DNA from: Acidobacteriota bacterium | GTDB taxonomy: Bacteria; Acidobacteriota; Thermoanaerobaculia; Gp7-AA8 | Direction: 5' to 3' | Length of the DNA stretch: 64,000 bases | Assembly: GCA_003223645.1 (NCBI GenBank) | Contig: QHVT01000003.1 | Location: forward strand, 620,001-684,000 | Shown: in pieces, positions 1 to 64,000 of the stretch | Layout of the letters: every line of letters starts with the position of its first letter | Numbering within the stretch: position 1 is the first letter of the stretch | The notes under the pieces: generated by a model | What the model saw: only the letters and a program-made list of their open reading frames with translations | Databases searched by the model: none | Told to the model about the DNA's origin: nothing | Made by a program: the position numbers and the translations under genes

Positions 1-1312
1 CACGATCGCTGCCGTCACCGATCTCGAAGACGCGCTCGATCGCGTGACGCGTTACCTCCTCGCCGCCGATGACGCGATCAGTCCGTCGCTGCTGCGACGC
101 TTTTTCGAAAGGCTCAAGCGTCAGGACGACACGATCATCGAGTACCTGATCCGCTTCTATCTTTACGCCGACGCGGTCGAAGCCGATCGCCGCGACAAGC
201 TCGACTTCCTCTTCACGCGCCTCGGCGAAGACTTCGATGCGCGCCGCGGCGAGTACGTGACGCGCGAGTCGCTCGAGCTGCGCCCGCGCGTGATGGAACT
301 GGTGTCGCTGCTCAACGTCGCGTCCGCGCCGCGCGAAGAAGTCGTGCGCGTCACCCGCGCCGTGCGCTCGATGCGCGACGACATCTCGACTGCATCGAAG
401 TTCGACGACCTCGCCGAGCGCAATCTGCTGAAGGACGCGCGCACGTTCAAACATCGCGTCGGCGATCTCTTCTTCGATCCCGACGTGCTCTTGGCGATCA
501 TCGAGCTGAACGTCGCCGCGAAGAATCACTTCCTCCGCCTCTATCGCGGCGAGGAGCAGCGCATCCTCGAGGACTCCGCGAAGCTGATGGAGCACGGCGA
601 CGCGATCGAGCGCAACTTCGGCGACGCGAATCCCGCGCTCATCGAAGAGATCGCGCGCTTCCGCGAGTTCAAGGAGCGCTTCGACTCGCTGCGCGCACAG
701 TCGAACATCAAGTACGACGTCGTCTCGCGGTTGAAGACGAGCATGAACAACATCCTCGCGCAGCTCGATCGCGGGCTGGACGTCGAAGAAGAAGCACCCG
801 AGGAATTGCCGGCGCAGTTTTTCGACGACGCGCAACATGTCGAAGACGTCACGTCGCGGTTCGGACGCGGCGAGCCGCTGCTCGATTTTCTCGTGCGCAT
901 CGGGGTGGCGATCGAATCCGGCCAGAGGGACACGCTGCTGCTGCGCCTCGAGCCATGGGAAGTCGCGGCCTACGAGAAACTCCTCGGCCGCCGCGACGCG
1001 GAGTCGGAAAACGACACGGAAGAGTTGTGGATGCTGCACGTGCGCGCGGCGGCGTTGCGCGTGAAGGTGGATGAAGAGGCGACGATCCTCGCGACGGCGA
1101 TCGCCGCGGGCGTGCACCCCGAGGCGACGCTGTTCACGCGCGCGAAACAGAGCCTGGATCTCGCGAAAGAGCTCGACGCGCTGTTCGCGGACTTCCTGCA
1201 GGAGGCGGTGTACTACTCGAATCGCCAGATCCTGCATCAACTCTATCGATCGAGATTTCGCTTACTCCGAGGGTTTTCCGGCCTCTGGTTGATTTACGAT
1301 CGCGGCGCATGA
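1..1312 (+). CDS. Hypothetical all-helical protein (5' end cut by window)
   Basis: The frame is open from base 2 to a TGA at 1310-1312. The codons before the first possible GTG start (base 44) read like the rest of the protein, so the gene probably begins outside the window. The visible part is about 436 residues, rich in Leu, Arg, Glu and Asp, with heptad-like helical stretches (for example around residues 60-130 and 170-235 from the GTG). I see no signal peptide, membrane segment, catalytic motif or nucleotide-binding loop. A fumarylacetoacetate hydrolase family gene follows 55 bases later on the same strand. Function unknown. Coding status is supported by length and typical high-GC codon use. 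Confidence 0.7.
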   Translation, partial: TIAAVTDLEDALDRVTRYLLAADDAISPSLLRRFFERLKRQDDTIIEYLIRFYLYADAVEADRRDKLDFLFTRLGEDFDARRGEYVTRESLELRPRVMELVSLLNVASAPREEVVRVTRAVRSMRDDISTASKFDDLAERNLLKDARTFKHRVGDLFFDPDVLLAIIELNVAAKNHFLRLYRGEEQRILEDSAKLMEHGDAIERNFGDANPALIEEIARFREFKERFDSLRAQSNIKYDVVSRLKTSMNNILAQLDRGLDVEEEAPEELPAQFFDDAQHVEDVTSRFGRGEPLLDFLVRIGVAIESGQRDTLLLRLEPWEVAAYEKLLGRRDAESENDTEELWMLHVRAAALRVKVDEEATILATAIAAGVHPEATLFTRAKQSLDLAKELDALFADFLQEAVYYSNRQILHQLYRSRFRLLRGFSGLWLIYDRGA

Positions 1313-1367
1313 GCCGGCACGGCCGGCTGCGTAGGTTGGCCTAGCCCTTCGGCACACGGAAGGTGAA

Positions 1368-2051
1368 ATGAAGCTTTACCGGTATCTACATGATGGTCGT
1401 GTCTTGGAGTCGTCCGAAGTTCCAGCCGGCGCGAAGCTCGTCGCGCCGGTGACGCCGACGAAGATCGTTTGCGTCGGCCGCAACTACGCCGAGCATGCGA
1501 AAGAGCTCGGCAACGAAGCGCCGTCCGAGCCGCTGCTTTTTCTGAAGCCGCCGAGCGCGATTCTCGATCCCGACGGAACGATCGTTCGTCCGCCGGTCTC
1601 GCAGAGTGTGCAGCACGAAGGCGAGCTCGCGATCGTGGTCGGCAAGGAAGCGAAGAATGTGAAAGCGGACAACTGGCGCAACTACGTTCTCGGCTTCGCC
1701 TGCGCCAACGACGTCACCGCGCGCGATCTGCAGAAGAAGGACGTGCAGTTCACGCGCGGTAAAGGCTTCGACACGTTTTGCCCGATCGGGCCGTGCATCG
1801 AGACGGAGCTCGACGTGTCGAGCTTGCGCGTGCAGGTGCGCGTGAACGGCGAGACGCGGCAGAACGGCTCGACGTCGCAGATGATTTTCTCGTGCGCGTT
1901 CCTCGTCGAGTACATCAGCGCGATCATGACGCTGATGCCGGGCGACGTGATTCTCACCGGCACGCCTTCCGGCGTCGGCCCGCTCAATGCCGGCGACACC
2001 GTCGAGGTCGAAGTCGAAGGCATCGGCGTGCTGCGCAATGTCGTGGCGTGA
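1368..2051 (+). CDS. Fumarylacetoacetate hydrolase (FAH) family protein
   Basis: A 227-residue soluble protein of the FAH superfamily, whose members are metal-dependent C-C hydrolases, isomerases or decarboxylases of aromatic catabolism. The family pattern is clear: CVGRNYAEHAKELGN near residue 36, FLKPPSA with the first acidic ligand region, HEGELAIVVGK around residue 85 (the E..E metal pair), and the C-terminal GDVILTGTPSGVGPL signature. Its length matches the short single-domain class (YcgM-like). The start ATG follows GGAAGGTGAA. Its last 14 bases overlap the next gene, so the two are probably translated together. The exact substrate cannot be read from sequence. Confidence 0.9.
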   Translation: MKLYRYLHDGRVLESSEVPAGAKLVAPVTPTKIVCVGRNYAEHAKELGNEAPSEPLLFLKPPSAILDPDGTIVRPPVSQSVQHEGELAIVVGKEAKNVKADNWRNYVLGFACANDVTARDLQKKDVQFTRGKGFDTFCPIGPCIETELDVSSLRVQVRVNGETRQNGSTSQMIFSCAFLVEYISAIMTLMPGDVILTGTPSGVGPLNAGDTVEVEVEGIGVLRNVVA

Positions 2052-3093
2052 CGAGCTGACGCGCCGCTTTCCCGCGCTCGCGAAGCTCGGCCCGCATTCG
2101 TACGTCGTCGGCGGTGCGATCCGCGATCTCCTCCTCGGCCGCGAGCCCGCCGACGCCGACGTCGCGTGTCTCGATCCGCTCGCCGCCGCGCGATCGATCG
2201 GCTCCAGAGTCATCCGCCTCGGCGATCAGCAGCATCTCAGCGCGTGGCGCGTCGTGCTGCCCGAGCACGTCTACGACTTCGCCGCGCTGCTCGACGGCAG
2301 CATCGACTCCGATCTCGAGCGCCGCGACTTCACGGTCAACGCCATGGCCGTCGATCTCGAAAGCGGCGAGCTCCTCGATCCGCACGATGGACAACGCGAC
2401 GTGCGCGAAGGAATCGTGCGCATGGTCCGCGCCGAAAACTTCGACGACGATCCGCTGCGCACGCTGAAGGGCGTGCGGATGGCGGTGAAGTACGGGATGA
2501 CGATCGACGAGGCGACGATCGCCGCGATTCGCGAGCACGCGCCGAAGCTCGAGCGCGTCGCGAAAGAGCGCGTGCTGTATGAGCTCTCCGTCATCTTCTC
2601 CTCGAACGCGTTTCGCAAAGCTGTCGATCTGCTGCATCGCACGATGCTCGATTCGGTGGTGGGATTTGTGGGTGCCGCTGCCCTCAGCGGCACCGCGACC
2701 GCTGAGGGCAGCGGTCGCCACATACCAGACGATGTCTCGCTCGCCGGCGCGCTGGCATTGCTCGGCGGCGACGATCTCGGTTGGGGCCACGTGCTGTTGC
2801 GCGACGTGCACACGCTGCGCAACCTGATCGATCATCACGATCGCATCGCGCTCTACGACGCCGGCGAATCCGTCGCGTCGCAACTTCCCGCCGTCCTGCG
2901 CGTCCTCGGCGGCGAGGACGCGCTCGACCTGCCCGACTTCTCCATCCGTCCGCTGCTCCGCGGCGAAGAGATCGGAATCGCGCCCGGGCCGGAGCTCGGC
3001 CGCGCGAAACGCGCGCTGGTCGAGGCGCAGGTGCGCGGTGAGGTGACGACGCGCGAAGAAGCGGAAGCGTTCGTGCGGCGCTTTACTGCGTGA
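2038..3093 (+). CDS. tRNA nucleotidyltransferase / poly(A) polymerase family protein with in-frame palindrome
   Basis: A class II nucleotidyltransferase (351 aa). The head domain opens with YVVGGAIRDLLLGREPADAD, the GGxxRD...DxD signature, followed by the RRDFTVNAMA motif and the RxxRF-like region near LKGVRMAVKY. It would add CCA or A residues to RNA 3' ends. The start ATG lies inside the end of the FAH gene (14-base overlap). At about residues 210-229 the reading frame runs through a 56-bp palindromic element that encodes GAAALSGTATAEGSG and belongs to the repeat, not the family. It falls in the helical neck/body region, after the catalytic head. The last 11 bases overlap the convergent gene on the other strand. 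CCA-adding versus poly(A) specificity is unresolved. Confidence 0.85.
   Translation: MSWRDELTRRFPALAKLGPHSYVVGGAIRDLLLGREPADADVACLDPLAAARSIGSRVIRLGDQQHLSAWRVVLPEHVYDFAALLDGSIDSDLERRDFTVNAMAVDLESGELLDPHDGQRDVREGIVRMVRAENFDDDPLRTLKGVRMAVKYGMTIDEATIAAIREHAPKLERVAKERVLYELSVIFSSNAFRKAVDLLHRTMLDSVVGFVGAAALSGTATAEGSGRHIPDDVSLAGALALLGGDDLGWGHVLLRDVHTLRNLIDHHDRIALYDAGESVASQLPAVLRVLGGEDALDLPDFSIRPLLRGEEIGIAPGPELGRAKRALVEAQVRGEVTTREEAEAFVRRFTA
2667..2722. repeat. Palindromic element, family A, copy 1 (inside the nucleotidyltransferase gene)
   Basis: The 56 bp form two adjacent hairpins. GTGCCGCTG/CAGCGGCAC closes a CCCT loop and GCGACCGCTG/CAGCGGTCGC closes an AGGG loop. The reverse complement is identical, base for base, to 12605-12660. 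The element is read in frame by the host gene. Confidence 0.9.
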
Positions 3094-3745
3094 GCGTCAC
3101 ACGCACTTCGCCGAACGTCGTGTGCGCGTTGACGTGGCCGTGTCCCGACGCGTTGTAGAAGTGCGTCTTGCCGGGGAACAGACCTTCGCGCGTGATGACT
3201 TCGGTGCCGAGGTTGGTGTGGACTTCGCCGATGCGGCAGGAGGCGTTCAGCTCGCGCACGCTCGCGCGCGGCACGCGCACGTCGATCTCGCCGGCGGTGA
3301 GATCGATGTCGAGGTCGCCGAAGTGTCCGGCCACGTCGATCTCGCCGGCGTGCGTTTCGAATCGCACGTCGATGCCCGGCGGCAGCTCGAGCTTCACGTC
3401 GATGCCGGTGAACTTGCGCGCGCGCCAGCTCGACGCGTTCTTGCCGAACTTTCTGCGGACGGTCGCCTCGGCGCCGTCGACGACGATCTCCACGCTCGTG
3501 TCGTTGACGACCTTCTGCGCCCAGATGCGCTCGCGCTGCCCGTCGTAGTCGCGCGACGCGATGCCGGCGACGCTGATCGCGTTCGGCGCTCCGTTGCGCA
3601 CCGTGAACTCGCCGAACGGCATGTCGATCACGACGCGCTGCACCTCTCCGCGCGGCGTCGACGTCTGGAACTTGTGCTCGACGTCCTGCGCGGCGGCGGA
3701 CGAGGCGATCAACAACGAGGCGAAGGCAAAGGCGGTGGCTCGCAT
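3083..3745 (-). CDS. Secreted DUF4097-like beta-helical/adhesin-type protein
   Basis: A 220-residue exported protein. I chose the internal ATG at 3745 because it begins a clean signal peptide: MRATAFAFASLLIASSAAAQ, with an AxA cleavage site. The longer frame upstream lacks such character. The mature part is beta-strand rich, with repeating short elements (FGEFTVRNG, HAGEIDVAGHFGDLDIDL, TAGEIDVRVP, THFNASGHGHVNAHTTFGEV) typical of the DUF4097/DUF4098 parallel-beta family. Function in this family is not established. It converges on the nucleotidyltransferase gene with an 11-base 3' overlap. Confidence 0.75.
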   Translation of the reverse strand: MRATAFAFASLLIASSAAAQDVEHKFQTSTPRGEVQRVVIDMPFGEFTVRNGAPNAISVAGIASRDYDGQRERIWAQKVVNDTSVEIVVDGAEATVRRKFGKNASSWRARKFTGIDVKLELPPGIDVRFETHAGEIDVAGHFGDLDIDLTAGEIDVRVPRASVRELNASCRIGEVHTNLGTEVITREGLFPGKTHFYNASGHGHVNAHTTFGEVRVTLTQ

Positions 3746-3835
3746 GATGTCAGTTACGTGACGGGCGGTTGAAAGTTGCGGACGAGGTTCGGTCCGTGAC
3801 GCGTGTCGCTTGTTGCAGAAAGCGGCGCGCACCGG

Positions 3836-3963
3836 CCGGGAATGCAGAACGCAGAACGCAGAAGGAAGAATTGAGAATCACTCCCATCGATGAGCTCCGT
3901 GCGTCACGGCGGCGGACGGGTTTCTCAATTCTTCATTCTGCCTTCTGCCTTCTGCATTCCCGG
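3836..3963. repeat. Palindromic element, family E (GCAGAA heptamer type), intergenic
   Basis: The outer arms CCGGGAATGCAGAA and the matching TCTGCATTCCCGG flank heptameric GCAGAAC/GCAGAAG runs on the left, TTCTGCC runs on the right, and a 40-base centre. This is the main content of the 352-base gene-free stretch 3746-4097, with the terminator at 4030-4065. The same heptamer type recurs at 6183-6221, 7549-7617, 48202-48290 and 51306-51406, there within or at the start of genes. Confidence 0.85.
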
Positions 3964-4029
3964 CCCGTGCACAGAAATCACGTTCAAGCGCCGGCCGACC
4001 AACCACGATCGCACGTGCTGGTCCCCTCC

Positions 4030-4065
4030 AAAAAAAACGTCAGGCCGGCAAACGCCGGCCTGACG
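4030..4065 (-). terminator. Rho-independent terminator of the small Lys/Ala peptide gene
   Basis: A perfect 12-bp stem (CGTCAGGCCGGC with GCCGGCCTGACG) around a short AAAC loop at 4038-4065. On the minus strand it is followed by eight U residues (A tract 4030-4037). It lies 33 bases past the stop codon of the small ORF. Confidence 0.9.
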
Positions 4066-4097
4066 AATACGACTCCCCAAAAGTCGGTGATGATCGC

Positions 4098-4163
4098 TTA
4101 TTTCTTCTTCGCGGGCTTCTTGCCGCCCTTCTTCGCCGCCGCAGCTTTCTTTTTCGCAGCCAT
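4098..4163 (-). CDS. 21-residue Lys/Ala-rich basic peptide
   Basis: A very short gene coding MAAKKKAAAAKKGGKKPAKK plus a final Lys, then TAA. The composition resembles the C-terminal tails of histone H1-like and HU-like proteins, so nucleic-acid binding is possible, but that is inference. Support for a real gene comes from the complete transcription unit: a near-consensus promoter at 4334-4362, a leader of about 160 bases, a ribosome site AAAGGTGGTGAG just before the start, and a strong terminator at 4030-4065. A six-codon ORF (MKGGEH) ends in TAATG, overlapping the start, so translation may be coupled. Alternatively the transcript acts mainly as an RNA. Confidence 0.6.
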   Translation of the reverse strand: MAAKKKAAAAKKGGKKPAKKK

Positions 4164-4333
4164 TAGTGCTCACCACCTTTCATGCCGTACGGGACCTCAC
4201 GGTCGCGCTCTTGGCATAACTCGCCGGATTGCTCCAGCTGACTTGATGACGTTGAGTGGAGAGACGCGTTCCGATGACCTGCGACGTGACTGAAGATTGA
4301 TTCCCAGTTGGCGATCATCGTTTTACTGATCGA

Positions 4334-4362
4334 AAAATAGAATCCTTAAACGATATTGTCAA
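4334..4362 (-). promoter_or_regulatory. Sigma-70-type promoter for the Lys/Ala peptide unit
   Basis: On the minus strand TTGACA (4357-4362), a 17-base spacer, then TATTTT (4334-4339). The surrounding 60 bases are much richer in A+T than the rest of the window. Transcription would start near 4326, giving an unusually long leader (about 160 bases) before the 21-residue ORF. Confidence 0.8.
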
Positions 4363-4418
4363 GCATTTGTTTATGAAAATCGAAATGAGAACGCGATGTT
4401 CCACGGTGTTCCACGCTT

Positions 4419-5375
4419 TCAGAGCGAGCGAAACACGTCGCGCGTGAGCATCGCGCAGCGCTTCCACGTGAAGTTGCGCGCGCGTTCAAGGCCCTTCGCG
4501 ATCATCGTCGCGCGCAACGTCTCGTCGCGCGCGACGCGCAGCATCGCATCGTCGAGCGCGTCGTCGTCGACGTGCAGCGCGGCGTCGCCGGTGATCTCGA
4601 CGAGCGCCGCGGCGCGCGACGTGATGACCGGAGCTCCGCAGGCCATCGCCTCGGCCGCGGGAAGTCCGAACCCTTCTTCGATCGACGGCATCACCAGCGC
4701 GATCGCGCGCTGGTAAAGCGACACGAGCTCGCTCGTGGAAACGAACCCGCGCACGTCGACGCGCTCTCTTCCGCGAAACCGATCGAACGGCGCGCCGACG
4801 AGAACGAGCTTCGCGTCCGGCACGCGCGTGAATGCATCCACGAGCGCGGACACGTTCTTGTGCGGCTTGTCGTTGCCGACGTAGAGGAAGTGCTCGCGCG
4901 GCACATTCGCCGGCTGAAACACCTCGTCGATTCCGTTCGGCGTGACGACCGCATCGCACGCGAGCTCGCGCGCCACCGTCTCGCTCACCGTCAACACCCG
5001 CCGCGCCTTGCGGATCGCGCGATCGATCATCGTCTTCGCATACATCCGCTGCAGCGGATTGCGGCGATGGAGATGGATGAGATCGTGGATCGTGACGACG
5101 ACCGGCACGCGCGTGAACGGGACGACGTAGTGCGGCGCGTGAAAAACATCGAGCCGCGCCCGATCCGCCGCCCGCCCGACCGCAAACAGCTCGCGCACGG
5201 AGTAATGCGGCGCGTCGACGACGACGTGCTCGACGCCGGAGGGCAGGGAAGCGTCGGCGGGTGCGAAGGCGACGTAGTCGAGGTCGCCGAGGTCCACGAG
5301 CGCGGTGAGCAGGCCGCGGATGTACGTGCCGATCCCGAAGTCGGCGATCTTCCGGGCGTCGATGCCTACGCGCAT
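4419..5375 (-). CDS. Glycosyltransferase, GT4/GT-B type (third of three)
   Basis: A 318-residue GT-B glycosyltransferase that transfers a sugar from a nucleotide-sugar to an acceptor, probably for surface glycan. It has an N-terminal Rossmann half (MRVGIDARKIADFGIGTYIR, the G-rich acceptor loop), a central THDLIHLHRRNP region, and the donor-binding C-terminal half with YVGNDKPHKN, then PSIEEGFGLPAAEAMACGAP (the EX7E motif). The start ATG at 5375 is set by the onset of the domain. It overlaps the upstream glycosyltransferase by 10 bases, so all three appear to be one operon. The sugar and acceptor are unknown. Confidence 0.9.
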   Translation of the reverse strand: MRVGIDARKIADFGIGTYIRGLLTALVDLGDLDYVAFAPADASLPSGVEHVVVDAPHYSVRELFAVGRAADRARLDVFHAPHYVVPFTRVPVVVTIHDLIHLHRRNPLQRMYAKTMIDRAIRKARRVLTVSETVARELACDAVVTPNGIDEVFQPANVPREHFLYVGNDKPHKNVSALVDAFTRVPDAKLVLVGAPFDRFRGRERVDVRGFVSTSELVSLYQRAIALVMPSIEEGFGLPAAEAMACGAPVITSRAAALVEITGDAALHVDDDALDDAMLRVARDETLRATMIAKGLERARNFTWKRCAMLTRDVFRSL

Positions 5376-6358
5376 CGCAGCAGCTCCGCCATCGTCCGCG
5401 CGCCGCGGTCCCATCCGAAGAGCCGCGCGCGTTCCGGTCCGCGCGCGCGCAGCTCCGCGCGCAGTGCGTCGTCGTGCAGCACGCGCGTGAGCGCAGCGTT
5501 CAGCGCGTCGCGATCGTTCGGCGCAATCAAGAGCGCGGCGCCTTCGGCGTAGTCAGGGATCGCGCCGACGCGGGTTGCGATCACCGGCGCGCCGCACGCC
5601 ATCGCTTCGAGCGGCGGGATGCCGAAGCCTTCGTAGCGCGAGGGATAGACGAACGCGCGCGCGTGGCGATACAGCTCGCGAAGCCGCTCGCGCGGCACGT
5701 AGCCCGTCACTTCCACGTCAGCAGGTACGCGCGTGCGCCAGCCCGCGTCGCCGCAAAGGATCAGTCGCGGACGCGGCGAGAGCGACGACCAGACCGCGAG
5801 CAGGTCGTCGATTCCTTTTCGCGGCTCGAGCGTGCCCGCGTAGAGGATGTAGTCGTCCTCATCGCCGTCCGGCGAGAAGAATTCGTCGACGCCGTTCGGC
5901 ACGATCTCGATCTTCGACGCCGGCACGCCGAAGCCGCGCATCGCTTCGTTTGCCACGACGCGCGACACGCACGCAATACGCGATGCGATCTCCAAGCTTG
6001 CTCCGATCAACAGATTGAACGAGAGGATCGTCTTCAGTCGATGGCGGAACGGCATCGTGATCGAGGTGAAGTCGTGGAGCGTGACGACGGCAGGAATGCG
6101 CGTCATCAGCGGGAGAGTGCCGTGAGGGCCCCAGAGCACGTCGCCTGCGACTTTCGGGAGTTTGAGTTGCTGCCACGAGACGCCAAGCGCAGAACGCTGA
6201 ACGCGGAACGCAGAACCTTCGAGCCCGCTCTTGTCGTCGATCTCTTTGTGTGAGGCGATGATCGTCTCGAACGGCAGTCGCCGCGCGATCTCGGCCGTGT
6301 GCACGCCGATGCCGGTGCGGTTGCCGATCAACGGGCGACCGTCGATGACGACTTTCAT
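5366..6358 (-). CDS. Glycosyltransferase, GT4/GT-B type (second of three), with repeat-derived insert
   Basis: A 330-residue GT-B glycosyltransferase. It opens MKVVIDGRPLIGNRTGIGVH and carries VTLHDFTSITMP in the middle, LYAGTLEPRKGIDDL at the domain junction, and YPSRYEGFGIPPLEAMACGA (EX7E) in the donor domain. The start overlaps the stop of the preceding gene as ATGA, a sign of translational coupling. At about residues 46-58 the frame passes through a degenerate GCAGAAC-type heptamer run (6183-6221), encoding GSAFRVQRSALGVS. Family members lack such a segment, so it looks like tolerated repeat sequence in an N-domain loop. Confidence 0.9.
   Translation of the reverse strand: MKVVIDGRPLIGNRTGIGVHTAEIARRLPFETIIASHKEIDDKSGLEGSAFRVQRSALGVSWQQLKLPKVAGDVLWGPHGTLPLMTRIPAVVTLHDFTSITMPFRHRLKTILSFNLLIGASLEIASRIACVSRVVANEAMRGFGVPASKIEIVPNGVDEFFSPDGDEDDYILYAGTLEPRKGIDDLLAVWSSLSPRPRLILCGDAGWRTRVPADVEVTGYVPRERLRELYRHARAFVYPSRYEGFGIPPLEAMACGAPVIATRVGAIPDYAEGAALLIAPNDRDALNAALTRVLHDDALRAELRARGPERARLFGWDRGARTMAELLRCA
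6183..6221. repeat. Half-element of family E heptamers inside a glycosyltransferase
   Basis: Five imperfect heptamers of the type GCAGAAC/GCTGAAC/GCGGAAC, without the opposite arm. They are read in frame by the glycosyltransferase on the minus strand. Confidence 0.7.
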
Positions 6359-7614
6359 AGCACCCGTTTTAAAACATTCAGCGTCTTTTCGCCCGCGGCA
6401 TCCCATCGGAACTCGGCCGCGCGCGCGCGTCCACGCGCCGCAAGCTCGTCGCGCAGCGCGCGATCGCTGACGACGCGGCGCAGCTGTACTTCGAGCGCGT
6501 CGGCGTCGCCCGGCGGAAAGTAGAGCGCGGCATCGCCGCCGATCTCCGGCAGCGACGACGAGCGCGCGGCGATTGACGGGATGCCGTGCCGCATCGCCTC
6601 GAGCAGCGGAAAGCCGAAGCCTTCGTAGATCGACGGGAACACGAACGCGTGCGCGCGCTCGTACACCGTCGCGAGTTGCGACGGGCGGAGGTAATCGAGA
6701 TGGACGATGCCGCGCTGCCGCAGCCGCGGAACGATGTCCTTCGACTTCCATCCGATTTTTCCGACGACGACGAGCGAGAGATCGGGATCGCGCAGACGCT
6801 CGTAGGCGGAGATCAGCGTGCCGAGGTCCTTGCGCGGCTCGATGGTGGAGACGAAGAGGAGATAGCGCGACGGGAGTCCATCGATCGGCTCGGAGATCGG
6901 AGCAGGAGCGAGACCGGAGTGAATCGCGATCGCGCGCGTCGGATCGACGCGATAGAACTCGATAAGATCGCGCCGCGTCGACTCCGACACGCAGATGATC
7001 GCGTCCGCCTGCGCGATTTCGCGCGCCATCATCCGCTCGAGGTTCTCCAGCGTCTCCTTTTGCAGCAGCTCCGGAAAGCGCTTGTACGTCAGATCGTGAA
7101 TCGTGATCACGCGCCGCTTCGCGATCGCGGCGTGCAGCCGCGGCAGAAAATAGTTCGCGCCGAAGAACACATCGCAGTCGGAGAGCGCGAGCCAGGCGAC
7201 GTATCCCGCGGCCGTGATCGGCCGCATCACGTCGCGCCACGGAATGCCGCGCAGATCGAACGTGCAGAGCTTCGCGTTCGACGGAATGTCCGCGTGCAGC
7301 TCCGGACCGTAATCGGTCACGCGCGCGTCGCCGAACAAATAGAGCTCGACGTCGTCGTGCTTCGCGAGCTCGTGCAGCACGAAGTACAGGTACCAGCCGA
7401 CGCCGGTCAGCGGCTCGTAAAACGGGCGGATGTCGACGCCGATGCGCAGCTTCTCTTCGCGCCGCGCCGCCTTCCTCGCAATGCGCCGTACGCGATCCGC
7501 GAGCGCATGGCGTAGAGTGTGAACCACGACTCGGACCGCCGGCAGGATCGGATGGCGGATGGCGGATGGCGGATGGCGTTCCGCGCTTGCCATCTGCCGT
7601 CTGCCATCTGCCAT
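6355..7614 (-). CDS. Glycosyltransferase, GT4/GT-B type (first of three)
   Basis: A 419-residue GT-B glycosyltransferase. The conserved part begins near residue 57 (LRIGVDIRPFYEPLTGVGWY), with TIHDLTYKRFPELLQKE mid-protein, FVSTIEPRKDLGTL, and PSIYEGFGFPLLEAMRHGIP (EX7E). The first 22 residues (MADGRRQMASAERHPPSAIR...) are encoded by a palindromic repeat that spans the start. A GAGG ribosome site eight bases upstream supports the ATG at 7614. A GTG at 7527 is the alternative and would omit the repeat. First gene of a three-gene operon, divergent from the membrane-anchored protein at 7653. Confidence 0.88.
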   Translation of the reverse strand: MADGRRQMASAERHPPSAIRHPILPAVRVVVHTLRHALADRVRRIARKAARREEKLRIGVDIRPFYEPLTGVGWYLYFVLHELAKHDDVELYLFGDARVTDYGPELHADIPSNAKLCTFDLRGIPWRDVMRPITAAGYVAWLALSDCDVFFGANYFLPRLHAAIAKRRVITIHDLTYKRFPELLQKETLENLERMMAREIAQADAIICVSESTRRDLIEFYRVDPTRAIAIHSGLAPAPISEPIDGLPSRYLLFVSTIEPRKDLGTLISAYERLRDPDLSLVVVGKIGWKSKDIVPRLRQRGIVHLDYLRPSQLATVYERAHAFVFPSIYEGFGFPLLEAMRHGIPSIAARSSSLPEIGGDAALYFPPGDADALEVQLRRVVSDRALRDELAARGRARAAEFRWDAAGEKTLNVLKRVL

Positions 7615-7617
7615 CCA
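7549..7617. repeat. Palindromic element, family E-like (GGATGGC heptamers), at a divergent gene start
   Basis: Four GGATGGC heptamers on the left arm face GCCATCTGCC-type heptamers on the right. The element supplies the ATG and first residues of the minus-strand glycosyltransferase and sits between it and the plus-strand gene at 7653. Confidence 0.85.
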
Positions 7618-7652
7618 ATCAACCTCGGCGCGCGATAGTAGCGCAACACTCC

Positions 7653-8876
7653 ATGAACTCGCGGAGCTTGCTCATCTTCCTCCTCGTGATCGCGACGATC
7701 TTCGCCGCGACCGGCGCGTACCTCGCGCTCACGACGCCGAAGAGCGGCACGCCCGTGCATTTTCCGCTGAGCGCTCCGCTGCGCGATCTCGTCGCGCGCG
7801 TCCCCGCGTCCGCCGACTCGTTCGCCGTCGTTCCCACCGCCGCCGCCCTGCAAAAAAAATTGCTCGCCAATCCCGTCACGCGTGACGCCGTCGAGCAGTG
7901 GACGTCCGAGCACGAGATCCCGCGCGCGTGGCTCTTCGGCCGCGCCGACGCCGTGATCTGGCGCGAACAGAAGAGAACCGGCTACGCCGTCCGCCTCGAC
8001 ACAGTGCGTGCGTTTCTCTTCCGCATCTTCGGCCCCGCGGGAACGTGGGACGGCGACGTATTCATCTCCGACGCCGGCGCGCCAATGCCTGCGCGTGATC
8101 TCGATGCGCTCCTCGCACAGGCGAACGGCTTGCCGAAGGGCGATGTGTTCGCAGTGCAGCGCGATCGCTCTCGCGGAGCGTTTCCGCCGATCGAACGACC
8201 GGCGGTGACGGTGGTGAGCTTCACGCCGAACGACATCGTTCTCACATCGCGTGCTCCAGTGGCCGTAGGACGTCCTACGACGTCCTACGACGTCATACGA
8301 CGTCCTACGACCGCCCGCCACCCCCGTAACGCCCTCCTTTCCGTCACCTTCGTCGAGGCGCCGCGCATTCTCGACGACGTCGATCGCCTGCTCGATGCGA
8401 AGCTCTCCGTCCTCGTCAGCAACGGCGGCTCGATCGCGCTCTACGACGTCGACGCCGGAACGCTGGTGCCGCGTCCGAAAGGCGTCGTTGCCATTCCCGC
8501 GGACGATAAAGCGCGAGCGGAGATGCAGAACATCGTTCGAGTCGTGGAGCTCGTCGGCGAAACGCGCGACACCGGCCCCGAGCTCCTCGTCTCCTTCGAC
8601 CGCCGAAGCATGCCCCTATATTTAAAGGATGCGTTCGAGCCGTCCCCCTGGCCGGCCACGCGCTGGTCGCTGCGCCTCGATCCCGTCCGCTTCGCTCCCA
8701 TCCTCGAAAAACTCGGCGACAACCGCGCGCTCCGCCTCCTCGCGCCGCGCATCTATCGCTCCGCGCGCGACTTGCGCCGCTGGACGAGCGCGCTGCAGCA
8801 GGCGAAGTCGATCGAGGCCGCCGACTCCGTCTCCGGCGGGGTCGAGGAATTGCGCGTGCGCATTGCATCGAAATAG
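7653..8876 (+). CDS. Membrane-anchored protein of unknown function
   Basis: A 407-residue protein with a single N-terminal membrane anchor, MNSRSLLIFLLVIATIFAAT, and then a long soluble, presumably periplasmic, domain without recognised motifs. The ATG at 7653 was chosen because the anchor begins there. The open frame continues upstream only through the palindromic repeat. Around residues 204-220 the frame crosses a repeat of ACGTCCTACG units (8264-8312), giving a PTTSYDVIRRPTT segment that looks like an insertion. It is divergent from the glycosyltransferase operon and followed 35 bases later by the YceD gene. Function not recognised. Confidence 0.7.
   Translation: MNSRSLLIFLLVIATIFAATGAYLALTTPKSGTPVHFPLSAPLRDLVARVPASADSFAVVPTAAALQKKLLANPVTRDAVEQWTSEHEIPRAWLFGRADAVIWREQKRTGYAVRLDTVRAFLFRIFGPAGTWDGDVFISDAGAPMPARDLDALLAQANGLPKGDVFAVQRDRSRGAFPPIERPAVTVVSFTPNDIVLTSRAPVAVGRPTTSYDVIRRPTTARHPRNALLSVTFVEAPRILDDVDRLLDAKLSVLVSNGGSIALYDVDAGTLVPRPKGVVAIPADDKARAEMQNIVRVVELVGETRDTGPELLVSFDRRSMPLYLKDAFEPSPWPATRWSLRLDPVRFAPILEKLGDNRALRLLAPRIYRSARDLRRWTSALQQAKSIEAADSVSGGVEELRVRIASK
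8264..8312. repeat. ACGTCCTACG repeat cluster inside the membrane-anchored protein gene
   Basis: GTAGGACGTCCTAC is a perfect 14-bp palindrome followed by three more ACGTCCTACG/ACGTCATACG units. The cluster is read in frame. Confidence 0.8.
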
Positions 8877-8911
8877 ATTCGCGGCCTCGTCGGGTTACGG
8901 GGACGGCCAAA

Positions 8912-9475
8912 ATGAACGACCTCATCGACTTCGACGTCATCGACGAGTACGGACCGCAGACGTATCGCGGCACGTACGATTTCTCGCGCGACGAGATCGC
9001 CCGCGAAGAAGTCACGGACGCCGGCGGCAACATCGTCATCGAAGCGAACGTCGCGACGGGCGATGCCGAAGCCGAATACGTCGCCGACGGCAACTCGCGA
9101 TTCACGGCCGATCTTCAGTGTTCGCGTTGCCTCGAGCCGTATCCGTTTGCGCACACGTCCGCGTTTCACGTAAGATTTCGCCCTCGTCCCGAGGTTTCCG
9201 AGGAAAACGAAGAAATCGAGATCGCCGCTGCGGAAGAGCTCGACGTCGAGTTTTACTCGGAGCGAACGATCCCGCTACGAGACCTCGCGCTGGAACAAAT
9301 TCAGCTCTCGATTCCGATGAAGCCGTTGTGCGACGAGAGCTGCCTTGGTCTCTGCCCGCAGTGCGGCGCGAACCGTTCGCGCGAAGCGTGCAAGTGCGAG
9401 GCATTGATCGTGGACGAGCGTTGGGATGCGTTGAAAGGCATCCGCGACGAATTACAGAAAAAGAAAAACGTTTAA
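8912..9475 (+). CDS. YceD family (DUF177) protein
   Basis: A 187-residue member of the DUF177/YceD family, which is widely encoded directly before rpmF and is implicated in ribosomal RNA or large-subunit metabolism. The family cysteines are present: CSRCLEPYPF near residue 70 and the C-terminal CDESCLGLCPQCG cluster, which probably bind zinc. rpmF follows 12 bases downstream after an AAGGAG ribosome site, the standard context. No unusual features. Confidence 0.9.
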   Translation: MNDLIDFDVIDEYGPQTYRGTYDFSRDEIAREEVTDAGGNIVIEANVATGDAEAEYVADGNSRFTADLQCSRCLEPYPFAHTSAFHVRFRPRPEVSEENEEIEIAAAEELDVEFYSERTIPLRDLALEQIQLSIPMKPLCDESCLGLCPQCGANRSREACKCEALIVDERWDALKGIRDELQKKKNV

Positions 9476-9487
9476 GGAGCTTCAACG

Positions 9488-9670
9488 ATGCCGAATCCAA
9501 AAAGACGCCATTCCAAGGCGAGAACGCGCACGCGCCGCGCGCACGACTTCCTCGATCCGAAGTCGCTCTCCACGTGTCCGCAGTGTCACGAGGCCAAGCA
9601 GCCGCACCGCGTTTGCCCGAAGTGCGGGTACTACAAAGGCCGCGAAGTAATCGCGAAGGATACCCTCTAG
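9488..9670 (+). CDS. rpmF: 50S ribosomal protein L32
   Basis: A 60-residue L32 with the hallmark N-terminus MPNPKRRHSKARTRTRRAHD and four cysteines in CPQC and CPKC pairs, the zinc-ribbon form of L32. It sits between the YceD gene and plsX, the conserved arrangement linking ribosome and lipid synthesis. The start is preceded by AAGGAG at a normal distance. Confidence 0.97.
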   Translation: MPNPKRRHSKARTRTRRAHDFLDPKSLSTCPQCHEAKQPHRVCPKCGYYKGREVIAKDTL

Positions 9671-9683
9671 TATCAGCGGCGCC

Positions 9684-10745
9684 ATGGCTGGCGACGTAAC
9701 GGCGACTCCGCTCTGTCGCATCGCGGTCGACGCGATGGGAGGCGATCATGCGCCGGACGAGATCGTCAAAGGCGCGCTGCTCGCTGCTGAAGAGTACCCC
9801 GAGGTCGAGATCATCCTCGTCGGCCGCGCGGACATCGTGCGCGAGAAGCTCGGGGCGTCGACGCCGCCGCGCATCAGCGTCGTCGATGCGCCCGAAGTCA
9901 TCGACATGACCGACAACGCGCTCGCGCCTTTGCGGCGCAAGCGCAACTCGTCCGTCCGCATCGCCGCGAACCTCGTCGCCGACGGCCGCGCGAACGTGAT
10001 GATGTCGGCGGGACACACCGGCGCGGCGATGACGTCCGCGTACAAAGTGCTTGGCACGATCGAGGGCGTCAGCCGCCCCGCGCTGGCGACGATCCTGCCG
10101 AGTGCGAACGAGTCGGGACACACGATCATCCTCGACGTCGGCGCGAACGTCGACTCGAAGCCGGCCTACCTGCGCGAGTTCGCCGTCATGGGCCACTTCT
10201 ACGCGCAGATGATCCTCGGCGTCGAGTCGCCGCGCGTCGGGCTCCTTTCGATCGGCGAAGAAGAAGGCAAAGGCAACGAGCTGACGAAAGAGACGTTCCG
10301 CGTCCTCAAAGAGACCGGCCTCAATTTCATGGGCAACGCCGAAGGCCGCGACGTCTTCAACGGCAACGCCGACGTCATCGTGTGCGACGGCTTCATCGGC
10401 AACGTCGTGCTGAAGGCGTCCGAATCTCTCGGCGAGTTAGTCAGCAAATGGCTGCGCTACGAAGTGACGCGCACTGCCGGACGCAAAGTCGGCGCGCTGA
10501 TTCTCAGAAACGCATTCGGCGACATCAAGAAGCGGATGGACTACGACGAATACGGCGGCGCCCCGCTCCTCGGCGTCAACGGCGGCTGCATCATCTGCCA
10601 CGGCCGCTCGAACGCGAAGGCGATCAAGAATGCGATCCGCGTCGCGCGCGACTTCGCCGTCAACCGCATCGACGCGAAGATCCGCGAGAAGATCGGCGAC
10701 CTGCATCGGCGCGAGCACGACAGCGAGGTGCTGGCCGAGTCGTAG
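9684..10745 (+). CDS. plsX: Phosphate acyltransferase PlsX
   Basis: A 353-residue PlsX that converts acyl-ACP to acyl phosphate for phosphatidic acid synthesis, acting at the inner face of the membrane. The family signature is plain: IAVDAMGGDHAPDEIVKGAL at the N-terminus, SAGHTGAAMTSAYKVLGTI near residue 110, and GGAPLLGVNGGCIICHG near residue 290. Length is typical. It follows rpmF by 13 bases. In most genomes fabH comes next, but here a minus-strand ferritin-like gene intervenes and fabD follows. Confidence 0.96.
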   Translation: MAGDVTATPLCRIAVDAMGGDHAPDEIVKGALLAAEEYPEVEIILVGRADIVREKLGASTPPRISVVDAPEVIDMTDNALAPLRRKRNSSVRIAANLVADGRANVMMSAGHTGAAMTSAYKVLGTIEGVSRPALATILPSANESGHTIILDVGANVDSKPAYLREFAVMGHFYAQMILGVESPRVGLLSIGEEEGKGNELTKETFRVLKETGLNFMGNAEGRDVFNGNADVIVCDGFIGNVVLKASESLGELVSKWLRYEVTRTAGRKVGALILRNAFGDIKKRMDYDEYGGAPLLGVNGGCIICHGRSNAKAIKNAIRVARDFAVNRIDAKIREKIGDLHRREHDSEVLAES

Positions 10746-10747
10746 CC

Positions 10748-11272
10748 TCACGCCGCCCGCTTCTTCGCCCGAATCGTCTCCTTCGGCGGCGGCGGGTCCC
10801 ACAACCTGAACACGCGCAGCAGCGGATGTCCCCCCACGCGCTCGCGAAAGTACTGCTCGTGCTCCCATTCCGTTTCGGCCATCGTCAGGAGGCACTCGAT
10901 CATCTCGTCGTGTCCGCAGCGCGCCGCGTATTGCGCCGCGTCTTCGTACTCGACGATGTTGTGCCGCTCGAGCTTTCCCGCGCCGTACATCGGAACGAAG
11001 CGGCCGCCGACGTGGCAGAGCGCCGCGATCGTTTTTCCGATCACGAAGAAGATCGCCTCGCGCACGCGGCTCGGCTTCGCGCCGACTTGCGCGAGCAGCT
11101 CGCCGACGAGCTTGCGGTGATGCCACTCCTCGCCTTCGATGCTCCGGATGCGCTCGCGCTCCGCGGCGTCACGCACGCTGCGCCAGTGTCCGCGATACGC
11201 GTGGCCGGCCGCGAGCTCGCCCGAATACGCGCCGCGCAGCTGGCGGATCAGAAGGGCGAGAGCGTCCTGCAC
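10748..11272 (-). CDS. Ferritin-like (di-iron) domain protein
   Basis: An about 174-residue, four-helix protein with carboxylate/histidine pairs spaced as in ferritin-like and demethoxyubiquinone-hydroxylase (COQ7)-like enzymes: GELAAGHAYRGHW, EGEEWHHRKLV, LERHNIVEYEDAAQYA and ETEWEHEQYF. A di-iron role is inferred from this pattern. I chose the GTG at 11272. An ATG at 11314 would extend the N-terminus with an unconvincing Cys/Pro-rich stretch and would overlap fabD. It lies on the opposite strand within the fatty-acid cluster, two bases after plsX ends. Confidence 0.7.
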   Translation of the reverse strand: MQDALALLIRQLRGAYSGELAAGHAYRGHWRSVRDAAERERIRSIEGEEWHHRKLVGELLAQVGAKPSRVREAIFFVIGKTIAALCHVGGRFVPMYGAGKLERHNIVEYEDAAQYAARCGHDEMIECLLTMAETEWEHEQYFRERVGGHPLLRVFRLWDPPPPKETIRAKKRAA

Positions 11273-11295
11273 GCTTCGATTATGATCCGGCGCAC

Positions 11296-12228
11296 ATGGA
11301 GCACAACACCGCATTCGTGTTTCCAGGGCAGGGCAGCCAGTACGCCGGCATGGGGAAGGACGTCGCCGAAAAATATCCCGCCGCGCGTCGCGTCTTCGAC
11401 GAGATCGACGCCGCCCTCGGCTACTCGATCTCGCAGCTCTGCTTCGAAGGTCCAGACGATCAGCTCAAACTGACCGAGAACACGCAGCCCGCGATTCTCG
11501 CCGTGTCCTCCGCGTTGCACGCGGTGCTCGAAGAGCACGGCGCCGCGCGACGCGATCTCGTCGCCGGCCACTCTCTCGGCGAATACAGCGCGATCGTCAG
11601 CGTCGGCGGATTGAAGCCGGCCGACGCCGCGAAGATCGTGCATTCGCGCGGCAAGTTCATGCAGGAAGCCGTGCCAGTCGGGACGGGCGGCATGGCCGCG
11701 GTCCTGGGAACGATCGAGCAGGCGCGCGCGATCTGCGACGAAGCGGCTCAGGGAGAAGTGTTGTCGGTCGCGAACATCAACTCGCCGGAGCAAGTCGTCA
11801 TCGCCGGCGCGAAGGGCGCCATCGATCGCGTCATCGAGATCGCGAAGAAGCACGGCGTGCGGCGCGTGCTGCCGCTGCCGGTCTCGGCGCCGTTCCACTG
11901 CGAATTGATGAAGCCCGCGGAAGAGCGATTGAAACCGGTCCTCGACGAAGCGAGCTTTCACGATCTGTGGGTCGCGCTCATCTCGAACGTCGACGCGTCG
12001 CCGATCGGCACCGCGACCGCGGTCCGCAACGCGCTGCTGCGGCAAGTCGCATCGCCGGTGCGCTGGGTCGAGTCGGTGCAGAAGATGGTGGCGATGGGCG
12101 TGAAGCGCTTCGTCGAAGTCGGTCCGAAAAACGCGCTCACCGGAATGATCAAACGCATCGATCCGAACGTGGAACTGATCAACGTCTCCGACGTGCCTTC
12201 GCTCGAGGCGTTCCTCGGACGGTCATGA
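11296..12228 (+). CDS. fabD: Malonyl CoA-acyl carrier protein transacylase
   Basis: A 310-residue FabD that loads malonyl groups onto ACP. It shows FVFPGQGSQYAGMGKDVAEK at the N-terminus, the nucleophile elbow GHSLGEYSAI (Ser near residue 94) and the catalytic His in SAPFHCELMKPAEE near residue 200. Its stop overlaps the start of a CPBP protease as ATGA. fabG follows that gene, so the three form one operon. Confidence 0.96.
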   Translation: MEHNTAFVFPGQGSQYAGMGKDVAEKYPAARRVFDEIDAALGYSISQLCFEGPDDQLKLTENTQPAILAVSSALHAVLEEHGAARRDLVAGHSLGEYSAIVSVGGLKPADAAKIVHSRGKFMQEAVPVGTGGMAAVLGTIEQARAICDEAAQGEVLSVANINSPEQVVIAGAKGAIDRVIEIAKKHGVRRVLPLPVSAPFHCELMKPAEERLKPVLDEASFHDLWVALISNVDASPIGTATAVRNALLRQVASPVRWVESVQKMVAMGVKRFVEVGPKNALTGMIKRIDPNVELINVSDVPSLEAFLGRS

Positions 12229-12890
12229 ACCGCACGTGGTGGCTCTACGTCCTCGGTGTCGCCGCCACGTTCCTCTCCTTTCCGTATCCGCCGAAACTGC
12301 TCGCGCTCCTCGCCGGCGAGATCGTGGTCATCCTGATGATCTGGGCCGGCCTCTGGTTCGGCGCGCACGTGCAGCTCGGGTCGTCGATTCCATCGCTGCG
12401 ACGCGCAGTCATCGCGCTGCTGATCGGCATCGCCTGCGGCGGAATCGTGATTGCACTCCTGCCGCTCGCCGGACTGCAGAGCCGCATCATCAAAGAAGCA
12501 TCGATCCCGCTCTGGCAGTGGCTCATCATCGCGTTCGATTCCGCGACCCTCGAAGAAATCGTCTTCCGGCTCTTCATCGTGTCGCTCGTCGTCTGGCTGA
12601 TCAATGTGGCGACCGCTGCCCTCAGCGGTCGCGGTGCCGCTGAGGGCAGCGGCACCCACATCGGCATTTGGATCGCGCTCGTCATCTCCGCGCTGCTCTT
12701 CGGCGCAGCGCACTTGAATCGCTGGATTCATTCCGGTCCGACGGTGATCGTCGCGGTGATCCTCGTGAACGGCCTCGTCGCGATCGCTCTCGGACTGCTG
12801 TACGTGAAGTGGGGCATCGAAGCGGCAATGCTCGGACACTTCGCCGGCGACGTGATGCTGCACATCATCGGGCCGCACTTTTTCATTTGA
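12225..12890 (+). CDS. CPBP family intramembrane metalloprotease with in-frame palindrome
   Basis: A 221-residue multi-pass membrane protein of the CPBP (Abi/CAAX-protease-like) family. The motifs are TLEEIVFRLF (EExxFR, motif 1), LLFGAAHL (motif 2, His ligand) and MLGHFAGDVML (motif 3). Between motif 1 and motif 2 the gene contains an in-frame 56-bp palindromic element (12605-12660, coding VATAALSGRGAAEGSGTH) that would sit in a loop between two helices. The start overlaps fabD (ATGA). It lies 13 bases before fabG and is not a standard fab-operon member. Confidence 0.85.
   Translation: MNRTWWLYVLGVAATFLSFPYPPKLLALLAGEIVVILMIWAGLWFGAHVQLGSSIPSLRRAVIALLIGIACGGIVIALLPLAGLQSRIIKEASIPLWQWLIIAFDSATLEEIVFRLFIVSLVVWLINVATAALSGRGAAEGSGTHIGIWIALVISALLFGAAHLNRWIHSGPTVIVAVILVNGLVAIALGLLYVKWGIEAAMLGHFAGDVMLHIIGPHFFI
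12605..12660. repeat. Palindromic element, family A, copy 2 (inside the CPBP gene)
   Basis: Identical over all 56 bp to the reverse complement of 2667-2722. It is read in frame by the protease gene. Because the orientation is opposite, the two hosts translate opposite strands of the element. Both are open and give similar Ala/Gly/Ser-rich peptides. Confidence 0.92.
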
Positions 12891-12903
12891 AGGGACGCCA
12901 CGA

Positions 12904-13632
12904 ATGAACATCGATCTCACCGGAAAAACCGCGCTCGTCACCGGCGCGTCGCGCGGCATCGGCGAAGCGATCGCCCGCCGCCTCGGCGAGACCGGCGCGC
13001 ACGTCCTCTGCGCCGCGCGCTCGGTTGATCGCGTGAATCAGATCGCGAGTGAGATCGGCAACGCGACCGGCGTCGCGCTCGACATCGCCGCGCCCGACGT
13101 GCGCGAGCGCGTCGCCGCGCTCGTGAAAGAGCGACCGATCGACATCCTGGTCAACAACGCCGGAATCACCGAGGATGACTTGTTCATCCGGATGAAACCG
13201 GAAGCGTGGGCGAATGTGATCCGCACGAACCTCGACTCCGCGTTTCCGATCACGCAGGAAGCGGTGAAGAAGATGATCCGCGCGCGATGGGGACGCGTGA
13301 TCAACATCTCGTCGGTCGTCGGTCTGATGGGCAACGCCGGGCAGGTCAACTACGCGTCGTCGAAGGCCGCGATCATCGGCTTCACCAAAGCGCTCGCGCT
13401 CGAGATCGGATCGCGCAACGTCACCGTCAACGCCGTCGCACCCGGCTACATCCAGACCGCAATGACCGACGCGCTCAACGAAGAACAGCGCGGAAAATTG
13501 GCGGAACACATCGCGCTCAAACGCCTCGGCACTCCCGACGACATCGCCTACGCCGTCGTTTTCCTCGCAAGCGAACAGGCTGGCTACATCACCGGCACGG
13601 TGCTCAACGTAAGCGGCGGCTTGTACACGTAG
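12904..13632 (+). CDS. fabG: 3-oxoacyl-[acyl-carrier-protein] reductase
   Basis: A 242-residue short-chain dehydrogenase that reduces 3-oxoacyl-ACP with NADPH. The TGASRGIGEAIARRLGETGA cofactor loop, NNAG near residue 83, the catalytic NISSVVG Ser and the YASSKAAI Tyr/Lys are all present, as is the family C-terminus GTVLNVSGGLYT. It is the last gene of the fabD-CPBP-fabG unit. acpP, usually next, is absent. A palindromic element follows 16 bases after the stop. Confidence 0.93.
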   Translation: MNIDLTGKTALVTGASRGIGEAIARRLGETGAHVLCAARSVDRVNQIASEIGNATGVALDIAAPDVRERVAALVKERPIDILVNNAGITEDDLFIRMKPEAWANVIRTNLDSAFPITQEAVKKMIRARWGRVINISSVVGLMGNAGQVNYASSKAAIIGFTKALALEIGSRNVTVNAVAPGYIQTAMTDALNEEQRGKLAEHIALKRLGTPDDIAYAVVFLASEQAGYITGTVLNVSGGLYT

Positions 13633-13648
13633 TCGCCCCTCGCGGCGA

Positions 13649-13725
13649 CTAGTGGAGCGGCGGCGTCCTCGGCCGCCGACCCCTCGCGAGAATCCGGCGC
13701 CCGAGAGCGGCCGCCGCTCCACTAG
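13649..13725. repeat. Palindromic element, family F, between convergent genes
   Basis: CTAGTGGAGCGGCGGC and its inverse GCCGCCGCTCCACTAG flank a centre with a further CGGCCGCCG/GCGGCCGCC pairing. It lies between fabG and the convergent membrane glycosyltransferase and supplies the TAG stop codon of the latter. It may also act as a bidirectional terminator. Confidence 0.85.
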
Positions 13726-15176
13726 AACTCGCGATCGCGCAAGTTGAACGGCGAGTACCCTCGCCGAATCGCTGTCGCCCACACGACCGCGGTAAGACGT
13801 CGCACGGGCATGAATCGATGCGCGCCCGCGGCGAACACGCGCGGGCGAGTCAGCGGCCCGTATTCATCCACGAACAGGTACTCGCCCGGCACCGCAATCG
13901 TGAAGGAGCCGTCCGATGTCAGCCACTGACCGGACGCGCGAAGGCGTCCCATGTCGAGAAAGTTCTCACTGAGAAACGCGCGTGCGCGCGGCGGCCACAT
14001 CGGACCGTCCGCCTGCACGACGTGCGTCCGCGTGCGGATCACATCCTCGGCCACCGTATCGCGAATGATTCCGTGCGCCATCTGCATGCGCGTGAGGTTC
14101 TCGAAGACGTAATAGAACGGACGGCGGCGAAAGATCGTCTCGCCTTTGACATCGAGCAAAGACTCGCCCGGCCGCGAGAGGCCGAGGACCTGATGCATCA
14201 TCGTGATGTGCCAGTCAGTGTTGTTCTCGAAGCGATCGGCGTAATAGAAAAGCGCGGCGATGAAGACGATCGCGATTGCGGCGAATGCGCGCGTTTGCGT
14301 CACTGACGTCGCGAGCAGAATCGCGGCGAGCGGCATCAGCGGCAGAAAATCGCGCGGTGAGACCGGCGCGCCGGCCGACACGAGCGTGATCGCGTACACC
14401 GCGATGAGCACCGCAAAAAAGTGCGGACGATAACGCCGCGCGAGCCAGAGGATCAGGCCGAGGAGGAGCGGAAAGAGGAGGCGCAACACCCAGAGGCCTT
14501 TGCGCGTCATCGCAAAGTGCGAGTTGAACGTGACGTTGCAGTACAGCAAGTCATCCAGCGCGCCGATGCTCGCGAAGTAGATCGTCAGCAGCGCAGGAAT
14601 GACGGCGAAGCCGGCGAGCATCTCCATCCACTTCTGTTTGCGCAGCGCGACGACGAACGCGACGAGCAGCACGACCGTCTTGATCGAGACCATCAGCGCG
14701 CCGCCGAGGAGCAGGCCGATGACGAACGGCCGCCAGCGGCGAACGACGCCGACCATCGCCAGCATCCAGAGCGCCGTCCACAGATTGTCGTTGCGATACT
14801 CCAGCGACTTCAGAAAAAACGGCGGGAACAGCGCGAGCAGCACCACCGCCCACCGTCCCACGCGCAAGTCATCGGCGAGTACATACGTCGCCCAGATCAC
14901 GACGCCGAACAGCAGCAGCATCGGCAGCCGCATCCACAGCAGAACGTCCGCGCGCTCGCCAACGAGCGCCACCAGCGGCGCCGTCAGCAGATGGAAAAGC
15001 GGAAGGTGATTGTCGAAGACATCGCGGTATTGCACGAGCCCCCGCGTCCACCCCCACGCGACATGCAGATGCTGCTGCTCATCTGAATCGAAGCGATAGC
15101 GAAAAAACGCGAGAGCGCGCAGCACGAGCGCCGCGGCGGAGAAACACCCGAGCAGGATTCTTTCGGATTTCGGCAA
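13722..15176 (-). CDS. Membrane glycosyltransferase (GT39/ArnT-like, GT-C fold)
   Basis: A 484-residue polytopic protein with about ten hydrophobic segments. The N-terminal part carries FRYRFDSDEQQHLHVAWGW, where the acidic pair after the first helix matches the catalytic DE/DD loop of GT-C enzymes (PMT, ArnT) that use lipid-linked sugars. The C-terminal about 130 residues are soluble. The start codon is TTG at 15176, weakly supported, and no ribosome site is obvious. It could act in lipid A, protein or cell-wall glycosylation. It lies 12 bases from the 3' end of tRNA-Arg on the same strand, and its stop is inside a palindromic element. Confidence 0.75.
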   Translation of the reverse strand: MPKSERILLGCFSAAALVLRALAFFRYRFDSDEQQHLHVAWGWTRGLVQYRDVFDNHLPLFHLLTAPLVALVGERADVLLWMRLPMLLLFGVVIWATYVLADDLRVGRWAVVLLALFPPFFLKSLEYRNDNLWTALWMLAMVGVVRRWRPFVIGLLLGGALMVSIKTVVLLVAFVVALRKQKWMEMLAGFAVIPALLTIYFASIGALDDLLYCNVTFNSHFAMTRKGLWVLRLLFPLLLGLILWLARRYRPHFFAVLIAVYAITLVSAGAPVSPRDFLPLMPLAAILLATSVTQTRAFAAIAIVFIAALFYYADRFENNTDWHITMMHQVLGLSRPGESLLDVKGETIFRRRPFYYVFENLTRMQMAHGIIRDTVAEDVIRTRTHVVQADGPMWPPRARAFLSENFLDMGRLRASGQWLTSDGSFTIAVPGEYLFVDEYGPLTRPRVFAAGAHRFMPVRRLTAVVWATAIRRGYSPFNLRDREF

Positions 15177-15188
15177 GATGGTGAGGAA

Positions 15189-15265
15189 TGGCGCGCCCTG
15201 AGGGATTCGAACCCCCGACCCTCAGATCCGAAGTCTGATGCTCTATCCAGCTGAGCTAAGGGCGC
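15189..15265 (-). tRNA. tRNA-Arg (anticodon TCG), CCA encoded
   Basis: The full cloverleaf reads on the minus strand: acceptor GCGCCCT/AGGGCGC, D arm GCTC/GAGC, anticodon stem TCAGA/TCTGA with loop CTTCGGA, T arm GGGGG TTCGAAT CCCTC. CCA is encoded at the 3' end (15189-15191). Confidence 0.97.
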
Positions 15266-15346
15266 CCGGAGACATCCTACTCGACAGCCCCCGAACGTGT
15301 GAATAGAATGCGCGCCCGCGCTGTTTCGCGAGGTTCCTACCACCGC

Positions 15347-15422
15347 GCCGATGTAGCTCAGTTGGTAGAGCAGCTGATTCGTAATCAGCAGGTCACCGGT
15401 TCGAATCCGGTCATCGGCTCCA
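15347..15422 (+). tRNA. tRNA-Thr (anticodon CGT), CCA encoded
   Basis: Cloverleaf with acceptor GCCGATG/CATCGGC, D arm GCTC/GAGC, anticodon stem GCTGA/TCAGC around TTCGTAA, T arm CCGG TTCGAAT CCGG, discriminator T and encoded CCA. It is divergent from tRNA-Arg. It marks the left edge of the restriction/defence region. Confidence 0.97.
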
Positions 15423-15581
15423 GTTTCCCCGCCATCGATTGTCCGTGCACGTCACCGCAAGCGAAAGTCGTAGACTTCACGACAGCAGTCGGTCGTTCAG
15501 CACAAAAAACGGCAAAATAGTGTCAGATGGTCTGCCCGGAGTTCGTGTGCTTGGGCGATCCTATCAACTGACCAGCCATTC

Positions 15582-18500
15582 ATGCCCGAATCTTTTTTCG
15601 AAAAGCCGATTCTCAACTCGCCTTACGACTATCCGGCGGAGCATTGGGAGCTCGATGAGACCGGCCAGCCCACGAATCACATCCTGACTCATCGGCGGCC
15701 GGCGAAGTACATCACCCCGATTCCGAAGCCGAAGAAGCAGAAGCAGGGACAGAAGGCACTTGTCTTCGACGAAGGCAGAGGCATTTCGACCGAGGATCAG
15801 CAGTACGATCCGACGCCAATCATCAACGAGCTTCGCGTCCACGTCGATCGCTGGCGCAAGCTGAAGAATCCGAGTCAGTGGAACGTCACCCCGGAGACCG
15901 CGCGTCTTCTGCAACACTGGCGGAGCTACGCGTTCAACGATGTGACGCCGTTTTTCTGTCAGGTCGAAGCCGTCGAGACTGCGATCTGGCTCACCGAGGT
16001 TGCACCGGGAACGAAAGTAGGACGCCGCTTCCTCGAGCTCCTTCGCGCCGCCAACGAGCGGTCGAACCCGGGCCTCTCGCGACTCGCGTTGAAGCTCGCC
16101 ACCGGCGCGGGCAAGACCACCGTCATGGCCATGTTGATCGCGTGGCAGACGATCAACGCCGTTCGCCGCGTGAACAGCAAACACTTCACGCGCGGGTTCC
16201 TGATCGTCACGCCGGGCCTCACGATCAAAGACAGGCTTCGGGTTTTGCGGCCGAACGATCCCGACAGTTACTACCGCACGCGCGAGCTGGTGCCGCCGGA
16301 CATGCTCCAGGATCTCGATCGCGCGAAGATCATCATCACGAACTATCACGCCTTCAAGCTCCGTGAGACGCTGGAAGTCTCCAGGGGCACACGCGCCTTG
16401 CTGAAAGGACGGACCGGCGACGAAATCCAGACCCTCGAGACCGAAGGCCAGATGCTGCAACGCGTGTTGCCTGAGCTGATGGGGATGAAGAACGTCCTCG
16501 CCATCAACGACGAGGCGCACCATTGCTATCGCGAGAAACCGGATGCCGAGGCGGCGGACGAGGAGCCGCTCAAAGGCGAAGAAAAAGAGGAGGCTGAGAG
16601 AAACAAGGAAGCTGCGCGTCTATGGATCTCCGGTCTCGAAGCTGTCGACCGCAAGCTTGGCCTTCAACATGTGTTCGATCTCTCGGCCACACCATTTTTC
16701 CTGCGCGGCTCGGGCTACGCCGAAGGGACGCTGTTTCCCTGGACCATGAGCGACTTCTCGCTTATGGATGCGATCGAGTGCGGCATCGTCAAACTGCCGC
16801 GTGTGCCCGTCTCCGACAACATTCCGGGTAATCAAGCTCCGTTGTATCGCAATCTTTGGGAGCACATCCGCGCCGACATGCCGCGAAAGGGGCGAGGAAA
16901 GGCCGGCAAGCTCGATCCGATGAGGCTCCCGGTGGAGCTGCAGACCGCGCTGGAAGCACTGTACGGCCACTACAAAGAGACCTTCGAGCTCTGGGCGAAG
17001 GCGAACGTCGCCGTTCCTCCCTGCTTCATCGTCGTCTGCAACAACACCTCGGCCTCGAAGCTCGTGTACGACTACATCGCCGGTTTCGAATACCCCGAAG
17101 ACGAAAATGGCCGAACTCCCTCGCCGTACCTCGGCAAGTTCGAGCTGTTCCGCAACTACGACGAATACGGGAACAAGCTGCCGCGCCCACGAACGATTCT
17201 CATCGACAGCGAACAGCTCGAGTCCGGCGAAGGTCTCGACGAGAAGTTTCGTGACGTCGCAGCCGATGAAATTGACCGGTTTCGGCGCGAGCGACTCGAT
17301 CAAACGGGTGACCGCCTCGCCGCGGAAGACGTCACCGATCAGGAGCTTCTCCGCGAGGTGATGAACACGGTTGGCAAGAAAGGCGAGCTCGGGGAGTCGA
17401 TCCGATGTGTGGTCTCCGTCTCCATGCTCACCGAAGGATGGGACGCGAACACCGTCACCCACGTTCTCGGCGTGCGCGCCTTCGGCACGCAGCTCCTTTG
17501 CGAGCAGGTCATCGGGCGCGCGTTGCGCCGGCAGTCGTACGACCTGAACGAGCAGCGGCTGTTCAACGTCGAATACGCCGACGTCCTTGGCATTCCGTTC
17601 GATTTCAACGCGAAGCCGGTGGTTGTGTCGCCGCAACCGCCGCGCGAAACGATCCACGTCCACGCCGTCGTTCCCGACCGTGACGGCTGCGAGATCCGCT
17701 TCCCTCGCGTCGAGGGTTACCGGGTTGAATTGCCGGAGGAAAAGCTCACGGCGAACTTCACGCCGGATTCGACGTTCGTGCTCCGGCCGGACATGGTGAG
17801 TGCCACGCACACGCTGAACCAGGGGATCGTCGGCGAAGGAGTCGAGCTGACGCTCGCGCACACCGCAGACGTCCGCCGGTCGACGATCCTCTATCACCTC
17901 ACCACGCACCTGCTGCTCAAAAAATGGCGCGATGCCGGCGACGAGCCGCGGTTCTCGCTGTTCGGTCAGTTGAAACGCATTACCAGAGAGTGGTTGAACA
18001 ATCATCTCGTCTGCATGGGCGACACGTATCCCGCGCAGGTCCTCTACCGCGAATTCGCCGACGTCGCCTGCGAGAAGATCACCGCTGCCATCACGCGCGG
18101 ACACGCGAGCGAGCGGCCGATTCAGGCCATTCTCGATCCGTACAATCCGGCCGGCTCGACGCGCCACGTCACGTTCACTACCTCAAAAAGAAGCCGGTGG
18201 CAGACCGACCCGCGCCGCTGCCACGTCAACTGGGTGGTCCTCGACAGCGATTGGGAAGCGGAATTCTGCCGCGTCGCCGAGGGACACCCGCGGGTGCGCG
18301 CTTACGTGAAGAACCACGGCCTCGGATTCGAAGTGCCGTACCAGTTCGGAGGCGAGTCGCACAAATACCGTCCCGACTTCATCGTGCTCGTCGACGACGG
18401 CCGCGGCGACGGCGACCTGCTCCACCTCGTGGTGGAGATCAAAGGCTACCGTTACGAAAACGCGAAAGAGAAGAAGTCCACGATGGAGACCTATTGGGTG

Positions 18501-18644
18501 CCGGGTGTGAACAATCGCGGCGACTGGGGACGCTGGGCCTTCACCGAGATGGGGGACTTTTGGACGATGGAAATGGACTTCGCGGCGAAAGTCGAGCAGC
18601 GCTTCAACGACATGGTGGGCGCTGCGGCGGGTGAGGGGCGCTGA
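15582..18644 (+). CDS. Type III-like restriction endonuclease subunit (DEAD-type helicase + nuclease)
   Basis: A 1020-residue restriction subunit resembling the BPTD_3080 group. It has superfamily 2 helicase motifs in order: Walker A ATGAGKTT at 173-180, DEAH at 310-313 (INDEAHHCY), SAT at 368-370 (DLSATPFF), and motif VI EQVIGRALRRQ near 650. A PD-(D/E)xK-type nuclease lies at the C-terminus: YRPDFIVLVDD then HLVVEIKGY (about 930-955). It should translocate on or loop DNA and cleave unmodified DNA with its methyltransferase partner, encoded 5 bases downstream. The 159 bases between tRNA-Thr and this start hold no gene. Confidence 0.9.
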   Translation: MPESFFEKPILNSPYDYPAEHWELDETGQPTNHILTHRRPAKYITPIPKPKKQKQGQKALVFDEGRGISTEDQQYDPTPIINELRVHVDRWRKLKNPSQWNVTPETARLLQHWRSYAFNDVTPFFCQVEAVETAIWLTEVAPGTKVGRRFLELLRAANERSNPGLSRLALKLATGAGKTTVMAMLIAWQTINAVRRVNSKHFTRGFLIVTPGLTIKDRLRVLRPNDPDSYYRTRELVPPDMLQDLDRAKIIITNYHAFKLRETLEVSRGTRALLKGRTGDEIQTLETEGQMLQRVLPELMGMKNVLAINDEAHHCYREKPDAEAADEEPLKGEEKEEAERNKEAARLWISGLEAVDRKLGLQHVFDLSATPFFLRGSGYAEGTLFPWTMSDFSLMDAIECGIVKLPRVPVSDNIPGNQAPLYRNLWEHIRADMPRKGRGKAGKLDPMRLPVELQTALEALYGHYKETFELWAKANVAVPPCFIVVCNNTSASKLVYDYIAGFEYPEDENGRTPSPYLGKFELFRNYDEYGNKLPRPRTILIDSEQLESGEGLDEKFRDVAADEIDRFRRERLDQTGDRLAAEDVTDQELLREVMNTVGKKGELGESIRCVVSVSMLTEGWDANTVTHVLGVRAFGTQLLCEQVIGRALRRQSYDLNEQRLFNVEYADVLGIPFDFNAKPVVVSPQPPRETIHVHAVVPDRDGCEIRFPRVEGYRVELPEEKLTANFTPDSTFVLRPDMVSATHTLNQGIVGEGVELTLAHTADVRRSTILYHLTTHLLLKKWRDAGDEPRFSLFGQLKRITREWLNNHLVCMGDTYPAQVLYREFADVACEKITAAITRGHASERPIQAILDPYNPAGSTRHVTFTTSKRSRWQTDPRRCHVNWVVLDSDWEAEFCRVAEGHPRVRAYVKNHGLGFEVPYQFGGESHKYRPDFIVLVDDGRGDGDLLHLVVEIKGYRYENAKEKKSTMETYWVPGVNNRGDWGRWAFTEMGDFWTMEMDFAAKVEQRFNDMVGAAAGEGR

Positions 18645-18649
18645 AGACG

Positions 18650-21430
18650 ATGGCAAAAAAAGGGAAGACGCTGAAGCAGGTAGAGACGCTCAAGCAAGAA
18701 GCGTCGCGCAAGAACATCCCGACCGCGGAATACGAGTCGCTGATCGAGAAAGAGAGCCAGACCCCGGTGCAGGTGGCGTACGAGCGCCGCAACCGCGATC
18801 TCGACCCCCAGCTGGTCTGGCGAGGGAAGGACGAGCAGGACTGGTCCGATCTCGTCGTCCCCGCGCCGCCGCTGTACATCCAGGAAAAAGTGCACCCGAA
18901 GGTGCTCATCGACGACCTGCTCAAGCGGACCAGCGAGAGCGATTCGAAACAGGCCGGCGCCAACTTCGATTTGTTCGCAGACTTCAACGGCCTGCCGAGC
19001 GCCGAGGCGCGGACGGAGTTCTACCAGCACGACCAGAATTGGTCGAACCGAATGATCCTCGGCGATTCATTGCAGGTCATGGCCAGCCTCGCGGAGCGCG
19101 AGGGGCTGCGGGGGAAGGTGCAGTGCATCTATTTCGACCCGCCGTATGGGATCAAGTTCAATTCGAACTTTCAGTGGTCGACGACCAGTCGCGACGTGAA
19201 GGATGGCGCGGCCGAGCATATTACGCGTGAACCGGAACAGGTGAAGGCGTTTCGGGATACGTGGCGGGATGGGATTCATTCGTATTTGACGTATTTGCGC
19301 GATCGGCTGGCGATAGCGCGAGATCTACTGTCGGATTCCGGATCAATATTTGTGCAGATCGGATCGGAGAATGTTCACAGAGTTCGCGCTCTGCTCGATG
19401 AAGTCTTTGGTGATGGCAACTTCGCGTCGTTGATAACATTTCAAAGCACAACCGGGCTGGGAACAGTCGGTCTATCGCCGTCAGGGGACTACATTCTCTG
19501 GTATTACAAAGACCGAAGTCAGGCAAAGTACCGCTCGCTCGTATTTAGGAAAGCCGATCGTGGAGGTTTCGACTATTACGCATACGTCAGAGATGAAAGT
19601 GGCAGAATGTGGCGTGGTGATGACGTTGAGATCCGATCGGGTCAGTATGAATTATTTTTCCCGGATAATTTGGTCAGTCAGCGACCGCTAGGCGAAGGTG
19701 ATCTGAAAGAGTTTGGATGGAAAGGTACGCTGTTTCGTCCAGGCAAAGGAACATTCAAGACCGATCTTGTAGGATTGGAGCGTCTCGGTAAAGCCAATCG
19801 GCTGTGGGAATCGAGTGGCAAGATCCTTAGGTACGTCAGGATGGCGACCGACTATCCCGTCGTCGCAATGCATAACCTGTGGACTGATACCAGCACTGGA
19901 AGCTTTACTGAAGCGAAGGTCTATGTCGTACAAACGAACTCTAAAGTCATAGAGCGATGCATCTTGATGACAACTGATCCAGGCGATCTAGTGCTTGATC
20001 CCACCTGCGGTTCTGGAACGACAGCGACAGTCGCAGAACAATGGGCTCGCCGTTGGATCACCATCGACACCTCGCGCGTTGCACTCGCACTCGCCCGCGC
20101 TCGCATCATGGGTGCCCGCTATCCCTATTACCTTCTAGCCGACTCGCGTGGAGGACAAACAAAGGAAGCAGAAATCACGCGCAAGCCCCCTCCCTCCAAG
20201 CCCGTCCACAACAATATCCGTCACGGTTTCGTCTACGAGCGCGTTCAGCATATCACTCTGAAGTCGATCGCCAACAATGCGGAGATCGACGTCATTTGGG
20301 AGAAATGGCAGCAGGAGCTCGAGCCGTTGCGCGAGAAACTCAACGCCGCACTGACCCAGCAATGGGAGGAATGGGAGATTCCGCGCGAGGCGAATGCAAA
20401 GTGGGATGTGCAGGCGCGCAACTATCACGCTCAATGGTGGGCGGCGCGTATCTCGCGGCAGAAGGAGATCGACGCTTCGATCATCGCAAGGGCGGAGTTC
20501 GAGTATCTCTACAACGAGCCGTATCAGGATACCAAAAGGGTTCGCGTCGCCGGTCCCTTCACCGTGGAGAGCCTCTCGCCGCACCGCGTTCTCGGCGTCG
20601 ACGAGAACGATGAGCTGATCGACAGCCTTACCGACAAGCGTACGGGCTACGAGGGGAAGCGCGATTTCCCGTCCATGATCCTCGACAACCTTCGCACGGC
20701 CGGAGTGCAACAGGCTCACAAGGAAGACCGCATCACTTTTACGGCGCTGACGCCATGGCCGGGCAGGTACATCTGCGGGGAAGGACGTTACGTCGAAGGT
20801 GAATCGGGAGCCGAGCGCCGCGCCGGCATCTTCATCGGCCCGGAATTCGGCACAGTTCTTCGCGCCGATCTCGTCGTCGCTGCGCGTGAGGCGGCTGATG
20901 CCGGTTTCGACGTCCTCATCGCCTGCGCATTCAATTACGAGGCGCACACCACCGAATTCGCGAGGCTCGGCAGCGTCCCCGTTCTGAAGGCGCGCATGAA
21001 TGCCGATCTCCACATGTCCGAGGATCTCAAGAACACCGGGAAGGGTAATCTCTTCGTCATCTTCGGAGAGCCCGATATCGACGTCGTCGACGTGGACAAC
21101 GATCAAATCAAAGTCAAGATCAACGGCGTCGACGTCTTTCATCCCAGCAGCGGCAAAGTCGAAAGCTCCGGTCCCGAGGGCATCGCCTGCTGGTTCATCG
21201 ACACCGACTACAACGAGGAAAGCTTCTTCGTCCGCCACGCCTACTTCCTCGGCCAGAACGATCCCTACAGCGCCCTCAAGACGACGCTGAAAGCGGAAAT
21301 CAACGAGGAAGCATGGTCGACTCTCAACAGCGACACCTCGCGCCCATTCCCGAAGCCGGCGAACGGCCGGATCGCGGTCAAAGTCATCAATCATCTCGGT
21401 GATGAGGTGATGAAGGTGTTCCGCGTATGA
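18650..21430 (+). CDS. Site-specific DNA methyltransferase (type III-like Mod), mosaic gene
   Basis: A 926-residue beta-class amino-methyltransferase: motif IV DPPYG at 163-167 precedes the SAM-binding motif DPTCGSGTT near 447. It should modify adenine or cytosine-N4 in the site cut by its restriction partner. The segment between the two motifs, where target recognition lies, has lower G+C (two 60-base lines I counted, 19381-19440 and 19621-19680, are 48% and 42%) than the flanks (about 60%). The change is fairly sharp, near 19260 and 20040, which suggests replacement of the recognition domain. A long C-terminal part (about 530-926) follows. It overlaps the next gene by 4 bases. Confidence 0.92.
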   Translation: MAKKGKTLKQVETLKQEASRKNIPTAEYESLIEKESQTPVQVAYERRNRDLDPQLVWRGKDEQDWSDLVVPAPPLYIQEKVHPKVLIDDLLKRTSESDSKQAGANFDLFADFNGLPSAEARTEFYQHDQNWSNRMILGDSLQVMASLAEREGLRGKVQCIYFDPPYGIKFNSNFQWSTTSRDVKDGAAEHITREPEQVKAFRDTWRDGIHSYLTYLRDRLAIARDLLSDSGSIFVQIGSENVHRVRALLDEVFGDGNFASLITFQSTTGLGTVGLSPSGDYILWYYKDRSQAKYRSLVFRKADRGGFDYYAYVRDESGRMWRGDDVEIRSGQYELFFPDNLVSQRPLGEGDLKEFGWKGTLFRPGKGTFKTDLVGLERLGKANRLWESSGKILRYVRMATDYPVVAMHNLWTDTSTGSFTEAKVYVVQTNSKVIERCILMTTDPGDLVLDPTCGSGTTATVAEQWARRWITIDTSRVALALARARIMGARYPYYLLADSRGGQTKEAEITRKPPPSKPVHNNIRHGFVYERVQHITLKSIANNAEIDVIWEKWQQELEPLREKLNAALTQQWEEWEIPREANAKWDVQARNYHAQWWAARISRQKEIDASIIARAEFEYLYNEPYQDTKRVRVAGPFTVESLSPHRVLGVDENDELIDSLTDKRTGYEGKRDFPSMILDNLRTAGVQQAHKEDRITFTALTPWPGRYICGEGRYVEGESGAERRAGIFIGPEFGTVLRADLVVAAREAADAGFDVLIACAFNYEAHTTEFARLGSVPVLKARMNADLHMSEDLKNTGKGNLFVIFGEPDIDVVDVDNDQIKVKINGVDVFHPSSGKVESSGPEGIACWFIDTDYNEESFFVRHAYFLGQNDPYSALKTTLKAEINEEAWSTLNSDTSRPFPKPANGRIAVKVINHLGDEVMKVFRV

Positions 21431-22182
21431 CGGACGCCCTTCATCTCGCACACGCCCCGATCATCGAGGCGGTACTCGATATCAACTGTGATCTCCCGCC
21501 GACGATCGACTTTGCCGCGCTGCAGGAGCGTGCGAAGCAGGCTTTGAGCGCGTCGTATCCGATCGCCCGCCGCCAGATCACGCAGCGTCATGAGCTCCGG
21601 ACCGCGGCTGCCGTTGGCACGGCAGACGTCGCGGTCCGAGAGCAGGTCACAGGCCTCCAGTTTCTCCACACCGACGAGAAACAGATCGTGCAGTTTCGGA
21701 GTGCTGGTTATACGTTCAATCGCCTCGCTCCATACAGCAGCCTGGACGACTATCTTGCTGATATCGAGTGGAGCTGGAACATCTTTCGCGAGTTGACAAG
21801 GCCGGTTCAGATTCGCGCCATTGGTCTCCGCTTCATCAATCGCATTCTTCTCCCGATGACCGGTGGAGGCGTCGACCTGAGCGAATACTTGCGATTGAGT
21901 CCGCAACTCGCCGACGGCAAAACGCTCGAATTCGTCGGATTTATGCATCAACATGTCGCGGTCGAAGTGGCAACGGAAAATCAGGTGAACGTCAATCTGG
22001 TCACGCAGCTGCCGGAGAATGATCAGCTGCCGATCATTCTTGATATCGAGACCTCCGACCAGCGGAACAGGCTTCCCGAGGATTGGCAGGGTGTTCGGGA
22101 AGCGATTGTTTCTCTCCGCAGTTTGAAGAATCGGGTTTTTGAGAGGACACTTACGGAAGAATGTCTGAACCTGTTTCGATAG
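21427..22182 (+). CDS. TIGR04255 family protein
   Basis: A 251-residue protein matching the sporadically distributed TIGR04255 family: the N-terminal LAHAPIIEAVLDINCDLPP, a central RLAPYSSLDDY stretch, and IRAIGLRFINRILLP. The family's role is unknown. Members are frequent beside restriction and other defence genes. Its ATG overlaps the methyltransferase stop (ATGA), so it is co-translated with the restriction-modification pair. It overlaps the following gene by 22 bases. No catalytic motif or signal peptide was seen. Confidence 0.8.
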   Translation: MTDALHLAHAPIIEAVLDINCDLPPTIDFAALQERAKQALSASYPIARRQITQRHELRTAAAVGTADVAVREQVTGLQFLHTDEKQIVQFRSAGYTFNRLAPYSSLDDYLADIEWSWNIFRELTRPVQIRAIGLRFINRILLPMTGGGVDLSEYLRLSPQLADGKTLEFVGFMHQHVAVEVATENQVNVNLVTQLPENDQLPIILDIETSDQRNRLPEDWQGVREAIVSLRSLKNRVFERTLTEECLNLFR

Positions 22183-22700
22183 CCGTCGCGGGATATACGC
22201 TCGCGTTGTACCTCGCGACACGCACGAGCAGCGCGGTTTCGCGTGAGGCGGCCGCGATCCGCGATGCCGCGTCAGCGATCATCGCGTCACGCGACCGTTC
22301 GCTGGCGCTCTTCGGTGCGAAGAGCTCCGTGATCGACCGGATCAACGAGCTCGCGCTGGAATGCGCAAGCGATGGATGGAATGGGGAGGGAGGAGTCTCC
22401 ATCTCGGGGGAAGTGATCGATCGTGCTGTCAGTTTCGTGCGTGCTCTCCCTGATGGATTCACACTGCCAGACATCGCGCCAGAGCCGGACGGCTCGATCT
22501 CCTTTGATTGGATCGTGGCGCGGACCCGCGCGTTCTCCGTCAGTGTGGGCGCGACGAATCGCCTTGCCTTCGCCTGGATCGACGGAACGGATCGCGGCCA
22601 CGGGGTTGCGCGGTTCGACGGCGACACGGTTCCCGCGAGAATCCTCGGCGGCATCCGCGATCTGACCGATGAGCGATCCACTGCCGTCCGGGTTGCCTGA
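22161..22700 (+). CDS. Hypothetical protein in restriction-modification operon
   Basis: A 179-residue protein of unknown function. It has a helical N-terminal half (to about residue 60), then a conserved-looking segment ALECASDGWNGEGGVSISGE and a beta-rich C-terminal half. The DGWNGEG phrase, followed by a helix ending FVRALP, is shared by many small proteins of accessory regions, as far as I recall. It overlaps both neighbours (22 and 32 bases), so it is part of the same translational unit and probably works with the 138-residue protein that follows. Confidence 0.7.
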   Translation: MSEPVSIAVAGYTLALYLATRTSSAVSREAAAIRDAASAIIASRDRSLALFGAKSSVIDRINELALECASDGWNGEGGVSISGEVIDRAVSFVRALPDGFTLPDIAPEPDGSISFDWIVARTRAFSVSVGATNRLAFAWIDGTDRGHGVARFDGDTVPARILGGIRDLTDERSTAVRVA

Positions 22701-23085
22701 GATCGTCGCGGACGAAGAGGATCTCGCAAGGATCCTTCGCTCTTCCGGACATTTCAGTACGACCGTAGTGAAAGGAGCCGCATTTCTTCCGGCGAAAGAC
22801 GGAATGACCTCTGTGATTCGCCACGGTGCTGAGCCCCGCCAGGAGCTGTGGAAATTAGCCAGGGCTTTTCTTGGCTCGGAAGTGAAGTTCCACGGCGCGG
22901 CAGTTTGCAAAGCCACTGTCGTCCGCGCCCAGCATCTGAATGTCGTCGCCGACGAACCGCCGCCGCGGCACGCAAACGTGGTCGAATGGCCGGTGCACGC
23001 CGACCCCGAATTGCAGAAAGCGCGACAGAAGGAGATCGCGCTGGTCATCGCTTCTCAGTCGGTTCTGGTGAAGGTCGAGGCATAG
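22669..23085 (+). CDS. Hypothetical protein in restriction-modification operon
   Basis: A 138-residue protein of unknown function. It begins inside the preceding gene (32-base overlap) and ends two bases before the RelE-UvrD fusion. No known motif was recognised. It contains a Thr/Ser strand-rich N-terminal half and the Trp-containing phrase NVVEWPVHADPELQKARQKE near its end. The tight overlaps argue for a shared role with the 179-residue protein. Confidence 0.7.
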   Translation: MSDPLPSGLPEIVADEEDLARILRSSGHFSTTVVKGAAFLPAKDGMTSVIRHGAEPRQELWKLARAFLGSEVKFHGAAVCKATVVRAQHLNVVADEPPPRHANVVEWPVHADPELQKARQKEIALVIASQSVLVKVEA

Positions 23086-23087
23086 CA

Positions 23088-25184
23088 ATGGACGTCCGAA
23101 TTGCCGACACCTTCACCGACAGCCTCGCCAAGCTCACGGGCGACGAGCAGAAGCTCGTCAAGACGACGGCGTTTGATCTGCAACTGAACCCCGCCAGTCC
23201 CGGGATGCAGTTTCATCGCATCAGCAAGTCGAAGGATACGAATTTCTGGTCGGTGCGCGTCGGCAGCGATCTGCGCCTCATCGTTCACAAGACCGCATCG
23301 AGTCTGATGCTCTGCTACGTCGATCATCATGACGCCGCGTACGCGTGGGCGGAGCGGCGGAAGATCGAACGGCATCCGCAGACGGGAGCGGCGCAACTTG
23401 TCGAAGTACGCGAGACGGTTCGAGAGATCGTCATTCCGAAGTACGTCGAAGCCGCGCCGCCGGCTGACGCGCCGAAGCCGCTCTTCACGGATGTTCCGGA
23501 ATGGGTATTCCTCAGTCATGGCGTGCCGCCGGAGTGGATCGGCGACGTCCGCGCTGCGACCGAGGAGACGCTGTTCGAGATTGCCGAGCATCTTCCGCGC
23601 GAGGGAGCAGAACTGTTGCTGAATCTCGCGACCGGCGCACCGCTCCCGCCCATCGCACTCGATCTGCCGCCTCACGTCGATGCGTTCGCGCACCCGCATG
23701 CGCAGCAGCGTTTCCGGGTGATCGAGAACGGCGAAGAGCTGGAGCGCGCGCTCGACGAGCCATGGGAGAAGTGGATCGTCTTCCTTCATCCCGCGCAACG
23801 GCAGTTGGTCGAACGGGAGTTCAACGGTCCTGCGCGTGTTGGTGGCTCGGCGGGAACGGGCAAAACCATCGTCGCGCTTCACCGCGCCGTGCATCTCGCG
23901 CGCACGCATGAAGACGCGCGGGTGCTGCTCACTACGTTCTCCGACACGCTCGCCAACGCACTTCGGTTGCGAATGCGGCTGCTGATCGGCAATCAGCCGC
24001 GGATCGCGGAACGTCTCGAAGTGCAGTCGATTCCCAGCATCGGGCGCCGTCTTTACACGGCTCACTTCGGAGCTCCGAGGCTCGCCTTGGAAGATGAGCT
24101 GCGGCGGATGCTCGCCGAAGCAGCCGCTTCGGCGAATGCCCACGGCTTCTCCGCCAATTTTCTCTGGAATGAATGGTCGATCGTTGCGGACGCGTGGCAG
24201 CTCGAGTCGTGGGAAATGTATCGCGACGTACAGAGGCTCGGACGCAAGACCCGCCTCGCAGAAAAGCACCGGATTCTGCTCTGGTCGATCTTTGAAGCAG
24301 TGCGCGCGAAGCTCGTCGATCGGAACCTGATCACGTCCGCCACGATGTTCCGGCGGCTTGCCGAGAAGGTGGCGCAGCTTCCGCGTCCCATCTTCGATTC
24401 CGTCATCGTGGATGAGGCACAGGATGTCGGTGTTCCCGAGCTCCGTTTCCTGGCGGCGCTCGGTGAAAGTCGTCCGAACGCGCTGTTCTTCACCGGAGAT
24501 CTCGGTCAACGAATTTTCCAGCAGCCGTTTTCCTGGAAGGAGCTCGGAGTCGACGTCCGAGGACGTTCGGCACGGCTGCGCGTCAACTACCGCACCTCTC
24601 ATCAGATTCGTTCGCGCGCCGATCGGTTGCTCGGCACGGAGCTTTCCGATGTCGACGGGATCACTGAAGAGCGAACAGGGACGATCTCCGTGTTTAACGG
24701 TGTCCTTCCTGTGGTGACGGCGGAGCAATCGGAAGGAAGCGAACAGCAGCGCGTCACCTCATGGCTCCGGCAACGCAGCAGCGAAGGATTACGGCCCCGC
24801 GAGATCGCGCTGTTTGTCCGCTCGAACGCCGAGATTCCGCGTGCCGAAGCGGCGGCGCGAGCGGCGAATGTCCCGTATGCCGTCCTGAGCGAGAAGATGG
24901 AAACGACGCAGGGCCAGGTCACGATCGCCACGATGCACCTTGCCAAAGGACTCGAATTTCGTGCTGTGGCGGTGATGGCTTGCGACGACGGCGTCATCCC
25001 GTTGCAGGAACGGATCGAAACAGTCGCCGAGGAGTCGGATCTGGAGGAGGTTTATCAGACCGAGCGTCACCTCTTGTACGTTGCCTGCACGCGCGCTCGG
25101 GATCACCTGCTCGTGACAGGCATAGCGCCGGGATCGGAGTTTCTGGATGACCTCCAGCAATCCGGCGCTTCAGCTACTGCCTAG
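23088..25184 (+). CDS. UvrD/Rep-type helicase fused to an N-terminal RelE-like domain
   Basis: A 698-residue fusion. Residues 1-95 look like the RelE/ParE toxin fold (MDVRIADTFTDSLAKLTGDE, later NFWSVRVGSDLRLIVHKT). The remainder is a superfamily 1 helicase: Walker A GGSAGTGKTIVALH near 253, DEAQDVGVP near 440, GDLGQRIFQ, TIATMHLAKGLEFRAVAVM near 610, and LLYVACTRARDHLLVTG near the end. The start follows the previous stop by two bases. The RelE part lacks an adjacent antitoxin gene and may serve in binding rather than as a free toxin. Position in the island suggests a defence or DNA-processing role. Confidence 0.88.
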   Translation: MDVRIADTFTDSLAKLTGDEQKLVKTTAFDLQLNPASPGMQFHRISKSKDTNFWSVRVGSDLRLIVHKTASSLMLCYVDHHDAAYAWAERRKIERHPQTGAAQLVEVRETVREIVIPKYVEAAPPADAPKPLFTDVPEWVFLSHGVPPEWIGDVRAATEETLFEIAEHLPREGAELLLNLATGAPLPPIALDLPPHVDAFAHPHAQQRFRVIENGEELERALDEPWEKWIVFLHPAQRQLVEREFNGPARVGGSAGTGKTIVALHRAVHLARTHEDARVLLTTFSDTLANALRLRMRLLIGNQPRIAERLEVQSIPSIGRRLYTAHFGAPRLALEDELRRMLAEAAASANAHGFSANFLWNEWSIVADAWQLESWEMYRDVQRLGRKTRLAEKHRILLWSIFEAVRAKLVDRNLITSATMFRRLAEKVAQLPRPIFDSVIVDEAQDVGVPELRFLAALGESRPNALFFTGDLGQRIFQQPFSWKELGVDVRGRSARLRVNYRTSHQIRSRADRLLGTELSDVDGITEERTGTISVFNGVLPVVTAEQSEGSEQQRVTSWLRQRSSEGLRPREIALFVRSNAEIPRAEAAARAANVPYAVLSEKMETTQGQVTIATMHLAKGLEFRAVAVMACDDGVIPLQERIETVAEESDLEEVYQTERHLLYVACTRARDHLLVTGIAPGSEFLDDLQQSGASATA

Positions 25185-25220
25185 AGATCGGGACTGCAAT
25201 GAGAGAATCCCCCTCCGCAC

Positions 25221-26006
25221 ATGCTTCGCACCATCACCGCCACCGAATACGTGACGCCGCTGCGCGAGGGCGGCTCGTTGCCGGCCATCGTCGAAGGGGA
25301 TGACGACGGGACGTATGTCCTCAAGTTTCGCGGGGCGGGGCAGGGGGTGAAGGCGTTGATCGCGGAACTGGTGTCGGGGGAGCTGGCCCGGCTTCTTGGT
25401 CTGCGTGTGCCGGAGATCGTCTTCGCGAATGTCGATGAGCGGATGGCGAAGACGGAGCCGGATCCCGAGATCCAGGATCTGTTGCGCAAGAGTGTGGGGC
25501 TGAATCTCGCGCTCGACTATTTGCCGGGGTCCGTCACGTTCGATCCGCTCGTTGAGCGTGCGGCTGCCGTTGCGGGTCAGGCGCGGCTCGCGTCGTCGAT
25601 CGTGTGGCTCGATGCGCTGGTGACGAATGTCGATCGCACGGCGAAGAACACAAATCTGCTGATCTGGCATCGCGATTTGTGGCTGATCGATCATGGCGCG
25701 ACGCTGATCGTGCATCACTCCTGGAGCGGCGACCCGGGACGCGCGAAGAATCCGTTCCCGCAGATCCGCGATCATGTGTTGCTGCGATGGGCGAAGATGT
25801 TGCGCGAGGTGGATGAAGAGCTGACGGCGCTGCTCACGCGCGATGCGATCGAGCGCGTCGTGAAGTTGATTCCGGATTCGTGGCTCGAGGAGGATTCGGA
25901 TTTTCCCGGCGTCGCCGCGCACCGCGGCGCGTACGTCGACTATCTCGTGCGGCGACTGGAAGCACCGCGCGCGTGGCTGGAGGAGGCGGTTCGTGCACGC
26001 GTTTGA
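25221..26006 (+). CDS. HipA-like kinase family protein
   Basis: A 261-residue, short HipA-like protein. The N-terminal part has YVLKFRGAGQGVKALIAELV (nucleotide-binding strand and Lys). The catalytic region is VWLDALVTNVDRTAKNTNLL near residue 130, followed by LWLIDHGATL, matching the D..N.DR..KN.N and DFG-like elements. HipA proteins phosphorylate targets such as aminoacyl-tRNA synthetases. This short class is usually paired with DUF3037, as here, where the next gene overlaps by 14 bases. There is no HipB-like partner alongside, so a classic toxin-antitoxin role is uncertain. Confidence 0.8.
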   Translation: MLRTITATEYVTPLREGGSLPAIVEGDDDGTYVLKFRGAGQGVKALIAELVSGELARLLGLRVPEIVFANVDERMAKTEPDPEIQDLLRKSVGLNLALDYLPGSVTFDPLVERAAAVAGQARLASSIVWLDALVTNVDRTAKNTNLLIWHRDLWLIDHGATLIVHHSWSGDPGRAKNPFPQIRDHVLLRWAKMLREVDEELTALLTRDAIERVVKLIPDSWLEEDSDFPGVAAHRGAYVDYLVRRLEAPRAWLEEAVRARV

Positions 26007-26367
26007 CTACGCGGTCGTGCGGGTCGTTCCGCGCGTGGAGCGAGGGGAGTTCGTGAACGCCGGCGTGATTCTGTTCAGCCGCACGGCGCGGTTCCTCGAT
26101 GCGCGGATTGCGCTCGATGCCGCGCGTCTCGGCGCGCTGGCGCCGTCGATCGACTGCGAGGTGGTGCAGAGCTATCTCGACGCCATTCCTCGTATCTGTG
26201 CCGGTGGACCCGACGGCGGGCCGATCGGTCTGTTGTCGCAGAGCGAGCGGTTTCACTGGCTGGTGGCGCCGCGCAGCACGATCATTCAAACCTCGCCCGT
26301 GCATTCGGGCGTGCATGCCGATTTGCCCGCGGCGCTGGCGCATTTGTTCGAGAAGCTCGTGCGCTGA
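25993..26367 (+). CDS. DUF3037 family protein
   Basis: A 124-residue protein of the DUF3037 family: FDYAVVRVVPRVERGEFVNA, then GVILFSRTARFLDARI. It overlaps the HipA-like kinase gene, the arrangement usually seen for this family, which implies they act together as modulator and kinase. The biochemical role is not known. Confidence 0.85.
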   Translation: MHAFDYAVVRVVPRVERGEFVNAGVILFSRTARFLDARIALDAARLGALAPSIDCEVVQSYLDAIPRICAGGPDGGPIGLLSQSERFHWLVAPRSTIIQTSPVHSGVHADLPAALAHLFEKLVR

Positions 26368-26700
26368 AGTTTTTGCTTCGCGCAAGCGGCGCGCTCACGA
26401 TTGGATGACCGAAGTCATCTCGGGGATCTCACGAGAGATCGATTTCGATGATGCGCGACTCGAATGGAAGAACATTCGACTCGATCGCATGAGTTTTCTT
26501 CACGCGGGAGCTCACGAATGAGATCGCCGCGAGAACATCGGGCATCCAATCGACATCGATGATGATCGGCGAATGAATCGGAGAGATCGCGTCTGTATCG
26601 CGCTGCATCATCGATGTACGTTGTCGCTCGATGTGGATGCGTGTAACCTTTTTGTAACAGAAACAGGTAAACCAAAAACGATCTCGCCCGTATATACACA
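26368..26700. other. Gene-free, A+T-richer stretch upstream of a candidate structured RNA
   Basis: No convincing ORF on either strand. It contains a short hairpin (GATCTC/GAGATC near 26429) and, at 26645-26696, an A/T-rich segment ending in TATATA (26691-26696). That segment could hold a promoter for the downstream leader, but no good -35 box is visible at the right distance. Confidence 0.4.
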
Positions 26701-26962
26701 TACGCGACGCCGGTCTGCGGTTTGAGTAATGACCCGCGGCGGACGCGGGGAGTTGAGCCGAGCTCCTCCCAGCCACGAGGGTAACGGTGCGGTGGTGACA
26801 GGTGCTTCGGGTTGAGCCATGCCCTTTCACCGCGCTGGGGAGTCGAGCAAGTACGAAGCTCCTCCTTCCTCGTGAACAAAGCCCGAGCTGCTAGCGCTCG
26901 GAACTCTGTTCGCCGATCACCGGCGCGTCGCCGGTGAAAGCGTCCCGTTTTTCGGGAGAAAG
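26701..26962 (+). ncRNA. Candidate structured RNA / cis-regulatory leader
   Basis: About 260 bases of dense complementary segments before the gene at 26971. A 7-bp stem CACGAGG (26774-26780) with CCTCGTG (26868-26874) encloses a stem GCGGTG/CACCGC (26789-26794 with 26828-26833) and a GGAG/CTCC hairpin (26839-26862). Outside it lie GGAG/CTCC (26749-26766), CCGAGC/GCTCGG (26883-26901), CACCGGCG/CGCCGGTG (26918-26936) and a CCCG-U5-CGGG hairpin just before the ribosome site AAAGGA. Four hairpin loops share TTGAG or TCGAG. It matches no RNA family that I can name. A free-standing RNA is also possible. Confidence 0.45.
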
Positions 26963-26970
26963 GATCCTGT

Positions 26971-27522
26971 ATGGCAAACGACAATCAAACGCCCCGCAAC
27001 TCGGCTGCGGAAACGGAACCGCAGCCGGCCATGCTCTCGCCCGACGAAGTGGTGCATGAGCTGCGCGCGCTGCGCGCGCGCATCCCCATTCCGGAATCGG
27101 CTCAGGTGCCCATCGCGCTCCGCCGCCGGCTGGCGCACGTGAACGCCGACTTCATCACGGCCTCGGTCAACGCGGCCGGAGTCTCCGATACCGTGCAGTC
27201 GGCCCTGCGCCGCTCGGATGAAGATCTTCGCCTGGAGATCGATGCCGCCGGCAGGTGGGTCGCGGCCATCGACGAGATGCGTGCGCTGCTGCAAAGCATG
27301 ACGACGGCCAACGTCGTGCGCAAGCAGCGCATCGGACTCGCCGCGCTGCAGACCTATCAGATCTGCCAGCAGCTCGCGCGCGACGATGCGAATCAGCCGC
27401 GCCTCGCGGTGCACATCGCCGAGATGAAGCGGCTGAACAAGTTCGGACGGCGCCGGAAACCGGCAACCGAGCCCGTGCCGGCGCCGCAGCCTGAACCTGT
27501 GCCGCAAACGAAGACCCAGTAA
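26971..27522 (+). CDS. Hypothetical helical protein downstream of structured leader
   Basis: A 183-residue soluble protein: an acidic/polar N-terminus, a long alpha-helical core (about residues 25-150, with LRALRARIPIPESAQVPIAL and LRRSDEDLRLEIDAAGRW), and a Pro/Glu/Thr-rich tail. No motif was recognised. The start is supported by AAAGGA upstream. The candidate structured RNA ends at its ribosome site, so leader control of this gene is plausible. It is followed by a perfect 26-bp palindrome and then another small protein on the same strand. Confidence 0.7.
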   Translation: MANDNQTPRNSAAETEPQPAMLSPDEVVHELRALRARIPIPESAQVPIALRRRLAHVNADFITASVNAAGVSDTVQSALRRSDEDLRLEIDAAGRWVAAIDEMRALLQSMTTANVVRKQRIGLAALQTYQICQQLARDDANQPRLAVHIAEMKRLNKFGRRRKPATEPVPAPQPEPVPQTKTQ

Positions 27523-27534
27523 CGATGAGAGAGC

Positions 27535-27565
27535 TCCGGGCGTGCCGCGGCACGCCCGGACTTTT
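27535..27565 (+). terminator. Terminator-like perfect palindrome
   Basis: TCCGGGCGTGCCG followed directly by its exact complement CGGCACGCCCGGA (27535-27560), then CTTTT. It sits between two co-directional small genes, 15 bases before the ribosome site of the second, so it may act as an attenuator or partial terminator. Confidence 0.6.
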
Positions 27566-27580
27566 CGAGGAGTGAGTCAA

Positions 27581-27991
27581 ATGACGAAAGAGAACGAGAC
27601 ATTCGATGTGGAAGCGGTGATGCGCGTGGTGGGCGAGGCGGCGGTAACGTTCGAGGCGGGGTTGACGCCGGAGGACAAGGCGGCGCTGAAGAACCGCAAG
27701 TTCGATGATTCGGCGCCGGAGATCGTTTATTCGATCGATGAGCGCGATCAGGCGATGAGCGACTTCGACGCGCTCGCGGCGGCCGACGCGATGAGCGCTC
27801 TGGCGGACGAGATCCAGTTCGTCGTCAACCGGAAAATGGAGATGGCGTACCGGCAGGCGCTGGAGGTGTATTACACGGCCGAGGAGCTGGCGCGCGATCC
27901 GGAGCATGCGGAGCTGGTGCCGCATGTGGAGGCGATGCGGCGGGCGCACGAGGAGCAGTACGGAATGCCCATTCCGCCGAAAGCGGTGTAA
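27581..27991 (+). CDS. Hypothetical helical protein
   Basis: A 136-residue acidic protein, almost wholly helical (DERDQAMSDFDALAAADAMS; LEVYYTAEELARDPEHAE), ending EEQYGMPIPPKAV. The ATG at 27581 follows GAGGAGTGAG. It resembles the preceding protein in size and composition but not clearly in sequence. No domain was recognised. A palindromic element begins directly at its stop codon. Confidence 0.7.
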   Translation: MTKENETFDVEAVMRVVGEAAVTFEAGLTPEDKAALKNRKFDDSAPEIVYSIDERDQAMSDFDALAAADAMSALADEIQFVVNRKMEMAYRQALEVYYTAEELARDPEHAELVPHVEAMRRAHEEQYGMPIPPKAV

Positions 27992-28041
27992 CGCAGGCTT
28001 TCCAGCCTGCGTCCGGGGGCAGGCTGGAAAAGCCTGCCCCA
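27992..28041. repeat. Palindromic element, family D (GCAGGCTGGAAAGCCTGC type), copy 1
   Basis: Two hairpins, CGCAGGCT/AGCCTGCG and GGGGCAGGCT/AGCCTGCCCC, with the core GCAGGCTGGAAA shared with 53933-53978. It starts right after the TAA of the preceding gene and may double as its terminator. Confidence 0.85.
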
Positions 28042-28086
28042 CACCAGAGAACCTGTTGCTCCAGAAGGAACTTTTGTTGCTTAATC

Positions 28087-28097
28087 AGTAACTTACT
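28087..28097. promoter_or_regulatory. Possible operator of the S24 repressor
   Basis: AGTAA-C-TTACT, an 11-bp dyad about 105 bases before the repressor start, close to a direct repeat TTGTTGCT. Autoregulation is typical of such repressors. Assignment is tentative. Confidence 0.25.
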
Positions 28098-28199
28098 AGA
28101 GTCTTTTTGCAGCAAGAGCAATTCGGGAACCACGCATCGCTCGTCGAGAAACTGCTTGTGCAACACGAATCTGCGATGCCGACTTACCGTCGCCGGTAG

Positions 28200-28928
28200 A
28201 TGGATGCGATCGAGCGGCTCATTGCCGCGGTCCAAGCCAGCGGTCTGAAACGGCTTCGCGTCGCTACGGACGCGGACATGCCGCCGACGAAGCTCAGCAA
28301 GATCCTGAATCGCCGGCAGGTGCCGAGCGTCCTCGAATTCATCGCCATCGCGCGCGCCATCGGATCCGATCCGGCGTTGCTGCTCACCGACGGCGACGTC
28401 GTGATCGAAGTGGACAAAGTCCGCGTCGCACACGCAGCGGTCTCGCAGGCGCGCGAGATCCTCGGCAGTTGGCTGCCGGCCGCTCCGATCGCGCCGGTGG
28501 TGCCGCTGGTCAAGCCTTCTCGCGACCGGTCGGTCGTTCCGATTCGAGCCGCGGCCGATCCGAATGCGGAGCTGATCGCGGAACTGGAGACGGAACGAGT
28601 TCTCATTCCGCGGACGGCCTGGAATCGAGGCGCGCGGATCATTGCGAAGGTCGTCGGCGACTCGATGGACGGCGGCAGCGATCCGATCAAGGACGGCGAG
28701 CTGGCGTTTCTCAAGCCGACGCGCAGTCCGCGCACCGCGAACGGCCGCGTGGCTCTGCTCCGCCGCGACGACGGTCTCTTCCTGAAAAAATTCGAGATCA
28801 GCGGACACGTGATCCGCCTCACCAGCACCAACGAACGACACGAGTCCGTCGAGATCGATGCACGCGCGTCGGACGTGCAGATTTACGGCTATCTCGTGGG
28901 TCACTCGCCGATCGGCGTGGCGCCGTGA
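28200..28928 (+). CDS. Helix-turn-helix repressor with S24 (LexA-like) peptidase domain
   Basis: A 242-residue regulator with a DNA-binding helical N-terminus (about residues 10-60, MPPTKLSKILNRRQVPS as the turn/recognition part). The S24 self-cleavage domain has Ser155 in KVVGDSMDGGS and the general-base Lys near 196 in DGLFLKKFEI. Cleavage in response to RecA filaments would relieve repression, as in LexA and phage CI. An Ala-Gly type cleavage site is not obvious, so self-cleavage is unproven. Its place amid defence genes fits a damage-controlled regulator. ATG at 28200; no strong ribosome site. Confidence 0.85.
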   Translation: MDAIERLIAAVQASGLKRLRVATDADMPPTKLSKILNRRQVPSVLEFIAIARAIGSDPALLLTDGDVVIEVDKVRVAHAAVSQAREILGSWLPAAPIAPVVPLVKPSRDRSVVPIRAAADPNAELIAELETERVLIPRTAWNRGARIIAKVVGDSMDGGSDPIKDGELAFLKPTRSPRTANGRVALLRRDDGLFLKKFEISGHVIRLTSTNERHESVEIDARASDVQIYGYLVGHSPIGVAP

Positions 28929-28945
28929 GTCGCGGCTGGCCGGAG

Positions 28946-29380
28946 TTATGACCAATCAAGGAGTCGAAGCTCGAGGTCCGACGCTTTTGATAGTCGCTCG
29001 AAGTCGCGCTTGTTTCTGGTCACGAGCGGAAGCTGGCGTGAGACGGCGATTGAAGCGATCAGAATGTCGCCGAGCTTCTGACGATCACGACGCGCAACCG
29101 CAGACCAGATATCGGCGGCCAGGCGGGCGGCTTCCTGGTCGAAGGGAAGCACGATGCAGTTGGCGACGAGCGCCTCGAAAGCCTGCATCTGCCGTTCGAA
29201 CGGCTTTCCGTCTCGGATCGCCACGCGATATCCGCGCAGCCGCTCGAACACCGTTACCGCGGTGATCGTCAGCCGCCCGAAGCCGGTCAGATATTCCAGC
29301 GCTCGTTTGCTGACTCGAGGGTTCCCCCGGCTCAGCTCCGACAACGTGTCGGTATCGAGTACGGCGAGCTCACGGTTCAT
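28946..29380 (-). CDS. PIN-domain toxin (VapC/FitB family)
   Basis: A 144-residue PIN-domain ribonuclease. The acidic residues of the active site are present: LAVLDTDTLSEL at the N-terminus (Asp9/Asp11), a mid-protein Glu in VFERLRG, LGDILIASIAV, and TRNKRDFERL. It would cleave RNA, often tRNA, when released from its antitoxin. I chose the ATG at 29380 because the domain begins there and the antitoxin gene ends four bases earlier. Part of a two-gene toxin-antitoxin operon. Confidence 0.9.
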   Translation of the reverse strand: MNRELAVLDTDTLSELSRGNPRVSKRALEYLTGFGRLTITAVTVFERLRGYRVAIRDGKPFERQMQAFEALVANCIVLPFDQEAARLAADIWSAVARRDRQKLGDILIASIAVSRQLPLVTRNKRDFERLSKASDLELRLLDWS

Positions 29381-29384
29381 CGAC

Positions 29385-29663
29385 TCAGCGTTCCCGCTCG
29401 CCGAGCTTTCGGGTGAGCAGATCGCGTTGCGAAGCTGGAACATCAGCGAGACTGGCAACCGCCAGTGCCAGGATCCCCGCCGGTCTCGGAGCGATATCGA
29501 CATCCTCGCCGTAATGCCGGCGCAGCAGGGCGATCACCTGTCCTTCGAAACTCCTGCCGCAGCGCTCCGCATCCGCGGCAATTCGCTTGCGAAGCGCAGC
29601 CGGGATGCGAATCGTGCGTGCAATCGTGGGTTCTGGCTGGTTGGTCGTGGCTCGCGGGCTCAT
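29385..29663 (-). CDS. Antitoxin, ribbon-helix-helix (FitA/Arc-like)
   Basis: A 92-residue antitoxin with an Arc-type ribbon-helix-helix, TIARTIRIPAALRKRIAADA and GRSFEGQVIALLRRHYG, followed by a C-terminal arm that should block the PIN toxin encoded four bases downstream. ATG at 29663. A TATTAT box lies only six bases upstream of the ATG, inside a small dyad, so the mRNA may be nearly leaderless and self-repressed through this site. No Shine-Dalgarno is visible. Confidence 0.85.
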   Translation of the reverse strand: MSPRATTNQPEPTIARTIRIPAALRKRIAADAERCGRSFEGQVIALLRRHYGEDVDIAPRPAGILALAVASLADVPASQRDLLTRKLGERER

Positions 29664-29718
29664 ACCAAAATAATACCAGATTGGTGCTGAGTCTCCTCCA
29701 GCCTGCCGCCGGCGTCGA

Positions 29719-30498
29719 TCACTCGTTGATCGGCGGGGCGTCGTGAGCCGCGTCCTCTCGGAGCGACTTGGACGCGCGCGCCAAAAGCGGCGGCGGCTGC
29801 CAGGCATCGAATTCTGCCGGCAGCAGGCGAAGGATCTCCTCGGCGCGCATTCCGTAGAGGTCGTAGTTGAAGTCGAGCTGTTGGATGACGGTGATCAGGC
29901 GGTGCAGGTTTCCGGGACGCGTTTCCGTCGTCGCTCCGCGTTTCGGTGCGTTGCGTTTCGCGTCCCAGTAGAGGAGATCGATCGCTTCGACGAGGCCTTT
30001 GTTGGTGACGAGATCGCGGCGGGCGCCGAGCTGGTAGACGAACGCTCCGTGCTGGTGGACCGGCGGGTGGAGGAGCAGCCGCGCATGTTCGCGGTGCATG
30101 GCGAAGAGTTTGTACGGGCCGGCGAGCAGATGCCGCTCGCGATGCCATCCGTTGTCCGTTGACGGGATGTAGTGATAGTCCTCGCGCGGACGGCGCCGTC
30201 CCTCGTCGTCGACGGGTGAGAGCTGATCGAAGTAGAAGAGCGCGAGCCAGCTCCAGAGTCCGATGTCGTCCGTGTCCGCGCCGGCGTTCAACAGGATGTG
30301 GTGAAGATATTCGGCCGCTTCGAATTTGCTCGCAAAGGTTCGCGGCGCAATTTCGATCGGATGCTGCAGACGCGTCGAGTAGTCATCGACATAGAGCACC
30401 GCCGGACTCCCGCCGAATTCGGCGCCGTCGCGGATCTGCTGGAGGAAACCGCGGAACGCCGCGATACCTTTCGTGTTGAGAGAGCGCAGCGCGGTCAT
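29719..30498 (-). CDS. Unknown protein, third gene of GHKL-ATPase module
   Basis: A 259-residue soluble protein of unknown function. The ATG at 30498 overlaps the stop of the preceding gene (ATGA). Notable segments are SKFEAAEYLHHILLNAG and DDIGLWSWLALFYFDQLSP near residues 75-110, DYHYIPSTDNGWHRERHLLA near 125, and a His-rich LLHPPVHQHGAF near 160, then a helical C-terminus. The Trp/His-rich middle could be a binding or catalytic site, but no family motif is recognised. It always reads as the partner of the two genes upstream in this operon. The PIN toxin-antitoxin pair follows after 55 bases. Confidence 0.75.
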   Translation of the reverse strand: MTALRSLNTKGIAAFRGFLQQIRDGAEFGGSPAVLYVDDYSTRLQHPIEIAPRTFASKFEAAEYLHHILLNAGADTDDIGLWSWLALFYFDQLSPVDDEGRRRPREDYHYIPSTDNGWHRERHLLAGPYKLFAMHREHARLLLHPPVHQHGAFVYQLGARRDLVTNKGLVEAIDLLYWDAKRNAPKRGATTETRPGNLHRLITVIQQLDFNYDLYGMRAEEILRLLPAEFDAWQPPPLLARASKSLREDAAHDAPPINE

Positions 30499-31253
30499 GT
30501 GCTCTCCGCACGTGTCGCGCGCCAGCGGTCGATCGTTGCCTGCTCGTCGCAGAACGCGGCGACGGCTTCGTCGATCCAGAACGCGGCTTCTTCCGGGTCG
30601 CCCGGCAGCGGCGTGCTCGAAAAGCGTGCCGCCCATCGCAGCCAGAGGTTCCACCACTCGTCGCCTTCTTCATGCACGTCGTGCTCGTCGACGAGGAGGA
30701 TCTGCGTGAGGACGAGGCGGACGGCGGCGGGATACACGAGGGCGAAGAATGCGGCATCGCGTTTGGCGACGTCTTTCACGTTCTCGATGCGGTTGTTCAG
30801 CTCCAGCACGGGACCGGTGGACTCGAATGCGATGCGCCACGCCTGCTGGCCGAGGGCGTCGCTGAAGTTCACGGGGAGCAGCGGCACGCGTCCTGCGGAT
30901 TGCGGCGTCTCCTCGGAGACGAGCAGTTCGTCGGCCACGGCGATGACGCGATGATCGTTGTGGCTGTTGTCGACGATTTTCACGCGGAAGCGCACGAGGC
31001 TCGTGCGGTCGATGTCCGTGAGCCGGCGATCTTCCGGCGGCGAGAACGCATCCACCGATCCGCAATCGAAACGCATGAAGGACGTCCGGTAGTAGGCCTC
31101 GATGAACACGCGCGCGTCCGGCACGACGTCGATGCCGTCGAAGGAGAGTTGCGGATCGAAGACGAGCGTGCCGCTGTCGTCGCGCCGAAGCGTGATCCGC
31201 ACGTGCGTGCGCGGGACTTTGACGCGCTCAGTGAAGTTCAGTTTCCGCAGCAT
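30495..31253 (-). CDS. Unknown protein, second gene of GHKL-ATPase module
   Basis: A 252-residue soluble protein. The first about 130 residues look beta-rich (VKVPRTHVRITLRRDDSGTL; VFIEAYYRTSFMRFDCGSVD). The second part is helical and Trp-rich (EEGDEWWNLWLRWAARF). No known motif. Its start lies inside the GHKL gene (26-base overlap) and its end overlaps the next gene by four bases. This degree of overlap on both sides implies a stoichiometric complex or at least obligate co-expression. Confidence 0.75.
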   Translation of the reverse strand: MLRKLNFTERVKVPRTHVRITLRRDDSGTLVFDPQLSFDGIDVVPDARVFIEAYYRTSFMRFDCGSVDAFSPPEDRRLTDIDRTSLVRFRVKIVDNSHNDHRVIAVADELLVSEETPQSAGRVPLLPVNFSDALGQQAWRIAFESTGPVLELNNRIENVKDVAKRDAAFFALVYPAAVRLVLTQILLVDEHDVHEEGDEWWNLWLRWAARFSSTPLPGDPEEAAFWIDEAVAAFCDEQATIDRWRATRAEST

Positions 31254-33138
31254 CGCCGGCGTCGATCACGCGCACGACGAGGTCGCGCCGCGGATCGAAT
31301 CCTTTCATGGAGATCTGAAACTTCGCCGCGGTCGGAACGAGGTCGAACGCATTGACGGAAGTGGCACGCAGGCTCGCGCCCTCCATCTGTACGCTGATCT
31401 CGCTGCCGGACGTCAGGTCGAAATCGAAGGGACTGTGTTTCCGAAACGGGTTTCCCGCGCGGACGCGGTACGCGACTTCACCGCGCAGCGGCCGGCCGAT
31501 CATGGCCGCGTCGGCGGCTTTGATGGTGAAGCCGCCGGCGACCCTGGCGATCGTGACGCGGCTGCCGCCCGGAGCTCCTCCCGATCCCGTGCCGTGGCCG
31601 CTCGTTCCGCCGGCGGATGCGCGGACCGGAATGCGCGCCGCCGCCGTTTCGTGCGCAGTCTCGTCGGGCAGCTCGATCGAGAAGACATCGGCGAGGAAGT
31701 CGCGCACGCGTCCGACCGGCGGCCGGGCCAGCAATGAAGCGAGAAAGGACGCGCTGTTTTTCACGAGGCGAAGCGTGGACGCGCCATGGTCGTAATGCGT
31801 GCGGATCTTGTCGGCGCGCTCGGACCAGTCGGAATGCGCCGGGTTCTCGGCATCGCCGAGGAAGGTGGAGAGGTTGTGGTCGTCGACGACGATCAGCGCG
31901 CGCGCCGGCTTGTCGCTGCTGATGCGAATGTCGGGAATGGTGATCCCGCGGCGGATGAAATGGTGCTCGGCTTTGCGCAGCGAGTCGTCCTGCTCGAGAT
32001 AGACATCGAAGGATGCGCTTGCGGGACGCGCACGTTTGCGTTTCACGAGGATCGGAACTCGAAACGCCAGGCGCTCGCCGGACGCGAAGCGTTCGCGGAG
32101 CCGAGCGAGATCGCGTGTGTCGATGACGCTCTCATCCCACTTCGGCGCGGCCGTGCCGCGTTCGGCGAGCACGATGCGCTGCTCGTCCTGTTGCGCGAGA
32201 GACCAGCGCGTCAGTTCGCAGAGACGTGCGACGCTCGAACCGGCTGTGAAGAGCTGGTTGATGGTGTCGGGCGCGATGCGTTGCGTGCGCGCGCCGTCGA
32301 CGACGTCGACGACGAGATCACCGCGCAGAATCGGATAGAAATACTGTTCGAGGATCGACTCCGTCAGGCGTTCGAGCGAGAGCTCGTCGTCGCGGTAATA
32401 CGGGACGACGACGGAGAGGCCGGCCTCGGTACGATCGACTCCGAAGTCGTCGGCGAAGCGTTCGAGGAGCATCGGGTCTTCGATGGGAAGCGGCAGGCCG
32501 TTGCGTTTCTCGTGGCGCGCGAAGAAGCCGTAGGGATAGACCCGCTCGCCGTCGAGGATGTGAGTTTTCAGCACGGATTGGCCGAGGAGCAGCACGCGAT
32601 CGTCATCGGCGCGGCGCGTGATGCCGAAGACCGTGCGGATGCGCGACGCGACGGTGAACACGGCCTTGCCGAGTCCCCATCGGCCGCGATCGATCTCGCC
32701 CTTGTTCGATCGCCCGACGTTGCGCCAGAAGTAGAAGAAGTCGTTGCGCTCGTCGGTCGAGGGGGTGAGCTCCGGATCGACGTACGGATCGCCGGTGAGG
32801 CCGCGCGTGCCGAAGTCTTCGATGAGGAGGTACGGCACCGCTTCATCGGGCCGCGGCAAATCGGAGTGAATCGTTTTCGCGACCGCGTGGAGGTGCGGCT
32901 CGAGGCCGTCGAAGTACTGCCGCACCGCGTCCGGATGAAGTGCATGCGTTCCGGACGCGAAACGAAAGCGCACGCGAACGGGTGAGCGGCTGCGCCGCGC
33001 GTCGAGGGAATTCTGGATCGACTCGCGGACGAGCGCATCGGCGAGATCCTGCGCCTTGAAGAATTCGTCGTGGACCGGATCGACCTGCACTTCCCCCGGA
33101 TCCATGGCGCGGAAATGCCAGAGGGGGAAACGGGACAT
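31228..33138 (-). CDS. GHKL (HSP90-like) ATPase domain protein
   Basis: A 636-residue protein with an N-terminal Bergerat-fold ATPase: N-box LADALVRESIQNSLDARR near residue 35, G1-like box IEDFGTRGLTGDP near 105, and a glycine-rich lid box RGRWGLGKAVFTVASR near 150. The rest (about 200-636) has alternating beta and helical segments, a Gly-rich linker near 550 (GGTSGHGTGSGGAPGG) and a C-terminal beta domain. The opening FPLWHFRAMDPGEVQVDP and HDEFFKAQDLADAL look like a family signature. I chose the ATG at 33138; 33147 is equally possible. It is the first gene of a tightly overlapping three-gene unit, likely a nucleic-acid or chaperone-like switch in defence (inference). Confidence 0.8.
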   Translation of the reverse strand: MSRFPLWHFRAMDPGEVQVDPVHDEFFKAQDLADALVRESIQNSLDARRSRSPVRVRFRFASGTHALHPDAVRQYFDGLEPHLHAVAKTIHSDLPRPDEAVPYLLIEDFGTRGLTGDPYVDPELTPSTDERNDFFYFWRNVGRSNKGEIDRGRWGLGKAVFTVASRIRTVFGITRRADDDRVLLLGQSVLKTHILDGERVYPYGFFARHEKRNGLPLPIEDPMLLERFADDFGVDRTEAGLSVVVPYYRDDELSLERLTESILEQYFYPILRGDLVVDVVDGARTQRIAPDTINQLFTAGSSVARLCELTRWSLAQQDEQRIVLAERGTAAPKWDESVIDTRDLARLRERFASGERLAFRVPILVKRKRARPASASFDVYLEQDDSLRKAEHHFIRRGITIPDIRISSDKPARALIVVDDHNLSTFLGDAENPAHSDWSERADKIRTHYDHGASTLRLVKNSASFLASLLARPPVGRVRDFLADVFSIELPDETAHETAAARIPVRASAGGTSGHGTGSGGAPGGSRVTIARVAGGFTIKAADAAMIGRPLRGEVAYRVRAGNPFRKHSPFDFDLTSGSEISVQMEGASLRATSVNAFDLVPTAAKFQISMKGFDPRRDLVVRVIDAGDAAETELH

Positions 33139-33182
33139 GGCCGGCATTGTAAGGGAGTCGTGCGGAACATCGGCTTTCGGCG

Positions 33183-33243
33183 CCGAGGAGAGCGGGCGTC
33201 CCGCCCGCCCCCGGGAGGCGGGCAGGATGCCCGCTCTCCTCGG
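33183..33243. repeat. Palindromic element, family C, copy 1 (intergenic)
   Basis: CCGAGGAGAGCGGGC and its inverse GCCCGCTCTCCTCGG enclose a second GTCCCGCCCGCC/GGCGGGCAGGA pairing. It lies between the SNF2 helicase and the GHKL gene on the same strand. It matches 46719-46779 almost exactly (61 bp each). Confidence 0.9.
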
Positions 33244-33281
33244 CAAAACGACGCGCCGGGTGAGGGGAATCGTGCGGATGA

Positions 33282-36200
33282 TTACGACAACAGCATCTCC
33301 AGGTCCTCCACCTCCAGCCGCCGCAGCACGCTGTTGTCTTCCGACAAAATCGAATCCGCGAGCTCGCGTTTTCGCGCTTGCAGCTCGAGGATCTTTTCTT
33401 CGACGGTGTCTCGTGCGATGAGGCGGTAGGCGACGACCGGTTTTTGGCGGCCGATGCGGTGGGCGCGGTCGATGGCCTGGGCTTCGACGGCGGGGTTCCA
33501 CCAGGGGTCCAGGAGGAAGATGTAGTCGGCGTTGGTGAGGTTGAGTCCGAGGCCGCCGGCTTTGAGGCTGATCAGGAAGAGCGGCGGGCCGTCGTCGCTC
33601 TGGAACTGTTCGACGAGCGATTGGCGGTCGCGCGTTTTTCCGTCGAGATAGAGGTAGTCGAGGCCGTCGCGGTCGAGCGCGCCGCGGATGATTGACAGGA
33701 ACGAAGTGAATTGCGAGAAGACGAGCGCGCGATGGCCGGACTCGATGACGTCGAGCAGTTCGTTCATCAAGAGGTCGCTCTTCGCGCTTTCGGCGTCGTA
33801 ACTCGGATCGATGAGTGCGGGATGGCACGCGGCCTGGCGCAGGCGCAGCAGCGCCTCGAGGATCTGCATGCGCGACTTCTCGATGCCGCCTTTGCGGATG
33901 CGGCCGAGGAGCGCCTGGCGGTAGTGGTCGCGCAACTCGTCGTACTGTTTTTTCTGCATCCCTTCGAGCTCGCAGTAGATCGTCTGTTCGGTGCGCGCGG
34001 GCAATTCGGGCGCGACTTGTTCCTTCGTGCGCCGCAGGATCAGCGGACGCAGTGCGCGTGCGAGTGCTTCGCGACGCTCGGGCGGCGTCGTCTTCGCGGC
34101 GAACGTGCGGCTGAACGAGCGCGCCGATCCGAGGAGGCCGGGATTGAGAAACTCGAACAGGCTCCACAACTCGCCGAGATGATTCTCGATCGGCGTGCCG
34201 CTCAACGCGAGGCGATGTTTTGCGCGCAGGAGGCGGCTCGCTTTCGCGACCTGACTCGATGCGTTCTTGATCGCCTGCGCTTCGTCGAGGATGACGTATT
34301 CGAATTCCGTTTCGGCGAGGCGCGCGACGTCGAGACGCATCGTCGCGTACGTCGTGAGGACGACGTCGTAGCCCGCGAAGTCGTTCTTCGTCCGCTCGGT
34401 CCCGTGATGTTCGAGCACGCGCAGCTGCGGCGCGAATCGTTTCGCTTCCGCGGCCCAGTTGAAGAGCAGGGATCGCGGCGCGACGACGAGCGACGGCCGC
34501 GTGTTGCCGCTCGCGCGCAGTTCTTCGAGCAGCGCGAGCGCCTGCACGGTCTTGCCGAGTCCCATGTCGTCGGCGAGACATCCGCCGAGTCCGAGGTTGC
34601 GCAGGAAGTCGAGCCATCCGAGACCGGCGCGTTGATACGGACGAAGCGACGTGGTGAGTGTCGGCGGTTCCTGGCGCGGAACCGGCGCCGCGTCGATGAG
34701 CCGTTGCCGCAGGTCCGCGAACGCGTTGTCTGTCTTTTGCAGCTTCGACTGCAGCAGTGCGTCCACGAGCAGCGCCTGCGTCGATCGAAATCGAACCGAC
34801 GCGCCTTCGCGTTTTCCGAGATCGAGCACCGGCGCGAGCGCGTCCGTCCACGACGTCGGGACGATGCCGTACGAGCCGTCGGCCAGGCGCAACAGCGATC
34901 GCTTCGCTTCCGAGGCGGCGAGCAGCTCCGGGAGCGCCAGGCGCACGTCGCCGAAGCTCGCACGCGCGTCGAGGTCGAACCAGTCGATGCCGCTCGTGAT
35001 CTCGACGTCGAAGTCGTCCGCGACGCGCACGGGCGCGGAGTCGATCTCGATCTTCCATCCTTCCGAGGACAGCGTCCGGGCGAGCTCCTCGAGTTGCGTC
35101 AGGCGGACGCGATAGCCGTCCCAGGTCGCGACGGCTTGCGACGCGCCGAGGCGGTCGCGATATCGATTTTCGTTCGTGCGGTCGCGCCGGATCAGTTTGC
35201 GGCCGACCGTCTTCTGCGTTTCCGTCGACCGGCTGGAGACGCGCCAGTCGTCGTATTCGAACAGCAGATCTCCGTGCAGCTCGCTGCCCCAGCTGTCGTG
35301 CATGAGCGCGAGCACGGGCTGCGGTCTCACGTCGACGACACTCCACCCGAGCTCCTCGGGGAGCGTGACGTTCGCCATCGGCGTCCGCAGCAATGCCGTG
35401 CGAAACCGCTCGTTGTCCGCGTGTGGAATTTCGATCAAGCCGTTCGCGCGCAGCACATTCAGCCAGCCCAGGCAGTCGCCTGTGTCGACGCGGCTGGCGC
35501 GGCCGCCGCTGAAGAGAATGTCGTTGGCGAGCGCGTCGATCCGCTCGAGCGGCAGCGTTTCGTTCTCGCGCGCAACCGAGGCGGTGACGCGATATTTCGA
35601 CCGTGCGGCGTCGTTGACGACGGCGATTTCGAGCCGCCACGGCGGTCCGTCATCCCAGGTGATCGGATGCAGATCTCCGTCGCGATGGCCCGAGTACAGC
35701 TTGCCGGCGCGCGCCAGTCTCTCGATCCACCAACTCGTCGTCGCCGACGAAATCGACGCGATCGCGTCCAGGACATCGCTGTACGTTCGCTGCTGCAGCA
35801 GCGCGAGAGTCTCGCGATCGAACGGCGACAGGCGAGGCAGGTCGGTGAGGCGCAGCGAGATGCGCTTCCACTTGCCCCATTCGCCGCCCTTTTTGCGCGA
35901 GCGGCCGAGGATCTCGAAGGAGAGGCCGTACGCATGAATCCCCGGATTGATGACATAGGCGATCTCGTCCGGGACGTTGCGTGCCGCGGAGTCGCGCGAC
36001 TGCGGTGGTTGCCCGACCGCCTCGATCAGGCGTTGCCACTGCGGCCGTTCGTCGCGATGCGTCCGCGCGGGCCGAAGCTGCTGCGCGACGAATTCTCCTT
36101 CGTCGTCTTCATCCTCGTCGAACGCCGGCTCGTAAGGATCGTCGACGATCAGGTACAGCTCTCGTTCCGGCAGAAGACCCTTCGCGAAGGCGGCACGCAC

Positions 36201-36446
36201 GGCCGCCCAGATGTGCTTGCAGACTTCGAGCTGGCCTTCGAACCACGGGCATTGGCATTGGACGGTGAGATCGTCGTCCACCAGCGTGAGCTGGACGTCG
36301 TACAGCTGCGTGCCCTGCACCTCGGCGTCGATCAGCCCGTCGCCGTTATCAACGATGCTCCGTACGCGCCCCTGCACGAAATAGTCGTCGCCGCGCTTGA
36401 GACTTCCGGGCGATATGAGACGGCGAAGCACCTCTTCCGCGCGCAC
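33282..36446 (-). CDS. SWIM zinc-finger SNF2-family helicase
   Basis: A 1054-residue SNF2-type ATPase. An N-terminal SWIM finger, CQCPWFEGQLEVCKHIW near residue 60, is followed by a long middle region. The helicase core comes next: DDMGLGKTVQALALLEEL (Walker A near 605), LDEAQAIKNASSQ, ALSGTPIENHLGELW, QFTSFLSIIRGALDRDGL and QAIDRAHRIGRQKPV (motif VI). Such proteins remodel protein-DNA complexes and are common in soil bacteria, sometimes beside defence genes. I chose the GTG at 36446. The frame is open further to 36809, but that part overlaps an opposite-strand gene and lacks family character. Confidence 0.88.
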   Translation of the reverse strand: MRAEEVLRRLISPGSLKRGDDYFVQGRVRSIVDNGDGLIDAEVQGTQLYDVQLTLVDDDLTVQCQCPWFEGQLEVCKHIWAAVRAAFAKGLLPERELYLIVDDPYEPAFDEDEDDEGEFVAQQLRPARTHRDERPQWQRLIEAVGQPPQSRDSAARNVPDEIAYVINPGIHAYGLSFEILGRSRKKGGEWGKWKRISLRLTDLPRLSPFDRETLALLQQRTYSDVLDAIASISSATTSWWIERLARAGKLYSGHRDGDLHPITWDDGPPWRLEIAVVNDAARSKYRVTASVARENETLPLERIDALANDILFSGGRASRVDTGDCLGWLNVLRANGLIEIPHADNERFRTALLRTPMANVTLPEELGWSVVDVRPQPVLALMHDSWGSELHGDLLFEYDDWRVSSRSTETQKTVGRKLIRRDRTNENRYRDRLGASQAVATWDGYRVRLTQLEELARTLSSEGWKIEIDSAPVRVADDFDVEITSGIDWFDLDARASFGDVRLALPELLAASEAKRSLLRLADGSYGIVPTSWTDALAPVLDLGKREGASVRFRSTQALLVDALLQSKLQKTDNAFADLRQRLIDAAPVPRQEPPTLTTSLRPYQRAGLGWLDFLRNLGLGGCLADDMGLGKTVQALALLEELRASGNTRPSLVVAPRSLLFNWAAEAKRFAPQLRVLEHHGTERTKNDFAGYDVVLTTYATMRLDVARLAETEFEYVILDEAQAIKNASSQVAKASRLLRAKHRLALSGTPIENHLGELWSLFEFLNPGLLGSARSFSRTFAAKTTPPERREALARALRPLILRRTKEQVAPELPARTEQTIYCELEGMQKKQYDELRDHYRQALLGRIRKGGIEKSRMQILEALLRLRQAACHPALIDPSYDAESAKSDLLMNELLDVIESGHRALVFSQFTSFLSIIRGALDRDGLDYLYLDGKTRDRQSLVEQFQSDDGPPLFLISLKAGGLGLNLTNADYIFLLDPWWNPAVEAQAIDRAHRIGRQKPVVAYRLIARDTVEEKILELQARKRELADSILSEDNSVLRRLEVEDLEMLLS

Positions 36447-36584
36447 GGCAGCGGAAACGACGAGTGGGCGGAGACGATTCCTGAGGGTGTGTAAGGGTCT
36501 CTCGCGCTTCGAGAATTCGCCCCGGCGTCGAGGCGCTGCAGCGCTTCTTCGCGCCAGCCGCTGCGCCCGAAGTAAAATTGGTTT

Positions 36585-36902
36585 GTGCAAGATCACCAAG
36601 CCATCGATCGTCGCAGTCTCGAAATGGCGCGGCAAATCGTCGCGAAGATCGATGCCGATCCGCGGCGTGAAGGACTCGAGCACGCGAAGCGCGTATGCAC
36701 CCGCTGGGTCGAGCGGGGCAACGTGCCCGCAAGAGAATGGATCGCGATTCTGCAGCGGCCGTGGGCCGAGATTCGTCGAATCTTGCTCGACGATTCCGAA
36801 GAATCGCAAAGGTTGAGGCAGAACGACCCCTTCTGCGGAATCCTCTCGCCGGCCGAGCGGTGGGAGATTTACAGGGAAGCGCAGCGTCGTGAAGCGCGGT
36901 GA
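36585..36902 (+). CDS. Small hypothetical protein
   Basis: A 105-residue charged protein of unknown function (RRSLEMARQIVAKIDADP, then HAKRVCTRWVERGNVPAREW and LSPAERWEIYREAQRREAR). An in-frame TAA four codons upstream limits the start to the GTG at 36585 or the ATG at 36624. The sequence is helical and has the feel of a conserved accessory protein, possibly a toxin-antitoxin or nucleotidyltransferase partner, but I cannot name the family. It is divergent from the SNF2 gene and convergent with the BNR protein gene. Confidence 0.6.
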   Translation: MQDHQAIDRRSLEMARQIVAKIDADPRREGLEHAKRVCTRWVERGNVPAREWIAILQRPWAEIRRILLDDSEESQRLRQNDPFCGILSPAERWEIYREAQRREAR

Positions 36903-36924
36903 GCTTGTCGCCTCGCAACTTCGC

Positions 36925-39786
36925 TCACTTCCCTCCTAACACCTCCTCCACCGCCCGCACCACCTGCGCGGTCGGTGCGGTATCCGCGTTCTGCAGTGTG
37001 TCGAGCAGGGTGCGCAGTTTTGTCTCCAATTCCTCGGGTGGGTTCGCTTTCAGTGCTTCGTACACGCGCATCGAGAGCGCGAATTGTTGTTCGAGGCCGG
37101 CGCGCGGGGTGGGGACGCGCGGGTCCATTTGGACGGTGAGCGGTTGGGTGGCGGTCTTGCCGCCGGCTGTCAGGCGGACGGTGTAGGTGCCGGGGAGGAC
37201 CCATGGCGAGGAGTAGTCGGGCGGGGTGTTGAACGGGATCGCGGAGATGGGGTAGCTCGGGGTTTTCGGGGGAGCGGGTGTGTAGTGGAGGTCCCACACG
37301 AAGCGGTGCATGCCTTTGGTGGTCGCGAGGGTGAGGGTGGGGCGGATCCAGTACCACGGGACGTTGCCGGTGTCGGCGGGCGGCGTTGCGACATCGCGGC
37401 TGGAGTAGCGGCGGACGAGGGTACCCGTCGTGTCGAGGATTTCCAGCGTCACTTCGGTCGCGGGTGATGAGAGGTAGTAATCAATGATGGCGCCGTCGGG
37501 CGGGTTTTGTCCTGCAGGCTCGTCGGCGGGCAACGGCGTGTCGGTGTTTTTGTTCCAGCGATAGCGCCAGGCTCTTTGCGGTTTGTATAAGAGCGCCGGC
37601 GATTGGCGCAGCGGCTCGATGTCGTCGAGGATCCAGAAGCCGCGGCCGTGGGTCGCGACGACGACGTCGTCTTCGTGGATGACGAGGTCGCGGATCGATG
37701 ACGCTGGCATGTTCAAGCGCAGCGATTGCCAGTGATCGCCGTTGTCGAACGACACGTACACTTCGCGCTCGGTGCCGGCGAAGAGGAGGCCTTTCGTTTT
37801 CGGATCTTCGCGGACGACGTTGACGATGCCGGCGTCGGGGATGCCGCTGGTGATGTGCGTCCACGATTTGCCGCCGTCGGTGGTGCGATAGATGTGCGGT
37901 CGCACGTCGTCGAGGCGGAAGGTGTTGATCGCGGCGTACACGGTGTTCGCGTCGAAGTGCGACGCCTCCATGACCGACACTTTCGCCCACGGCACGAGTT
38001 GCGACGGTGTGACGTCCTGCCACGTCTTGCCGCCGTCGGTCGTGAGGTGAATGAGTCCGTCGTCGGTGCCGGCCCAGATGCGGTTGATCTGCAGCGGCGA
38101 CGGCGCGAGCGCGTAAATCACGCCTCTCTGCTTCACCGCCGCCGCCTCGCTGCCAGCGTATTTGCCGACGTTCTTCGGCACGTCCCACGTTTTGCGCGTG
38201 AGGTCGGGGCTGATCTGGTCCCACGACTTGCCGCCGTTCGTCGTCTTCCACAGCATGTTCGATGCGAAGTAGAGAATGTGCGGATCGACGGGCGAGAACG
38301 CGATCGGCTGCGTGCGGATTACGCGATAGTCGCCGCCGCGCAAAGCTTGTGGCGTGATGACTTCCTGCTGTCCGGTGCGCCGGTCGTAGCGCGTGATCTT
38401 GCCGCCGTACACGACGTCCGGATCGAGCGGGTCCGGCACCGCGTATCCATATTCTTCGGCTCCGACGGGATGCCACTCGCGAAACGTGATCTGTCCGTCA
38501 TCGCCGCGGCTCTGCACGCACGCGGATCCGCTCTCCTGCTGTCCGCCGCACACGCGATACGGAAACGCGTTGTCGGTGGAGACGTGAAACATCTGCGCGG
38601 ACGGCTGGTTGTACCAGCTGCTCCACGTGGCGCCGCCGTTGACGCTGATGACCGCGCCCTGGTCGGACGCGTTCATGATGATGTTCGTGTCGTTCGGATT
38701 GATCCAGAGGCGGTGATAGTCGTCGCCGCCCGGCGCGCCGCGCAGCGAGTGCCACGTTTTGCCGCCGTCGGCCGATTTCCACGTGACGACGTTCGCGACG
38801 TAAACGACGTCCGCGTTTTTCGGATCGGCGCGCACTTCGTTGAAGTCGCCGGGACGTCCCCACAGTCGCTCGTCATCATTGACGCGCGTCCACGACTCGC
38901 CCGCGTCATCGGATCGATACACTCCGCCGCTTTCTTTTTTCGTTCCGGCGATCGCGTACAGACGTTTCGGATTCGCGGCGCAGACTTCGAGCCCCGCGCG
39001 GCCGAGGAGCTCGCCGGCGGGAAGTCCGGTCTTCAACTGCGTCCACGTCGTGCCGCCGTCAGTCGACTTGTACACGCCGCTGTCCGGTCCCGCGAACACG
39101 GCGTTCTCCCACGGGCCGTGGCGGTTTTCCCAAAGCGCGGCGTAGACGATTTGCGGATTGGACGGATCCAACACGACGTCGATGGCGCCGACGTTTTCGT
39201 CGTGGTAGAGGACTTTCTCGAAGGTCTTGCCGCCGTCCGTCGAGCGGAAGATGCCGCGCTCGGGGTTCGCGCCGTACGGATGGCCGAGGACGGCGACGAA
39301 GAGGCGATTCGGATTTTTCGGATCGACGGCGATCATCGGGATTTGCTCGCCGTCGCGGAGTCCGAGGTGCGTCCACGTTTTGCCGGCGTCGGTGGATTTG
39401 TAGATGCCGTCGCCGGTCGACAAGTCAGGCCGCTGCAGGCCTTCGCCGCTACCGACATAGATGATGTTCGGATCGGACGGCGCGATCGCGATCGCCCCGA
39501 TCGAGCCGGTCGGCTGATCGTCGAAGATCGGGAACCACGTGCGGCCTGCGTCAGTCGTTTTCCACACACCGCCGTTGTTGACGCCGATGTAGAAGACGTT
39601 CGGCTGCGACGGAATGCCGACGGCGGCGACGGTGCGTCCGCCGCGAAACGGTCCGATCATCCGCCAGCGCATTTCGGCGGGAGTGGTGCGCGCCTCCGGC
39701 GCGCTTTGCGGAGAAGGCGCGCCAGAGGCGCGCACCACTCCAGTGGCGATAGCGATGGCGAGAGCGACGAGTGCGAAGCGGCGCAT
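36925..39786 (-). CDS. Secreted BNR/sortilin-type beta-propeller protein
   Basis: A 953-residue exported protein with a signal peptide (MRRFALVALAIAIATGVVRA). It is followed by at least ten BNR/VPS10-type repeats of the form GGxTW or S.DGGKTW (for example GIYKSTDAGKTWTHLG, GVYKSTDGGTTWTQL, HIYRTTDGGKSWTHI), as in sortilin-like glycosyl hydrolase-fold proteins. A beta-sandwich region follows, and the C-terminus is helical. It is probably periplasmic or extracellular. Residues 20-36 (RASGAPSPQSAPEARTT) come from a palindromic element lying right at the signal-peptide junction. Substrate unknown. Confidence 0.85.
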   Translation of the reverse strand: MRRFALVALAIAIATGVVRASGAPSPQSAPEARTTPAEMRWRMIGPFRGGRTVAAVGIPSQPNVFYIGVNNGGVWKTTDAGRTWFPIFDDQPTGSIGAIAIAPSDPNIIYVGSGEGLQRPDLSTGDGIYKSTDAGKTWTHLGLRDGEQIPMIAVDPKNPNRLFVAVLGHPYGANPERGIFRSTDGGKTFEKVLYHDENVGAIDVVLDPSNPQIVYAALWENRHGPWENAVFAGPDSGVYKSTDGGTTWTQLKTGLPAGELLGRAGLEVCAANPKRLYAIAGTKKESGGVYRSDDAGESWTRVNDDERLWGRPGDFNEVRADPKNADVVYVANVVTWKSADGGKTWHSLRGAPGGDDYHRLWINPNDTNIIMNASDQGAVISVNGGATWSSWYNQPSAQMFHVSTDNAFPYRVCGGQQESGSACVQSRGDDGQITFREWHPVGAEEYGYAVPDPLDPDVVYGGKITRYDRRTGQQEVITPQALRGGDYRVIRTQPIAFSPVDPHILYFASNMLWKTTNGGKSWDQISPDLTRKTWDVPKNVGKYAGSEAAAVKQRGVIYALAPSPLQINRIWAGTDDGLIHLTTDGGKTWQDVTPSQLVPWAKVSVMEASHFDANTVYAAINTFRLDDVRPHIYRTTDGGKSWTHITSGIPDAGIVNVVREDPKTKGLLFAGTEREVYVSFDNGDHWQSLRLNMPASSIRDLVIHEDDVVVATHGRGFWILDDIEPLRQSPALLYKPQRAWRYRWNKNTDTPLPADEPAGQNPPDGAIIDYYLSSPATEVTLEILDTTGTLVRRYSSRDVATPPADTGNVPWYWIRPTLTLATTKGMHRFVWDLHYTPAPPKTPSYPISAIPFNTPPDYSSPWVLPGTYTVRLTAGGKTATQPLTVQMDPRVPTPRAGLEQQFALSMRVYEALKANPPEELETKLRTLLDTLQNADTAPTAQVVRAVEEVLGGK
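39681..39740. repeat. Palindromic element, family B, copy 1 (in BNR protein gene)
   Basis: GAGTGGTGCGCGCCTC and its near-inverse GAGGCGCGCACCACTC, with inner CGGCGCGC/GCGCGCC. It is read in frame just after the signal peptide. The second copy is at 52488-52545. Confidence 0.9.
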
Positions 39787-39805
39787 GACCGCGAATCCTA
39801 CCGGA

Positions 39806-41335
39806 TCATTCGCAGTGCGACGGCGGGACCTTCGACTCGGCGGGCGTCCACGGCGCGCTGCGATGATTGCCGAGGTAGGCGCGGATTGCGGCGGCGCGAT
39901 CGCGATCGCCCTGTTCCATTTCTTTCTGGGCGAGCGTGGTGAGCCGATCGCGCACGACGTCGAGATGTCCGCCGACGTCGAGCTCGAACGCGAGCAGCGC
40001 CTCGATGTTGTGGCGGATGCGCGCGAAGTCGTTTTTCTGCGCCGCCGCGGTCGAGCTCTCCTCGTACATCCGCTCGACCTGCGCGACTTCGTGGATGCCG
40101 CTCGCGGCCGCGTCATTCTTCGCAAGGCGCTGCCATCCATCGTCCGGCAACTCCGCTTCGTAACCCATTGCGCTCAGCCAGCAGCCGATGATCTGAATCG
40201 CACGATCGTTGTCTTTGTCGGCGAAGAGTGCGACGCGGCGAAGGACGAGCAGCGCGTCGGCGTAAATGCCGGATGGAATCTTCGATCGCTGTGCGACGAG
40301 CCGCTCCGCGTTCTGCTTCGCGCCGGCCGCGTCGAATTGCAACTGATCGCGCGCGGCATTCACTGCGATGATCGGATATTGCGACGCCGCGCACTCGCGG
40401 ATCACATCGCGCAGCACGGGCGACGGCGTGACCGAGGTGACGTCGAGCGCGCGCGCCGCGAGCGACTCGATCCAGGCGCGGCAGTGAATCTCCGGCTCTT
40501 CGTATCCGTAGAACGCCTCGATCGCTTCCTCGCTCGGCTTCGGACAGCGCTGAATTTCCTGTTGAAACGTCGCTGCGTTTCCGTCGATGCGGTCGAGCAG
40601 CGCGCGAAACAGCGGCTCGTACGTTTCCGACGTCGCGTGACCGGCGTCGAAGATGCGCTGCGTCACGCGTCGCGCGCCTTTGTAGTCGGCGGTGAAAAAG
40701 AGCGCGTAGCGATGCGCCGCGATTTCGCCGTACGTCGCGTCCGTTCCTTCGGCGCGTTTCGCGAGCGCGTCGACGACGATGCGATAGGAAACAGCGGCAG
40801 GGACGTGCGAGACGTTCGCGAATTGCTCGAGCAGCAGCGCCACGGAGCCGCTCGTCGTCGGGACGTGCGCGAGCACGGCGCGTGCGGCCGTCACGAGCCG
40901 CTCGTGCTCCGGTTGCTTGCCGAGATCCTGAACGAAATCGTCCCACGGCAAATCAGTCGAGAACGCCGGCGCCGCGTCCGCTTCGGCGAACGCGCGCTCG
41001 AGCATCGCGCGCGCATCGTTCGCGGCCGTGTCTTCTTTCTTCTTCCACGCGCCGCCGATGCACATCATCGCCAGCATCGTGCGTTTCTGCGCGACGCGCG
41101 GATCGCTCGCGCCCGTTCCCGCCGGCTTCCACTCGGCAACCGCCGCGCACACTTCGGACGCGAGCTGCGGATCGTCGGCGAACGCCTTCTTCACGTCCGC
41201 GCTGTACGGATGCGCGGGGTCCGTTCCCGCGATGTACACCTCGCGCGGCGCGTACGGCGGAAACCAGATGCCGGTCGCGCCGTCGATGCGCGCGTCGGTC
41301 GCGGCCAGCAGCATGACGGCGAGCATCACGCTCAT
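39806..41335 (-). CDS. Hypothetical exported helical-repeat protein
   Basis: A 509-residue protein with a short hydrophobic N-terminus (MSVMLAVMLLAATDARI), likely a signal peptide. A long alpha-helical body follows that reads like TPR/Sel1-type solenoid (many A..L..A patterns, for example ERLVTAARAVLAHVPTT and TYEPLFRALLDRIDGNA). No enzymatic motif. Four or more Cys in the second half (RCPKPSEE, IHCRAW, IRECAAS) may form disulfides. It lies between the BNR protein and the GH1 gene on the same strand. Function unknown. Confidence 0.7.
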   Translation of the reverse strand: MSVMLAVMLLAATDARIDGATGIWFPPYAPREVYIAGTDPAHPYSADVKKAFADDPQLASEVCAAVAEWKPAGTGASDPRVAQKRTMLAMMCIGGAWKKKEDTAANDARAMLERAFAEADAAPAFSTDLPWDDFVQDLGKQPEHERLVTAARAVLAHVPTTSGSVALLLEQFANVSHVPAAVSYRIVVDALAKRAEGTDATYGEIAAHRYALFFTADYKGARRVTQRIFDAGHATSETYEPLFRALLDRIDGNAATFQQEIQRCPKPSEEAIEAFYGYEEPEIHCRAWIESLAARALDVTSVTPSPVLRDVIRECAASQYPIIAVNAARDQLQFDAAGAKQNAERLVAQRSKIPSGIYADALLVLRRVALFADKDNDRAIQIIGCWLSAMGYEAELPDDGWQRLAKNDAAASGIHEVAQVERMYEESSTAAAQKNDFARIRHNIEALLAFELDVGGHLDVVRDRLTTLAQKEMEQGDRDRAAAIRAYLGNHRSAPWTPAESKVPPSHCE

Positions 41336-41344
41336 GCGTCAAGA

Positions 41345-42682
41345 CTACATCGCGTTGCGGATGATGTCGCGGTAGGTGAGGGCGCTGCGCTTGAATGTTC
41401 GCTTTTGTGTTGCGAAGTCGACGTGAATGATGCCGAAACGCTTCGTGTAGCCGAGGGACCATTCGAGGTTGTCGAAGAGCGACCAGACGAAATAGCCGCG
41501 GATGTCGACGCCGCTCTCGATGGCGCGCTGCATTGCCGCGACGTGCTCGCGCAGATAGTGCACGCGCAGCGGATCTTCGACCGGGTCGCTGATCGCGGCC
41601 GGCGGATCGTAGAACGCGGCGCCGTTCTCGGTGATGTATAGCGGCATCGCGCCGTAGCGGTCGCGGAACCACGTGAGGATCGTCGTGAGGCCGGGCGCGT
41701 GCACTTCCCAATCGGTCTCGGTGTAGACGGAGCTCGCGATGTGAATGTTGTCCGCGCGCTCGACGACTTTCTGCGACGCCTGCACCACGCCGCGCTTGTA
41801 ATAGTTGATGCCGACGAAGTCGACCTTCGCGCGGATGTCGTCGAAGTCGCTCGCCGGAAAGTCCGGCCAGGCCTCGCCGAACAGGTCGCGCATCTCGTCG
41901 GGATACGCGCCGCGAAACACAGGATCGAGGTATTGGCGGTTCATGTACGCGTCCGCGCGTTGCGTCGCGACGCGATCGTCGTCGCTGTCCGTCGCCGGCG
42001 ACTTCGGCTCGAGATTCACGACGATGCCGATGACGTGCTTCCCTTCCGCGCGATAGGCCTGCACCGAGCGTCCGTGCGCGCGCAGCAAATTGTGCGACGC
42101 GATCGGCGCCTCGAACAGATTGCGATGTCCCGGCGCGAGCGCGCCGTGCAGATAGCCGCCGTCGGTCACGACCCACGGCTCGTTCAGCGTCGCCCACCAC
42201 TCGACGCCGTCGTCGAGCGCCTTGAACATCACCGATGCATATTCGGCAAACCAATCGGCGACGTCGCGATTCAGCCATCCACCGCGATCGTCGAGCGCCG
42301 CCGGCAGGTCCCAGTGATACAGCGTCGCCATCGGACGAATATTTTTCGCGCGCAGCTCGTCGACGAGCCGCCGATAAAAATCCAATCCGCCCTGATTCAC
42401 GCGTCCCGTTCCCGCGGGCAGCACGCGGCTCCACGAGATGCTGAAGCGATACGCGTTGAGTCCGAGCTCCTGCATCAATCCGACGTCGCCGGCCGCGCGC
42501 CGATAGTGATCGCACGCGACGTCGCCGTTGTCGCCGTTGGTCATGCGGCCGGGCGTGTGGCTGAAGCGATGCCAGATGCTCGGGCCCGCGCCGTCGGCGA
42601 GCGGCGAGCCCTCGATTTGATACGCCGCGGTGGCCGCGCCCCACGCGAACGCGGGAGGAAAGTGGAAATCACGCGTTGACAT
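41345..42682 (-). CDS. GH1 family beta-glucosidase
   Basis: A 445-residue cytosolic family 1 glycoside hydrolase that releases terminal beta-glucose from oligosaccharides. Diagnostic segments: FPPAFAWGAATAAYQIEGSP at the N-terminus, the acid/base in ATLNEPWVV near 163, the nucleophile in PLYITENGAAF near 350, and GYFVWSLFDNLEWSLGYTKR. No signal peptide. It is divergent from the LacI regulator, and the 60-base intergenic region holds LacI-type operator dyads, so this gene is the likely regulated target and the final step of glucan breakdown. Confidence 0.96.
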   Translation of the reverse strand: MSTRDFHFPPAFAWGAATAAYQIEGSPLADGAGPSIWHRFSHTPGRMTNGDNGDVACDHYRRAAGDVGLMQELGLNAYRFSISWSRVLPAGTGRVNQGGLDFYRRLVDELRAKNIRPMATLYHWDLPAALDDRGGWLNRDVADWFAEYASVMFKALDDGVEWWATLNEPWVVTDGGYLHGALAPGHRNLFEAPIASHNLLRAHGRSVQAYRAEGKHVIGIVVNLEPKSPATDSDDDRVATQRADAYMNRQYLDPVFRGAYPDEMRDLFGEAWPDFPASDFDDIRAKVDFVGINYYKRGVVQASQKVVERADNIHIASSVYTETDWEVHAPGLTTILTWFRDRYGAMPLYITENGAAFYDPPAAISDPVEDPLRVHYLREHVAAMQRAIESGVDIRGYFVWSLFDNLEWSLGYTKRFGIIHVDFATQKRTFKRSALTYRDIIRNAM

Positions 42683-42712
42683 GCTGCACAATTGTGCGTA
42701 ATGTTGCGCAAA

Positions 42713-42733
42713 ATGTAAACGGTTACATGTAAC
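42713..42733. promoter_or_regulatory. LacI-family operator between GH1 and LacI genes
   Basis: Two overlapping dyads in the 60-base divergent promoter. ATGTAAACGGTTACAT (42713-42728) is imperfect, with a CpG centre as in LacI operators, and GTTACATGTAAC (42722-42733) is perfect. Binding here could control both the beta-glucosidase and the LacI-TonB receptor operon. Confidence 0.7.
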
Positions 42734-42742
42734 GGTCAAAGA

Positions 42743-43798
42743 ATGACGCCGAGCCGATCGGATCTGCCCCGTCCCCGTCGTCGACGCCGTGCGGCCAACC
42801 GCCGCGCGCCCGCCGTCACGATCCACGACGTCGCCGCGCGCGCGGGCGTGTCCGTCGCCACTGTCTCCCGCGTCCTCAATCGAAAAGAAATCGTACGCGA
42901 AGAAACGACCAATCAGGTGCTCGCCGCCGCGAAATCGCTGCGCTACATTCCGAACGTCGCCGCGCGCGCGCTCAGCATCCGCCGCAGCCAGACGGTCGGC
43001 ATCGTGCTGCCGGACGTGCACGGTGAGTTTTTCTCCGAAGTCATTCGCGGCATCGACGTCGCCGCGCGCAAAGACCGCTACCACATCCTCGTGTCGGGAT
43101 CTCATAGCGACGTCGTCGAGATGGGCGAGGTGCTCGAGGCGATGCACGGCCGCGTCGACGGACTCGTGGTGATGGCGCCCGACGTCGCGATCGACTCGCT
43201 GCGCGAGCAGCTGCCGCGCGACCTGCCGATGGTGCTGCTCAACTCGAGCGATGAGCGCCATCCCGCGATCACGATCGACAACTACGGCGGCGCCCGCGCG
43301 ATGATGCGTCACCTCGCCGGCCTCGGACACAAACGGATTGCATTCATCACCGGCCCCGCGTCGAACGCCGACTCGCGCGACCGACTGCGCGGCTACCGCC
43401 AGTCGATGCGCGGCGCGACTCGCCTCGAGATCGCCGGCGACTTCACCGAGCACGCGGGACACGAAGCCGTGAAGCAAATCCTGGCGGCGGATCCGAGGCC
43501 GACGGCGATTTTCGCGGCGAACGACTCGATGGCGGTCGGCGCATTGTCCGCGTTGCACGAAGCAGGCATCGACGTGCCGCGGCAGATGAGCGTCGTTGGA
43601 TTCGACGACATCCCGATCGCGCGCTACGTGAATCCACCGCTCACCACCATCCGCGTCGAGATCGCCGAGTTGGGACGGCGCGCGTTCGCCGTGCTCGTCG
43701 AAACGCTCGCCCACCCCAAATCGCGCGTGCGGCGCGAAACGATCGAAACCACGCTCATCGTGCGGAAGAGTTCCGGCAGACAAGGAGAGACGTCATGA
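42743..43798 (+). CDS. LacI family transcriptional regulator
   Basis: A 351-residue LacI/GalR regulator. An Arg-rich leader of about 24 residues precedes the headpiece VTIHDVAARAGVSVATVSRV and the hinge YIPNVAARALSIRRSQTVGI. The periplasmic-binding-like core continues to residue 330 (GHKRIAFITGPASN; SVVGFDDIPIARYVNPPLTT). It should bind the operator just upstream and release it on binding a glucan-derived sugar. The stop overlaps the TonB receptor start (ATGA), so regulator and receptor are co-transcribed. Confidence 0.95.
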   Translation: MTPSRSDLPRPRRRRRAANRRAPAVTIHDVAARAGVSVATVSRVLNRKEIVREETTNQVLAAAKSLRYIPNVAARALSIRRSQTVGIVLPDVHGEFFSEVIRGIDVAARKDRYHILVSGSHSDVVEMGEVLEAMHGRVDGLVVMAPDVAIDSLREQLPRDLPMVLLNSSDERHPAITIDNYGGARAMMRHLAGLGHKRIAFITGPASNADSRDRLRGYRQSMRGATRLEIAGDFTEHAGHEAVKQILAADPRPTAIFAANDSMAVGALSALHEAGIDVPRQMSVVGFDDIPIARYVNPPLTTIRVEIAELGRRAFAVLVETLAHPKSRVRRETIETTLIVRKSSGRQGETS

Positions 43799-46629
43799 GA
43801 CGAACGTTCACATTCGCACTGCTTATTTTGTTCATCGCCGCGACCGCGCTCGCGCAGTCGTCGACCACGGCGACGGTTCGCGGAAAGGTCACGGACAATT
43901 CGGGAGGGGCGGTGAAGGACGCGGAGATCAACGCCGTGTCGACCACCAGCGGATTCGTCCGCACCACGAAATCGGGCGGCGACGGTTCCTACACGCTCGC
44001 CGGCCTGACGCCCGGCGAATACAACATCGTCGTCGCGGCGCCGGGATTCGAGCCGGTCAATCAGACCATCACCGTGCTCGTCGGCCAGTCCCTGGAGATG
44101 ACCCTGGTGGTCTCCGGGACGCAAACCGTGCGCGAGTCGATTACGGTCGTCGGGACGCAGGCCGTCGAGACGAAGACGAGTGAAGCCGCGACGAACGTGA
44201 CTACGTATCAGATCGAAAATCTGCCGCAGGACGATCGCAATTTCCTCAATTTCGCGGCGTTGGCGCCGGGAATTCGCCTTTCGAAAGATCCGCTGCGCAA
44301 GGTATTCGCCGGCGACGCACAGGATCCCGAACAGACGAACGTCTTCATTGACGGCGTCAGCACGAAGAACGACATTCTGCAGGGCGGCACGAGCGGACAG
44401 GACTCCAGCCGCGGAAATCCGTTCCCGCAGAGCGCCGTACAGGAGTTCCGCGTCATTACGCAGAATTACAGCGCGCAATACGACCATGCGTCGAGCGCAA
44501 TCATTACGGCGGTCACGAAGTCGGGTGGCAACGAGTTCAAGGGCAACGCGTTCGTCTATTACCAGCCGAACGGGTGGGTGGAGGAGACGGAAAAGAACTT
44601 CCAGTTCAGCACACTGGCTACGAATTCCGACTATCGCCGCCTCCAGCCCGGCGTCAGCCTCGGCGGCCCGATCATCAAAGACAAACTGAATTTCTTCGTC
44701 GCCTATGAAGGCGACGACGAAGATGCGCAGAAACCGGTCACGATCACGATCCCGCAGTTCGCCAGCCAGTTCGCTCAATACACCGGATCGTTCCCGGCTC
44801 CGTTCAAATCGAATCTCCTGTTCGGAAAAGTCAGCTGGCAGCTCTCGCCGGAGCAGCTCGTCGATGTCTCGACCAATTACCGCCGCGAGCGCGAGACCCG
44901 CGACTTCGGAAATCAGGACAGTTTCGAGTCCGCCACCGACTATAAGAATTACGTGTACGGCGGCACGGCGCGCCATCAATGGATCAACGGCAGCGCGCTC
45001 AATCAGGCGTCGGTCAGTCTGCAGAAATTCGGCTGGAACCCGCAGCCGCGCAACCCCGACCTCGTCGGCCGGCGCTATTTCGCGCCGGGATTTGCCACCG
45101 TCATCCGCATTGGCGGCGGCAGCACGACGCAGGAATTTCACCAGCGCCGGCTGGAACTGCGCGACAACTACAACTTCGCGCCGATGACGATGCATGGCTC
45201 GCACAGCTTCCAGGTCGGCGGCAACGTCGACTTCATGCACTATCGCGTGAACAAGAGCCTGAACGGCAATCCCGAATTCAAGTTCCTGCCGGATGCGAAC
45301 GGCGTCTACAGCAATATCCCGTTCGAGGCCGATTTCGGCATCGGCAATCCGCGCCTGGCCACCAGCAACCGCGAATACGGTTTTTACGGGCAGGACAAAT
45401 GGGATCTGAACAACAAGCTCTCCTTCGACATCGGCCTGCGCTGGGACTACGAGTCGAAGATGATCGACGCGGACTACGTCACGCCGGCGAATATCGTGTC
45501 GGCCTTGAAGGGGAAATCGTTCTCGTTCGACGGCCGCACGATCTCGATTCCGGACGAATATTTCTCCACCGGCAGCGAGCGCGAGCCGTATAAGAACATG
45601 TGGCAGCCGCGACTCGGCTTCACCTACGATCTCCGCGGCGACAGCAAGTCGGTCCTGTACGGCGGATGGGGCAAATATTATGACCGCCTCTTCCTCAATT
45701 CGACCCTTGACGAGCGTTTCCGCCTGCAATTCCCCGTCTATCGCTTCAATTTCTCGCCGGACGGCAGCAGCGGGATCAAGTGGGATCCGTCGTATTTCAC
45801 AAAGGCAGGCTTGCAGGCGCTGATTGCAAAGGGCGCCGCGCATCCCGAGATTTATCTCCTCAGCAACAACACCAAGCCGCCCTATTCGACGCAGTACAAC
45901 ATCGGCTATCGCCAGGCGTTCGGATCGTGGCTCGGGTCCGCCAGCTATAACGTCGTGCGCGCGAAGCGCGGCATCACGTATGTCGCCGCGTCAGGCACGT
46001 GCTGCGGCGCGTTCGCGCCGGGATTCGGTGCGGTCATTCTCAATGATCCGGTCGGCAAGGATTTCTGGTACGACGGCGCGAGCTTCACGCTCGACCGTCC
46101 GTATACCGGCAGCGGCTGGGGCGTCCGCCTGACATTCACGCACGCCACGTCCGAGCAGAACGGAAATGATCTCTTCAGCCTCGACGCGCCGTCGGCGGCC
46201 GATTATGCGCGCCATCCGCGCGTGGGCTCGGAGCCGAATCGCTTCAACGCCACTCTCATTGTGGGCCTGCCGTGGGACATGCGCCTCAGCACGAATATTA
46301 CGGCCAGCAGCGGCGAGGCGACTCCGGTCTTCGATTTCTCGAAGGGATTCTCGCTCGCCGGACGCCTGCAGACGGGCGTCATCAATTCCGCCGTTTATCC
46401 GCAGCGCGGGTACCGCAATCTGGACGTCCGTCTGGCGAAGGACTTCCCTGCGTTCTCCGGCGTGACCATCGGTCTGTCCGCGGAGATGTTCAACGCCTTC
46501 AATGAGACGAATTACGGCTGTCTCAACAATTTCGTCGGCGACAACAACGACCGCACGAACCTCGGCAACCCGAACTGCGTCGTCTCGCTCGGCCGCCGCG
46601 AGCAGGTCGGCCTGAAAGTGAGCTTCTGA
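43795..46629 (+). CDS. TonB-dependent receptor, Oar-like
   Basis: A 944-residue outer-membrane receptor. Signal peptide MRRTFTFALLILFIAATALA, then a carboxypeptidase-regulatory-like domain (VRGKVTDNSGGAVKDAEIN to about 105), a plug (about 120-240, including IDGVSTKNDILQGG) and a C-terminal beta barrel ending KVSF with the terminal Phe typical of barrel proteins. Oar-like receptors are expanded in Acidobacteriota and probably import oligosaccharides. The position between LacI and the glucan-degrading enzymes points to glucan fragments. No TonB box is obvious. Confidence 0.92.
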   Translation: MRRTFTFALLILFIAATALAQSSTTATVRGKVTDNSGGAVKDAEINAVSTTSGFVRTTKSGGDGSYTLAGLTPGEYNIVVAAPGFEPVNQTITVLVGQSLEMTLVVSGTQTVRESITVVGTQAVETKTSEAATNVTTYQIENLPQDDRNFLNFAALAPGIRLSKDPLRKVFAGDAQDPEQTNVFIDGVSTKNDILQGGTSGQDSSRGNPFPQSAVQEFRVITQNYSAQYDHASSAIITAVTKSGGNEFKGNAFVYYQPNGWVEETEKNFQFSTLATNSDYRRLQPGVSLGGPIIKDKLNFFVAYEGDDEDAQKPVTITIPQFASQFAQYTGSFPAPFKSNLLFGKVSWQLSPEQLVDVSTNYRRERETRDFGNQDSFESATDYKNYVYGGTARHQWINGSALNQASVSLQKFGWNPQPRNPDLVGRRYFAPGFATVIRIGGGSTTQEFHQRRLELRDNYNFAPMTMHGSHSFQVGGNVDFMHYRVNKSLNGNPEFKFLPDANGVYSNIPFEADFGIGNPRLATSNREYGFYGQDKWDLNNKLSFDIGLRWDYESKMIDADYVTPANIVSALKGKSFSFDGRTISIPDEYFSTGSEREPYKNMWQPRLGFTYDLRGDSKSVLYGGWGKYYDRLFLNSTLDERFRLQFPVYRFNFSPDGSSGIKWDPSYFTKAGLQALIAKGAAHPEIYLLSNNTKPPYSTQYNIGYRQAFGSWLGSASYNVVRAKRGITYVAASGTCCGAFAPGFGAVILNDPVGKDFWYDGASFTLDRPYTGSGWGVRLTFTHATSEQNGNDLFSLDAPSAADYARHPRVGSEPNRFNATLIVGLPWDMRLSTNITASSGEATPVFDFSKGFSLAGRLQTGVINSAVYPQRGYRNLDVRLAKDFPAFSGVTIGLSAEMFNAFNETNYGCLNNFVGDNNDRTNLGNPNCVVSLGRREQVGLKVSF

Positions 46630-46657
46630 TCCTGTCCTCCTGAAGCCGGAGAAGCGC

Positions 46658-46707
46658 GGCGAAGGATCTCAGATGCGAATGCACTTGCCATTTCGAGATT
46701 CTTCGCC
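46658..46707. repeat. Palindromic element, family G, at the start of the PF10091 gene
   Basis: GGCGAAGGATCTC is mirrored by GAGATTCTTCGCC (one mismatch), with the ATG at 46673 inside the loop. It is followed 11 bases later by a family C element, so two unrelated palindromes are stacked at one gene start. Confidence 0.8.
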
Positions 46708-48205
46708 GTCTTCCCGCACCGAGGAGAGCGGGCGTCCCGCCCGCCCCCCGGAGGCGGGCAGGATGCCCGCGCTCCTCGGCGTGAGGGGAAAGGGTGGCCG
46801 AAGGCCGGGTGAGGGGCTGTCATTTCGGCAACTCGTCGCGCTCGTCTCCCTTTTCCTTGTCACCTGCGCGACGCGTCCGCCGGCTCACTCTGACGATGCG
46901 CTGCTGGACGACGTTCAGCAGCGCACCTTTCATTTTTTCTGGGACCTCGAGGATCCCGGCACGCACCTGATTCCGGACCGCGCGCCGACGCCGTCGTTTT
47001 CCAGCATCGCCGCCGTCGGGTTCGGCCTGACAGCGTACGGAATCGGCGCGGAGCGCGGCTTTGTGACGCGCGACGAGGCCGCGCAGCGCACGCTGGCGAC
47101 GCTGCAGTCGCTGCTGGCGATGAAACAGGGGCCGGAGCCGCGCGGCGTGTCCGGCTACAAAGGATTCTTCTACCACTTCCTCGACATGAAGACGGCCGAG
47201 CGCTTTCAGACCGTCGAATTGTCGACCGTCGACACGTCGCTGCTCATTGCGGGCGCGTTATTCGCGCAATCGTATTTCGATCGCGACAATCCGACGGAAA
47301 AAGCGATTCGCGAGGCGGCGGAGCAGTTGTACGAGCGCGTCGAATGGCCGTGGGAACAGATCCGCGCGAATGCGATCAGCATGGGCTGGACGCCGGAGCA
47401 GGGATTTCATACATACGACTGGCGCGGCTACAACGAAGCCATGATCGTCGTGATCCTCGCCCTCGGCTCGCCGACGCATCCCGTCGATCCTTCCGCGTGG
47501 GCCGAGTATCACAAGACCGATCGTCGCGGTACGTTTTACGGACAGCAGCACATCCTCTTTGCCCCGCTGTTCGGCCATCAATACTCGCAGGTCTGGATCG
47601 ATTTCCGTGGTATTCGCGACAAGGTCAACCTCGATGTCGATTATCACGAGAACTCGCGCCGCGCGACGCTCGCGCAGCACGCGTACGCAATCGAAAACCC
47701 GCAGCAATATCGCGATTACGGCCCGAATATCTGGGGACTGACCGCCTGCGACGGCCCGATGGACGCGACCGTCACGATCGACGGCCGCGCGCGTACGTTT
47801 CATTCCTACACCGCACGCGGCGCCACCGAAGGCGACATTCGCGACGACGGAACCATTGCGCCGACGGCGGCCGTGTCGTCGATCGCGTTCACACCGGAAA
47901 TTGCGATTCCAGCAATCCGCGAAATGAGCACCCGCTACGGCGAAAATCTCTACACAAAATACGGCTTCCTCGATGCGTTCAATCCGACGTTGCGCACGAC
48001 CGACGAGCTGAAACACGGCCGCGTCGACCCGCAACAAGGCTGGTTCGACATCGACTACCTCGGCATCGACGAAGGGCCGATCATCGCGATGATCGAGAAT
48101 TACCGCAGCGGGCTGGTGTGGAACACGATGAAGAAGAATCCGCATGTTGTGCGGGGGCTGAAACGGGCGGGATTTACAGGCGGTTGGTTGGGTAAGAGCG
48201 AATGA
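46673..48205 (+). CDS. PF10091 glucoamylase-like / GH144-type beta-glucanase
   Basis: A 510-residue exported enzyme with the (alpha/alpha)6 fold of COG5368/PF10091, which includes GH144 endo-beta-1,2-glucanases. Segments: LLDDVQQRTFHFFWDLEDPG, SIAAVGFGLTAYGIGAERGF, GYKGFFYHFLDM, TVDTSLLIAGALF, TPEQGFHTYDWRGYNEAM and YGPNIWGLTACDGP. The first about 50 residues are repeat-derived (two stacked palindromes) and precede the hydrophobic LVALVSLFLVTCA. Start options are the ATG at 46673 (GAAGGA upstream) or a GTG at 46782 directly before the signal peptide. The stop overlaps the next gene (ATGA). Confidence 0.88.
   Translation: MRMHLPFRDSSPSSRTEESGRPARPPEAGRMPALLGVRGKGGRRPGEGLSFRQLVALVSLFLVTCATRPPAHSDDALLDDVQQRTFHFFWDLEDPGTHLIPDRAPTPSFSSIAAVGFGLTAYGIGAERGFVTRDEAAQRTLATLQSLLAMKQGPEPRGVSGYKGFFYHFLDMKTAERFQTVELSTVDTSLLIAGALFAQSYFDRDNPTEKAIREAAEQLYERVEWPWEQIRANAISMGWTPEQGFHTYDWRGYNEAMIVVILALGSPTHPVDPSAWAEYHKTDRRGTFYGQQHILFAPLFGHQYSQVWIDFRGIRDKVNLDVDYHENSRRATLAQHAYAIENPQQYRDYGPNIWGLTACDGPMDATVTIDGRARTFHSYTARGATEGDIRDDGTIAPTAAVSSIAFTPEIAIPAIREMSTRYGENLYTKYGFLDAFNPTLRTTDELKHGRVDPQQGWFDIDYLGIDEGPIIAMIENYRSGLVWNTMKKNPHVVRGLKRAGFTGGWLGKSE
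46719..46779. repeat. Palindromic element, family C, copy 2 (in PF10091 gene)
   Basis: 61 bp, nearly identical to 33183-33243. It is read in frame (EESGRPARPPEAGRMPALLG) ahead of the signal peptide if the ATG at 46673 is used. Confidence 0.9.
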
Positions 48206-48290
48206 AGGCAGAAGGCAGAAGGCAGAAGGCAGAAAGCAGAATGAAGAGAGTTCTCACCTCTGCCCTCTGCCTTCTGCCTTCTGCCTTCAT
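48202..48290. repeat. Palindromic element, family E, encoding a signal peptide (copy at SBP gene)
   Basis: ATGAAGGCAGAAGGCAGAAG on the left matches CTTCTGCCTTCTGCCTTCAT on the right as inverse, with a 40-base centre. The element begins exactly at the start codon. Confidence 0.93.
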
Positions 48291-49626
48291 GTTTTTGGCG
48301 TGCTCCCAAAAACGAGACACGCGCACCGTCATCGAGTTCTGGGGCCTCGGCCGCGAGGGTGAAGTCGTCGCGGAAATGATCCCCGACTTCGAGCGCCGCA
48401 ATCCCGGGATCAAAGTCGTGATGCAGCAGATGCCGTGGATCGCGGCGCACGAGAAACTGCTGACCGCGTATGTCGGCGATGCGACGCCGGACGTTGCGCA
48501 GATGGGAAACACTTGGATTCCCGAGTTCGCGACCGTCGGTGCGCTCGACGAGTTGCAATGGCCGACCGCGGATCAGCGCGATTTCTTTCCGGGAATCTGG
48601 GCCACGAACGTCGTCGGCGGAAAGCTCTACGGCATTCCGTGGTACGTCGATACGCGCGTGCTCTTCTATCGCAAAGACATCCTCGCCACGGTCGGCTATC
48701 CGCTCGGGCCGCGCACGTGGAGCGAGTGGATCGACTGCATGGAGCGGCTGCAGCGCGAGAAAAAGAGCCGCTACGGAATCCTGATGCCGACGAACGAGCA
48801 CGAGCACATCGAGGTGCTGGCGATGAGCAACGGCTCGCCGTTCCTGAAGGCCAACGGCACGCGCGGTGCGTTTCGCGAGCCGCCGTTCCGCGACGCGTTC
48901 GCGTTCTACGTCTCGCTCTTCCAGCGCGGCTTCGCGCCGAAGGTGAACAACACGCAGGTCGCGAACCTCTATCAGCAGTTCGCGCAGGGCGAGTTCGTCA
49001 TGCACATCACCGGGCCGTGGAACGTCGGCGAGTTCCGGCGGCGGCTTCCGGCGAACATGCAGGACAAGTGGGCGACCGCGCCTCTGCCGGCGCGCGATGC
49101 CACGGCGCGGACCGGCATCTCCATGGCCGGCGGCGCGAGCCTGGTGATCTTTCGCGGATCGGCGCGCAAAGCCGAGGCGCGGAAATTCATCGAGTTTCTC
49201 TCGGAGCCGGCACAACAGGTGCGCTTCTATGAGTTGTGCGGCGATCTGCCGCCGCGGCGCAGCGCGTGGCGCTCGCCGGCGCTGGCGAACGATCCGTATT
49301 TCCCAGCGTTTCGCACGCAGCTCGAGAGGGTCGCGCCGTTTCCGCCGGTGCCGGAGTGGGAGCAGATCGCGACGGCGCTGTACGAACATGGCGAGATCGC
49401 GGTGCGCGGCGTGATGACGACCGACGCGACGCTGGCCGATCTCGATCGCACGTCCGACCGCATTCTCGAAAAGCGGCGCTGGGTGCTGGAGCGGAGAGCG
49501 GGCGTCCCGCCCGCACGCGGCGGGCATCCTGCCCGTCGCGATGGCCGCGGCGCGAGACGCACCGCGGCCGCGGGCGAGCCGCCCGCTCTCCCACGAGGTG
49601 CTTCGCTTTCGCGGAGCGGCGAATGA
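48202..49626 (+). CDS. Sugar ABC transporter substrate-binding lipoprotein with repeat-encoded signal peptide
   Basis: A 474-residue solute-binding protein of the MalE/UgpB type (FWGLGREGEVVAEMIPDFER; PDVAQMGNTWIPEFA; LYGIPWYVDTRVLFYRKDIL; FHITGPW-like FVMHITGPWNVGEF). The whole signal peptide is encoded by a palindromic element at 48202-48290. The left arm gives the basic stretch MKAEGRRQKAESRMKR, the right arm the hydrophobic ALCLLPSAFMFLAC ending in a plausible lipobox Cys. The last about 45 residues are also repeat-derived (family C-like, 49493-49591). It is coupled by ATGA overlaps to the PF10091 gene and to the first permease. Confidence 0.92.
   Translation: MKAEGRRQKAESRMKRVLTSALCLLPSAFMFLACSQKRDTRTVIEFWGLGREGEVVAEMIPDFERRNPGIKVVMQQMPWIAAHEKLLTAYVGDATPDVAQMGNTWIPEFATVGALDELQWPTADQRDFFPGIWATNVVGGKLYGIPWYVDTRVLFYRKDILATVGYPLGPRTWSEWIDCMERLQREKKSRYGILMPTNEHEHIEVLAMSNGSPFLKANGTRGAFREPPFRDAFAFYVSLFQRGFAPKVNNTQVANLYQQFAQGEFVMHITGPWNVGEFRRRLPANMQDKWATAPLPARDATARTGISMAGGASLVIFRGSARKAEARKFIEFLSEPAQQVRFYELCGDLPPRRSAWRSPALANDPYFPAFRTQLERVAPFPPVPEWEQIATALYEHGEIAVRGVMTTDATLADLDRTSDRILEKRRWVLERRAGVPPARGGHPARRDGRGARRTAAAGEPPALPRGASLSRSGE
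49493..49591. repeat. Palindromic element, family C-like, at the SBP C-terminus
   Basis: GGAGAGCGGGCGTCCCGCCC on the left and GAGCCGCCCGCTCTCC on the right, with an inner GGCCGCGGCGCG/CGCGGCCGCGG pairing. It is read in frame as a Pro/Arg/Gly-rich tail. Confidence 0.85.
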
Positions 49627-50495
49627 GCCGCGAGGCGCGCGCCGCGCTGCTGTTTCTCTCGCCCGCGCTGCTGGTGCTGGCGATCTTCTTCTTCGTCCCC
49701 GTGCTGGCCGGTTTCGCGCTCAGCGTCACCGACTTCGATCTCTACTCCATCGGCGACGTGCACAATCTCCGCTTCATCGCGCTCGAAAATTACGTGACGC
49801 TGCTGCGCAGCAACGTGTTCTGGACGGCGTTCCTGAACACGCTCTACTTCGCCGTCGCCGGCGGACCGCTGACGGTGGCGGCGTCGCTCGCTGCAGCGCT
49901 GCTGGTGAATGCGAAGGCGGCGCGATGGAAGCCGTTCTTCCGCACGGTCTACTTCGCGCCGGTCGTGACGACCCTCGTGGCCGTGGCGATCGTGTTCCGG
50001 TTTCTCTATCACCCGCGCTTCGGAATGATCAATCGCGTGCTGGAGAGCATCGGTCTGCACGGCGTGGACTGGCTGAGCGATCCGCTTCTGGCGATGCCGG
50101 CGATCATCCTCGTGGCGGTGTGGAAGAACTTCGGCTACAACATGATCATCTTCATCGCCGGGCTGCAGAGCATCCCCGACGAGTTGTACGAAGCCGCGCG
50201 CATCGACGGCGCGGGGGAGTGGAAGCAATTCCGCCACGTCACACTGCCGATGCTCGGGCCGACGTTTCTCTTCGTCGGCATCGTCACCGCGATCGGCTAC
50301 CTGCAGCTCTTCGCCGAGCCGTATGTAATGACGCACGGCGGGCCGCTCAATCGCACGCTTTCGGCGGTCATGCTGATGTATCAGCAGGGCTTCAAGTTTT
50401 TCCGGATGGGTTACGCGGCGGCGGTCGCGTTCCTGTTGTTCCTCACCATCGCCGCGGCGACCGCGCTGCAGATGCGCCTGCAGGAACGGCGATGA
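49623..50495 (+). CDS. Sugar ABC transporter permease (MalF/UgpA type)
   Basis: A 290-residue inner-membrane permease with six hydrophobic segments and the EAA loop YEAARIDGAGEWKQFRHVTL near residue 190 that contacts the ATPase. It starts inside the stop of the binding-protein gene (ATGA) and ends in the start of the second permease (ATGA). Part of a CUT1-type importer for an oligosaccharide, probably the glucan fragment produced by the adjacent PF10091 enzyme. Confidence 0.95.
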   Translation: MSREARAALLFLSPALLVLAIFFFVPVLAGFALSVTDFDLYSIGDVHNLRFIALENYVTLLRSNVFWTAFLNTLYFAVAGGPLTVAASLAAALLVNAKAARWKPFFRTVYFAPVVTTLVAVAIVFRFLYHPRFGMINRVLESIGLHGVDWLSDPLLAMPAIILVAVWKNFGYNMIIFIAGLQSIPDELYEAARIDGAGEWKQFRHVTLPMLGPTFLFVGIVTAIGYLQLFAEPYVMTHGGPLNRTLSAVMLMYQQGFKFFRMGYAAAVAFLLFLTIAAATALQMRLQERR

Positions 50496-51301
50496 AGAAA
50501 GTGCTGCTCCATTTCGCGCTGATCGCCGGCGGCCTCGTGACGTTGTTCCCGCTGCTGTGGATGCTCTCCGCGTCCTTCATGTCGACCGGCGAGGCAACGA
50601 CGTATCCGCCGCACGTCCTCCCGCACGCGCCGTCGCTCGACCAATACCACGCGCTGTTCGTCCGCCTCAACATCGGCCGCGCGTTTTTCAGCAGCACGAT
50701 CATCGCCGTCGTTTCGACGCTGTTCTCGCTGCTCTTCAACTCGATGGCCGGCTATGCATTCGCGCGCCTGCGTTTCCGCGGACGCGACCGCATCTTCACG
50801 CTGCTTCTCGCCGCACTCGTCATCCCCGCGCAAGTCGGCATGCTCCCGCTCTTCCTGCTGATGAAATCCCTCGGTCTGGTGAACACGTACTGGGGCGTGA
50901 TCATCCCGTCGCTGGCGAGCGTGTTCGGGATTTTCCTGATCCGCCAGTTCATGCTCTCGATTCCTCAGGAGCTGCTGGAGGCCGCGCGCATCGACGGCGC
51001 GGGCGAGTGGCGCATCTACTGGTCGGTGGTGATGCCGCTCGCGCGGCCGATCCTCGCGACGCTGGCGATCTTCACGTTCATGACGACGTGGAACGATTTC
51101 ATGTGGCCGCTCATCGTGCTGAGCGACGCGCGCAAATACACGCTGCCGGTGTCGCTCGCGAACCTCGTCGGCGAGCACGCGCAGGACGTGGAGCTGATGA
51201 TGGCGGGCTCGGTCGTCACCGTGCTGCCGGTGCTCGCGCTGTTTTTGTTCCTGCAGCGGTACTACATCGCGGGACTGATGGCGGGAAGCGTGAAGGGATG
51301 A
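50492..51301 (+). CDS. Sugar ABC transporter permease (MalG/UgpE type)
   Basis: A 269-residue second permease: the N-terminus LLHFALIAGGLVTLFPLLWM, six membrane segments, and the EAA loop LEAARIDGAGEWRIYWSVVM near residue 165. Heterodimer partner of the upstream permease. The usual MalK-like ATPase is not in the operon but lies 2.4 kb away in convergent orientation. A repeat-led glycosidase gene starts 5 bases after its stop. Confidence 0.95.
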   Translation: MKKVLLHFALIAGGLVTLFPLLWMLSASFMSTGEATTYPPHVLPHAPSLDQYHALFVRLNIGRAFFSSTIIAVVSTLFSLLFNSMAGYAFARLRFRGRDRIFTLLLAALVIPAQVGMLPLFLLMKSLGLVNTYWGVIIPSLASVFGIFLIRQFMLSIPQELLEAARIDGAGEWRIYWSVVMPLARPILATLAIFTFMTTWNDFMWPLIVLSDARKYTLPVSLANLVGEHAQDVELMMAGSVVTVLPVLALFLFLQRYYIAGLMAGSVKG

Positions 51302-51305
51302 GCGG

Positions 51306-51406
51306 ATGAAGGCAGAAGGCAGAAGGCAGAAGGCAGAAGTAAGAAGTCTTCGCCTGCTCGCGCTCCTTCTTACTTCTGCCCTCTGCCTTCTGCCTTCTGC
51401 CTTCAT
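51306..51406. repeat. Palindromic element, family E, encoding a signal peptide (copy at glycosidase gene)
   Basis: The left arm starts ATGAAGGCAGAAGGCAGAAG and the right arm ends CTTCTGCCTTCTGCCTTCAT, as at 48202-48290, but with a different, longer centre. The inner GAAGTAAGAAG/CTTCTTACTTC also pair. Confidence 0.93.
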
Positions 51407-53777
51407 CTCCGCACAAGCCAAGTGGACTCCCCATCCCGCCGACGGCGTCGAGATGCGACTCTCCCGCGAAGGCGAGATCAACCGCCTCGATTTCGACTTT
51501 CACGGCCACGGCGGCTACGCGATCGCGCGTCGCGAAGTCGAGGTCGATCTGCCGGCGAACTATCAGTTCACGTTTCGCATTCGCGGCGAGGCGCCGATCG
51601 AGACGCTCGAGCTCAAGTTGATTCGCGGCGACGACGTGTGGTGGACGAATCGCCGCGACTTCGCATTTCCGCGCGAATGGTCGACAGTCGTGACGAAGAA
51701 GCGGCAGATTTCGTTCGCATGGGGACCGTCCGGCGGCGGCGACGCGAAACACATCAACGCGATGGAAGTCGTCGTCACTGCGGGCAGCGGAGGAAAGGGA
51801 ACGGTCTGGTTCACCGATCCCGTGCTCGAAGAGTTGCTCGTGACGAACGAGATCGGCGGATTGATCATCGACTGCGCGTCGTGCAGCGTGCCGGACGCAT
51901 TGCAGGAGCGCGTTGGCAATCAGCTGTTTGTGTGGCTGCCCGACGCGCCGACGCAAACACCGCGCATTGCCGGAGAAACGCGCAGCGTGACGACGCAGCC
52001 GCCTTCGTGGGCGCCGGCGAAAAATGATTTCTACTCGATCGTCGCGAAGCACGCGACGCGCGGCGAATACCCGCGCTACTTCGTCGGCGAGCAGTCGTAC
52101 TGGACGGTGATCGGCGCCGACGGCGCGGAGAACGAGGCGCTGGTCGGCGAAGACGGCGCGGTCGAGCCGTTCAAGAGCGGCGAGTCGATCGAGCCGTTTC
52201 TCATCGTCGACGGCAAGCGGCTCACATGGGCGGACGTCGACATCACGCAGTCGCTTGCCGAAGGCGACTTGCCGATTCCGTCGGTGACGTGGACGACGAA
52301 GAACGCGTCGATGACGATGACCGCGGCGGTGAGCAGCTCGTCGATGCTGCAGCTGCGCTATCGCGTGCGCGGGAACGCGTCACTCCGACTCGAGAAACGG
52401 CCGTTTCAGGTGAATCCGTCGACGCAGTTCCTCAACACCGAAGGCGGCGTCGCGAAGGTGTTTCATCCGGAGCTGAAGCACGTCCCGGAGTGGTGCGCGC
52501 CTCCGGCGCGCTTTTCGAAAGGCGCGCCGGAGGCGCGCACCACTCGATGTGAAATCGACATCCCGCTGCAAGCCGGCGCGAAGCACGAGCCGTTCGAGAA
52601 AATCGCGGCGGACTGGCGCGAGAAGCTGCATCGCGTCGCGATCGACATCGCAGGCGCGCCGGAGATCGGCGACACGATCCGCGCGAACCTCGCGTACACG
52701 CTCATCCATCGCGACGGCCCCGCTCTGCAGCCGGGCTCGCGCTCGTACGAGCGCGCGTGGATTCGCGACGGCGCGCTCATCTCTTCGCTGCTGCTGCGAC
52801 TCGGACATGCCGCCATCGCGAAGCAGTTCGCGACGTGGTTCGCGTCGTTTCAATACGACAACGGAAAAGTTCCGTGCTGCGTCGACAAACGCGGCGCCGA
52901 TCCCGTTCCGGAGAACGACAGTCACGGCGAGCTGATTTTTCTCATCGACGAGATCGAGCGGTACACGGGCGAGAAGATTCTGCAGTCGCACAAAGAAGCG
53001 GCCGCGCGCTACATCAATGAACTGCGCGCGCAGAATCACGGCGAGTTCGAAGGATTGGTCACCGAGTCGATCAGTCACGAGGGCTACTCCGCGAAGCCGG
53101 TGCATTCGTACTGGGACGATTTTTTCTGCGTGAAAGGCGTGAACACTCCCGACTTTCGGCGCGACGTTGCGGATTCCATTCGTCGCACGATCGACAAACA
53201 TCAACTCGACTACGTCCCCGCATCCGTCGAGCTCGCGGACTTCGATCCGACGTCGACGTCGATCGCGATCTCACCCCTTGGCCTCGCGACGCTGCTCCCT
53301 GAAAAGGAACTGCGCCGCACGTACGAAAAGTATCTGTCGAACCTCGCGCGCCCGCGCGCCGACTACACGCCCTACGAAATGCGCAACATCGGCGCATTGA
53401 TCCGCCTCGGCGAAAAGAATCGCGCGCTGCAACTCGTCGATCTCTTCATGCTCGACCGCCGGCCGCGCGGATGGAAACAGTGGGCCGAGGTCGTGCGGAC
53501 GGAGTATCGGAAAGCGGGATTCATCGGCGACATGCCGCACGCGTGGGTCGCGTCGGATTTCATCCGCTCGGTCCTCGATGCGATTGCGTACGAACGCGAA
53601 GACGGCACGCTCGTGATCGGCGCGGGAGTGCCGCGCCGCTGGCTGCCGCTGCATGTCGGTCCGCTGGCGACGAGTCAGGGCGCGATTGACGTGCGCATCA
53701 GTCGCAACGGAAAGGTCGACGTGAAGGGCGCGAGGAATTACGTGATCGCGTTTTCGGAGTCGCCGTCGAACAAGTGA
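51306..53777 (+). CDS. Secreted six-hairpin glycosidase-like protein with repeat-encoded signal peptide
   Basis: An 823-residue exported protein. A palindromic element (51306-51406) provides the start codon and the whole signal peptide: MKAEGRRQKAEVRSLR then LLALLLTSALCLLPSAFISA with an AxA-like cleavage site. Residues about 37-165 form a beta-sandwich, possibly carbohydrate-binding. About 420-740 look like an (alpha/alpha)6 catalytic domain (SYERAWIRDGALISSLLLRL; VHSYWDDFFCVKGV; WIRDGA as in GH15-like enzymes). Near residue 400 the frame crosses a family B palindrome. Last gene of the transporter operon; it probably trims glucan outside the cytoplasm. Its 3' end overlaps the convergent ATPase gene by 40 bases. 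Confidence 0.82.
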   Translation: MKAEGRRQKAEVRSLRLLALLLTSALCLLPSAFISAQAKWTPHPADGVEMRLSREGEINRLDFDFHGHGGYAIARREVEVDLPANYQFTFRIRGEAPIETLELKLIRGDDVWWTNRRDFAFPREWSTVVTKKRQISFAWGPSGGGDAKHINAMEVVVTAGSGGKGTVWFTDPVLEELLVTNEIGGLIIDCASCSVPDALQERVGNQLFVWLPDAPTQTPRIAGETRSVTTQPPSWAPAKNDFYSIVAKHATRGEYPRYFVGEQSYWTVIGADGAENEALVGEDGAVEPFKSGESIEPFLIVDGKRLTWADVDITQSLAEGDLPIPSVTWTTKNASMTMTAAVSSSSMLQLRYRVRGNASLRLEKRPFQVNPSTQFLNTEGGVAKVFHPELKHVPEWCAPPARFSKGAPEARTTRCEIDIPLQAGAKHEPFEKIAADWREKLHRVAIDIAGAPEIGDTIRANLAYTLIHRDGPALQPGSRSYERAWIRDGALISSLLLRLGHAAIAKQFATWFASFQYDNGKVPCCVDKRGADPVPENDSHGELIFLIDEIERYTGEKILQSHKEAAARYINELRAQNHGEFEGLVTESISHEGYSAKPVHSYWDDFFCVKGVNTPDFRRDVADSIRRTIDKHQLDYVPASVELADFDPTSTSIAISPLGLATLLPEKELRRTYEKYLSNLARPRADYTPYEMRNIGALIRLGEKNRALQLVDLFMLDRRPRGWKQWAEVVRTEYRKAGFIGDMPHAWVASDFIRSVLDAIAYEREDGTLVIGAGVPRRWLPLHVGPLATSQGAIDVRISRNGKVDVKGARNYVIAFSESPSNK
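52488..52545. repeat. Palindromic element, family B, copy 2 (in glycosidase gene)
   Basis: 58 bp with arms GAGTGGTGCGCGCCTCCGGC and GCCGGAGGCGCGCACCACTC, a perfect 20-bp inverted repeat around a TTTTCGAAA-like centre. It is read in frame (APPARFSKGAPEARTT). Confidence 0.92.
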
Positions 53778-54817
53778 AGGCGCGTCGCGTCGACGCCGAG
53801 GGAGATCGCGTCGCCGGCGCGCGGCGCTTCGTGCGGCTCGAAGATCGCGACGAGTTTCTCAGTGCCCGCGGTCGCGTAGACGATCGACTCGTGTCCGACC
53901 GGCTCGACGAGATCGACGGTCGCTTGGATGACGTGGGACAGGCTGTCCCCGAGCGCAGGCTGGAAAGCCTGCGGTACACCTAGATGTTCGGGACGGATGC
54001 CGATGATCACGCGGCGTCCGGGCTCCAGCGGCATGCGAAGCGGCAGCGTGAATGACGACGTGCGCAGCGCCGAGTCTTCGACCGTCGCCTTCAGCAGGTT
54101 CATCGGCGGCGTGCCGATGAACTGCGCGACGAATGCGTTCGCGGGATGTTCATAGACGTCGCGCGGCGTGCCGACCTGCTGGATTTTTCCCTCGCGCATG
54201 ACGGTGATGCGATGGCCCATCGTCATCGCCTCGACCTGATCGTGCGTGACGTAGACCGACGTCGTGCCGAGGGATTGCTGGAGCTTCGTGATCTCGGCGC
54301 GCGTTTGCACGCGCAGTTTTGCGTCGAGATTCGAGAGCGGCTCGTCGAAAAGAAACACGGCCGGCTGCCGCACGATCGCGCGTCCGACGGCGACGCGCTG
54401 TCGCTGTCCGCCGGACAACTCTTTCGGCTTGCGGTCGAGCACGTGCGAGATGCCGAGGATATCGGCGGCGAAGTTGACGCGGCGATTCATCTCGTCCTTC
54501 GCGACGCCGCGCATCTTCAGTCCGAACTCGAGGTTCTCGCGCACGCTCATGTGCGGGTAGAGCGCGTAGCTCTGAAAGACCATCGCGATGTCGCGGTCTT
54601 TCGGCGCGAGGTTGTTGACGACGCGGCCGCCGATCGACACGGTACCGGCGCTGACGTCCTCGAGGCCGGCGATCATGCGCAGCGCGGTCGACTTGCCACA
54701 GCCGGACGGACCGACGAGCACCATCAGCTCGTGATCGTCGATGTGCAGGTTGAGATTCTCGATGACCGAGACATCGCCGTACCGCTTCGCGACTTCGGTG
54801 AACGTGACGTCGGCCAT
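53738..54817 (-). CDS. Sugar ABC transporter ATP-binding protein (MalK/UgpC type)
   Basis: A 359-residue ATPase that energises CUT1 sugar importers. Walker A GPSGCGKST at 36-44, signature LSGGQRQRVAVGRA near 134, Walker B FLFDEPLSNLDA, and switch His in YVTHDQVEAMT; the C-terminal TOBE domain starts near 235. In the TOBE domain the frame crosses a family D palindrome (residues about 280-295, GVPQAFQPALGDSLSH), which replaces or extends a surface loop. It converges on the glycosidase gene with a 40-base overlap. It likely serves the transporter encoded nearby, and perhaps others. Confidence 0.96.
   Translation of the reverse strand: MADVTFTEVAKRYGDVSVIENLNLHIDDHELMVLVGPSGCGKSTALRMIAGLEDVSAGTVSIGGRVVNNLAPKDRDIAMVFQSYALYPHMSVRENLEFGLKMRGVAKDEMNRRVNFAADILGISHVLDRKPKELSGGQRQRVAVGRAIVRQPAVFLFDEPLSNLDAKLRVQTRAEITKLQQSLGTTSVYVTHDQVEAMTMGHRITVMREGKIQQVGTPRDVYEHPANAFVAQFIGTPPMNLLKATVEDSALRTSSFTLPLRMPLEPGRRVIIGIRPEHLGVPQAFQPALGDSLSHVIQATVDLVEPVGHESIVYATAGTEKLVAIFEPHEAPRAGDAISLGVDATRLHLFDGDSENAIT
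53933..53978. repeat. Palindromic element, family D, copy 2 (in the MalK-type gene)
   Basis: Two hairpins: GGGACAG/CTGTCCC and CGCAGGCT-GGAA-AGCCTGCG. It shares the core with 27992-28041. It is read in frame within the TOBE domain. Confidence 0.85.
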
Positions 54818-54826
54818 GCGCGTAGT

Positions 54827-56143
54827 TTAGAACTGAAAGTAAATGAACGGCGCGCTGGTATTAGGCCAGAAGAGGACGAACGCGGCGCCGATGATCGCGC
54901 ACGCAACGGCCTGCACCGCGAGCGGCGCGCGCGAGAGACGCTCGTCGAGATTGCGCGGCATCGCGAAGAAGAGCGCGATCAGCGCGACGCTGGTGATGAA
55001 GTAAAGGCCGGTGAGTCCGCGGTGCGCGAGCGAGAAGTCGAAGTCGAAGACGACGAACTTTTTCATCGCGATGAACATCGCGCGGAAGTCGTGGACGCGG
55101 AACGCGATCCATGTGAGGAGCAGGCAGTAATAGAAGAGGATGCGAGGCATGTGCTTGCTGATGATCAAAAGCACGCCGTGCATCGCGCCCCAGAGCACGA
55201 AGTTCCAGCTCGCGCCGTGCCAGAGGCCGCCGAGAACCATCGTGATCATCAGATTGCGGATGCGGTAGCGGCGATTGCCGCCGAGTGGGATGTAAAGATA
55301 GTCGCGGAGCCACGTCGAGAGGCTGATGTGCCAGCGATGCCAGAACTCGCGCGGATTCTTCGCGGCGTACGGATGATCGAAGTTGAGCGGGATCTCGAAG
55401 CCGAAGAGGCGTGCGAGTGCGCGGGCCATGTCGGAGTAGCCGGAGAAGTCGCAGTAGATCTGAATCGCGAACGCGATCGTCGCGATCCAGATGACGGTGC
55501 TCGGCCAGAGGTGCGGCTTCGCGAAGACGATGCCGATCAGCGATCCGAGGTTGTCGGCGACGAGCACTTTCTTCGCGAGTCCGCGAAGAAACAGGAAGAG
55601 GATCGACGGTGAGAACTGCAACTCGACGCGGCGCTGCAGCTGCGGGAGAAATTGTTTCGCGCGAAGGATCGGTCCGGCGACGAGGACGGGGAAGAAGGCG
55701 ATGAACAGCGCGAAGTCGAGCGCAGAGCGGCACGCGGGGATCTCGCGGCGGTACACATCGATCGTGTAGCTCATCGTGTGGAAGGTGTAGAACGAGATGC
55801 CGATCGGCAGGAGCACGCCGGCGATCGGTGCGCCGATCGCGTTTGCGACGAAATCGTAGTATTTGAAAAATCCGAGCAGGCCGAGGTTCGCGGTCAGGCT
55901 GACGATCAACAGCGTGCGCCGTTGCACGTCGCGCTGCTCCGCTTCGATGGCCTGCGCAATGAAGTAGTCGAGGAACGTGGTGAAGAGAAGCGGCGCGAGC
56001 AGCGGGACGCTCCACCATCCATAAAAGGTGTAGCTCGCGGCGAGAAGAATGACTTTGCGGCCGGTCGCGTTGCGGACACTCGCAACGAGCGCGATCGTGA
56101 ATGCGAGAAAGACGGCGAACGCGAGCGTGTAGAACAGCATCAA
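54827..56143 (-). CDS. MBOAT family O-acyltransferase
   Basis: A 438-residue polytopic membrane protein of the MBOAT (AlgI/DltB-like) family. Typical segments: FYGWWSVPLLAPLLFTTFLD, IGISFYTFHTMSYTIDVYRR, FFPVLVAGPILRAKQFLPQL, FWHRWHISLSTWLRDYLYIP and the catalytic His in LGGLWHGASWNFVLWG. It moves acyl groups across the membrane to acetylate extracellular polysaccharide or other surface polymers. There is no companion AlgJ/AlgX-like gene nearby in the window. The start could be either of two consecutive Met codons. Confidence 0.92.
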   Translation of the reverse strand: MMLFYTLAFAVFLAFTIALVASVRNATGRKVILLAASYTFYGWWSVPLLAPLLFTTFLDYFIAQAIEAEQRDVQRRTLLIVSLTANLGLLGFFKYYDFVANAIGAPIAGVLLPIGISFYTFHTMSYTIDVYRREIPACRSALDFALFIAFFPVLVAGPILRAKQFLPQLQRRVELQFSPSILFLFLRGLAKKVLVADNLGSLIGIVFAKPHLWPSTVIWIATIAFAIQIYCDFSGYSDMARALARLFGFEIPLNFDHPYAAKNPREFWHRWHISLSTWLRDYLYIPLGGNRRYRIRNLMITMVLGGLWHGASWNFVLWGAMHGVLLIISKHMPRILFYYCLLLTWIAFRVHDFRAMFIAMKKFVVFDFDFSLAHRGLTGLYFITSVALIALFFAMPRNLDERLSRAPLAVQAVACAIIGAAFVLFWPNTSAPFIYFQF

Positions 56144-56227
56144 ACGGAATAGTTTGCCGTCACCGGAGCATTTGCATACAGTTACTGCCCCTCGCGGGCA
56201 AAATCTTTAACAATCTGCCAGCTCCTT

Positions 56228-56251
56228 GAACCACTCCGAAAGGGAGGGTTC
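56228..56251 (+). promoter_or_regulatory. Hairpin in rpsF leader, possible S6:S18 autoregulatory site
   Basis: GAACC-A-CTCC with loop GAAAG and GGAG-GGTTC: a nine-bp stem with one bulged A, 22 bases before the rpsF start. A CCG-containing hairpin upstream of rpsF is the known S6:S18 autoregulation motif. The match here is by position and general shape only. Confidence 0.35.
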
Positions 56252-56273
56252 CGCTAGGCCAGAAGGAGGTTTC

Positions 56274-56699
56274 ATGAGGACTTATGAAGTCCTGTTCATC
56301 CTTTCTCCGCAAGTGACGGAGGAAGAATCCACGACGCTCATCAGCGATTTCAAGAGCGTCGCCGAGCGCAACGGCGCCACGCTGAAGAACGAAGAAGCGT
56401 GGGGTCGCCGCCGTCTCGCATATCCCATCCATAAATTCACCGAGGGTGTCTATCACCTGTTCGTGCTGGAAAGCGACTCCTCGCTGTCCGAGCTTGACCG
56501 GCGCATGAAGAACGTCGACCGCGTTCTGCGTCACGTGATCGTGCGCACGGATGAAGACCACAAGCGCGCCGACAAACTGGCGAAGCGCAATCCGAAGAAG
56601 GACCGCGCTCGTCCGGTCGCGGCCCCGGTCGCAGCCGCGGCTCCGGCTCCATCGCCCGAGGCGGCGATGGAAGGACTCGAGGAAGCGCCGCAGGCGTAA
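56274..56699 (+). CDS. rpsF: 30S ribosomal protein S6
   Basis: A 141-residue S6 (MRTYEVLFILSPQVTEEEST; EEAWGRRRLAYPIHKFTEGV; MKNVDRVLRHVIVRTDED). The C-terminal about 40 residues form an Ala/Pro-rich tail. The ATG at 56274 has a strong AGAAGGAGG ribosome site. It is the first gene of the rpsF-rpsR-DUF2232-rplI cluster; ssb and dnaB, often present here, are missing. Confidence 0.97.
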   Translation: MRTYEVLFILSPQVTEEESTTLISDFKSVAERNGATLKNEEAWGRRRLAYPIHKFTEGVYHLFVLESDSSLSELDRRMKNVDRVLRHVIVRTDEDHKRADKLAKRNPKKDRARPVAAPVAAAAPAPSPEAAMEGLEEAPQA

Positions 56700-56711
56700 G
56701 GAGAACGACAG

Positions 56712-57032
56712 ATGGCAACCATGTCTACAGGTGGTCCGAGAAGGGGTCCGGGCGGACCGGGTGGCGGAGACGATCGCCGCGGCGGTCCGGGCGGACAGCA
56801 GGGCGGCAAGAAGAAGTTTTTCTATCGCCGCAAGCGCGTCTGCAAGTTCTGCGTCGAGAAGATCGAGTACATCGACTTCAAGGACGTGAAGACGCTGCAG
56901 CAGTTCATCCCGGAGCGCGGCAAGATTCTTCCGCGCCGCATCTCCGGCACGTGCGCGCTGCATCAGCGCAAACTGCAGAACGCGATCAAGCGCGCGCGCA
57001 TCGCCGCGCTGCTTCCGTTCACTGCTGACTGA
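56712..57032 (+). CDS. rpsR: 30S ribosomal protein S18 with Gly/Arg-rich N-terminal extension
   Basis: A 106-residue S18. The conserved core starts at [20 protein letters not shown] and continues [20 protein letters not shown], the CxxC plus C/H ligands of the zinc-containing S18 form. About 30 Gly/Arg/Pro-rich residues ([20 protein letters not shown]) precede the core, longer than in most S18 proteins. It binds S6 in the platform of the small subunit. Confidence 0.97.
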
Positions 57033-57041
57033 TTTTTATCG

Positions 57042-58067
57042 ATGATCGACACGTCTCTCCATCAGAGCGAGCCGGTGATGCTGCCGGGACGGCCGTGGGG
57101 CCGGACTGTGCGCAGCATTGCCGGATATGCGCTGCTGACGGCGCTGATGATCCGCAGCGAGCTGACAGTATTCATCCCGGCGACGGTGATTCACAGCGCG
57201 ATCCGCAACGGGCGCCGCTCGACATGGATCATGCTCGCGCTGGCGACGCTTTTGGGCTTCGCGCTGTTCGCGATCAACCCGGCGACCGAGCTGCAGATGA
57301 TGCAGCGGTTTTCCTATCTCGCGGTGACGGTGCTGGCGATCGCACTACCGTCGATGATCGCGCTGCCGATGATCGAGCGCGGCGAAACGTTCGGCCGCGT
57401 GCTGATGATCATGCTGCTCGGCAGCGCGGCCGGCCTCGGCGTCGTCGAGCTCGGCGCGCGCGCGGCGGCTTCGTTTTCTCCGTACGCGATGTTCGTCGCC
57501 GATGCGAAAGTGACGACGGCCGTGTACGCGAAGGCGTATGCCGCGAGCGGGATGCCCGCAGCCGCGGTGACGCTCATGGAACGCTGGAATGCGTACTACA
57601 CCAGCGTGCTGCTGCCGGGGGCGTTGCTCGTGATGAATGCAGTCTCGTTCGTGCTCAGCCTGATGATGATCGGCCGGCTGCGCTCGTGGTTCGAGTTCGC
57701 AGCGAAGCGCAAGCTCACGGCGCCCGGCGTCTATCTGTTCCGCAATTTCGCATTGCCGGAGTGGGCCCTGTTCGCTTTCATTCTCGGCGGCGTCGCGCCG
57801 CTGTTGAAGGGAACGCTGCAGGCGGTGAGCGCCAACATGCTGATGGTCGCGGTGTTCCTGTTCCTGCTGCAGGGATTCGCACTGCTGCGATTCCTGCTCG
57901 CGTCAGCGGGCGTCGGCTTCATCGGCGCGCTGTTCGCGTTCGGGTTCACGTTCATCACCGGCGTCGGGCCGATGCTGCTCGGCGTAGCGGGACTGTTCGA
58001 TCCGTTTTTTGATTTCCGACATTACAAGAAGCGAAAGGACGACTCTCATGAAGGTCATTCTGACTGA
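57042..58067 (+). CDS. DUF2232 (YybS-like) membrane protein
   Basis: A 341-residue protein with eight or nine hydrophobic segments, of the DUF2232/YybS type frequently encoded between rpsR and rplI. Function is not established. The N-terminus is cytoplasmic and polar (to about residue 20). Its end overlaps the rplI start by 20 bases, so they are translationally linked. Confidence 0.8.
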   Translation: MIDTSLHQSEPVMLPGRPWGRTVRSIAGYALLTALMIRSELTVFIPATVIHSAIRNGRRSTWIMLALATLLGFALFAINPATELQMMQRFSYLAVTVLAIALPSMIALPMIERGETFGRVLMIMLLGSAAGLGVVELGARAAASFSPYAMFVADAKVTTAVYAKAYAASGMPAAAVTLMERWNAYYTSVLLPGALLVMNAVSFVLSLMMIGRLRSWFEFAAKRKLTAPGVYLFRNFALPEWALFAFILGGVAPLLKGTLQAVSANMLMVAVFLFLLQGFALLRFLLASAGVGFIGALFAFGFTFITGVGPMLLGVAGLFDPFFDFRHYKKRKDDSHEGHSD

Positions 58068-58545
58068 GGAGATCCGCGGCCTCGGCACACGCGGCGACGT
58101 GGTGTCCGTGAAGGACGGCTACGCGCGGAACTATCTCTTCCCGAAAAATCTCGCGCGCGAAGCGACGACCGGTAATCTCAAGCAGATCGAGCACGAGCGC
58201 CGCAAGTGGACGGTGCTCGCGCAGCAGGAGAAGGACGCCGCGCAGAAGGCGGCGGATTCCGTGAAGGGCATCAAGATCGTGGTGCAGAAGCGCGTGGGCG
58301 AGCACGGCCAGCTGTTCGGCTCCGTGACCGCGAACGAGATTGCCGACGCGCTCGAGGCGAAGGGTGTCAATGTGGACAAGCGCCGCATCGAACTCGCGCA
58401 TCCGATCAAGAACACCGGCCTGCACGACGTCGAAGTGCGACTGCACAAAGACGTCGCGGCGCACATCCAGGTCGAAGTGCAGGCGATCGGCGTGGAGAAG
58501 CTCGAAGAGACTCCCGAGGCGGCAGCCGCACCCGCGGGAAAATAA
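58048..58545 (+). CDS. rplI: 50S ribosomal protein L9
   Basis: A 165-residue L9: MKVILTEEIRGLGTRGDVVS, then GYARNYLFPKNLAREATTGN, a long helix, and the C-terminal domain LFGSVTANEIADALEAKGV. The ATG at 58048 lies within the end of the DUF2232 gene and is preceded by GAAAGGA. A short Glu/Ala-rich tail is added. Confidence 0.97.
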   Translation: MKVILTEEIRGLGTRGDVVSVKDGYARNYLFPKNLAREATTGNLKQIEHERRKWTVLAQQEKDAAQKAADSVKGIKIVVQKRVGEHGQLFGSVTANEIADALEAKGVNVDKRRIELAHPIKNTGLHDVEVRLHKDVAAHIQVEVQAIGVEKLEETPEAAAAPAGK

Positions 58546-58554
58546 ACCTCGTCC

Positions 58555-59709
58555 ATGTCTGACGATCGTTTCATCGATTCGCCTCCCGCCGGCGCCGATG
58601 GCTGGCGGGAGGTTTGGCGCGACGATCGTCATTACCCGGGCAACTCGTTCCTGCGAAACATTTTTCGGCGCATCCTCGGGCCGGATGCGGAGCGGCAGCG
58701 AAACTTCAATCTCGTCATTCTCGATTTGATCACCGATCTGCGCAACGACATCGAAGCCGTGAGGCGCGACCTCCACGGCGACATCGAGAGCGTGCAGCGC
58801 GATGTCCGCGCGGCGGATGAAGGACTCGCAAGCGAGATCACGAAGATCCGCGAGCTGATCCCGATCGCGGCGAAGCGGAACGATGCGTTGATCGCTGCGC
58901 TCGATCAGAAGATCGAGACGCTGGCAGTGCGCATTCGGGACGTCGTCAATCCGACGGTCGGCCCCTCACCCGGCGCGGAGCCTGCCCTGAGCGGAGTCGA
59001 AGGGCGCCACCCTCTCCCCGCGGAGCGGGGAGAGGGGCAACAAGACGATGTGCTCTACCGGCGGCTCGAGGACGCGCTGCGAGGAAGCGAAGCGCATGTG
59101 CGTGCGGACGTCGCTCCGTACGTGGGGCTGGCGACAGATCATCAGCCGGTGCTCGACGTTGGCTGTGGCCGCGGCGAGCTCCTCGCCGCCTGTCGCGAAG
59201 CGGGCATCAACGCGCGCGGCGTCGACACGAACGAGCGATCGGTTGCCGATCTGCAGGCGCGCGGCTTCGACGTCGCGCTCGCCGGCGTTCCCGAATGTTT
59301 CGCATCGATCGACAACGCCTCCCTCGGCGCGATTGTCGCGATGCACGTCGTCGAGCACCTTCCTGTCGAGGCGCTGTTCGCGTTGTTCCGCGAGGCCGCG
59401 CGCACGCTGCGCGAGGGCGGGCTGCTGATGATCGAGACTCCGAATGCGGAGTCGCTCGTCGTCTCCGCCTCCGATTTCTGGCGCGATCCGACGCATCTCG
59501 CGCCGCGTCACGCCGCCGCGCTGACGGTGCTCGCGCGCGAGCACGGCTTTGCGATCGACGAAGTGCGCGCGGTGCACGAGCTGCCTGAAGGAATGCGCAT
59601 CCCGATTTTGCCGGCGGACGCGCCTGAATTGCAGCGCGTGGTGCACGCGATCAACGATCGTCTCTTTGCACCCCAGGACCTGCGATTGATCCTTCGCCGT
59701 ACGGCCTGA
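58555..59709 (+). CDS. SAM-dependent methyltransferase with N-terminal coiled coil
   Basis: A 384-residue protein. The N-terminal about 125 residues are helical/coiled-coil (LVILDLITDLRNDIEAVRRD). A class I methyltransferase domain begins near 195 with VLDVGCGRGELLAACREAGI (motif I) and continues AIVAMHVVEHLPVEALFALF and LREGGLLMIETPNAES. Such architecture is common in O-antigen/LPS modification methyltransferases. Between the two parts the frame passes through a palindromic element (58961-59038; PSPGAEPALSGVEGRHPLPA). Convergent with the rhomboid gene (59-base overlap). Confidence 0.85.
   Translation: MSDDRFIDSPPAGADGWREVWRDDRHYPGNSFLRNIFRRILGPDAERQRNFNLVILDLITDLRNDIEAVRRDLHGDIESVQRDVRAADEGLASEITKIRELIPIAAKRNDALIAALDQKIETLAVRIRDVVNPTVGPSPGAEPALSGVEGRHPLPAERGEGQQDDVLYRRLEDALRGSEAHVRADVAPYVGLATDHQPVLDVGCGRGELLAACREAGINARGVDTNERSVADLQARGFDVALAGVPECFASIDNASLGAIVAMHVVEHLPVEALFALFREAARTLREGGLLMIETPNAESLVVSASDFWRDPTHLAPRHAAALTVLAREHGFAIDEVRAVHELPEGMRIPILPADAPELQRVVHAINDRLFAPQDLRLILRRTA
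58961..59038. repeat. Palindromic element, family H, in the methyltransferase linker
   Basis: It contains CTCTCCCCGCGGAGCGGGGAGAG, a hairpin of 8-9 bp, plus CCTGAGCGGAGTCGAAGGG, both sequence types known from repeats in many bacteria, and outer arms GCCCCTC/GAGGGGC. It is read in frame. Confidence 0.8.
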
Positions 59710-60331
59710 CGTCGACGACGACGCGCGCGGGCGGGAGCGGGGGCTCGCCGTGCGGAAGAATCGCGCCGAGGATGAGACCGGAGACGAGTCCGCCAAGGTG
59801 TGCGGCGAGATCGATCTGCGGGATCATGGCTCCGATCGCGAGGTTTGCGCCGATCCAGAAAATCAGCTGCCGCACGATGCTGCGCGCCGCGCGCTCGTCG
59901 CGCCAGCGCGGCGATCGGCGGACGGAGAAAATGAACGCGCCGAGGATGCCGAAGATCGCGCCGCTCGCGCCAACGGATGCGCCTATGTTGTGGAAGTAGC
60001 TCGTCAGCGATGCGGCGATGCCGGTGACGAAGTAGATGAGGACGAAGCGGCGCGTACCGAACATCAATTCGTACAAACTTCCGAGCTGGTACAGCGCGAA
60101 GAGGTTCATGCCGAGGTGGAGGAAGTCTCCGCGAATCGTGCCGTCGCCGTGGAGGAACATCGCGCTGAGAAGGCGCCAGTACTGGCCGTCGTTGATCCAT
60201 TCCGGAACAATCGCGCCGAGGTAGGCGAGCTTGCGGAAGTCGACCCATGCACCGGTCACGATCTCGACGCCGAAGCCGATGAGGATCGCGACGATCAGCG
60301 CCATCGTGGCAGGCATTGCGCGGCGAATCAC
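59651..60331 (-). CDS. Rhomboid family intramembrane serine protease
   Basis: A 226-residue, six-helix membrane protease. WRLLSAMFLHGDG and FLHLGMNLFALYQLGSLYE form the N-terminal motif, the nucleophile is in GASVGASGAIFGILGAF near 123, and the His in IDLAAHLGGLVSGLILGA. It cleaves membrane-protein substrates within the bilayer. Its ATG overlaps the SDR stop (ATGA), so it is the downstream gene of a two-gene unit. The 3' end overlaps the methyltransferase gene. Confidence 0.92.
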   Translation of the reverse strand: MIRRAMPATMALIVAILIGFGVEIVTGAWVDFRKLAYLGAIVPEWINDGQYWRLLSAMFLHGDGTIRGDFLHLGMNLFALYQLGSLYELMFGTRRFVLIYFVTGIAASLTSYFHNIGASVGASGAIFGILGAFIFSVRRSPRWRDERAARSIVRQLIFWIGANLAIGAMIPQIDLAAHLGGLVSGLILGAILPHGEPPLPPARVVVDVRPYGEGSIAGPGVQRDDR

Positions 60332-61110
60332 TTCCGCTCCAGGAGCGACGACGTGCGGCGCATCAGGAAGTGTGCGAATCGCGGGAAGAGCTCTTTCAAA
60401 CGCATGTAGGTCATGGCGAGCAGCGGAAGAATACGGCGATAGCGGCCGTCCTCGGCCGCGTTGCAGATCGCGCGCGCGACGCGCTGCGGTTTCACGGCGA
60501 TCATAAGACGCGACGCGGTCGGCATCATGCCGCGTTCCGCTTTCACGAAAAATTCGCTGTCGGTCGTGCCGGGGCAGACCAGTGCAACGCGTACGCCGCG
60601 GGACAGCACCTCATCGCGCAGCGCCTCGGTGAAGCCGATCAGCGCGAACTTCGTCGCGCAGTAGCCGCCCATCCGCGCGAAGCCCATGATGCCGGTAATC
60701 GAGGAGACGTTCACGATCGTTCCCTCGCTGCGCTCGAGCATCTGCGGCAGCACCGCCTGCGTGCAGTGCACGGTGCCGAAATAATTCGTGTCCATCAGCT
60801 CGCGCAGCTCGCCGGGATCCGCGTCGGCAATCGCGTCAAAGATCGCGAAGCCGGCATTGTTGACGAGCACGTCCACGCGCTGCGCTGCATCGATGAGACG
60901 CTTGCACTCCTCCGGCTTCGTCACGTCCGTTTGCACGGCGATAGCGGAAACGCCGAGCGCGCGGCAGGCGGCCGCGGTCTCCTCGAGCTGCGGCATGCGC
61001 CGCGCACCGATCACGACGTTGGCGCCGCGGCGGGCCATTTCGATGGCCGTGGCGCGGCCGATGCCGCTCGACGCGCCGGTGATCACAACTGTCTTTCCGC
61101 GTAAATCCAT
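60328..61110 (-). CDS. SDR family oxidoreductase
   Basis: A 260-residue classical short-chain dehydrogenase: VVITGASSGIGRATAIEMAR (NAD(P) loop), NNAGFAIFDAIADADP, IVNVSSITGIMGFARMGGYC with the catalytic Ser, and YCATKFALIGFTEALRDEVL with Tyr/Lys. The C-terminal end carries a hydrophobic/basic stretch. Substrate unknown. It is divergent from ilvE, whose promoter lies in the 132-base gap, and overlaps the rhomboid gene by four bases. Confidence 0.9.
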   Translation of the reverse strand: MDLRGKTVVITGASSGIGRATAIEMARRGANVVIGARRMPQLEETAAACRALGVSAIAVQTDVTKPEECKRLIDAAQRVDVLVNNAGFAIFDAIADADPGELRELMDTNYFGTVHCTQAVLPQMLERSEGTIVNVSSITGIMGFARMGGYCATKFALIGFTEALRDEVLSRGVRVALVCPGTTDSEFFVKAERGMMPTASRLMIAVKPQRVARAICNAAEDGRYRRILPLLAMTYMRLKELFPRFAHFLMRRTSSLLERK

Positions 61111-61149
61111 TCGATGCCGGACGAGAGTTTATCGGCAGAGTTCTCGCAT

Positions 61150-61179
61150 TTGACACTGCAAAAGTGCGACCCCTATACT
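61150..61179 (+). promoter_or_regulatory. Promoter of ilvE
   Basis: TTGACA (61150-61155), an 18-base spacer, TATACT (61174-61179). Transcription should begin near 61187, leaving a leader of about 56 bases ending in AGGGAGG. No T-box or attenuator was visible. Confidence 0.8.
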
Positions 61180-61242
61180 CCGACCGCAGTTCATCCTCTG
61201 GCTCATCCGAGCCACGCCCGTGCCGGCCTTAGGGAGGTTCCG

Positions 61243-62211
61243 ATGCCATTCGAGGAAGTGAAAAAAGTCTGGATGAACGGGCAGCTGGTGGATTTCGCCG
61301 ATGCGAAAATCCACGTTTTCACGCACGCGGTCCACTACGGATCGGGTCTCTTCGAAGGCATCCGCTGCTACAACACGAAACGCGGTCCCGCGGTCTTCCG
61401 CCTGCCGGAGCACACGCGCCGCCTCTTCGACAGCGCCAAGATTTACCGGATGGATCTGCCGTTCACGATGGACGAGATCAGCCAGGCCTGCATCGATCTC
61501 ATTCAGGCGAACGAGTTCGAAGACTGCTATCTCCGTCCGGTCGTCTATCGCGGCTATCACTCCCTCGGCGTGTTTCCCGGCGCGTGCCCGGTCGACGTCG
61601 TGATCGGCGCATGGATCTGGGGCAAGTACCTCGGCCCTGAGGCGATCGAACAGGGCGTCGACGTGCGCGTGTCGTCGTGGAACCGCATGGCTCCGAACAC
61701 GTTCCCCGCGCTCGCGAAAGCGACCGGCAACTACATGAACTCCATCCTGATCCGGCAGGAAGCCGCGATCGACGGGTACTCCGAAGGCATCGCGCTCGAC
61801 GTCAACGGATACGTCAGCGAAGGATCCGGCGAGAACATCTTCATCATTCGCGACGGCCGCATCTTCACTCCGCCCCTCGGCGCCTCGATCCTCGGCGGCA
61901 TTACGCGCTCGAGCATTCTCAGAATCGCCCGCGACTTCGGCTTCGAAGTCGTCGAGACGTTCATCCCGCGCGAGATGCTGTACATCGCCGACGAAGTCTT
62001 CTTCACTGGAACCGCGGCCGAAGTCACTCCCATCCGCTCGATCGACAAGATCACGGTCGGCAACGGCCGTCGCGGTCCGATCACGGAGCGATTGCAGAAG
62101 GAGTTCTTCGCCTACATCGGCGGCGACATCCCGGATCGCTACAACTGGCTGACGCCCGTGTACGCGGAGAGCGAGACGAAGGCGCGGAAGCCGGCATTGG
62201 TCGCGGGCTAG
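61243..62211 (+). CDS. ilvE: Branched-chain amino acid aminotransferase
   Basis: A 322-residue class IV PLP aminotransferase that makes or degrades Leu, Ile and Val. Segments: VWMNGQLVDFADAKIHVFTH, HYGSGLFEGIRCYNTKRGPA, the PLP Lys in ALAKATGNYMNSILIRQEA, EGSGENIFIIRDGRIFTPPL and ITRSSILRIARDFG. The ATG at 61243 has AGGGAGG upstream. The longer open frame upstream is non-coding leader. Convergent with radC, 13 bases apart. Confidence 0.96.
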   Translation: MPFEEVKKVWMNGQLVDFADAKIHVFTHAVHYGSGLFEGIRCYNTKRGPAVFRLPEHTRRLFDSAKIYRMDLPFTMDEISQACIDLIQANEFEDCYLRPVVYRGYHSLGVFPGACPVDVVIGAWIWGKYLGPEAIEQGVDVRVSSWNRMAPNTFPALAKATGNYMNSILIRQEAAIDGYSEGIALDVNGYVSEGSGENIFIIRDGRIFTPPLGASILGGITRSSILRIARDFGFEVVETFIPREMLYIADEVFFTGTAAEVTPIRSIDKITVGNGRRGPITERLQKEFFAYIGGDIPDRYNWLTPVYAESETKARKPALVAG

Positions 62212-62224
62212 CTCCCGCGCTGCG

Positions 62225-62896
62225 CTAGATCATTCCTCCCTCCATCATCGAGTAGTAGCCGTGTGCTCCGATCACGAGGTGATCGACGAGGTGCATGTCG
62301 GCGAGTCGCAGCGAATCGCGCAGGCGGACCGTGAAGCTCTGGTCGTCCTTTGACGGCGTCGGATCGCCCGACGGGTGGTTGTGATAGATCACGAGAGCGT
62401 GGGCTTCCTCCATCAACGCGAACCGCAGGATGTCGCGTGTGGATACGAGCGTCTGGTTCACGGTGCCGACGAAAATCTCGCGATCTCTGAGGATGCGATA
62501 GCGCGCGTCGAGCAGCGCGGCGCCGAAACGCTCCTGCCGAAAACGCGCGCAGCGGGTGACGAGGTCACGGCCAAGGGCGGTCCTGTCGTAGTCCGGCGGA
62601 CCTTTCGTCTGGCTGTTCGCGATGCGGCGCGAGAATTCGATCGCTGCCGCGATGCGCGCAGCCTTCGCGGGCCCGATGCCGGGGATCGTAGCGAGTTGAT
62701 GGAGATCGCGTTGCCTGAGCGCCGGCATGCCCTGGTAGAGCAGCTCGCGCGCGAGCTGAATCGCGTTCTTGCCTCGAACGCCGGAGCCGAGGAGGATCGC
62801 CAGCAGCTCGGCATCCGACAGCGTTTCCGGCCCGTGCTGGAGCAGGCGCTCGCGCGGGCGTTCATCCTGGGGAAGGTCACGGATTATGTCGGTCAT
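62225..62896 (-). CDS. radC: RadC family JAB-domain protein
   Basis: A 223-residue RadC. The N-terminal helix-hairpin-helix region (LATIPGIGPAKAARIAAAIE) is followed by the JAB/MPN metal site EEAHALVIYHNHPSGDPTPS with the downstream Asp. The name implies DNA repair, but the biochemical role is unsettled. Its start overlaps the sirtuin stop (ATGA), so it is co-transcribed with it. Confidence 0.93.
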   Translation of the reverse strand: MTDIIRDLPQDERPRERLLQHGPETLSDAELLAILLGSGVRGKNAIQLARELLYQGMPALRQRDLHQLATIPGIGPAKAARIAAAIEFSRRIANSQTKGPPDYDRTALGRDLVTRCARFRQERFGAALLDARYRILRDREIFVGTVNQTLVSTRDILRFALMEEAHALVIYHNHPSGDPTPSKDDQSFTVRLRDSLRLADMHLVDHLVIGAHGYYSMMEGGMI

Positions 62897-63615
62897 CGTT
62901 GTGCCTCCAATACGGCGTTGATGATGGGCGGTGTGGCGACAGCGGCGCGCTCGGCGATCGCGAAGCTGCAGGCGGTGCTGGTGCTGCTCGCGTCGGGATT
63001 GATGTCGATCGAGAGGCCCTTGTGCATCGAGATGAAGCCGGCGGCGGGATAGACGATGCCGGACGTGCCGATGACGAGGAGGAGGTCGGCGGCGCGGATC
63101 GCGCTGACGGCGCGCGCGACGGCGTCGTCGGACAGCATCTCGCCGAACCAGACGACGTCGGGGCGCAGCAGCGCTCCGCATTCGCATCGCGGCGGGAGAT
63201 CGGTGAATGCCTCGACGCGCATCTGCACGCGATGGTCTTTCGTGCAGCGGACGCGAAAGATGTTGCCGTGCAGCTCGATGACGTTCGGTGCGCCCGCGCG
63301 CGTGTGGAGGTTGTCGACGTTCTGCGTGACGACGATCGCGTCGGTGAGGCGCGCGACGGCCTCGTGCGCCGGGTTCGGCTTCGCCTCGCGGATCAGATCG
63401 CGGCGCGATTCGTACCACTCCCAGACGAGGAGTGGATCGCGGCGGAAGGCTTCGGGTGTCGCGAGGTCTTCGGCGCGGAAGTTTCGCCAGAGGCCGTTCG
63501 CGTCGCGGAAGGTCGGGATGCCGCTGTCGGCCGAGATGCCCGCGCCGGTGAAGACGACGACACGGCGAGGCTTGCTGCGTTGAATGGCGAGGACGGCTTC
63601 ATCGAAGCTGCTCAT
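62893..63615 (-). CDS. NAD-dependent protein deacylase (sirtuin)
   Basis: A 240-residue class III sirtuin. It has VVVFTGAGISADSGIPTFRD, the TQNVDNLHTRAG catalytic region with HGN, and WEWYESRRDLIREAKPN, whose Tyr and Arg spaced as YxxR match the pocket that selects succinyl/malonyl-lysine in SIRT5/CobB. The zinc site is unusual: one Cys in VRCTKDHRVQ and a CEC pair, so three Cys plus possibly a His rather than four Cys. Start at 63615 (ATG) or 63627. It overlaps radC. Confidence 0.92.
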   Translation of the reverse strand: MSSFDEAVLAIQRSKPRRVVVFTGAGISADSGIPTFRDANGLWRNFRAEDLATPEAFRRDPLLVWEWYESRRDLIREAKPNPAHEAVARLTDAIVVTQNVDNLHTRAGAPNVIELHGNIFRVRCTKDHRVQMRVEAFTDLPPRCECGALLRPDVVWFGEMLSDDAVARAVSAIRAADLLLVIGTSGIVYPAAGFISMHKGLSIDINPDASSTSTACSFAIAERAAVATPPIINAVLEAQR

Positions 63616-63643
63616 GCGCAGCAGCATAGGGTGAGGATGTCAA

Positions 63644-63678
63644 GGGACCCCACGGAATCTACGGATTCGGGGGATCCC
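63644..63678. repeat. Inverted repeat upstream of the sirtuin gene
   Basis: GGGACCCCACGGAATC and GATTCGGGGGATCCC around TACG, a long imperfect hairpin between the foldase gene end and the sirtuin start. No U tract follows, so terminator function is uncertain. It could be another palindromic element. Confidence 0.5.
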
Positions 63679-63736
63679 GGACGTTCCGAGGGCAACGTTT
63701 CTTGTGCAGTTGGATACTGCGTGTAGAACGGACGTT

Positions 63737-64000
63737 TTACGCCTTCGGAATCACGTCCTCATGAATCTCGATGAAGGCGTCCTTGCGCAGAGTGTCGATA
63801 TACGCCTTGTAGTCGCGCTGGAACGTTTCTTCGTCGGCGTCGCGGCGGAGTTTTTCTTTCACGGACTCGAATGCCGGCACCTCGGACGGGAGGCGCTGTT
63901 CGACTTTCATGAGGAACCACGCCGACTTCGTCTCGATCGGTCCGAGGATCGTGCCGGGAGCGGCGTTGAAGACCTCGCGATCGAGCTCGCCGACGAGATC
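63737..64000 (-). CDS. PpiC/SurA-type peptidyl-prolyl isomerase, C-terminal part (cut by window)
   Basis: The last 87 residues of a minus-strand gene whose start lies beyond the window. The visible part has the end of a parvulin domain, FNAAPGTILGPIETKSAWFL and MKVEQRLPSEVPAFESVKEK, then a helical tail ending HEDVIPKA. The phrase GPIETKSAWFLMKVE matches the terminal strand and helix of rotamase domains of periplasmic foldases. Family assignment rests on this fragment only. Confidence 0.75.
   Translation of the reverse strand, partial: DLVGELDREVFNAAPGTILGPIETKSAWFLMKVEQRLPSEVPAFESVKEKLRRDADEETFQRDYKAYIDTLRKDAFIEIHEDVIPKA

Follow-up and report, generated by a model that had tools for sequence, protein, structure and literature searches.

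Analysis of the window, the whole stretch of 64,000 nucleotides examined here, revealed three overlapping genes on the minus strand, referred to as A, B and C. Gene A (31228-33138) encodes a GHKL-type (Bergerat-fold) ATPase of 636 amino acids that is paraMORC2-like and related to the PDC-M33A model of PADLOC; 21 diverse homologues were aligned with it. Gene B (30495-31253) encodes a protein of 252 amino acids without a known family, with a predicted Ig/fn3-like N-terminal sandwich and a helical C-terminal part, and gene C (29719-30498) encodes a remote DUF6339/PDC-M33C homologue of 259 amino acids, mostly helical in a low-confidence prediction. Genes A and B overlap by 26 bases (31228-31253), an overlap that recurs in related metagenome-assembled genomes (L002, L003 and L005), and B and C overlap by four bases (30495-30498), indicative of translational coupling. 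The coordinates and overlaps given in the original prediction proved exact to the base. The window has a GC content of 63.5% and long spurious open reading frames are frequent there. A, B and C are true genes, since orthologues elsewhere show the same order and overlaps and the dN/dS ratios against the nearest orthologue are 0.20 (A), 0.27 (B) and 0.26 (C); all three are under purifying selection. The host is an acidobacterial genome of 6.4 Mb whose closest matches are Thermoanaerobaculia metagenome-assembled genomes, and gene A is present in it as a single copy.

Conservation of motifs in A was assessed in an alignment of 22 sequences, the window protein and its 21 homologues, with identities down to about 20%. 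The Bergerat-fold boxes noted in the original prediction are all present and read ESIQNSLDAR (N box), EDFGTRGL (G1) and RGRWGLGK (G2). In the N box (VRESIQNSLDAR, residues 37-48, 32995-33030, minus strand) E39 and D46 were found in 22 of 22 sequences and N43 in 21; in the G1 box (DFGTRG, residues 108-113, 32800-32817, minus strand) D108 was found in 21 and G113 in all 22; and G152, G155 and G157 of the G2 box (RGRWGLGK, residues 151-158, 32665-32688, minus strand) are invariant (22/22). Outside the ATP site, two further features are invariant in all 22 sequences: R396 (31951-31953, minus strand), likely the basic residue of a second, putatively S5-like domain, and an ExxxH motif, E431-H435 (ENPAH, 31834-31848, minus strand). 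The latter is followed by a tryptophan, W438, in 20 of the 22 sequences.

Searches with A found no Pfam match (E<=0.1), no NCBIfam match and no solved-structure relative at the sequence level. PADLOC gave a match to PDC-M33A (E=3.2e-26), chiefly over the GHKL part (residues 25-282). In a tree of the 22 A proteins the window type (10 rows) forms its own clade (support 100/99), apart from the clade of PDC-M33 plasmid proteins. The ExxxH motif is reported as the mark of paraMORC2 ATPases from restriction-modification (R-M) operons (Iyer et al. 2008, PMC2292703). As the GHKL boxes are combined with an invariant ExxxH as described by these authors, A is most likely, judged by its sequence, a paraMORC2 protein or a close kin of this group. 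The motif of MORC proper, GhXhhpXXRhl, was not found, its counterpart in A being GITIPDIRIS without the arginine at its place.

For B, a structure was predicted with AlphaFold2 from an input of only four sequences. The mean pLDDT is 65 overall and about 70-92 over residues 11-110, and the model comprises an N-terminal beta sandwich (approximately residues 9-119) followed by a helical C-terminal tail. The predicted sandwich resembles Ig/fn3-like domains (best Z 9.8 over 97 residues, rmsd 2.6), a common and usually non-catalytic fold that says little on function. B gave no PADLOC match to PDC-M33B at E<=1 and the profile-profile comparison was not significant; a weak local hint (E=0.006) came from a single comparison, and identity of B with PDC-M33B is not claimed here. 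The predicted structure of C (pLDDT 43) was unusable, and C matched neither the PDC-M33C model of PADLOC nor the DUF6339 model of Pfam directly. Comparison of the profile of 12 window-type C proteins with that of 11 divergent C proteins gave probabilities of 91% (local, E=1.1e-6) and 96% (global), against 0.1-0.2% for deliberately wrong pairings. In Arthrobacter, the counterparts of the three proteins match PDC-M33A, PDC-M33B and PDC-M33C, respectively, and the C protein belongs to Pfam DUF6339. By profile comparison, the window-type C is a remote homologue of DUF6339/PDC-M33C. A weak ribosomal L29 hit of C looked like chance and was discarded. B and C gave no hit to a nuclease or toxin domain in searches of Pfam, NCBIfam, PADLOC and PDB sequences, and no nuclease motif was identified in A, B or C by family searches (PADLOC, Pfam and NCBIfam).

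Loci were collected with profiles of all three proteins. The order A-B-C is kept in about 23 loci from Acidobacteriota, Alphaproteobacteria, Actinomycetota, Deinococcota and Bacillota, which rules out a lack of linkage and bears out the co-occurrence of the three genes. Twelve of these loci are of the window type: the window itself, L002 (genome G008), L003 (G007), L005 (G013), L027, L028, L029, L030, L031, L035, L036 and L042, the last a Rhizobium leguminosarum plasmid. The other 11 have more divergent B and C proteins. Four of them are acidobacterial (L032, L033, L061 and L062), with B assigned by position only, and seven are plasmid loci, from Arthrobacter (L043), Paenarthrobacter (L064), Deinococcus (L065), Priestia (L066), Ligilactobacillus (L067), Lactococcus (L068) and Planococcus (L069). 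Gene A is confined to about 3-4% of the Acidobacteriota genomes, mostly as a singleton. Broken or partial remnants of the cassette are common: A is truncated in L004, carries an internal deletion in L034 and is interrupted by a stop in L028, and C occurs without A or B in L037-L039. No window-type relatives were found in the viral contigs or phages searched. Patchy spread, plasmid carriage and decay fit the pattern of defence genes. Upstream of A, the plasmid PDC-M33 loci carry a conserved protein of 62-77 amino acids with the motif GNLxNxxNYxYS (L043:5699-5926, L064:5812-6000, L065:6744-6974, L066:6641-6871 and L069:3854-4087); no PADLOC model matches this protein, and the window lacks it.

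According to PMC11811056, the PDC systems are unpublished candidates that stem from Payne et al. 2021, and PDC-M33 is represented in PADLOC-DB by models PDLC04582-04587. PDC-M33 and the window cassette share three genes of about equal sizes in A-B-C order, a homologous A and a remotely homologous C. They differ in that the window B is not detectably related, the window C lies below the detection of the PADLOC and Pfam models, the small upstream gene is lacking and A falls in a separate clade. The cassette cannot be called as PDC-M33 by the PADLOC models because B and C fail. Thus the three proteins do not all match a named system strongly, A being matched and B unmatched, and the description of the module as unassigned holds for B but not for A, C or the layout, which is that of PDC-M33. 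ABC is a remote offshoot of a phage-defence candidate already catalogued, rather than an entirely new type of system. The literature searched contained no paper naming PDC-M33 or DUF6339 and no experiment with PDC-M33. Protection was not seen with two other PADLOC candidates that were tested elsewhere (PMC12409345).

In 17 of the 23 ABC loci a gene for DNA modification or restriction lies no further than about 10 kb away, mostly a 5-methylcytosine (5mC) methyltransferase with Vsr. Dcm and Vsr occur together at L029, L031, L033, L043, L065 and L069, and EcoRII with Dcm and Vsr at L030; a type II endonuclease accompanies Dcm at L064 and L066 (Sau3AI/Dcm in the latter), and Dcm was found at L061 and L042. 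The remaining neighbours are an AlwI endonuclease (L068), MmeI-like and N6 methylases (L067), type I genes read from sequence (L027 and L035), a PAPS-reductase-like gene with DUF262 (L062) and, in the window, a type III R-M system 8.3 kb from the cassette, its nearest R-M genes. Three of the six loci without such a neighbour lie on contigs shorter than 8.3 kb. Vsr within 5 kb of the cassette was found in four of 17 genomes against 0.05 expected under random placement from genome-wide counts (P(>=4)=1e-7), and Dcm in five of 17 against 0.07 expected (P(>=5)=2e-9); as the general clustering of defence genes inflates these values, they indicate association and not specific dependence. The R-M link may be partly a reflection of shared islands. 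C and Dcm share four bases in L033 and L061, so that ABC and Dcm form one predicted operon, and no endonuclease gene is visible nearby. These predicted operons, ABC-Dcm-Vsr (L033:8298-13564) and ABC-Dcm (L061:4462-9821), constitute natural minimal test systems.

No C5-methyltransferase was found in seven of the 17 carrier genomes (the window's, G012, G013, G224, G173, G067 and G459), several of which are incomplete drafts, and neither Dcm nor any other C5-methyltransferase nor Vsr was found in the window's genome. Strict 5mC dependence of the window copy was rejected on the content of its host genome, and given such carriers the window-type ABC does not seem to need 5mC, at least in these hosts. 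In two loci (L062:5869-13443 and L063:6056-11370) a distant A-B(-C) adjoins a PAPS-reductase-like (DndC-like) gene, with a cysteine desulfurase also present in L063 and a GmrSD/DUF262 gene in L062; a tie of these distant copies to sulfur-based DNA modification is possible.

The defence-rich surroundings described in the original prediction are real, as is the SWIM-SNF2 gene (33282-36809) flanking A on the same strand. The suggestion that this remodeller acts with the cassette did not hold: it accompanies the cassette only in the window's own family, where it also occurs alone. SNF2 as a fourth component was rejected, being absent from every ABC locus outside that family. Within the family it adjoins the cassette in the window only; in G012 it is divergent and 1.9 kb from the cassette, in G008 the distance is 12 kb, in G007 it sits on another contig, and G009 and G014 have SNF2 but not the cassette. 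The interval from A to SNF2 is filled by a GC-rich palindromic REP-like element (33170-33240), also seen at 46724-46774 and 49494-49514, whose 17-base core has 37 copies in the genome and none in the reversed control. Other neighbours include the type III R-M system (15582-21430; Res of 1020 and Mod of 926 amino acids, Mod being a very strong PADLOC MTase_III match) and a UvrD-like helicase with a long N-terminal extension (22848-25184), related to the GajB and NERD-UvrD models and previously labelled RelE-UvrD. A HipA_2-like kinase followed by a short partner (25221-26367) matches the PADLOC candidate PDC-M66A/B, and a VapC-like PIN toxin with a short ribbon-helix-helix-like antitoxin (28946-29684, minus strand) lies directly downstream of C.

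Comparison with described systems places the cassette close to paraMORC2 (PMC2292703), with which it shares an N-terminal GHKL domain in A, an invariant ExxxH motif further C-terminal and patchy occurrence. Dcm and Vsr neighbours, known from paraMORC2, occur in the wider ABC family; near the window's own copy the R-M genes are those of the type III system 8.3 kb away. Unlike paraMORC2, ABC has no constant superfamily II helicase or nuclease partner but the dedicated B and C instead, and the window copy lacks 5mC partners. VcSduA, a paraMORC3-type GHKL-nuclease fusion, is proven to be anti-phage and requires its ATPase residue (PMC12137116). A GHKL ATPase in a defence context is common to ABC and such Shedu proteins, whereas searches with A, B and C gave no DUF4263 or other nuclease domain. 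Mza/Z1 operons consist of a MutL-like ATPase, Z1 and PD-(D/E)xK; a more distant A homologue (L060) follows Z1 and DUF4420 genes, whereas neither gene was found near the window cassette. The proposal of an ATPase with two dedicated partners is borne out by the conserved A-B-C linkage in defence-rich surroundings. The proposal of an undescribed defence system stands in part: this branch is absent from the sources searched, yet it is related to the catalogued PDC-M33 and its kind was foreseen in 2008.

The reading we lean towards, with somewhat more confidence than doubt, is that ABC is a mobile, R-M-associated anti-invader module in which A serves as a DNA clamp gated by ATP, with B and C as obligate partners. 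By family analogy with MutL, MORC and topoisomerase ATPase modules, A would dimerise upon ATP binding and form a gate or clamp on DNA. B and C, most likely dedicated and apparently non-catalytic partners of this clamp, would recruit A to foreign-marked DNA (e.g. unmodified or freshly cut) or hold it there. The resulting complex might loop, block or hand over the foreign DNA, so that restriction by resident R-M systems would become more effective; an anti-phage outcome is suggested by the analogy with VcSduA. With no 5mC methyltransferase in its genome, the window copy would act alone or with other modification systems, e.g. the type III R-M 8.3 kb away.

Other explanations were weighed against the anti-invader module. 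ABC might itself be a restriction enzyme with a hidden metal-dependent nuclease, for example in the E431/H435/R396 region of A or in C, which would attack DNA without the host's own modification, with Dcm as its licence. The four-base coupling to Dcm in L033 and L061, the presence of ABC with Dcm and Vsr (L031 and L033) or with Dcm alone (L061) without a visible endonuclease, and the invariance of ExxxH and R396 off the ATP site all point this way. We nevertheless regard it as unlikely, given the true type II endonuclease beside ABC in six loci (L030, L043, L064, L066, L068 and L069), the seven of 17 carrier genomes, the window's included, without a C5-methyltransferase and the lack of any nuclease-family match in PADLOC, Pfam or NCBIfam. 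The stand-alone copies without nearby R-M in the window's family (L002 and L003), and defence neighbours of other kinds such as Shedu (L043) and AbiG (L068), would suit a self-contained abortive-infection guard, in which A would detect some phage process and, together with its two partners, halt the cell, the R-M systems being mere island neighbours. R-M adjacency is the rule, coupled operons included, and not one neighbour among others, and no toxin-like domain was found (PADLOC, Pfam and NCBIfam), which makes such a guard distinctly unlikely.

A housekeeping or repair factor without a defence role, mismatch-repair-like or chromosome-organising, is highly improbable: the GHKL plus S5-type ATPases do include MutL, and the Vsr neighbours hint at mismatch chemistry, but occurrence in a small minority of Acidobacteriota genomes, mostly as singletons, together with plasmid carriage and frequent decay, speaks against it. 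More tentatively than the anti-invader module as a whole, the window-type branch could be a form of self-sufficient DNA surveillance that has ceased to need a co-encoded modification enzyme, in which a GHKL clamp, a beta-sandwich protein and a DUF6339-like protein would recognise foreign DNA and neutralise it without a nuclease; we consider this conceivable though rather doubtful.

A prediction from 2008 cast the paraMORC-type ATPases as the engines of R-M systems and as kin to the ancestors of the eukaryotic MORC chromatin proteins, yet no tested example of a paraMORC2-type module was found in the literature searched. The A-B-C unit, as a minimal set with invariant residues to mutate, makes this prediction directly testable. 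Suitable material is offered by the natural minimal operons ABC-Dcm and ABC-Dcm-Vsr and by the mesophilic, plasmid-borne relatives in Lactococcus, Priestia and Arthrobacter.
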